Below are positions 1-26,480 of a stretch of DNA of 26,480 nucleotides, piece after piece. Below the pieces are notes generated by a model. It saw nothing but the letters and a program-made list of their open reading frames with translations. It did no database searches and had not been told where the DNA came from. The stretch's first letter is position 1; each line of letters opens with the position of its first letter. The translations under genes were made by a program, and so were the position numbers. The stretch comes from a virus, in IMG/VR virus record IMGVR_UViG_3300043543_000720, positions 1-26,480 of that record; one strand, written 5' to 3'.

Positions 1-179
1 CGCGGCAGTTGTACACCGCCTCCTCGCGGCCGGTGTCCCGAACACCCTCGACCGCCAGCCACTGTCCATCGTGCGACCGCAACGCATCGCCGGCCCGTAA
101 GTCCTTCGCCGCCGTCCAGCCTTTGCCCCGCACCCAGAACGGGTGCTCCGCCGTCGTCCGCAGCACCCGCCCGGCAACC
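1..179 (-). repeat. HINT direct repeat, copy 1
   Basis: Direct repeat of 1069-1247 at a constant offset of 1068 bases. I see three substitutions, at 128, 143 and 173. The two copies flank the Doc toxin and its candidate immunity gene, so recombination between them would excise that cassette as a circle of about 1068 bp. Confidence 0.92.
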
Positions 180-193
180 CAGGGCCAGCGCAT
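1..193 (-). pseudogene. Orphan HINT-domain fragment, runs off left edge
   Basis: Read on the minus strand from an in-frame ATG at 193, this piece encodes the C-terminal half of a HINT (intein/hedgehog-like autoprocessing) domain. It holds the TTAEHPFWVRGKGW block and the DAL-RSHDGQW segment and is still open at the window edge. It is nearly identical to 1069-1247, the HINT domain of cassette C, with three mismatches over 179 bases. The HINT N-terminal half, including the catalytic Cys block, is missing, so this is a displaced cassette end, not an intact gene. By analogy with other RHS loci, a further toxin tip probably lies beyond position 1; that is inference. The match breaks sharply at about 179/180, which marks a recombination junction. 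Confidence 0.75.
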
Positions 194-299
194 ATCGAAC
201 TCATTGAAGGGTGAGGACTTCGGCGAGGAAGTCGGTGTTCATCATGCAGCGGATCATCTTGTCCCGCAGGCGCACTTCGGTTTTTTATGGACGGGGCCG
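180..299 (-). other. Junction spacer with short coding remnant
   Basis: This 120-base spacer separates the immunity gene of cassette C from the orphan HINT copy. On the minus strand, 284 to 201 is an open stretch of 27 codons ending in TGA (residues RLRDKMIRCMMNTDFLAEV are typical). Its composition is protein-like, but it starts right after a stop codon and has no convincing start. It may be the C-terminal remnant of another gene; I do not recognise the family. No promoter or terminator is evident. Confidence 0.3.
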
Positions 300-611
300 C
301 TACACTTTGCCCCAGCACTTGCGAGCGAAGTACAGGATCGCTTTTGCCAACCCTTCTTCAAGTATAGCGGTGTCCAAGCGAAAGAAGTCTTCTCCGAGCG
401 GGCCTCCCGATAAAACCACCGTATACCGACCACTGTCTTCAGGCTCCTTTCGCTGTCCGTCGATTTTTATGACCACAGTGCAACCACTGTTAGCCATCTC
501 CTCAAGCACCTTCCAGACAGTATCACAGCCGTCCCAAGTCGGCGGAACATTCGCCAGACCAAGTTCTCGTGCTACCTTGGCTGCTTCAGCCCTCACATTA
601 CTCTCTTCCAC
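300..611 (-). CDS. Candidate immunity protein for the Doc-type RHS tip
   Basis: A 103-residue soluble, mildly acidic protein with no signal peptide or membrane segment. It starts with GTG two bases after the TAG stop of the Doc toxin, with a G-rich run (GGGGG) about 8 bases upstream as ribosome-binding site. I recognise no family. The role is inferred from position: in polymorphic toxin loci the gene immediately downstream of the tip normally encodes the cognate immunity protein, which binds and blocks the toxin in producing and sibling cells. It is not an obvious Phd-type antitoxin, since no N-terminal DNA-binding (AbrB-like) pattern is seen. Base composition is less GC-rich than the RHS core, in keeping with a horizontally moved module. 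Confidence 0.65.
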   Translation of the reverse strand: MEESNVRAEAAKVARELGLANVPPTWDGCDTVWKVLEEMANSGCTVVIKIDGQRKEPEDSGRYTVVLSGGPLGEDFFRLDTAILEEGLAKAILYFARKCWGKV

Positions 612-613
612 GG

Positions 614-967
614 CTAGAACCCCCTTAACGCGCGAGCAATATCCTCGACCTCACGCAACTCGCCGCTGGCAACCCTCTGGATTACTCTTCGCATCTGATT
701 GGGCGAAATCCCAGAGGTGATGCCGTTACGCCTCATAAGCTCTTCGACGACGGCTTGGGCTGTTCTCTTGTTTGCATCGTTGAACATGTGCCTACCTGCG
801 ATGTCCCGAACGATTGTGGCAGCCTTGTTCCAGAAGCCTTGCCGACGTGCAGCGTTGGCCAGTACCGTAGAGACATCTCCAGTCAGAGTTGTTGCACCAC
901 CGAGTTGACGGTTAATCGCTATGATCTCTTCAGCGGTAATGCCACGAGCGAACCCACCGCCTTCCAA
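614..967 (-). CDS. Doc/Fic-family toxin, C-terminal tip of RHS cassette C
   Basis: The visible reading frame encodes a Doc-type Fic-fold domain. The signature HMFNDANKR lies at residues 60-68, matching the family pattern HxFx(D/E)(A/G)N(K/G)R. Lys at position 67, where AMPylating Fic enzymes have Gly, is the Doc form. Doc itself phosphorylates elongation factor EF-Tu and stops translation; the same target here is inference. Active-site His60 and the Asn66/Arg68 phosphate-binding residues are present. The frame continues upstream of Met967 without a break to the TGA at 1013-1015, and beyond that TGA it is the HINT frame. The tip was therefore built as the C-terminal end of an RHS-HINT polypeptide. 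Whether Met967 is ever used alone is unclear, since no strong ribosome-binding site precedes it. Confidence 0.85.
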   Translation of the reverse strand: MEGGGFARGITAEEIIAINRQLGGATTLTGDVSTVLANAARRQGFWNKAATIVRDIAGRHMFNDANKRTAQAVVEELMRRNGITSGISPNQMRRVIQRVASGELREVEDIARALRGF

Positions 968-1012
968 CGCATTCCTGGCCAGCCCATTTGCTGGATCATA
1001 ACTATTATGCGC

Positions 1013-1402
1013 TCAGACGCTCCAGCCCCAGGCGGCGTCGCCGACGAAGTACGTATGGTACTCCGCGACGCGGCAGTTGTACACCGCCTCCTCGCGGCCG
1101 GTGTCCCGAACACCCTCGACCGCCAGCCACTGTCCATCGTGCGACCGCAACGCATCGCCGGCCCGTAAGTCCTTCGCCGCCGTCCAGCCTTTGCCTCGCA
1201 CCCAGAACGGATGCTCCGCCGTCGTCCGCAGCACCCGCCCCGCAACCGTCACCTCCCAGATCACACCCCATCGCCGGAACACCTCCTCCACCGGCCGATA
1301 CCCCAACTCGCCTTCCGGCTCAGCCTCCGGCAGCGACAACACCTCATCGTTCGTCGTCAGGCTGTCCCAGCGGACCCAACCCCGCCGTGTGAGGACCTGC
1401 AC
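1013..1402 (-). pseudogene. HINT (pretoxin intein-like) domain of RHS cassette C, broken at both ends
   Basis: The translation is a near-complete HINT domain: VLTRRGWVRWDSL start, central TTAEHPFWVRGKGW block with the conserved His, then YNCRVAEYHTYFVGDAAWGW. Such domains sit between RHS core and toxin tip and are thought to release the tip by autocleavage. The frame is cut off from its N-terminal Cys: CFPG is encoded in the preceding frame (1344-2252), and removing one base from the C-run at 1405-1410 restores CFPGEVQVLTRRGW with normal HINT spacing. At the other end, TGA (1013-1015) stands where the family usually has Trp followed by AHN. The next codons do read AHNSYDPANGLARN, leading in frame into the Doc tip. 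It is unlikely to be translated alone. Confidence 0.85.
1069..1247 (-). repeat. HINT direct repeat, copy 2
   Basis: Second copy of the 179-base HINT sequence found at 1-179, same orientation, three mismatches. It encodes the region from VAGRVLRTTAEHP to VYNCR. Upstream of it (1248-1402) the HINT domain is intact, whereas copy 1 has unrelated sequence there. Confidence 0.92.
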
Positions 1403-2252
1403 CTCCCCCCGGGAAGCACGGCCGCAGCATCTGGAAGCTGTTGCCCGCCACCCCGATCAGGTCCAGAGCCGCCGCACCGTAATTCCCTGCTGCCAGATTG
1501 TCGCCAGCATTCAGTGAACCGCCAAACGCCTGGATGCCGTTGATCACCCGCACGCCAGTCCTGATGCTGCCGCCGACGGCACAGGGGTTGACGAAGGCTA
1601 GCCCGAGGTTGACCCCCGTGCTGGCAACCTCACCGACGGCGTAGGCTCCCGAGTGGTAGTCAACGACATCGTCATAGCCGAGGGCCAGACGTACCCGACG
1701 GGTCAGCCCCATGCTGACCGTGTTTCCCATTCCCGCGGCGGCGTTGCTGGTCTGGGCGAACCAGCCAGTGTGCTGGTTGCCCAGCACCGAATCCCAGCTC
1801 AGCACGTTGTCCGTTCCGATCACATCGTTGGCGAGCCAGTCCCAGAGGTCGAACAGCCCCAACGGATCGAGCCGGTTCGGCAGACCGTTGCCTAATACCC
1901 GATAGAGGTTGACATCCCCGGCGGCGTAGCGGATGGGATCCAGGCTGGTCCAGCGGCCGAGGGTGGGGGAGTAGTCGCGGTGGCGGAAGTGGTACAGCCC
2001 GCTGGTAGCATCAAACTGGCCGCCCTGGTGCAGATAGACCCAGGCGAAGGTGCTGCCGGCCAGGACGTTCCAGCCGGCGTCGAGGATCGTCACCTGGCCG
2101 AAGGGATCGTAGACGTAGCGTTCGACGATGTTGCCCGAGTTGTCAAAGAGCGCCGTGACATTGTAATTCGCGTCCTGGACCACTCGCAAGCGTTCGTCGA
2201 GGGTGACGTCGGCACCTCTAGTTGAGGACTGTAACAGGATAGGCGTGCGCAT
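1344..2252 (-). CDS. Displaced RHS C-terminal end, cassette C (RHS core end plus pre-toxin)
   Basis: This 302-codon frame starts with ATG in a TGATG overlap with the upstream immunity gene. After about 16 residues of unrelated sequence it joins the RHS core end at LDERL: VVQDANYNVTALFDNSGN, YVYDPFGQ, GLYHFRHRDYSPTLGRW and the LDPLGL boundary, the same order as in the full RHS gene. Beyond that (about 1860 to 1420) comes an alanine/glycine-rich helical pre-toxin region ending in FQMLRPCF, the first residues of a HINT domain including its nucleophilic Cys. The frame then leaves the HINT frame at the six-C run 1405-1410, so the last ~15 residues are out of frame. It lacks the RHS N-terminal barrel and export signals, so it is a stored tip and is probably silent until recombined. 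Confidence 0.8.
   Translation of the reverse strand: MRTPILLQSSTRGADVTLDERLRVVQDANYNVTALFDNSGNIVERYVYDPFGQVTILDAGWNVLAGSTFAWVYLHQGGQFDATSGLYHFRHRDYSPTLGRWTSLDPIRYAAGDVNLYRVLGNGLPNRLDPLGLFDLWDWLANDVIGTDNVLSWDSVLGNQHTGWFAQTSNAAAGMGNTVSMGLTRRVRLALGYDDVVDYHSGAYAVGEVASTGVNLGLAFVNPCAVGGSIRTGVRVINGIQAFGGSLNAGDNLAAGNYGAAALDLIGVAGNSFQMLRPCFPGGGAGPHTAGLGPLGQPDDER
1858..2205 (-). repeat. RHS core-end repeat, copy C
   Basis: Third copy of the RHS core-end sequence, diverged but clearly alignable with 3432-3814 and 5310-5695. Blocks such as the one coding TALFDNSGN-VERYVYDPFGQ are almost base-identical in all three. Homology starts at the LDERL codons and ends at the DPxGL codons, where each copy switches to a different tip. 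Confidence 0.85.
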
Positions 2253-2674
2253 CAGTTGATCTTCGGTTCATCTACAGTAACTATGGGACCATCCCCCTCA
2301 TAATCATCGATGTTGTTTCGCAAACACAGCCAGTACGCGAATAACTTCCAAGAACGATCACACTCAGGACCACTCCATCTTTCTACTTCCTTCATGGCTC
2401 TGGCAATGCGTTCCTCGACCGTGCCTCTCCAGGCGATAAACTCGAGATAATCACGCCCTTGTCGACGCCCTGCTCTTGTCTCACCGATCTCAACCTCCCC
2501 GGACTTCAACATCTCTTCTAAAATAGCCTGAACGTACAAAGAGATAGGGGCGTCCTTGCCCAAGCGGAGCTTTACGGCTTGCTCGACCCAGCCATGGTTT
2601 AGCAAATCCTCATGCAACTCTTCGATGAGGGCCTGAGCAACTTGCTGGACAATATTCTTATCAATGCGGTTCAT
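2252..2674 (-). CDS. Candidate immunity protein for RHS tip B
   Basis: A 140-residue protein, helical and charge-rich, with no signal peptide or membrane segment. Its ATG overlaps the TGA of the RHS cassette B tip (ATGA at 2674-2671), the usual translational coupling of toxin and immunity genes. I recognise no family. Its DNA is visibly more AT-rich than the RHS core on either side, which suggests that tip and immunity gene travelled together as a foreign module. Its stop overlaps the ATG that opens the next displaced RHS fragment (TGATG at 2254-2250). Immunity to tip B is inferred from position only. Confidence 0.7.
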   Translation of the reverse strand: MNRIDKNIVQQVAQALIEELHEDLLNHGWVEQAVKLRLGKDAPISLYVQAILEEMLKSGEVEIGETRAGRRQGRDYLEFIAWRGTVEERIARAMKEVERWSGPECDRSWKLFAYWLCLRNNIDDYEGDGPIVTVDEPKIN

Positions 2675-3849
2675 GGCAGCTGAATGTGGACTTTTATGTA
2701 GGTGCCATCGGGCAAGTCAATGTCTAGGGTTGGACCGCCGCTTTTCGAATCAGGCCTTCTCCTGATTTTGGTGCCGTCAGGTAGCTGTATTGTGATTCCT
2801 TTATATGTGGGAGGAGACGGTACTGTCTTGCCACCAGAAGTCAACAATTCAAACAGATCATCTAACGCTTTCGCATCCGGCACTTCTTTAATAGGCCCCG
2901 TTTTACCAATTCTACCGGGCAGAGTGTCGAGTATTGTTTTTGGATCTATCAGCTTACCCAGTTCGTCACGGAGTTTCGTGATTGGGCCGATGACATCGTC
3001 AAGCCATGAGGGGGCTTTCTCAAGCGGCATGCCCTTTAGCAAGTCATACAGGTGCCGGAGCCCCGGTGCCAATGCTCGCAAAACAGGCTGGGATTCCTTA
3101 GCTAGACCTACCAAAGTCTCGAGGGACTTGATGTACTTCGCAATTTTGCCGACCTTGGCAACGTCTCCCGCAAAGGGAATAACGCCTGCCCCGCTCAATA
3201 ACGCCCCTATCCAATCACCTCGGCCAGCTGAAATCACACCACTTGTGATGTCACAGAACGGTGTTGGTTCAAAGATGCCGCCGATGTCAAGCGCGAGTTG
3301 AGCGACATCCAACGCTAGATCTAAAATCTTGGCTCTAGTAGCGGCAGGCAAATGTTTAAGGTGGTCACCAATATTCTTGAAGAAATCAAACGTGTCTTTG
3401 ATCTTCTCGGAAAGACTGGAGCCAGCAAGACCACTCGGATCCGTAAACACCGTCGGGGCGTTGAAGACCGTGCGGTAGAGGTTGACGTCGCCCGCGGCGT
3501 AGCGAATCGGATCCAGGCTGCTCCAGCGGCCGAGGGTGGGGGAGTAGTCGCGGAAACGGAAGTGGTACAGCCCGCTGGTGGCGTCGAACCGGCCACCCTG
3601 GTGCAGGTAGACCCAAGCGAAGGTGCTAGCAGACAGGACGTTCCAGTTGGCGTCGAGGACCGTCGCCTGGCCGAACGGATCGTAGACGTAGCGTTCGACC
3701 ACGTTGCCCGAGTTGTCAAAGAGCGCCGTGACATTGTAATTGGCGTCCTGGACCACCCACAAGCGCTCGTCGAGCGTGCCGTCGCCGGTGGTGTCGCGGT
3801 CGCGAAGGACCAACACCATTGACGCAGGGCAGACTTGACAATGCGTCAC
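2671..3849 (-). CDS. Displaced RHS C-terminal end, cassette B, with SKSGG-type toxin tip
   Basis: The frame opens with GTG at 3849; an in-frame ATG at 3819 is an alternative, and neither has a clear ribosome-binding site. RHS core homology begins at VLRDRD, about residue 14, and runs through LDERLWVVQDANYNV, YVYDPFGQ and DYSPTLGRW to DPSGL. After this comes a tip of about 250 residues: a helical pre-toxin segment (DITSGVISAGRGDWIGALLS, then IPFAGDVAKVGKIAK, typical of linkers before secreted toxin domains), a hydrophilic stretch, and a compact C-terminal domain with IQLPDGTKIRRRPDSKSGG and DIDLPDGTYIKVHI. That last part is probably the toxic domain; its activity is unknown to me. The N-terminal RHS barrel and export signal are absent, so this is a stored tip. 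Confidence 0.8.
   Translation of the reverse strand: MTHCQVCPASMVLVLRDRDTTGDGTLDERLWVVQDANYNVTALFDNSGNVVERYVYDPFGQATVLDANWNVLSASTFAWVYLHQGGRFDATSGLYHFRFRDYSPTLGRWSSLDPIRYAAGDVNLYRTVFNAPTVFTDPSGLAGSSLSEKIKDTFDFFKNIGDHLKHLPAATRAKILDLALDVAQLALDIGGIFEPTPFCDITSGVISAGRGDWIGALLSGAGVIPFAGDVAKVGKIAKYIKSLETLVGLAKESQPVLRALAPGLRHLYDLLKGMPLEKAPSWLDDVIGPITKLRDELGKLIDPKTILDTLPGRIGKTGPIKEVPDAKALDDLFELLTSGGKTVPSPPTYKGITIQLPDGTKIRRRPDSKSGGPTLDIDLPDGTYIKVHIQLP
3432..3814 (-). repeat. RHS core-end repeat, copy B
   Basis: Copy of the last part of the RHS core, matching 5310-5695 with many long identical blocks. The match to copy A stops abruptly after the codons for VLRD (near 3814) at the upstream end and at DPSGL (near 3432) at the downstream end. 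Confidence 0.88.
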
Positions 3850-4034
3850 TGCGATCTAGCCTGGCTGCCAGGAGGTTTTGCAGCGAATTGAGTTGGAATT
3901 GCCACAAAGAAAGCAACGCAGGCAGCAGGTCGGAGTTTAGCACCTGCTGTTGATCCATTGACCAAGGAGTTAGAAGTATACTCGTACCCGTTGCAAAAGC
4001 GGGAAGCGCAAGCTAACTTAGGCAAACCCCAAGA
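3850..4034. other. Spacer between immunity gene A and orphan cassette B
   Basis: 185 bases with no gene I can support. A minus-strand open frame begins with ATG at 3958 and reads about 45 codons before entering RHS sequence out of frame. It has no ribosome-binding site and no recognisable similarity, so I treat the stretch as recombination debris. No clear terminator is seen. Confidence 0.4.
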
Positions 4035-4676
4035 TCAGTCGAGCGATCTCAGATACTCCAATTGGGCTACTCCTAAGGCGCGGTAACGACGTACCCACCG
4101 GGGTGGTCTATCTGCCACACCCCACACTCGCAGCAGCGCCTGGACAGGGGCAGGTGGTGCATGCGTAACGAAGATTTGCTCCTGATTGCAATCGCCTATC
4201 TGAACGATAACTAGCCAGAGTGGGCCTTGTTCATGTTCGAGAAATTCTTTGAGCGCATCTTTCAGCCAAACCTGAAGGGACGAACCAGGGCAAGCCTGAG
4301 GGTCTACTCCGAATAGTACAATGCTTCTCATGTCGCCATTTATGTCACGTTCGTCCAAATCCCGCGAAAATTCAGCGGTGTTCGACTCTGTAAGTTGGGT
4401 CAGCGGCCGCCTAGGGGGCAGTTGTAGTCCGACAGATGCTTGGTCCGCCTCGTACCTGCGCGCACTTTGCCAGTACCAACGTATGAAACTGCTGAATAAT
4501 TGCCGATAAAACGATTCGCGTGAGATGTTGTTCCACGACCAGGGGAACAAACGAAACTCATAACAGATTGGCCCTTTTTCCCTCGTGTACAACGTATATC
4601 CCACTTCGGCGTCCGCATTCCTTGCACGCATGCTAGCGAACACTTCCCGCAAGGAAGAAAAAAGCCACCTTATCAC
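4035..4676 (-). CDS. Candidate immunity protein for the glycine-zipper RHS tip
   Basis: A 213-residue protein starting with GTG at 4676 behind a good ribosome-binding site (GAGGAG, 5-base spacing), 76 bases after the stop of the full RHS gene. No signal peptide is evident; the first residues (MIRWLFSSLREVFASM) are amphipathic and could associate with a membrane. The centre is rich in aromatic residues (FRLFPWSWNN, FIRWYWQSARRY). I recognise no family. Position directly behind the RHS tip makes it the best candidate for the immunity protein. DNA composition is lower in GC than the RHS body, like the other tip and immunity genes here. Confidence 0.65.
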   Translation of the reverse strand: MIRWLFSSLREVFASMRARNADAEVGYTLYTREKGPICYEFRLFPWSWNNISRESFYRQLFSSFIRWYWQSARRYEADQASVGLQLPPRRPLTQLTESNTAEFSRDLDERDINGDMRSIVLFGVDPQACPGSSLQVWLKDALKEFLEHEQGPLWLVIVQIGDCNQEQIFVTHAPPAPVQALLRVWGVADRPPRWVRRYRALGVAQLEYLRSLD

Positions 4677-4752
4677 CGCAGCTCCTCAGTCTAATGCTTT
4701 TTGGTTTATCGACTGACCTTACCTCGACGTATCAGGCTCAGCCTCGTAATCG

Positions 4753-7700
4753 TCAGAACCAACTGCCGATCCAAGAGCCTAGGGTACCGCCACCAAATCC
4801 GCCGATAAGGCCACCGATCACTGTCCCCACCCCGGGGCAAATCATACTGCCGATCGCTGCTCCGGCCGCGGCTCCACCCCAGCCACCTATAGTTCCGCCG
4901 ACCGCCTGACCACGCTGTCCTGGTGGGGCGGTCACAATCGTATAAGTATCCCACGCGACACCGACAACGATAGTGCCCCGGGCCACCGTCCGCAGGACAT
5001 TGGTACTACCTAATCGATAGAGCCAATTTGGAATCCTGGTGTGATTGAACCTGCGAAATGGGCCAAACTCAGCATTGATATGATGATAGTTATAGGGAGT
5101 GTTAGGATGTGGTACATCGAAATGGAAGCTTCTCTGCCAGCGGCCATGAGGTGGTTGGTATCCGAGGCGAGCATTACCTGAAGGGTCAGGAAGATTTTCA
5201 AACGTTACTGCCCACCAGAGGCCTGCTCCGAAGCCCGTCAGGCCACCAGCTGCCGCGTTCTGTATCGCAATTCCGTATGAGAAGTCATCTGGGAATGGGG
5301 CAGCGATCAACCCACTTGGGTCAGTGTAGACCGTCGGCGCATTGAACACTGCCCGGTACAGATTCACATCCCCCGCTTCATAGCCCAGCGGGTCGAGGCT
5401 GATCCAGCGGCCGAGGATGGGGGAGTAGTCGCGGTGGCGGAAGTGGTACAGCCCGCTCGTCGCATCGAACCGGCCGCCCTGGTGCAGGTAGACCCAGGCA
5501 AAAGCGCTGGCGGCCCGCTCGCTCCAGCCGGCGTCGAGGACCGTCACCTGGCCGAACGGGTCGTAGACGTAGCGTTCGACCACGTTGCCCGAGTTGTCAA
5601 AGAGCGCCGTGACATTGTAATTGGCATCCTGCACAACGTACAAGCGTTCGTCCAGCGTGCCGTCGCTGTTGCTGTCGCGGTCACGCAGGACCAACGCATC
5701 GACGTACACCGGACTCCAGACGTACTGGGCCTTCGCCTGCCCGCCGACGCGCTCCTCCAGCACTTGCCACGAATCCGAGTAGTACAGATCGGTCGTCGTG
5801 CCGCTTGCCGTCTCCTGCACCCGCCGATGATAGCCGTCGTAGGCATACGTCTTCAGCGTATTCCCACCAGCGTCCTTGACCGCCACCAGGCGGTTCCAGG
5901 CGTCGTAAACGAACTGCCGCCCGGTCTCATCCCGCGTCAGGTTGCCGTTGGCATCGTAGGTCGGCGTGGTCGCCCCGCTGATGCCGGTGATCTCGTTCTG
6001 GGCGTTGTGACTTCGCGTCTGCGTGCTGCCGTTGGTGGTGACGCTCTGCCAGTTCCCCTGGGCGTCGTAGTCCCAACTACGGCTATGCGAGCCACGTGTG
6101 AAGCCGGTCAGCTGGTTCAGATTGTCGTAGCTGTAGCTCTCGCTGAAGGCAGCGTTGATGAGGTTGGTCCGGCTCAGGCGGTTGCCGTTGCGGTCGTAGG
6201 TGTATTGCAGGCGGTCCACCGCCGTACCGTCGCTGCTTTTCAGCCAGCGCTGATCAACGATGCGGCCGAAGCGGTCCAGGCCCGTGTATTGGTCGCCCGC
6301 ATCACCGTTGGCTTCGCCTGTTCGCTTGATGTAGCTCAGGTCCACGCCCGGCTGCGGGTGCTTGCGGGCCACCACCAGGAACTCGCCCAGGTAGTCGTAG
6401 CTCTCCAACACCCCGGAGTTGTCCGACAGCGAGGACAGCCGGCTGATGGCATCGTCCAGCTCGGCGGCGTAGTTGTAGTTCAGCACCTTGCCGTTGGGGT
6501 AGATGATGCTGGTGAGCCGACTGTGGTTGGCCCCGCCGGACATCTCGGAGTAGGTGTACTGCACCCGCGGCGAACCACCGGTCACCGCCCCGGCGTGCTC
6601 CTGCCATTCGCTGGTGAGCTGCCCCAGGCCGTTGAACTCCCGCTTCACCTGGTTGACGATGTTGCCGCCCGTGGCTGCGTCGTAACTGGTGATGAGCGAC
6701 GTATTACCCTGCGAATCGTAGGCGTATTTGATGCGGCGCACGGAACCGTCCACGTTCGCGCCCAGCGTCGTCACGGCGTCCGCGACCAGCCGGCCCAGCA
6801 CGTCGTAGCTCAGCGTGTGGACGGTGCCGTTGCGGTCGGTCGCCGTCAGCGTCTGGCCCAGGGCGTTGACCGTCACCGTCTCCTGCTCGGCGCTGCTGGC
6901 ATTGCCCGTGTTCGGATCGGGCCAGCGGGTCTGGCCGACGAGGTCGTTGGAGTTGAGCCCGCTGCCGGTAGCCAGAGAGACGCCGTAGACCCACTGGGTG
7001 GTCTGGCCGCTGCCGTCGGGGCGTCGGCTGGTCAGGCTGGTTTGGCCGACCGCGTTATAGGTGTACTCGGTGGTGATGTCGTTGTCGTCGCCGACAAGGC
7101 CATCGACATAATTGGCGATGGTCTTGGTGGTGCGGCCGAGGTTGTCATAGTGGGTCTTGCTGACGATGCCCTTGGGGTCGGTGATCGCTTCCAGCCAGCC
7201 GGCGGCGTTGTAGGTCTGGCTGGTTACCAGCACGGTATCGGAGCGGGTCGGGACGGTGCCGGGTCGCGTCCAGGCGCTGCCACCGTTGGTGCCGACATCG
7301 ACGGTGGCAATGAGCCGGTCGGCTAGGTCGTAGTAGAAGCCCACGTAGCTGACGCGGGCGCCAATGCCGCTGGTGGGCGTCCCTAGCTCGTCCGTGCCCG
7401 TGGCGTCGTGGAAGCGTTGGCGAACGGTCGTCTGCAACAGGTTGTCGTTGGCGTCGTAGGCATACTCGGCCTGTGACAGCACGATGTCACCGGCGACGGT
7501 GAAGGCGTCGGCGTAGCTGGCGTCCCCGCCGCCGTCAGTCGTGTAGGTTTTGGTGACCCGACCTGCACCGTCGTACTGGTACTTCTCAACTAACCCGCCG
7601 GGCGAGGCGACCTTGACCACTTGCCCGCGGGCGTCGTACCAGATGTTGCTGGTGAGGGCGTGGGTCGAGACAGCCCCGGTGAGCGGATCGACGCTGTAGA

Positions 7701-10700
7701 CCGCGGTCCGGTAGACCCGGCCGAGGTCGTCGTAGCTGGTGACGCTCCTGGCCCGCAATAACGAGGCGGCTGGTCGGTCGGGCACGCCGTCGCCATCGCC
7801 ATCGACCACGCTCACGCCGTCACCGTCGTAGACCTCGGCGACCGTCACTTGTCCGAGATTGTCGTATTCCACATACGACAGCGGACGATTGACCGTATCC
7901 GACTCACTCGTCTCAGCCCCGGACTTCACGGCCACCGGACGGTTGCGCCAGTCGTACCAGAGCTGCGTCATCCGCGGCGTAGCCCCGAGGCCGGGGAACT
8001 GTGTCGTTTTCGTCAGGTTGCCGTCGCCGGTGCCGCCGTTGTCGTACTCGTTCTCGCTGATTTTCACCAGGTCGGTGCCGGCGGTGTTGCTGGGGCTCCA
8101 GACGCCGCTGGTCGGCGTGTCGTCCAGCCCGACCCACTGACTGACGACCCGACCCAGGCCGTCCCGGACTGTCCGGTAGATCGTGCCGGTGGGCGACAGC
8201 GTGCGGTCGAGCCGACCGGCGGCATCGTAGCCGAACTCGGTGCGGTAGAAGTGCGTGTTGGCCGTGCCCAGGGTCGTCGAGGTGGCGTAGGTCAGTCCAG
8301 CCAGGTTGAAGTAAGCGTCCTCATGCGTGACCTGGCCGCCGGCGTTGGTGTAGCTGCGGGACAGCGTTTGCAAAGCGCTGATCGCTTCGGTTCCGGTCGG
8401 CCGACCACCATTGACGGTGGGTGCGGCCGACATAGTCAGGGTCTCGACATAGCCGTTGGCCCAGTCGGCGCGGACTACCTGGGTCGGGAGGGTTGGTATA
8501 TTCGTGCTGGCGTCCCAGCCGGCGTAGGTGCGGACTTCCTTGCTCAGGTCGTTGTAGATGAAGTAATCGGTCCGGCCGTTGGGATGCACCTTCTTGGTCA
8601 CGCGGCCGAGGGCGTCCACCTCGTAGGTCGTCGTCAGGTGCAGGCCGCCGCCGGCCGGCGTGGCCCAACCGCTGGGCAAATTGGTGAAGGTCGCGGTCTG
8701 TGTGGTGTCCACATCGCGGATTTCCTTCACCACCGCCCCGGTCGCCAGATCGTACTCAAGGTAAGTGAGGAACCCGCCGCCGTCCTTCTGCCAGATCGGT
8801 CGACCGAACGCATCGAACACCGTGGTGACCGTCGTTGCCGTGCCCGGACCGTTCTGCTCCGTTGAAACCACCGGCAGCGTGACGGTGATGGACTCCGGCT
8901 GCGCCGTCGTTCCCTGCCAGGTGTAGGCGTAACTGGTCGTGACCGGCCCAGTGCCGTCGTCGTTGCGGTAGGCCGTGACGTTAGCTACGAAAAACAGCCC
9001 CGACCCACCCGCCGTTCGCTGGATGTAGGTCACATTCTGCTGCGGGACTGCCGTGCCGAACTCACTCGAAGCATCGCCGTCAAAGTCCATCCCAAAGCCA
9101 ACTGTCACATTCTGCTGCGGGACTGCCGTGCCGAACTCACCCCGCTGCACCGCCACCTGCTTGAGCCGGCCAGCAGCATCGCCCGATGTCGTCTCGGTGG
9201 CCGTTGTGAGCGTCCCATAGGTCCAGACCGTGATCAGACCCGTCGTGTCGGACAGGTACTGATAGTTGCCCCACTGGTTGACCAGCAGGTCGGGCGAGGT
9301 CTCGTCGTAGCCGGTCACCGCCGACGGATGGGCAGCTAAAATCAACCGTCCGGCCGCATCATACCGGTAATAGGTTCGCCATCGCTGACTGGTGGCCGTG
9401 TCCTGGAACAGCTTCAGCATCACCTGACGATTGGCGTTGGTGTACACAATGTTCTGGTTGCCGTCGGGCAGTGTCTCCACCGTCTTGACGACCCAGGCGT
9501 TTGGGTCGCCGCCCAAGGCGAGTTCGTTGGTCGTGTAGCTGAAGGTGAAGGTACCACGCCCGCCGTTGTCGTCATCTCCCGCCCGAGCGGCGATCTCCTG
9601 GGTCACGCGGAACTGGTCGTCGTACTCGAAGTAGTGATCGGCATACGGGGCGATCTGGGCATCGGTCGCCGTCTCCGGGTTACTGACGTTGGCTGCCAGC
9701 CGGGCGTAGGCCTGTGGCCGGAACACATACTTCAACCCGCCTTCGTAACCGCTGCTTTCCCCGGCCACGTAGTAGCGATAATAGCTGGTCTCGAGGACCG
9801 CGCCTGCCGCGTCCTTGACCACGACTGTCTTCAGGTCGCCGGCGCTGCCGTGCGGCTCGACGCCGTGGTAGTAGACGTACTCGGCCTTGCGGACGGTACT
9901 CCACGGCCCCGTCCCCACCCGGCGACGTTGCGTGATCGAGGCGATCAACCCGGCGTTGACCCCGCCGGTCACGTAGCTGAACAGGTACGACTCGGTGACG
10001 GTCGAACCGCTGGCCGGGGCCGAGCGCTGCACCTCGCCGATGCGGCCATCGGGCAGGAGGGTCGTCACCTCGGTGACGTTCCCCTTCGGGTCTTCCAGCC
10101 GGAGGAACTGGCCCTGCTGCTGGGCCGGCTTGGCCGGGTCGAAGTCCCAGAACCACAGCTCGGTTCCATCCGGCGCGGTCAAGCGGTACTGGCCTGCCGC
10201 TGACTCATACACCAAGGTGTCGAGGATGCCGCCGCGGCCGACATAGGAGCCGTCGGGCTGCTCATCGAAGACCTGTTGGGCGGTGCCGCCGGTGACCACC
10301 GTCAGCACCACGGCCCCCGAGAACGGATCGACTTCCCGGATCAGCGACGGCGTCTCGGCAATGATCCAGCCGCGGCCGACATTCTGCCCCTGGCTGTACG
10401 CTCCCTCATTGGTCCAGCTCCGCGTCACTCCCCACGCGGTGCCGAAGCCGTCCGAGGCCAAGTCGCTTTCGCCGAAGCGCACCACCCCATCGCCGTAGCG
10501 GACCGGGAAGGACGAGTAGCCGGCGGCCGTCACCTCAATCGCGCGATGACGATAGGACTGCCGCAGCGTCCGTGGCGTCGGGTTGGTCGCATCGAAGCGT
10601 TTGACCTCACTGCGGTCGCTCGGGGTACCTAGCGAGCCGGTCCCGGCCGCTCGATACGACACCAGCGGAGTCGGCGTGCCGCTGGAACGCGGATCGAACA

Positions 10701-11646
10701 GCCGCACCTCTTTGCTGCGGCCGCTGCCGACCAGAGTGGCAATCTGCGGCTGGCCCTCCCGGCCCGTGACGACACCGACCGGCACGCCGTTGCGGTCCGA
10801 AGCGGACGTCGCCAGGAACTCGGTCAGCGGCCGGCCCGTGCTGCTGAATACTTTGACCTGCGGCGCGTACCCCGGCCCGGTCCCGGTGACGATCTCGCTC
10901 ACGCCGTCGCCGGTCAGGTCGGCGGCCGCGATCCAGACTCCGCCCGTCATCGCCGGGGCATACGCCGTGAAGCTGGCCAGCGTTTGGCCTGTGCGGATCT
11001 CGATGCTCTGGACTTGTGCGGTGCTCCCCGGCCCCGCGGCCGCGAACACCGCCGCGTTACCATTGGCCGCATAGCCGAGGGCCACGCGAACCCCACTCGT
11101 GGACGACGGGCCAAACACGTCCCAACCGGTGCGGAGCACCCCCTGGCTGTTAAACACCCGCACCTGCGAACTGCCTTGATCGGGACCGGTGACGACGCCA
11201 ACCTCGCCGCGTCCAATTTCGCCCGCGGCCACCTGTACGCCACCGCGAAAGGCGGGGTCATACGCCCAAAACTGGTTCAGCAACGTACCACTGGCTCCGT
11301 CCCAAACCTTGACGAAAGGAGCTGCTCCCGGGCCAGGCGCGGTCACGATGTCGTTGACGCCATCCCGATTCAGGTCAGCGACCGCCGTGCGGACCCCGGC
11401 TTTGACCGAAGCGTCGTAAGCAGCGAACGAGCGGATCAGTGTCCCCTGCTGGTCGAGGATGCGAACCAACGGCAGTTGCCCGGCCTCGGCTCCCAACGCC
11501 ACAACCGGATTGGCCGCGGGCATCTCCCGCGGCTCGAGTGGTTCGAGTTCCAGATGGGGGTTGCGGCGAATCGGCCGCAGCCGGCGCGGCGTGAACCATT
11601 TCCGAACCCAGGACGAGAGGGGCTTTCGCATGGGGTGCTGGCTCAT
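4753..11646 (-). CDS. Full-length RHS/YD-repeat polymorphic toxin protein with LEPR-like N-terminus and glycine-zipper tip
   Basis: A 2297-residue protein. I start it at ATG 11646, preceded by GGTGGAG with 8-base spacing; the frame extends to a TTG at 11751, but that extension has no support. Residues 1-45 are basic and contain LELEPLEPREMPA, the LEPR-XLL-like motif of exported planctomycete giants. Residues ~50-310 hold FG-GAP/VCBS-like repeats (VADLNRDGVNDIVTAPGPG, AADLTGDGVSEIVTGTGPG). From ~340 to ~2110 follow RHS/YD repeats (for example YDANGNLTRD, YTYDRNGNRLSR), ending in the conserved core end VVQDANYNVTALF...DYSPILGRW...DPSGL. RHS cores form a hollow shell around the toxin. The last ~185 residues are the variable tip: HFDVPHPNTPYNYHHIN, then a glycine-zipper stretch of AxxGG and GxxxG steps, suggesting membrane insertion. 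The target is inferred. Confidence 0.93.
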   Translation of the reverse strand: MSQHPMRKPLSSWVRKWFTPRRLRPIRRNPHLELEPLEPREMPAANPVVALGAEAGQLPLVRILDQQGTLIRSFAAYDASVKAGVRTAVADLNRDGVNDIVTAPGPGAAPFVKVWDGASGTLLNQFWAYDPAFRGGVQVAAGEIGRGEVGVVTGPDQGSSQVRVFNSQGVLRTGWDVFGPSSTSGVRVALGYAANGNAAVFAAAGPGSTAQVQSIEIRTGQTLASFTAYAPAMTGGVWIAAADLTGDGVSEIVTGTGPGYAPQVKVFSSTGRPLTEFLATSASDRNGVPVGVVTGREGQPQIATLVGSGRSKEVRLFDPRSSGTPTPLVSYRAAGTGSLGTPSDRSEVKRFDATNPTPRTLRQSYRHRAIEVTAAGYSSFPVRYGDGVVRFGESDLASDGFGTAWGVTRSWTNEGAYSQGQNVGRGWIIAETPSLIREVDPFSGAVVLTVVTGGTAQQVFDEQPDGSYVGRGGILDTLVYESAAGQYRLTAPDGTELWFWDFDPAKPAQQQGQFLRLEDPKGNVTEVTTLLPDGRIGEVQRSAPASGSTVTESYLFSYVTGGVNAGLIASITQRRRVGTGPWSTVRKAEYVYYHGVEPHGSAGDLKTVVVKDAAGAVLETSYYRYYVAGESSGYEGGLKYVFRPQAYARLAANVSNPETATDAQIAPYADHYFEYDDQFRVTQEIAARAGDDDNGGRGTFTFSYTTNELALGGDPNAWVVKTVETLPDGNQNIVYTNANRQVMLKLFQDTATSQRWRTYYRYDAAGRLILAAHPSAVTGYDETSPDLLVNQWGNYQYLSDTTGLITVWTYGTLTTATETTSGDAAGRLKQVAVQRGEFGTAVPQQNVTVGFGMDFDGDASSEFGTAVPQQNVTYIQRTAGGSGLFFVANVTAYRNDDGTGPVTTSYAYTWQGTTAQPESITVTLPVVSTEQNGPGTATTVTTVFDAFGRPIWQKDGGGFLTYLEYDLATGAVVKEIRDVDTTQTATFTNLPSGWATPAGGGLHLTTTYEVDALGRVTKKVHPNGRTDYFIYNDLSKEVRTYAGWDASTNIPTLPTQVVRADWANGYVETLTMSAAPTVNGGRPTGTEAISALQTLSRSYTNAGGQVTHEDAYFNLAGLTYATSTTLGTANTHFYRTEFGYDAAGRLDRTLSPTGTIYRTVRDGLGRVVSQWVGLDDTPTSGVWSPSNTAGTDLVKISENEYDNGGTGDGNLTKTTQFPGLGATPRMTQLWYDWRNRPVAVKSGAETSESDTVNRPLSYVEYDNLGQVTVAEVYDGDGVSVVDGDGDGVPDRPAASLLRARSVTSYDDLGRVYRTAVYSVDPLTGAVSTHALTSNIWYDARGQVVKVASPGGLVEKYQYDGAGRVTKTYTTDGGGDASYADAFTVAGDIVLSQAEYAYDANDNLLQTTVRQRFHDATGTDELGTPTSGIGARVSYVGFYYDLADRLIATVDVGTNGGSAWTRPGTVPTRSDTVLVTSQTYNAAGWLEAITDPKGIVSKTHYDNLGRTTKTIANYVDGLVGDDNDITTEYTYNAVGQTSLTSRRPDGSGQTTQWVYGVSLATGSGLNSNDLVGQTRWPDPNTGNASSAEQETVTVNALGQTLTATDRNGTVHTLSYDVLGRLVADAVTTLGANVDGSVRRIKYAYDSQGNTSLITSYDAATGGNIVNQVKREFNGLGQLTSEWQEHAGAVTGGSPRVQYTYSEMSGGANHSRLTSIIYPNGKVLNYNYAAELDDAISRLSSLSDNSGVLESYDYLGEFLVVARKHPQPGVDLSYIKRTGEANGDAGDQYTGLDRFGRIVDQRWLKSSDGTAVDRLQYTYDRNGNRLSRTNLINAAFSESYSYDNLNQLTGFTRGSHSRSWDYDAQGNWQSVTTNGSTQTRSHNAQNEITGISGATTPTYDANGNLTRDETGRQFVYDAWNRLVAVKDAGGNTLKTYAYDGYHRRVQETASGTTTDLYYSDSWQVLEERVGGQAKAQYVWSPVYVDALVLRDRDSNSDGTLDERLYVVQDANYNVTALFDNSGNVVERYVYDPFGQVTVLDAGWSERAASAFAWVYLHQGGRFDATSGLYHFRHRDYSPILGRWISLDPLGYEAGDVNLYRAVFNAPTVYTDPSGLIAAPFPDDFSYGIAIQNAAAGGLTGFGAGLWWAVTFENLPDPSGNARLGYQPPHGRWQRSFHFDVPHPNTPYNYHHINAEFGPFRRFNHTRIPNWLYRLGSTNVLRTVARGTIVVGVAWDTYTIVTAPPGQRGQAVGGTIGGWGGAAAGAAIGSMICPGVGTVIGGLIGGFGGGTLGSWIGSWF
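5310..5695 (-). repeat. RHS core-end repeat, copy A (in the full-length gene)
   Basis: The 3' part of the RHS core in the intact gene, encoding VLRDRDSNSDGTLDERL to DPSGL. Copies B and C match it in the same orientation and reading frame, so recombination would give in-frame exchange of tips. Confidence 0.88.
9029..9065 (-). repeat. 37-bp direct repeat inside the RHS gene, copy 1
   Basis: Identical to 9104-9140; both encode EFGTAVPQQNVT. The unit period is 75 bases, exactly 25 codons, so reading frame is kept. Confidence 0.95.
9104..9140 (-). repeat. 37-bp direct repeat inside the RHS gene, copy 2
   Basis: Second copy of the 9029-9065 repeat. The two are separated by 38 bases coding VGFGMDFDGDASS. 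Confidence 0.95.
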
Positions 11647-11808
11647 GGCGTCGTCTCCACCAGCGGGCACGCGCGACGATCCAAAGATGTGATCCGACCA
11701 AGACGAGATCGCGGCCGAACGTGCCACGACCCAAAAATACCCCTCTTTCAAGTAAATTTTTCCATTTTTTTGAATTGACCGATTGTCTCGCCTCGGCGTT
11801 GCTCTCGA
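11647..11808 (-). promoter_or_regulatory. Upstream region of the RHS gene
   Basis: 162 bases between the methyltransferase stop and the RHS start. It contains an AT-rich block around 11750-11775 (runs of T on the plus strand), unusual in this GC-rich window, which may hold the RHS promoter. No -35/-10 pair fits well enough to name. The RHS ribosome-binding site GGTGGAG lies at its proximal end (about 11655-11661). Confidence 0.35.
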
Positions 11809-12729
11809 TCATCGAACGAGCCAGAGAGTCCAGTGCTCCTGCGGATTGGCCAGGATCGTGTCGGCCTCGACCGGCACCACCTCGCCCTCGTAGTTGATGG
11901 CGCGGAGCAGGTAGCCGGCGCGTTCGATCTGGTGCAGGAAACCGACCGTCTGCGGCGAGTCGCGCTGGAGGTGCAGCTCGAGGACAATTGCGGCGTGTAG
12001 AAAGCGACGCAGCGTCTTCTGCATCCCCTCCCAGACCAGGGCCTCCGCACCCTCGGCGTCGATCTTCACAAGATCGAGGCGGGGCCAGTCGGCACAGAGG
12101 CGGTCGAGGGTGATCGCCGGCACTTGGACCATGCCGCAGCGGTGGGCGTAGGCCCAGCGCTCCAGCGACGACGTAGCGAAGTCACCGTCGTGCAGAACGA
12201 AGTCCACCGTGCGGTCGTCCACGTTGCCGACGACCTTCGGACAGATCTCGACGCCGTGGTAGAACCCGTTGAGCGCCATGTTCTGCGGCAGGTAGGTTCC
12301 CGCCAGGAGCGGGTTCGGCTCGCACGCGACCACTCGCCCTTGCGGGCCACAGGCGGCGGCCATCAGCAGCGCGTAGTAGCCGTAGTTCGCCCCGACATCG
12401 ACGCAGTGAAAGCCCGGTTGAATGTACCACGCCAAGGCGAGCGTCACCCACGCCTCCCAGAAGCCGTCCAGCACCAAGCGCGGCCCGAGCATGAAGTCGC
12501 GAGTATCGACGAAGGCGAGGTACTCGCCCAAAAGCCGGCAGAGCATCCTGTGCTCGCCGTAGTAGACGCCGGCGGCCCGGCGCCGGCTGACCTCTTCCAG
12601 GTCGGCCCGCCATTCACCCTCACCCAGGCAGCGAACCTGCGCACTTACCTCCGCGGACAGCTTCGGGAGTCGTTGTCCGCAGAGGACAAGCGGTCGATGG
12701 AGCAACTCACGGACCCGAAGTCCGAACAT
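11809..12729 (-). CDS. FkbM-family SAM-dependent methyltransferase
   Basis: A 306-residue protein from ATG 12729, which has GAGG five bases upstream. The frame is open to an ATG at 12843, but the extra 38 residues lack a ribosome-binding site and look non-coding. The Rossmann glycine motif VDVGANYGYYALLMA is at about residues 110-124, the acidic residue of strand 2 follows in VVACEPNP, and the FkbM signature LVKIDAEGAEALVWEGM is at about 220-235. FkbM-type enzymes O-methylate sugars, polyketides or other small molecules using S-adenosylmethionine; the substrate here cannot be read from the sequence. The ~100-residue N-terminal helical part is of unknown function. The gene lies upstream of the RHS gene on the same strand, 162 bases from it, and is divergent from the DUF1559 gene; a functional link to either is not shown. 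Confidence 0.9.
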   Translation of the reverse strand: MFGLRVRELLHRPLVLCGQRLPKLSAEVSAQVRCLGEGEWRADLEEVSRRRAAGVYYGEHRMLCRLLGEYLAFVDTRDFMLGPRLVLDGFWEAWVTLALAWYIQPGFHCVDVGANYGYYALLMAAACGPQGRVVACEPNPLLAGTYLPQNMALNGFYHGVEICPKVVGNVDDRTVDFVLHDGDFATSSLERWAYAHRCGMVQVPAITLDRLCADWPRLDLVKIDAEGAEALVWEGMQKTLRRFLHAAIVLELHLQRDSPQTVGFLHQIERAGYLLRAINYEGEVVPVEADTILANPQEHWTLWLVR

Positions 12730-12934
12730 GACTTCCTCAAACGGCCGGACCTGAACGTCGCCACCGTCTCGACCGTGTATGAGGGCAAGGACTCGATGTC
12801 GAGCACGTTGACAGGCGTCCTCCCCGAATCTGTTCCGACCCATGGACCGGGCGCTGATGCCCTTCGCCGGTGCTGGCGAGGCACAGACCTACCCCCTCCT
12901 GCGAGTTGGTACAACCGACAAATGCGCGTGGATG
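12730..12934. other. Intergenic, no gene supported
   Basis: Between the methyltransferase start and the promoter region of the DUF1559 gene. 12730-12843 could belong to the methyltransferase if its upstream ATG is used. I see no other coding or structured element here. Confidence 0.4.
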
Positions 12935-12962
12935 TTGCCACTTATTTAGTCTAGACTAAAAT
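12935..12962 (+). promoter_or_regulatory. Predicted promoter of the DUF1559 operon
   Basis: A -35 box TTGCCA (12935-12940) and a -10 box TAAAAT (12957-12962) are separated by 16 bases, close to the bacterial housekeeping sigma consensus. It lies 95 bases before the gene start. The first of two palindromes covers the spacer and most of the -10 box. Confidence 0.6.
12945..12960. promoter_or_regulatory. Operator-like palindrome 1
   Basis: Perfect 16-bp palindrome TTTAGTCTAGACTAAA. It overlaps the spacer and -10 box, where a bound repressor would block RNA polymerase. The core TTAGTCTAGACTAA recurs exactly at 12968-12981, 22 bases (about two helix turns) away, so two dimers could bind on the same DNA face. 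Confidence 0.7.
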
Positions 12963-12967
12963 TACTT

Positions 12968-12981
12968 TTAGTCTAGACTAA
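12968..12981. promoter_or_regulatory. Operator-like palindrome 2
   Basis: Perfect 14-bp palindrome TTAGTCTAGACTAA, identical to the core of palindrome 1, near the expected transcription start. A BlaI/MecI/CopY-type winged-helix repressor is one guess for the ligand, because that family binds short dyads of this size; the sequence does not prove it. Confidence 0.7.
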
Positions 12982-13057
12982 TAAAAAAGACTGAGCGCAA
13001 ACTTCTCCATGCGCTGCTTCTGTTGTGTTCTCGGACTCGTCACAGAAAGGAGACATC

Positions 13058-14215
13058 ATGACCACCGCTCACCAGGATCGCCTCAACCTGTCCGGGGCAT
13101 CGGATAGGAACCCACTAACCTTTTCCCTTACCCAAGGAGTGTCCACGGCTTTGGCATCCTTGCGCAAACAAGCGTCGCAAGTCCTTACGCGATTGACGCA
13201 AGTTCGTATTGTGGCAGTGAATCCAGCAAGGATGCCCAAGCCAGTGTCCACTATGAGTCAGAGGCTTCGCCGGTCGGCGCTCACGCTGATCGAATTGCTG
13301 GTGGTTATCGCCATCATCGGCATCCTCATCGGCCTCCTCCTGCCTGCCGTGCAAAAGGTTCGGGAGGCCGCCGCGCGGATGCAGAGCGCGAACAACCTCA
13401 AGCAGATTGGGCTAGCGATGCACAACCACCACGACAGCCTCGGCCGGTTCCCGGCCGGCTATCTGGCGAACACGCGTGACCCGAGCGCGAACCCGGAAAC
13501 CCTCGACGCCCCGCCGGGCTGGGGATGGGGGGTACAGCTGCTCCCCTACCTGGAGCAGGAAAACCTATACAAGCAGCTGCGCCTCGACCTGCCGGCCTGG
13601 CACCCCGCCAATGCCACCCTGGTGAAGACGAACCTCCAAGTGTTCATCAACCCCGCCGCGCCGAACAGCAGCCCCACAATACTGGTTATGAACGAGTCCG
13701 GAATTGTGTTGGCCGAGTGGGGCCGGTCGCACTACGTGGTGAACAACGGGCAGGACGAGTCCTGGGCGTACCCCCGGCACGACCTGTCAGGCATCCCTGG
13801 CACCGGCCCGTTCTACCGCAACTCCAGGGTACGCATCGCGGACGTGACCGACGGGCTTTCGAATACCGTGTTCGTTGGCGAGCACACGACGGTCAGTGAC
13901 AAGACGTGGGTCGGCGTCCACCCCGATGCGGTATGCTGCCCTATCGACCCCAACCTGTTCCCGTTCACCGAGTGCGACGGCCCCGCGACGTTGGTCATGT
14001 GTCACAGCGGCCCAGCGGCGGGTGAGCCTGGGGTCATTCACCCGCCGAGCTTCCCGACCTGCCACGTCTGCCAGATGTATGCCCCTTGGGGGAGTGGCGG
14101 CGGGCTGGTACTGTTCGGCGACGGCCACGTCCAGTTCATCCCGACCTCAATCAACCTCAACACTTGGGCCGCGCTGTCCAGCATGAACATGGGGGATGTA
14201 CCCGGTGAGTTCTAA
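13058..14215 (+). CDS. DUF1559 pseudopilin-like protein
   Basis: A 385-residue member of the planctomycete DUF1559 family. ATG 13058 is preceded by AAAGGAG with 5-base spacing; an in-frame GTG at 13025 is less likely. The type IV pilin-like segment LTLIELLVVIAIIGILIGLL begins near residue 76, followed by PAVQKVREAAARM, the conserved NNLKQIGLAMHNHHD, the LPYLEQENLYKQL block, VTDGLSNTVFVGEH, and the C-terminal GDGHVQFIPTSI motif. These proteins are made as prepilins, cleaved at the inner membrane, and probably build surface or periplasmic structures; the exact function is unknown. Unusually, about 65 residues precede the normal start (the Met at residue 66, 13253), giving a leader much longer than a prepilin peptidase substrate normally has. 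The second gene overlaps its 3' end. Confidence 0.92.
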   Translation: MTTAHQDRLNLSGASDRNPLTFSLTQGVSTALASLRKQASQVLTRLTQVRIVAVNPARMPKPVSTMSQRLRRSALTLIELLVVIAIIGILIGLLLPAVQKVREAAARMQSANNLKQIGLAMHNHHDSLGRFPAGYLANTRDPSANPETLDAPPGWGWGVQLLPYLEQENLYKQLRLDLPAWHPANATLVKTNLQVFINPAAPNSSPTILVMNESGIVLAEWGRSHYVVNNGQDESWAYPRHDLSGIPGTGPFYRNSRVRIADVTDGLSNTVFVGEHTTVSDKTWVGVHPDAVCCPIDPNLFPFTECDGPATLVMCHSGPAAGEPGVIHPPSFPTCHVCQMYAPWGSGGGLVLFGDGHVQFIPTSINLNTWAALSSMNMGDVPGEF

Positions 14216-14642
14216 CCACGACGACGAGGCCCCCGACCGCCGCCGCCTCTGGTGGCTGGTAGGGATCGCTGGGGTACTGGCGATTCCACTGCTGGTCATC
14301 TGGTGGCCGGGATGCCGCCAGTACCCGGCGGTGTCCAGCAAGGAGTCGCTGGAACTGATGAAGCTCTTGTACACCGCCTGCAACACCAAAGACTTAGCCC
14401 GGCTAGCGAAGGTCGAGCAGGGGTTGGAGAAGCTATCCCGCGAGGGAAAGATGACGCCCGCCGAGAAGGAAAGCTTCGACAAGATCGTCGCCATAGCCAA
14501 GAAGGGCGAGTGGCAGGACGCCGAAAAGGCGGCCCTCAAGTTCGCGCAGGACCAGGTAGGCCAGGGGCACCCGGCTCCGCAGACGGACGACCACCGCCTC
14601 GACCACAAGGGCAAGCCGACCAAGGGCGGCCCGAAGCGGTGA
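14205..14642 (+). CDS. Small membrane-anchored partner of the DUF1559 protein
   Basis: A 145-residue protein from GTG 14205, with GGGGG about 9 bases upstream; ATG 14196 in the same frame is the alternative. The start overlaps the end of the DUF1559 gene, so the two are translationally coupled. Residues ~14-32 form one hydrophobic membrane segment (WWLVGIAGVLAIPLLVIWW), followed by a Cys in WPGCRQYP that does not fit a lipobox well. The rest is soluble and helical, lysine-rich (LELMKLLYTACNTKDLARLA, GLEKLSREGKMTPAEKE), and ends in a polar tail. It probably sits on the outer face of the inner membrane beside the DUF1559 product. From memory such small proteins often follow DUF1559 genes in planctomycetes; no biochemical role is known to me. 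Confidence 0.85.
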   Translation: MSSNHDDEAPDRRRLWWLVGIAGVLAIPLLVIWWPGCRQYPAVSSKESLELMKLLYTACNTKDLARLAKVEQGLEKLSREGKMTPAEKESFDKIVAIAKKGEWQDAEKAALKFAQDQVGQGHPAPQTDDHRLDHKGKPTKGGPKR

Positions 14643-14768
14643 GCGGCCGCTACTGTCTGCCTTGGTCGGCTGCTCACTATTGCAAAATAAGCTTGTTCTG
14701 GCGGGTATTGCGAGCGTCGACAAACCGTGTCAGCACCTGACCAATCCTGCCGAATCCGTTGCGGCCGG
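14643..14768. other. Intergenic between convergent operons
   Basis: 126 bases between the plus-strand DUF1559 pair and the minus-strand end of the phage operon. No GC-rich hairpin with a T-run is clear on either strand, and no gene is supported. If the phage region is an integrated element, its left boundary should fall here or in the last small ORF, but I see no att-like repeat within the window. Confidence 0.4.
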
Positions 14769-14936
14769 CTAGCGGCGGTGTTCTGGTTCTCTGACCGGCA
14801 AGGAGAACGCAAAGTTATTTGAACATGGAAGAGGTGATGGGCCGATTGCCGGGATGCCCGGGCAGCCGACGGCGTAGAACGGTACGTCGTCTTTCGAGCC
14901 CACGCAGCGGGCCAGGTAGCGTTGCTCCCGGATCAT
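14769..14936 (-). CDS. Small ORF at the 3' end of the phage operon
   Basis: A 55-residue ORF whose ATG overlaps the TGA of the preceding structural gene (ATGA at 14936-14933), the same coupling used elsewhere in this operon. It encodes MIREQRYLARCVGSKDDVPF followed by a proline- and cysteine-containing stretch ending in EPEHRR. I recognise no family. It could be an intact small phage protein or the N-terminal stub of a longer gene cut off at the boundary of the element. Confidence 0.45.
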   Translation of the reverse strand: MIREQRYLARCVGSKDDVPFYAVGCPGIPAIGPSPLPCSNNFAFSLPVREPEHRR

Positions 14937-15631
14937 TGGTTGATGTCCACCACCTTGCACGGAAAGAGCGTCTGCCAGGTCTTGGTCGCCACGTCGTAGC
15001 GCTGCACCTCGCCGGGGTAGTAGCCGTTCTCATCCGGCACGTTGCTGGTGATCAGCACGTGGGCCTGGGCGTCGCCGTGATCCAGCCGCACAATGGCCCA
15101 CCGCCGATACAGCGACGACGGATCGCTTGGGTCGTAGGGTTGAATCCACAGCACCCGTGCCGAACCATGCGGCACGTTGCGCAGCTTCTCGGTATCACCG
15201 GGGATGATCTCCGCGCCGTCGTAGAGCTGCGCCGGATCGACCGCCAGCCGCACGGGGACGACGCCGGCGATGACGGCCAGGCCGATCTGGCCTGCCGCCA
15301 CCGGCTCCAGCAGGACGGCGAACCGCCCCGCATGATGGTTCTGCACGGGGACCACGCCCTGGAACGTCACCTGCCGCTTGAACTCGTCGAGGTTGTCGGC
15401 AGGCAGGATGAGGGGAGTCGTCAGACCTAGGACGGCGAAGCGTGCCTGGTCGGAACCGGAGGCGTTCTTGACCTTGACGATGCCGCTTTGGCGGAAGAAC
15501 GGTGATGCCTCGGTGCCGAACTGCTTGTGTTTGCGTACGGCGCGGGCGGCGTCGAGAAAGGCATTGTACGCCTCGGCGGTGATCTCCAGCCGTTGGCCCG
15601 GCTGGACCTTCTTGAAGGCGTCGCCAGCCAT
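14933..15631 (-). CDS. Conserved phage structural protein, function unknown
   Basis: A 232-residue protein whose ATG overlaps the stop of the upstream gene (TGATG at 15633-15629). It opens with FKKVQPGQRLEITAEAYNAFLDAARA, which reads like an oligomerisation helix, then a beta-rich body (VTFQGVVPVQ, GRFAVLLEPVAAGQIGLAVI, VVPVRLAV) and ends in YDVATKTWQTLFPCKVVDIN. The layout resembles small phage base-plate or fibre-attachment proteins found after the tape measure in planctomycete prophages, from memory and not verified. No catalytic motif is visible. Confidence 0.75.
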   Translation of the reverse strand: MAGDAFKKVQPGQRLEITAEAYNAFLDAARAVRKHKQFGTEASPFFRQSGIVKVKNASGSDQARFAVLGLTTPLILPADNLDEFKRQVTFQGVVPVQNHHAGRFAVLLEPVAAGQIGLAVIAGVVPVRLAVDPAQLYDGAEIIPGDTEKLRNVPHGSARVLWIQPYDPSDPSSLYRRWAIVRLDHGDAQAHVLITSNVPDENGYYPGEVQRYDVATKTWQTLFPCKVVDINQ

Positions 15632-16422
15632 CAGGTGCCGATCCCCAAAAGCGAGAAGTCCCCATACGGGTAAACCTGCTCCACGTAAACGGCTGCGGGC
15701 TGTTTAACCAGCACGTCGGCGTCTTCGGCGTCCTGGTAGCGGACCCAGAGGTATTCCCAGCCCTTCTTGTCGATGCCGGTAATGTCGCCGACGACGAGCC
15801 CTGTGACGTTGGGGCTGGCGGCGAAACTGAAGGTGATCTCCCAGTCTTCGGTGCCACGCTGCGAACCCGAGGCCCCCAGGAAGAGCACCTCGCCCGGCGC
15901 GAAGCCCTTGAAGGGCGCGCCGTTGACCTTGCCCGTGAGGTAGAAGAGGGTCGCCTTGTAGGCGGGCGTGACCAGCGCGATGGGGATGTAGTGCGTTTCC
16001 TTGAAGTTGTAGACCGGGATGGTGATGTCGGTCCCTTCGACCGAGTCGTTGTTGACGCCGATGGCCCCTTTGAAGTCAGGCGGGTCCTCACCTGGCGGGG
16101 CGTAGCTGTTGACTGTTTGCAGGCTTTGCGTGATGTGGGTGGTCCCGCCGCCGGTGTCAAATGAAAACGACGACTCTCCCGGCTCCTTCGGCTCTTTCTT
16201 GCCGTAGCGAACCGAGACCTCCCACAGCCCGCCGCCCTGGTGGGCGATGTGGTAACTCTGGAAGACCAGGCCGGCATACAGCGCGGGGATGGTGGACTCG
16301 ACCAGAGCCCGGACCACGGCATCGCTTTCCGTCCCATCGACCACATAGATCAGGTCCACGGACGGGTTTTCGACCCCCACGGTACTCTCGCGGCTGTCGT
16401 AACGCTCGATGATGACCGGCAT
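15631..16422 (-). CDS. Conserved phage tail-region protein, function unknown
   Basis: A 263-residue protein from ATG 16422 with GAGGAA upstream. It opens with MPVIIERYDSRESTVG, then NPSVDLIYVVDGTESDAVVR and a GGGLWEVSVRYGK block; the second half is beta-rich with FAPGEVLFLGASGSQRG and WEITFSFAASPNVTG. It lies directly after the tape measure gene, where distal-tail or tail-tip proteins are normally encoded, so a distal tail role is likely by position. I cannot assign a named family. Confidence 0.75.
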   Translation of the reverse strand: MPVIIERYDSRESTVGVENPSVDLIYVVDGTESDAVVRALVESTIPALYAGLVFQSYHIAHQGGGLWEVSVRYGKKEPKEPGESSFSFDTGGGTTHITQSLQTVNSYAPPGEDPPDFKGAIGVNNDSVEGTDITIPVYNFKETHYIPIALVTPAYKATLFYLTGKVNGAPFKGFAPGEVLFLGASGSQRGTEDWEITFSFAASPNVTGLVVGDITGIDKKGWEYLWVRYQDAEDADVLVKQPAAVYVEQVYPYGDFSLLGIGT

Positions 16423-16432
16423 GTTCTGTTCC

Positions 16433-18415
16433 TCACGCGAAGACCAGGCCGCCGTTCTGGGCCTCGCGGACCAGCTTGTCGGTGTTCTTGGCGATCTGTT
16501 CGCTGGCCCGGGCGGTGCGCTCGGCTAGGCTGTCGGACCCGAGGCCCGCGACGGCGAAGGCACTGAAGGTGCCCTTGACGTCGGTCTTGGCCTCGGCCTC
16601 GTCCAACCCTTCGAGGTCGAACTCGGGGCGACGCCGCAGAGGCTTCTCACGCTCCATCGCCGCCAGCTCGCGTTCGAGTTCCGCCTGCTCGCGCTGAGCG
16701 GCCAGCTCGGCGGCGCGCTGTTCCAGCGCCCGCTGGGCAGCGGCGACACGCTCCTGGTCGGCAGCGTTGGCCGCCTCCAGCTCCCGCTGCCGCTCGCGGC
16801 GCTCTTCTTCCTGCATCTGGTTCAGCGCTTCCTCGCGCTGCCGGCCGGCCTCCCGCGCCTGCTCGACACGCGGTGCCAGTTCCCGCACTCTTCGGTCAAG
16901 CCGCGCGCGGGCCTCGCGGTTCTGCTGCTCGACCTCGCGGTTGATCGCCTCAATCTCGCGCTGCGCCGACTCACGATTGAAGATGTTCCGCACCCGCGCC
17001 CAGGCCCGGCGGAAGAAGCCGACGAACTCGTTGAAGGCGATCCGCAGGCCTGTGCAGAACATGTCCCAGCCGTCCGCCAGGGCGTTGACCACGGTCCAGA
17101 AGGCGATCTCGATCCCCGTCCAGGCGGTGTTGAAGGCGCGGGCCACGGCGTAGACGGCGCTCCAAAACAGCTCGACGAAGAACGACTTGAAGCTGCGCCA
17201 GGCGGCGGTGAGGGCGGCGATGCCGGTCTCCCAGACGACCTGGATGCCGAGCCAGGCAACCTCCATTGCCCCGGCCAGGTCGCCGGCCGCGATGGCATCT
17301 TGAATGCCTTGCCAGGCGGTTCCTGCCACACCCAGCAGTTGCTCGAACCCCTGGCCCAAGGATTCCAGGGCCAGGTTGCCTTCGTCGGTGGCGAACAGGA
17401 CGGCGGCCGCGATGCCGCCCACGGCGGCGACGACCAGGCCGATGGGGGATAGCAAAAAGCTGATGGCTGCACCCAGTAGGCTGACGGCGGTCGTGGCCGC
17501 GGAAATAGCGAACGTGACCAGGCCAATCGCCGAGCCGATGGCCGAAAGGAGCGGGCCGAGGACCAGGAGGGCTGCACCGACGCCGGCGATGCCGGCCACG
17601 ACCGCGCCGATGATGCTGATCAGCGCGCGGTTTTCCTGGAGCCAGCTGCCGATGAGGGCCACCACCCGGGTGATCCACTGAGCCACTTGCTGGATGGCTG
17701 GGGCCAGGGCTGCTCCGACGGAGAACGCGGCCTGTTTGAGCGCCTTCCACAGAGCATTCAAGGCATTGCCGAAGGCCTCCGCCGCTTCGGCATCTTCGGT
17801 ACTCATAGTCAAGCCTAAACGATCTGCCTCGTCGCGTAGCTCGCGGATACCTTCGGCTCCCGAGGAGAGCAACGGTAACAGGTTGGCCCCCGTCCGGCCG
17901 AAGATCTCCATCGCAATCGTGGCGCGGTTGGCCGGGTTCTGAATCCGCGACAGGCGGTCGGCGATCAGCTCGAACTGCTGGTCGGGCGACAGGCCGGTCA
18001 GGTCGGCGATGGTCAGCCCCAGCCTCGACAGGTTCCGCCGGCCCTGCGCCGACCCGCGGGCGGCCTCGATGATGCTCCGGCTCATCGTGCGGAGGCCCTT
18101 CTCCAGGTCCTCCGCGCCGGAGCCCGACTGCTCGGCGGCGTAGCGCAGCTCAGACAGTGCCTCCACCGTCACGCCCGTCCGCTGCGACATGTCGAGCATG
18201 TCGCTGCCCATGTCCGCGAACAGCTTGGCCGCGCCCAGGAAGGGGAGCGCGAGCGTGGTCCCCAGGCCCACGATCCCCGCCCCCACCGACATGATGCTCG
18301 CGCCGAACGCCTTTAGCCTCGCGGCCGCGGCGTTGAGCCCCTTGACGAGCCGGCTGTCCTTGACGAACAACTCGACGTAGGCGGCACCGGCGCGAATCCC
18401 CGAAGCGGCGGCCAT
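16433..18415 (-). CDS. Phage tail tape measure protein
   Basis: A 660-residue protein from ATG 18415, with AGGAGG five bases upstream; the in-frame GTG at 18421 lies inside that site. The N-terminal ~200 residues match the TP901-type tape-measure core (AAAARLKAFGASIMSVGAGI, then MLDMSQRTGVTVEALSELRY). Several long hydrophobic alanine/glycine stretches (about residues 255-340) may form the membrane-penetrating part. Residues ~480-590 form a long charged coiled coil (EQREEALNQMQEEERRERQ-like). The length sets tail length, and 660 residues suggest a tail of about 100 nm by the usual 1.5 Å per residue rule. It is preceded by the chaperone genes, as in siphophages. Confidence 0.93.
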   Translation of the reverse strand: MAAASGIRAGAAYVELFVKDSRLVKGLNAAAARLKAFGASIMSVGAGIVGLGTTLALPFLGAAKLFADMGSDMLDMSQRTGVTVEALSELRYAAEQSGSGAEDLEKGLRTMSRSIIEAARGSAQGRRNLSRLGLTIADLTGLSPDQQFELIADRLSRIQNPANRATIAMEIFGRTGANLLPLLSSGAEGIRELRDEADRLGLTMSTEDAEAAEAFGNALNALWKALKQAAFSVGAALAPAIQQVAQWITRVVALIGSWLQENRALISIIGAVVAGIAGVGAALLVLGPLLSAIGSAIGLVTFAISAATTAVSLLGAAISFLLSPIGLVVAAVGGIAAAVLFATDEGNLALESLGQGFEQLLGVAGTAWQGIQDAIAAGDLAGAMEVAWLGIQVVWETGIAALTAAWRSFKSFFVELFWSAVYAVARAFNTAWTGIEIAFWTVVNALADGWDMFCTGLRIAFNEFVGFFRRAWARVRNIFNRESAQREIEAINREVEQQNREARARLDRRVRELAPRVEQAREAGRQREEALNQMQEEERRERQRELEAANAADQERVAAAQRALEQRAAELAAQREQAELERELAAMEREKPLRRRPEFDLEGLDEAEAKTDVKGTFSAFAVAGLGSDSLAERTARASEQIAKNTDKLVREAQNGGLVFA

Positions 18416-18417
18416 CC

Positions 18418-18618
18418 TCACCTCCTGTCCACGAACACCTGCTTGAGCACCTCAATCGACGCCTTGCGCACCGGCAGCTCCCGCCGACGCTGGTAAGGGT
18501 TGAAGTCTGCCGGCTTGTAGGGCGTCGGCTTCTTGCGCGGGTCGCGATGGCAATTCGCCAGGAGTGCCAGCACCGCCGACGTGTGGGACCAGCGTTCCCG
18601 GCAACGGGCCTCGGCCAT
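18418..18618 (-). CDS. Tail assembly chaperone, second (T-like) part
   Basis: A 66-residue ORF from ATG 18618, sharing its A with the stop of the previous gene (TGATG). It holds ALLANCHRDPRKKPTPYKPADFNPY, a segment that in many phages follows the first chaperone part just before the tape measure (the lambda G/GT arrangement). In lambda the second part is fused to the first by a ribosomal frameshift; here reinitiation at TGATG or a slip near it could do the same. It ends three bases before the tape measure ATG. Confidence 0.75.
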   Translation of the reverse strand: MAEARCRERWSHTSAVLALLANCHRDPRKKPTPYKPADFNPYQRRRELPVRKASIEVLKQVFVDRR

Positions 18619-19118
18619 CAAGACGAGTTCCCGGAGGGTGAAAGGTCCGGGGTCGATTCCGAGGACTCCGGCGCAATGCCAAAGGAGCGCAACAACCTGT
18701 TCGCTTCGCGGTCGGCGTCGAAGCCCTCCAGGACCTTCTCCGCCCGGCCCAGCAGCCGGTCCCGGACCTTCCGGCTCTCGGCCACGATCTTGCGCAGGCT
18801 GCTCCGCGCCCTCGCTTCGGGGAAAAAATCGATCAGTTCCTCCAGGAAGGCGTCCGTGGCCAGGGTGATCGCGTCGCCCGCCAGCGCCCGGCCGAAGTCC
18901 TCGTCGCTGACCTTCTTGGCGTCCGCCTCGTCCTTGCAGAGGCAGTACAGCACGTCCGCGAGCATCACCGGGTCGCCGACCAGGGCGCCCAGCGGCTTGA
19001 AGCCGTCGTCCACCAGCTTGTACAGGTCGACATTGAGCAGGCCCCGGACGCGCTTGATCGCCGCCACGTTGATGGCGATGGTCCAGGTCCGCCCCGCGTT
19101 GTCGGTAAAGGTGTGCAT
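18618..19118 (-). CDS. Tail assembly chaperone, first (G-like) part
   Basis: A 166-residue protein from ATG 19118, with AGGAG seven bases upstream. The frame is open further upstream but that sequence overlaps two other genes and is not protein-like. It begins MHTFTDNAGRTWTIAINVAA and contains DPVMLADVLYCLCKDEADAK, EDFGRALAGDAITLATDAFL and LIDFFPEARARSSLRKI. Position between tail tube and tape measure, and the tandem second part, indicate the chaperone that coats the tape measure during tail assembly. Confidence 0.8.
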   Translation of the reverse strand: MHTFTDNAGRTWTIAINVAAIKRVRGLLNVDLYKLVDDGFKPLGALVGDPVMLADVLYCLCKDEADAKKVSDEDFGRALAGDAITLATDAFLEELIDFFPEARARSSLRKIVAESRKVRDRLLGRAEKVLEGFDADREANRLLRSFGIAPESSESTPDLSPSGNSS

Positions 19119-19120
19119 CG

Positions 19121-19321
19121 TCACTCTCCTGCGCTGGGTTGTTCCAGTTGGCGGCGGTCGATGATGACTCCCGAGCACGGGCAATGCAGGTGCATGTAAC
19201 TCTTGGCGTCCCCTTCCTCGGCGAAGGCCGCCAGCAGACGGCGGCAAGCCCTGTCGGCGAAGACCAGGAAGTGAAGCACGTTTAGGCCGGCCAGGGGTTC
19301 CATAATTCGATCCTCGATCAT
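19121..19321 (-). CDS. Small Cys-containing protein, function unknown
   Basis: A 66-residue ORF starting in an ATGA overlap with the stop of the trypsin-like gene (19321-19318) and ending two bases before the chaperone start. It has a helical N-terminal half (LNVLHFLVFADRACRRLLAA) and a C-terminal HLHCPCSGVIIDRR segment whose His and Cys residues could bind a metal. No family recognised. The tight coupling supports it being a real gene. Confidence 0.6.
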   Translation of the reverse strand: MIEDRIMEPLAGLNVLHFLVFADRACRRLLAAFAEEGDAKSYMHLHCPCSGVIIDRRQLEQPSAGE

Positions 19322-20361
19322 GGCTTGACGTCGTGGCCCGCCGTGCAGATCGGAACTGGCAGCGGCTGCCAGCCGTCGTCATGATCGATGGGCCAGGCGC
19401 GAATGGGGATCGGTACGGGCACCCAGGCGTCCTCGGCGTCGGCAGGCTTCGGCCGGGTGCGGCGAATCACTTCGGCGGCGGCGCCCCACATGGCCACCCG
19501 CCGACCGACCTCACTGGTGCAGCAGACCACCGAGACGAGTTCGTTGGTGTCGGCCCGGAAAATGCCACCGCCGGAGTCGCCCGAGGATACGCTCAGTCGC
19601 ATTTGCAACTGACCTTGGGCGTTCTCGCCGACAACCACGACGCCCTCCTCGCGGTTGCCCGGTCGGTCCACGCCGAAGCCCATGTGCCAGACCGGCGTAT
19701 CGACCGGCGGATTGCTCTCGGCGATCACGGCGTAGGGCAGGTCCTTGACCTCGTCGTCGGTGACGCACCAGGCCACGTCCGGCGTCTTGTGGTAGGCCAC
19801 GACGCGGATCCCGAACGAACGGTTGTCCTTGAGGGTCAGCGTCCCTCGCGCCCCCACGCCCGAGACGCAGTGGGCGGCGGTCAGCACGTCCCAGCGGCCG
19901 TCGGGCCGCCGCGGGCCGATCACGGTCGCGGTGCAGCCGGCGTTCCCGAAGCGGATGCGGCCCAGGGCATTGACCGGGTCCAGCTTGCCGCCCTCCGGCG
20001 GCTTGGGGTCGGGCTTGGGCGGCACCGGCGGCACCGGCGTGCAGGACTCGATAGTCACGCTAACACGGGCTTCCTCGACCGAGAGGTTGCCGTCGGTGTT
20101 GCTGATGACGAGCAATTCCACCTCGTAGGTGCCGGGGTGGGCGACGAACTCCAGCACCCCGCGCGGGGTGGTCGCCCGCTGCACGCCCTGCGAGGGGTAG
20201 ACGCGCCACAAGAGCGCGGCTTTGGGATCGACGTTCTCGGCACGCAGCCGGACCAGGGAGTGGGGCTTGTACTTCGTCTCGCCCGCGATGCGGAGCGTGT
20301 CTGCCCGCGCCGCGGCGGGGGCGAGTGCCAGGACCAGACAGACCAACGGAATCGAACGCAT
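19318..20361 (-). CDS. Secreted trypsin-like serine protease within the tail operon
   Basis: A 347-residue protein with a classical signal peptide (residues 1-20, cleavage after ARA), from ATG 20361 behind GAGGAGG. Residues ~22-105 form a beta-rich Ig/PKD-like domain, ~108-125 a proline-rich linker, and ~128-300 a trypsin fold. The triad is visible: His164 in LTAAHC, Asp195 in TPDVAW and Ser263 in GDSGGG. A C-terminal ~45-residue tail follows. It would act outside the cytoplasm, cleaving proteins after export. A signal peptide is unexpected between tail tube and chaperone genes of a phage. The gene is nonetheless fully part of the operon, 18 bases after the tail tube gene and ATGA-coupled to the next. 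It may be a cargo gene benefiting the host, or a virion or host-surface processing enzyme. Confidence 0.9.
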   Translation of the reverse strand: MRSIPLVCLVLALAPAAARADTLRIAGETKYKPHSLVRLRAENVDPKAALLWRVYPSQGVQRATTPRGVLEFVAHPGTYEVELLVISNTDGNLSVEEARVSVTIESCTPVPPVPPKPDPKPPEGGKLDPVNALGRIRFGNAGCTATVIGPRRPDGRWDVLTAAHCVSGVGARGTLTLKDNRSFGIRVVAYHKTPDVAWCVTDDEVKDLPYAVIAESNPPVDTPVWHMGFGVDRPGNREEGVVVVGENAQGQLQMRLSVSSGDSGGGIFRADTNELVSVVCCTSEVGRRVAMWGAAAEVIRRTRPKPADAEDAWVPVPIPIRAWPIDHDDGWQPLPVPICTAGHDVKP

Positions 20362-20379
20362 GGTGCCTCCTCAGGGGGA

Positions 20380-20820
20380 TCAGGGAACGACGATCCAGGC
20401 CGGCGGATTGACCGAGTATGTGGGCTTGACCGTGACGCTGACGGTGATGGCCTCCTCGAGTGCCTCGTTGCGGCTAAAGTTGGTCACCATGCAAGTCGCC
20501 CGCAACCCTTGCGAGCCGCTAGTTCCGATGTCGCCGTCCATCACCGCGAACTCCAACGCTGCACGATTGAGGAATGCGTCGCGGATCACGGCGAAGTCAT
20601 CGTCGGCCGTGTCCCAGACCATCTCAAACTCAATCGACGCATCCTTGAGCGTGGCAACCGTAGCGCGCCAGCCGAGCGAGCCGCGTGTGGTCACGTCCGC
20701 CTCGCCGGCTTCCAGGTTCAAGGTCACGTCCTTGACGTTCCTGATCTCGTTCCACACGGGCACGGTGTAGGTCCCCGTGTTCCGATACAGCCTGGCATCA
20801 AGACCGAGTTTGACTGCCAT
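20380..20820 (-). CDS. Phage major tail tube protein
   Basis: A 146-residue beta-rich protein from ATG 20820, behind AAGGAG with normal spacing. Features typical of siphophage tail tube proteins are DARLYRNTGTYTVPVWNEI at the N-terminus, then VKDVTLNLEAGEADVTTRGS and IEFEMVWDTADDDFAVIRDA. The final segment (ITVSVTVKPTYS) is a strand of the same fold. It polymerises into the hollow tail tube around the tape measure. Its place after the tail terminator gene agrees with this. Confidence 0.85.
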   Translation of the reverse strand: MAVKLGLDARLYRNTGTYTVPVWNEIRNVKDVTLNLEAGEADVTTRGSLGWRATVATLKDASIEFEMVWDTADDDFAVIRDAFLNRAALEFAVMDGDIGTSGSQGLRATCMVTNFSRNEALEEAITVSVTVKPTYSVNPPAWIVVP

Positions 20821-20832
20821 AAGCGTGTCTCC

Positions 20833-21264
20833 TTAGCGAACCGAGTTCCGCCACAAAGCAGGAAGTCGGGGCATTTCCGCTTCCAGGGCCGGCCGCATGA
20901 ACGGCCGGGGCCGGTAGCGCGCGCGGCGCTGGCCGCCCCGGTCCTCGATCACCGCCGTGCCGCCGTGCTCCAAGAGCCGGGGTGCTTGGGAATCGTCTCG
21001 CAGCAGCGTCGGGCCGATGACGACGCTTTGGCGCTGCGGGTCGTAGGCGAACAGGATGAACTTCCGCAGCAATCCCACGTGCGAATAGGGTGGCGACCCC
21101 GGCGGGCTCGTTCCCTTGCGCTTGCGGATGGAGGTCTTGGCCCGCTGCCGCACGAACGCGCCGAACTTCGACAGCACCTTCCGCGTCCCGGCATCGACCG
21201 ACCGCTGGACCTTATCGCGGTCGAAGAAGCCGCCTTTGACCGCCTGGAGCGTCATGCCGATCAT
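20833..21264 (-). CDS. HK97 gp10-like / minor tail protein
   Basis: A 143-residue protein from ATG 21264, with GGAGG six bases upstream. It carries the family features SPPGSPPYSHVGLLRKFI, VVIGPTLL, LEHGGTAVI and the C-terminal YRPRPFMRPALEAE. Proteins of this type sit at the head-tail junction or tail completion site. The basic middle (RQRAKTSIRKRKG) is usual for the family. It lies between the tail terminator and the tail tube genes, as expected. Confidence 0.82.
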   Translation of the reverse strand: MIGMTLQAVKGGFFDRDKVQRSVDAGTRKVLSKFGAFVRQRAKTSIRKRKGTSPPGSPPYSHVGLLRKFILFAYDPQRQSVVIGPTLLRDDSQAPRLLEHGGTAVIEDRGGQRRARYRPRPFMRPALEAEMPRLPALWRNSVR

Positions 21265-21267
21265 GCC

Positions 21268-21693
21268 TCACCTCCACACGCGAAAGGTCAGCGTGATGAC
21301 GCTGGTGAACTGGCGGAACTCGTCCAGGTGTTCCAGCGAGTAGACCGGCTCGTTCTTCACCTCGGTGCAGCGGGCGTTCGGATAGCTGGCCAATGGCTGC
21401 GTGCGGAAGTGGTCGGCGATCTCCTCGACCAGCGTCATCAGGGCGTCCAAAGACGCCTGGCTCATGTCAGTCCGCTGCTGCACCGCCACGTCGATCTGGT
21501 ACTCGAAACTATCGCGGTTGCGGTCGAGCCCGTTCGCGACCACCGCCCGCGGCACGACGCTGACCTTCAGGCTGGTCATCTCCGCCAGCTCGAACCGCGG
21601 CTGGTAGTGCCGCACGGCGGTGACCGGCCGGCTGAACGGAGTCGCGTTCAGTTGGGCGACCACGGCATCGGCGATGTCCAGGATGACGGCCAT
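21268..21693 (-). CDS. Putative tail terminator protein
   Basis: A 141-residue protein whose ATG directly follows the TAG of the gene before. It starts with AVILDIADAVVAQLNATPFS, then YQPRFELAEMTSLKVSVVPR, and ends in TSVITLTFRVWR, a pattern of helix and long strands like lambda gpU-type tail terminators. The assignment rests on position and general fold impression, not on a decisive motif. Confidence 0.65.
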   Translation of the reverse strand: MAVILDIADAVVAQLNATPFSRPVTAVRHYQPRFELAEMTSLKVSVVPRAVVANGLDRNRDSFEYQIDVAVQQRTDMSQASLDALMTLVEEIADHFRTQPLASYPNARCTEVKNEPVYSLEHLDEFRQFTSVITLTFRVWR

Positions 21694-22074
21694 CTATTCC
21701 GTCCCGACCTGCTTGGTGTGAATCCGCAGCACCTTCCGGTACACGTCGGACCAGCGCCACGCTGGCTCCTGGCCCGGCGCCATAACTTCGTAAATGAAGG
21801 TCTTGGCACCCTGCGTCTCGCGGATCTGGTCGCCTCGTTGCGGCAGCGTTGGCACACCCCCGAGCACCAGGTCCGCGGCGTGGATCAGGAAGTCGCGGTC
21901 GGTCCATTCCATCCGCACACCGCCGTAGCCGTCGTCGAGCTTGAGCAGCGTCCGGCCCACCGTGGCTAGAACCGCGACCTCGAATGCACCACGGCGGTAG
22001 ACAACTTGCCGTGAGGCATGTGTCTTGAGCTGGTCGGCCAGCCAGTCGGAGCCGGTTTGCAAGAGGTCGGGCAT
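21694..22074 (-). CDS. Putative head-tail connector / stopper protein
   Basis: A 126-residue protein four bases downstream of the second decoration gene. It opens with DLLQTGSDWLADQLKTHASRQVVYRR and ends in RWSDVYRKVLRIHTKQVG. Small proteins at this position close the head and join it to the tail (lambda FII or SPP1 gp16 role). No firm motif is visible, so the role is by position. Confidence 0.6.
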   Translation of the reverse strand: MPDLLQTGSDWLADQLKTHASRQVVYRRGAFEVAVLATVGRTLLKLDDGYGGVRMEWTDRDFLIHAADLVLGGVPTLPQRGDQIRETQGAKTFIYEVMAPGQEPAWRWSDVYRKVLRIHTKQVGTE

Positions 22075-22078
22075 GGCA

Positions 22079-22405
22079 TTACTGGCTTAAGCGTACACGC
22101 ACAGTGGTATCGGTGGTCGCAGCGGCACGCACGACCTTGCCGAGCGGCTTGTTGCCCGTCGCGGTCGTCGTGACGACGTTGTTCGTGTCGTCCCAGTAGA
22201 GGATCTGGCCGACCGTGTAGGCGACGCCCGTGCTCTTGGCGAAGTCGAAGACTCCCTCGACCGCCAGGGCCCCGAGTTGGCCCGCCTTGATGTCGAGCTT
22301 GGCCACGCCGACCAGGTCCCCCTGCACGACCACGTCCCCGGCCGCCACGTCGGCCGCCGGCGTGTAGTCGATGGTGGCCCCATCGTGGACGAAGATCGCC
22401 TTCAT
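22079..22405 (-). CDS. Capsid decoration protein (DUF2190-like), copy 2
   Basis: A 108-residue protein of the DUF2190 type: FVHDGATIDYTPAADVAAGDV at the N-terminus, VVQGDLVGVAKLDIKAGQLG in the middle, and a GNKPLGKVVRAA C-terminal strand. Such proteins sit on the capsid surface and stabilise it. It is a tandem paralogue of 22412-22741. A 46-residue stretch (IDYTP to FDFAK) is identical between them, while the last ~50 residues differ more. Confidence 0.82.
   Translation of the reverse strand: MKAIFVHDGATIDYTPAADVAAGDVVVQGDLVGVAKLDIKAGQLGALAVEGVFDFAKSTGVAYTVGQILYWDDTNNVVTTTATGNKPLGKVVRAAATTDTTVRVRLSQ
22235..22374 (-). repeat. 140-bp near-identical block, decoration gene copy 2
   Basis: Matches 22568-22707 at a constant offset of 333 bases with only two mismatches; flanking parts of the two genes are clearly more diverged. 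Confidence 0.9.
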
Positions 22406-22411
22406 GATCGC

Positions 22412-22741
22412 TTACTGGCTCAGCCGAAAACGGACCCGCGCGTCGGCTGCCGCGGCGGCGCGGACGCATTTGCCCAGCAGCTTGTTTCCGGTAGCCGTCG
22501 TGGTCGCCTGCTGCGCGGTGGCATTCCAATACACCAAAGCCCCGACGGTGACGGCAGAACCGGTCGCCTTGGCGAAGTCGAAGACTCCCTCGACCGCCAG
22601 GGCCCCGAGCTGGCCCGCCTTGATGTCGAGCTTCGCCACGCCGACCAGGTCCCCCTGCACGACCACGTCCCCGGCCGCCACGTCGGCCGCCGGCGTGTAG
22701 TCGATGGACGCGCCTGCGTGAACGAACACAGCTTGGGCCAT
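22412..22741 (-). CDS. Capsid decoration protein (DUF2190-like), copy 1
   Basis: A 109-residue protein from ATG 22741 behind AGGAAGGA, nine bases after the capsid gene. Same layout as copy 2, with YWNATAQQATTTATGNKLLG in the C-terminal half. Two decoration genes in tandem could give a mixed capsid surface or reflect a recent duplication. Confidence 0.82.
   Translation of the reverse strand: MAQAVFVHAGASIDYTPAADVAAGDVVVQGDLVGVAKLDIKAGQLGALAVEGVFDFAKATGSAVTVGALVYWNATAQQATTTATGNKLLGKCVRAAAAADARVRFRLSQ
22568..22707 (-). repeat. 140-bp near-identical block, decoration gene copy 1
   Basis: Partner of 22235-22374. The sharp change from near-identity to divergence suggests gene conversion in the 5' half of the genes. 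Confidence 0.9.
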
Positions 22742-22750
22742 CGGTCCTTC

Positions 22751-24730
22751 CTACGCTTCGCCTTTGCTCTTGATCCCGGCCAACGGCTCGGCCAGATCAA
22801 CCCCAAAATCGAAATACCCGCGGAACTGCATCCCCAGCTTGTGGAAGTCGGCCTCCGCCGCCTCCACCGTCGGCGTCTGCACCCCGTCGAGGAAGCTCAC
22901 GACCACAGGAGCTAACACCCCCGGATCGCGGAACAAGTACCACGCCTTGGCGCTCGACCCGGCGAACTCCGGGTCGCTCAGCCAGTCGGCGACGACCGGA
23001 CGGTAGCGGCCGGCGTGGATGTTGGCCGTGCCCAGCGTGCCACCACTGCCGGGATCAACCGTGGTGCTCTGGTAGAGCCGCTGGGCCACGAACTGCAACT
23101 CCGGCGGCACGAGCAGGATCGTCGGCACCCCGCCAATCCGCTTCTTGTCGGGAGACTTCAACTTCCGGAAAGCGGTGATCCCCTTCTGCAGCCCTACGCC
23201 GTCGTCGCCCAGCGCCGTTTCGGCCCCCGTGATGTAGTTGCCCAGGGCCGCGGTGAAGAAGCTGGCGTTGTTGAGGAACGTCTTCCAGAAGACGCTGTTG
23301 AGCTTGCGGGCGGCCCCGGCCCCTAGCCGCGTGCGGATGTCGTCGAACGCCCCCAGATCGTCGTCGATGATCTTGTCGCGGGTCAGCACGAACATCCGGC
23401 CGTAGGTGCGGGCTTGCCGGGTGTAGGTCTCCTCCGACACCGTGCCGTGCTTCAGTTCGCCGTCGGGGGCGACCTCCTCATACTCCAGGTTGTCCAGCAG
23501 GCGGTGGCTGGTGACGGTCTTGAAGTCGCTGACCGAGCGGACGACGGCGATGTCACGCCAGGTCTGATCCTGCTCCTGGTAGGCCTCCCGCAGTTCCTTG
23601 TTCAACAGATTCGATAGGATGTTGGGCAGCGACAGGGTGCTGGCCCCCGAGGCCCGCAAGGTCAGCGGCACAGTCCAGGCGTAGTAGAGGGCGTCGCGGA
23701 GGTTGCTGGAGTCGATGAACGGAGGACCGGTGTAGCCATTGGCCTGGGCCGCCAGGTAGATGGCATGGCGGATGCGGAGCCGCCGGCCGAAGCGGTCCTC
23801 GGCGGCCTGCAACAGATCGGGCGGGTAGTGGCGCTCCGGGTGCATGGGCGTGCGGGTCAAGGCCAGGGCCGCTTCCAACAGTTGCGCCGTGGAGTAGCGG
23901 TCGCTCGTAGCGCCGCCGGCAAGGTACGGCCCTTGCGGGCGAGAGGCCCGCAGCAATGCCAGTTCGGTCTTGCTCAGGTCCCAGCCTTGCTCGATGGCCT
24001 TGGCTTCGATGTCGGCGTGCTGCCCGGCACAGAGCTTGCGGATGGCGGCGATCCGCTGGACCTCGGCCGCGGCGGCCGCCCGGATGGCGGCCACCTCTGC
24101 TTGGGCCGACGCCGTGGCCGGATGGCTATCAGCAAGCTCGGGCCCTGGCGTGTCCCCATCGGCCCCCTCCTGCGTGGCGGCGATCTGGGCCGAGGTGTTC
24201 TCGTCCGCGCCGAGCACCACGAAGCTGATTTCCCCCAGCGTCGCCCGCCGGACGATGTTGACCGGCCCGGCGAACTCCCGGCCGTTGGCCTGCGACGTCT
24301 TCCCCTCCGGCAGGAACTCGACTTGCTCGGCCCGCGCCCCGATGGACGCCTGCCAGGCGAAGCCCTTGTCGGCCAGGGCCATCACTTGCCGGGCCTTGGG
24401 CGAATCGCCCAGGATGTGGCCGGCGACGATGAGCTGGTCGTTCATCACCGCGACCGAATCGGTCTGGCCCAAGACACAGTCCACGTCACGCTGGTGGTCG
24501 AGCAGGATGGGCCGACGCTGCCGGCCGGTGTCCAGGCCGGCCAGGTCGACCACGACCGGATAGCGCCAGCCCGCCAGCTGCATCGCCCCGCCGGTGTAGG
24601 CGGTCATGGTGAAGCGCCGCGGCTTCTGGGCGTCCCCTTCGCCCGGAGCCGCTTCCAGCTCGACCGCGGCGGCCAGCAGGTTCAGCCTGCGGCTCTCCAG
24701 GGGCTTGCTCAGTACGTTCGGCTTCGTCAT
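22751..24730 (-). CDS. Prohead protease fused to Mu gpT-like major capsid protein
   Basis: A 659-residue protein from ATG 24730, with GAGGAA seven bases upstream. Residues ~40-185 look like a prohead serine protease: His79 in LLDHQRD and Ser129 in WQASIGA are the likely catalytic pair, followed by FAGPVNIVRRATLGEISFVVLGADENT. An alanine- and glutamate-rich linker (~190-260) resembles a scaffold delta domain. Residues ~290-655 are an HK97-fold capsid protein of the Mu gpT type (GRMFVLTRDKIIDDDLGAFDD, FWKTFLNNASFFTA, MQFRGYFDFGVDLAEP). In such fusions the protease cuts itself and the linker away during capsid maturation. It lies between portal and decoration genes. Confidence 0.9.
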   Translation of the reverse strand: MTKPNVLSKPLESRRLNLLAAAVELEAAPGEGDAQKPRRFTMTAYTGGAMQLAGWRYPVVVDLAGLDTGRQRRPILLDHQRDVDCVLGQTDSVAVMNDQLIVAGHILGDSPKARQVMALADKGFAWQASIGARAEQVEFLPEGKTSQANGREFAGPVNIVRRATLGEISFVVLGADENTSAQIAATQEGADGDTPGPELADSHPATASAQAEVAAIRAAAAAEVQRIAAIRKLCAGQHADIEAKAIEQGWDLSKTELALLRASRPQGPYLAGGATSDRYSTAQLLEAALALTRTPMHPERHYPPDLLQAAEDRFGRRLRIRHAIYLAAQANGYTGPPFIDSSNLRDALYYAWTVPLTLRASGASTLSLPNILSNLLNKELREAYQEQDQTWRDIAVVRSVSDFKTVTSHRLLDNLEYEEVAPDGELKHGTVSEETYTRQARTYGRMFVLTRDKIIDDDLGAFDDIRTRLGAGAARKLNSVFWKTFLNNASFFTAALGNYITGAETALGDDGVGLQKGITAFRKLKSPDKKRIGGVPTILLVPPELQFVAQRLYQSTTVDPGSGGTLGTANIHAGRYRPVVADWLSDPEFAGSSAKAWYLFRDPGVLAPVVVSFLDGVQTPTVEAAEADFHKLGMQFRGYFDFGVDLAEPLAGIKSKGEA

Positions 24731-26159
24731 CGTCAGGTTCCTCTTCGTCCAGTTCCGCCGTCGGCTGGGCCTGTGCCGGCGTCAGGCCCAGCTCACGCAT
24801 CAGGGCCAGTTCCTTGGCTCGTTGGCGTAGGGCCTCTTCCCAGTCCCGGCCCTGTCGGGCGTACTCGTGGGCCAGCGTCGTCGTGTGATGGGCCAGGCGC
24901 GTCGCCTGGGCACTGGCTTCCTTGGCGGGATCGACGTGTTCCTGGCCGTCCCAGAACCACTGGTGCGGCCAGTCGGCAATGGGACCGAGGCCGGCAGGCA
25001 GGAAGCCAGGAATCAGCGCGGCCTCGTCGAGCCAGGCAGCCAGGATGCGGTCGAGGACGGCGCATTCGAGGTGCGCCTGCTCGACGCGGATGGCCTTGAA
25101 GTAAGTCTGATGGTCCAGCCGGCCGGAGGCGTAGTTGTAGCCCGACGAGTTGCCGGCCGCGACGTTGAACGGCATGTTCAGGCAACGGGCGATCTCGTTG
25201 AGGATTTCGCGTTTGAACTCGGCGTAGGTCGTGGCGGGCTGTTGCGCCTCCAGTTGGCTCATCTTCCAGCCGCCCGGCATGGTGACCAGAGCCCGCTGCT
25301 CCAGCTCGATGGGCTCGAACGGCTCGGCGGCATCGGCCTCGCCGCCGGCCGGGGCGTCGGTGTACAGGATGCCGGCGAAGTCAGCGGCGGTCTCGGCGGC
25401 CGCGATCACCGCGAGCGTAAACCGCCGCAACTGGGCAAAGAGCGGCAGGGCCGGCAGGATGTCAGGCACACCCCGCGCCTGGCCCGGCCGGTCGGCCCGG
25501 AACCAGTGCAACATGGCCGCGGCGGGGATGCGGTCGTACTCGGTTCCCAACCGCCGCATGGCCTCGCCGGGATGCTCTTTCAGGACGTGGTACTCGACCG
25601 GGTTGCCGAAGGCGTCGAAGACGATGCCGTCGACGGCGTTTTCGCCCAGGGCTTTGGGGTCCGGCGTTGCCACCTGGTCGGCCTCGACGAGCCGCAGGTC
25701 GAGCTGCACCGGGGTGGGCAGCTTCGGGTTGTTGGTCAAGATGGCGAACGCCTCACCATCCTGGGCCCGGGCCATGCGCATGGTGCGGAGCTTCTCGGCC
25801 AAGTTGACAGACTTGGACCAAGTTGCGAAGGCTTGCTCGATGCGGCGGTTGGCCTCGGCGTCGTCGGTGAGCATCTGCAGGCGGGGTCCGGTGCCGATCA
25901 CGTCGTTGGCTAGTGTCAGGACGATCCCTTTGGCGTAGCTGTTGTTGGCGACCTCGTAGCGGGCACGGTTGCGGAGGATGCGCCGCACCTCAGGGCTATT
26001 GGCGGCGTTGGCGGAGAGGCCATCGGCGTTGGCCCAGTGGCGGCGGTTGTCGTCCGTGGTCACCGCCGCGTCGTAGCGGGCGCGGAGCAGCCGGGGAGCG
26101 CGACGCGGGGGATGCCCCGCTGCTCTGGGCGTGAACAGATTGGACAACCAGCGAAACAC
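24486..26159 (-). CDS. Phage portal protein, lambda type
   Basis: A 557-codon frame starting with GTG at 26159, directly after the TGA of the small upstream gene. It matches lambda-type (GpB) portals: ARYEVANNSYAKGIVLTLAN near residues 68-87, VIGTGPRLQ, MRMARAQDGEAFAILTNN, a GIVFDAFGNPVEYHVLKEHP block, and FKREILNEIARCLNMPFNVA with GYNYASGRLDHQTY. Portals form the 12-mer ring for DNA entry. The last ~80 residues, after an acidic EEEPDDDEAE stretch, overlap the capsid gene by 245 bases and consist mostly of Gly, Arg, Ala and Pro. That looks like an out-of-frame reading of the capsid gene, so the true C-terminus may be near 24730. Confidence 0.92.
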   Translation of the reverse strand: MFRWLSNLFTPRAAGHPPRRAPRLLRARYDAAVTTDDNRRHWANADGLSANAANSPEVRRILRNRARYEVANNSYAKGIVLTLANDVIGTGPRLQMLTDDAEANRRIEQAFATWSKSVNLAEKLRTMRMARAQDGEAFAILTNNPKLPTPVQLDLRLVEADQVATPDPKALGENAVDGIVFDAFGNPVEYHVLKEHPGEAMRRLGTEYDRIPAAAMLHWFRADRPGQARGVPDILPALPLFAQLRRFTLAVIAAAETAADFAGILYTDAPAGGEADAAEPFEPIELEQRALVTMPGGWKMSQLEAQQPATTYAEFKREILNEIARCLNMPFNVAAGNSSGYNYASGRLDHQTYFKAIRVEQAHLECAVLDRILAAWLDEAALIPGFLPAGLGPIADWPHQWFWDGQEHVDPAKEASAQATRLAHHTTTLAHEYARQGRDWEEALRQRAKELALMRELGLTPAQAQPTAELDEEEPDDDEAERTEQAPGEPQAEPAGRRGRAGSGSGRRGRPEAAALHHDRLHRRGDAAGGLALSGRGRPGRPGHRPAASAHPARPPA

Positions 26160-26357
26160 TCAGTGGACCCCCGGGGGCACGAACTTGTTGAACCGCAGCC
26201 CGCGCTGCTTCGATCGGGCCGCGTCCTTGGCCGCCAGGTAGCGGTCGGCCGCAATCTGGTCGGGCAGCGGGTGCTGCTCCACGCTCCCCGCGTCGCCGGA
26301 GGCCTTGGCCGGCCCTTCGGCGTTCTTGCGGATTTCAGCTTCGAGGTCGTCGCGCAT
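26160..26357 (-). CDS. Small pre-portal phage protein
   Basis: A 65-residue hydrophilic protein from ATG 26357, ending immediately before the portal start. It contains HPLPDQIAADRYLAAKDAAR and ends GLRFNKFVPPG. Small proteins between terminase and portal genes in lambda-like phages include gpW-type head completion proteins. This one does not clearly match gpW, so only a head-assembly role is suggested by position. The upstream ribosome-binding site is weak. Confidence 0.65.
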   Translation of the reverse strand: MRDDLEAEIRKNAEGPAKASGDAGSVEQHPLPDQIAADRYLAAKDAARSKQRGLRFNKFVPPGVH

Positions 26358-26480
26358 GTCGGGTCTCGGTCGAAGCGATAGTCACGCGGTGTCGGCAGCG
26401 TGGACCTGGCTGCTTATTGGTGACGTATGCCGCTCGCGAAGGAGATGTCCGCCCAGACACTCACCGGAGAGGAAATTCTG
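26358..26480. other. Right edge, no gene established
   Basis: On the minus strand two frames are open from the edge for 21-32 codons, either of which could be the end of an upstream gene; in this order a terminase large subunit would be expected, but neither reading is convincing. On the plus strand an ATG at 26427 opens 18 codons (MPLAKEMSAQTLTGEEIL) to the edge. Too little is present to decide. Confidence 0.3.

Follow-up and report, generated by a model that had tools for sequence, protein, structure and literature searches.

The closest described systems to the locus reported here are the holin-endolysin-spanin modules of phages, the pseudomurein endoisopeptidases PeiW and PeiP of methanogen viruses, and the periplasmic proteases HtrA, DegP and DegQ of clan PA. 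Exported endolysins exist, in the form of SAR and signal-peptide endolysins. For archaeal viruses, exit by a "holin plus S-layer protease" has been raised as an idea, with no enzyme known (PMC4456609). The exit of phages from bacteria without peptidoglycan still awaits an explanation, and debate over what protein contributes structurally to planctomycete walls dates from the 1980s. According to published work, the Gemmataceae lack peptidoglycan genes, and cysteine-rich YTV proteins are found in preparations of their walls (PMC8567305). Whether the phylum contains peptidoglycan was long disputed (PMC10632474); that article cites Jeske 2015 for the dispute on some peptidoglycan in planctomycetes of this group. 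A 2017 study knew of no isolated Gemmata phage genome (PMC5707555), and neither trypsin nor planctomycetes come up in the main text of a survey from 2025 on the lytic proteins of prokaryotic viruses (PMC12596118). Here we describe a Gemmatales phage operon with a protease gene in its interior. We call the product Ig-trypsin and present it as a candidate lysis enzyme.

Gene organization of the window

The window, meaning the whole stretch of DNA that was analyzed, is an IMG/VR record of 26,480 bases. A late operon containing the tail genes runs on its minus strand from 26357 to 14933, in the order connector, portal, protease-capsid fusion, two decoration proteins, head-tail joining, two neck genes, tube, Ig-trypsin, g66, g166, g67, tape measure, g263 and g232. 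The operon belongs to a prophage of Gemmatales (Planctomycetota) and encodes a whole phage with head and tail. A terminase is present in relatives of this phage.

The genes are given here in minus-strand order. In the ORF of the portal protein (24486–26159; PF05136, E 2e-62) a frameshift close to the 3′ end is probable: the final 80–90 residues are the capsid gene read out of frame, and relatives stop at ~485–498 aa. The head protease-major capsid fusion (22751–24730; PF25209, phrog_4523) is followed by two head decoration proteins (22079–22741, as 22412–22741 and 22079–22405; phrog_122), the head-tail joining protein (21694–22074; PF25138, E 2e-46), the conserved head-tail gene g141 (21268–21693; synteny), a weakly matched tail completion or neck protein (20833–21264; phrog_5, E 0.007) and the tail tube protein (20380–20820; PF06199, E 1.3e-8; phrog_1407). 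On the other side of Ig-trypsin and g66 lie g166 (18618–19118), g67 (18418–18621), which is weakly similar to minor tail protein T (PF06223, E 0.0016, below the cut-off), and the tape measure protein (16433–18421; phrog_8462, E 2.4e-45). They are followed by the conserved tail-operon protein g263 (15631–16422) and by g232 (14933–15631), the final conserved tail-operon gene ahead of the fibre region, both assigned by synteny.

The sequence-only reading had the coordinates of the Ig-trypsin gene exactly right (19318–20361), and the gene lies on the minus strand. It also placed the gene between tail tube and chaperone genes. The tube is confirmed by PF06199, whereas the chaperone is only presumed. 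It would be g166, two genes downstream and before the tape measure, which was assigned by position and conservation and has neither a Pfam nor a PHROG match. An ATGA coupling of Ig-trypsin to the next gene is doubtful. The 66-aa ORF at 19121–19321 starts homologously at M8 (ATGGAACC, about 19300), which aligns with the start in L110, L111 and L120. The gene, g66, is therefore probably 19121–19300 (minus strand; 59–61% identity to g66 of L110, L111, L119, L120 and L130). From the alignment, the apparent ATGA overlap probably stems from an ATG that lies ahead of the g66 start, and with the M8 start the two genes are some 17 bp apart.

At 13025–14642, on the strand opposite to the operon, the window carries a DUF1559 pilin-like gene (PF07596) and a small gene. 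At the corresponding site relatives carry a collagen-like fibre gene and a mannosyltransferase-like gene before FkbM. The DUF1559 pair is a host insertion or replacement within the prophage. Several genomes have an FkbM methyltransferase gene after the prophage, followed by a gene for a large RHS/FG-GAP protein (window 4753–12843, minus strand; L054, L061, L212). FkbM seems to be part of the phage, and the RHS gene may mark a common integration neighborhood.

Domain structure of Ig-trypsin

Ig-trypsin has 347 aa and is laid out as a signal peptide, an Ig-like domain, a proline-rich linker, a Trypsin_2 domain and, in the C-terminal tail, a pair of WxPxxIP motifs. Judged by eye, residues 1–21 (20299–20361; MRSIPLVCLVLALAPAAARA followed by D) are a typical Sec signal peptide, and the same type is retained in relatives. 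In the AlphaFold2 model (mean pLDDT 78) the N-terminal domain is all-beta (24–104), consistent with an Ig-like fold. We place the Ig-like beta-sandwich at residues 23–107 (20041–20295).

The trypsin-like (HtrA-fold) domain spans residues 131–305 (19447–19971). PF13365 (Trypsin_2) matches residues 143–276 with an E value of 1.7e-10 and 42.2 bits against a cut-off of 27.6, and PF00089 is likewise above its cut-off. The protease domain of the model resembles HtrA/DegQ protease domains in Foldseek (E about 1e-7, TMt about 0.7); the sequence search of the PDB gave no match. His164, Asp195 and Ser263 are invariant across 33 aligned trypsin relatives, down to 51% identity. By sequence, triad and model, Ig-trypsin is a member of the trypsin-like fold, and proteolysis is predicted. 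An exported trypsin-like protease with this triad and an Ig-like N-terminal domain had been named from the letters alone, and this reading is confirmed at the level of sequence and model. The Pfam search of Ig-trypsin returned only Trypsin and Trypsin_2, with no PDZ and no murein hydrolase domain. The lack of the latter is expected if the host has no murein.

The C-terminal motif pair (W313 and W331; 19351–19425) is well kept: at least one WxPxxIP copy is present in 32 of the 33 relatives and two copies in most. Similar W-x-P repeats occur in the thioredoxin-like partner described below, e.g. "PPWQPTPRVDPWQPQP" in L145. It is possible that WxPxxIP is a shared wall- or partner-binding signal. 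The Ig-trypsin ORF at L177:6302-7450 is extended in frame at its N-terminus by a stretch containing hydrophobic, holin-like segments, which may be a membrane domain joined to the protease.

Conservation and distribution of Ig-trypsin

We searched for the same gene at the same position in relatives. Ig-trypsin relatives are carried by 57 viral contigs and 7 genomes at 50–87% identity, and the order tube-trypsin-g166 is kept in nearly all 64 loci. The gene is thus not one that is absent from all relatives and bounded by insertion scars. The median pairwise dN/dS of Ig-trypsin is 0.30, close to the values of its neighbors (0.34 for g166, 0.28 for g143 and 0.19 for the tube). By this measure Ig-trypsin is under purifying selection. 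A few copies are degenerate (L048, L052, L061, L064), as would suit a chance insertion of a host protease or a decay product. However, the many carriers, the nearly constant site, the dN/dS and the invariant triad lead us to reject that origin. The suggestion of a host-type cargo gene is also not favored, given the same position in most relatives and the purifying selection.

Matches to Ig-trypsin were found in 16 of 102 Gemmatales genomes (a few fragmentary or weak), with three copies in one genome. This patchy, multi-copy distribution fits prophages and not vertical inheritance. A tailocin or gene transfer agent was rejected on the same distribution and on the presence of head genes. Processing of a secreted tail-like particle, another function offered by the sequence-only reading, lost ground for a related reason: the operon encodes a whole phage, with portal, capsid fusion, joining, tube and tape measure proteins. 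Among the annotated phages of INPHARED there was no relative of the trypsin, tube, papain or thioredoxin proteins. A phylum-wide search, in which at most five candidates per genome were scored, found Ig-trypsin in the centre genome only, which is weak evidence that this protein is restricted to Gemmatales.

Several single loci deserve mention. At L063:6286-7350 a lone Ig-trypsin gene lies amid host genes (transketolase, a toxin-like gene), and its surroundings contain no phage genes. The contig of one trypsin-bearing prophage also encodes, at L179:3107-4348 near FkbM, a secreted serpin (PF00079, E 7e-111); this proximity of a protease inhibitor to a protease may be chance. In some relatives another gene interrupts the tape measure gene: an ECF-sigma-like gene in L122 (9921-11219), a TnpB-like gene in L161 (7966-9090) and a DUF1559-like gene in L120 (near 13403). 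These three are decaying prophages.

Protease genes in related phages

Among relatives, the slot between tube and g166 contains Ig-trypsin, nothing (15–50 bp) or an unrelated papain-type cassette. The last was found in L110, L111, L119, L120, L130, L149, L151, L153 and genome G008. In most of them it consists of a protein of ~95 aa with signal peptide and TM segment, an exported papain-fold peptidase of 205 aa, a TM-anchored exported protein and a small TM protein. Cys, His and Asn of the peptidase are invariant, and its model, of modest quality, is C39/papain-like in Foldseek, with PeiR among the distant matches (E 0.04). The g66 gene is otherwise seen alongside the papain-type cassette. Because of this pairing the window looks, by gene content, like a cassette hybrid in which the trypsin has replaced the papain genes. 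A second variable slot exists in the neck region, where L145 and L152 carry two large genes (712 and about 430 aa) inserted between head-tail joining and g141.

Where the slot is empty, relatives often encode an exported protease at another operon position. It is a trypsin with signal peptide and TM segment in L160 and L157, and a trypsin with signal peptide in L158. In L129, L145, L152, L155, L161, L163, L165 and L166 it is a papain-fold peptidase with an exported thioredoxin-like TM protein. L164 (Trypsin_2 5e-12, Thioredoxin_2 2e-8) and L162 encode a trypsin-thioredoxin fusion. L056 joins a thioredoxin-like domain to an Ig domain of the Ig-trypsin family, and this fusion adjoins a papain-like gene. 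We rejected Ig-trypsin as an invariant core gene, since many relatives have an empty slot or a different cassette there.

These positions bear on whether Ig-trypsin is a virion protease that acts at entry, sitting in the tail tip and opening the protein wall from outside or processing tail proteins. A gene between tube and g166 would suit this role, and digestion of the wall at entry would also suit a protein-walled host. However, the Sec signal peptide in nearly all relatives would divert the protein from virions assembled in the cytoplasm. In addition, the gene shifts in relatives to other slots and to the operon end, and many relatives do not have it. We regard a role at entry as quite improbable.

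Trypsin and papain relatives exclude each other. They occur together in 0 of 299 loci. After dereplication there were 66 trypsin and 76 papain groups with none shared, in which the groups are still related and the counts non-independent. Papain loci were counted by presence or absence only, because their neighborhood listing at times labels the gene beside the papain ORF, and the adjacency of papain and thioredoxin genes was read separately from the neighborhoods. A second sample was drawn with the tail tube as query, which avoids the bias of a trypsin-based search. Its 43 groups, over the visible span, comprise 21 with trypsin, 11 with papain, 11 with none and 0 with both (Fisher p 2e-4, kinship ignored). 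The 11 groups without a protease in the available sequence (L107, L113/L115, L114, L117, L122, L123, L124, L127, L131, L136, L159) are mostly fragments. Counting all loci over a narrower span, from decoration to g263, also yielded 43 groups, with trypsin in 25, papain in 12 and neither in 6; L198, one of these six, is the phage of L056, which has a papain-like gene. The two 43-group samples differ, and their equal totals are accidental. G113 (29.7 kb, integrase to FkbM) has no protease throughout; the rest of this phage is missing and its tape measure is interrupted.

The protease gene can also be read as an accessory gene (a moron, or lysogenic conversion). The exported protease would then serve the lysogen, or the phage outside lysis, by cutting a surface receptor for superinfection exclusion, digesting surface proteins of rivals or feeding the host. 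We consider this unlikely. In its favor, the slot is empty in many close relatives, and L063 holds a solitary host copy. The identity of the trypsin is weakly correlated with that of its neighbors, which indicates that the trypsin moves by recombination. Against these points, Ig-trypsin is packed within a late operon and is exclusive with unrelated exported proteases, not one of a varied cargo. No sigma-70-like promoter was found upstream of Ig-trypsin and no terminator in the region (minus strand, 18400–21300), which is a weak test because planctomycete promoters are poorly modelled. Finally, an accessory role would leave two near-complete phages without any wall hydrolase that we could see.

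Host wall and lysis genes

PF00905 (PBP transpeptidase) and MurG over its cut-off were each found in 0 of 102 Gemmatales genomes. PF00905 was found in 10 of 14 control genomes, namely the peptidoglycan-bearing ones. With no peptidoglycan genes in Gemmatales, a murein hydrolase would have no substrate.

The two near-complete temperate relatives, G105 and G110, encode an integrase, repressor or replication genes, a terminase, structural genes and glycosyltransferases by Pfam. No murein hydrolase was detected among the best 25 of 42 Pfam families in each and ten proteins followed up. In Gemmata prophages (L174; G016, G017) the trypsin gene is the last of the tail operon, and three to four small genes come after it, some of which encode hydrophobic segments. 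The end of the tail operon in these prophages is the usual place of a lysis module. Small TM genes also adjoin the papain cassettes. The small TM neighbors have no significant match to holin families, L164 shows weak DUF2570 similarity, and the window has no holin-like gene or membrane partner beside the trypsin.

These membrane genes leave room for a later step in release or spread, in which the protease cuts an outer protein layer or extracellular matrix after an unrecognized lysis protein, so that it is spanin-like or matrix-degrading. The hosts are diderm, and the TM proteins of the papain cassettes and the DUF2570 similarity would fit. Such a step is improbable in our judgment; no other candidate wall hydrolase was seen in the two near-complete phages.

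Proposed function

We propose that Ig-trypsin is an exported lysis protease, the cell-wall-degrading enzyme of phage exit or "proteolytic endolysin". Judged from sequence comparison, we think this is probably its role, without high confidence. Ig-trypsin would be made late with the head and tail proteins, as its place in the operon suggests, and exported by its predicted signal peptide. Its trypsin domain would cut structural proteins of the host cell wall, and the Ig-like domain and WxPxxIP tail might bind the wall. In related phages the same job would fall to other trypsins, to fusions of trypsin and thioredoxin, or to papain-fold peptidases paired with a thioredoxin-like protein that is exported and membrane-anchored. 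The thioredoxin-like partner would open disulfides of a cysteine-rich protein wall. If the wall is protein, exit would call for a protease, which in other cassettes has a thioredoxin partner.

The signal peptide, the late operon, the lack of a murein hydrolase in two near-complete relatives and the one-for-one swaps with papain cassettes together point to wall digestion from inside at the end of infection, not at entry. Digestion of surface proteins during infection was the closest of the earlier suggestions. It would become digestion of the host wall from inside at lysis. Several points weigh against a lysis role: the window has no holin-like gene beside the trypsin, the small TM neighbors match no holin family, 11 of 43 groups show no protease in the available sequence, some peptidoglycan in planctomycetes of this group has been a matter of dispute, the interior of a tail operon is an unusual site for lysis genes, and the patchiness of the gene also fits an accessory gene.

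More broadly, and more tentatively, it is quite possible that in phages whose planctomycete hosts lack peptidoglycan the endolysin has given way to interchangeable cassettes with an exported trypsin- or papain-fold protease, often joined by an exported, membrane-anchored, disulfide-breaking thioredoxin-like protein, and that these cassettes dissolve a cysteine-rich protein wall. If so, this would be a lysis strategy for bacteria that is undescribed in the literature we searched. The phages would be independent, evolution-tested evidence that protein, probably disulfide-linked, bears load in Gemmatales walls. The cassettes would supply enzymes for dismantling this wall. The endolysin idea would be widened beyond murein and pseudomurein, and planctomycete phage biology would gain a testable gene set.

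Comparison with known systems

Compared with holin-endolysin-spanin modules, the genes described here likewise lie in a late operon, with at most one kind of putative wall-degrading enzyme per locus, swapped among relatives for unrelated enzymes, and with membrane proteins beside the enzyme in several relatives. They differ in that the enzyme is a trypsin-like protease, or a papain-fold peptidase with a thioredoxin-like partner, and no murein hydrolase is detectable. The host has no peptidoglycan genes, no holin is recognized, and in the group of the window the site is within the tail operon. Ig-trypsin would act like an endolysin, yet as a protein family it lies outside all known endolysin families.

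PeiW and PeiP are similar in being virus enzymes suited to a non-murein host wall. However, they cut isopeptide bonds in pseudomurein and not a protein wall, and we know of no trypsin version of them. HtrA, DegP and DegQ share the fold of the catalytic domain and the export. In contrast to them, Ig-trypsin has no PDZ domain, carries an Ig-like domain and a WxPxxIP tail, and is phage-encoded. The S-layer exit idea for archaeal viruses follows the same logic, in which a virus leaving through a protein envelope requires a protease. That idea is a proposal only, whereas Ig-trypsin and its counterparts are a concrete and widespread candidate in bacteria.
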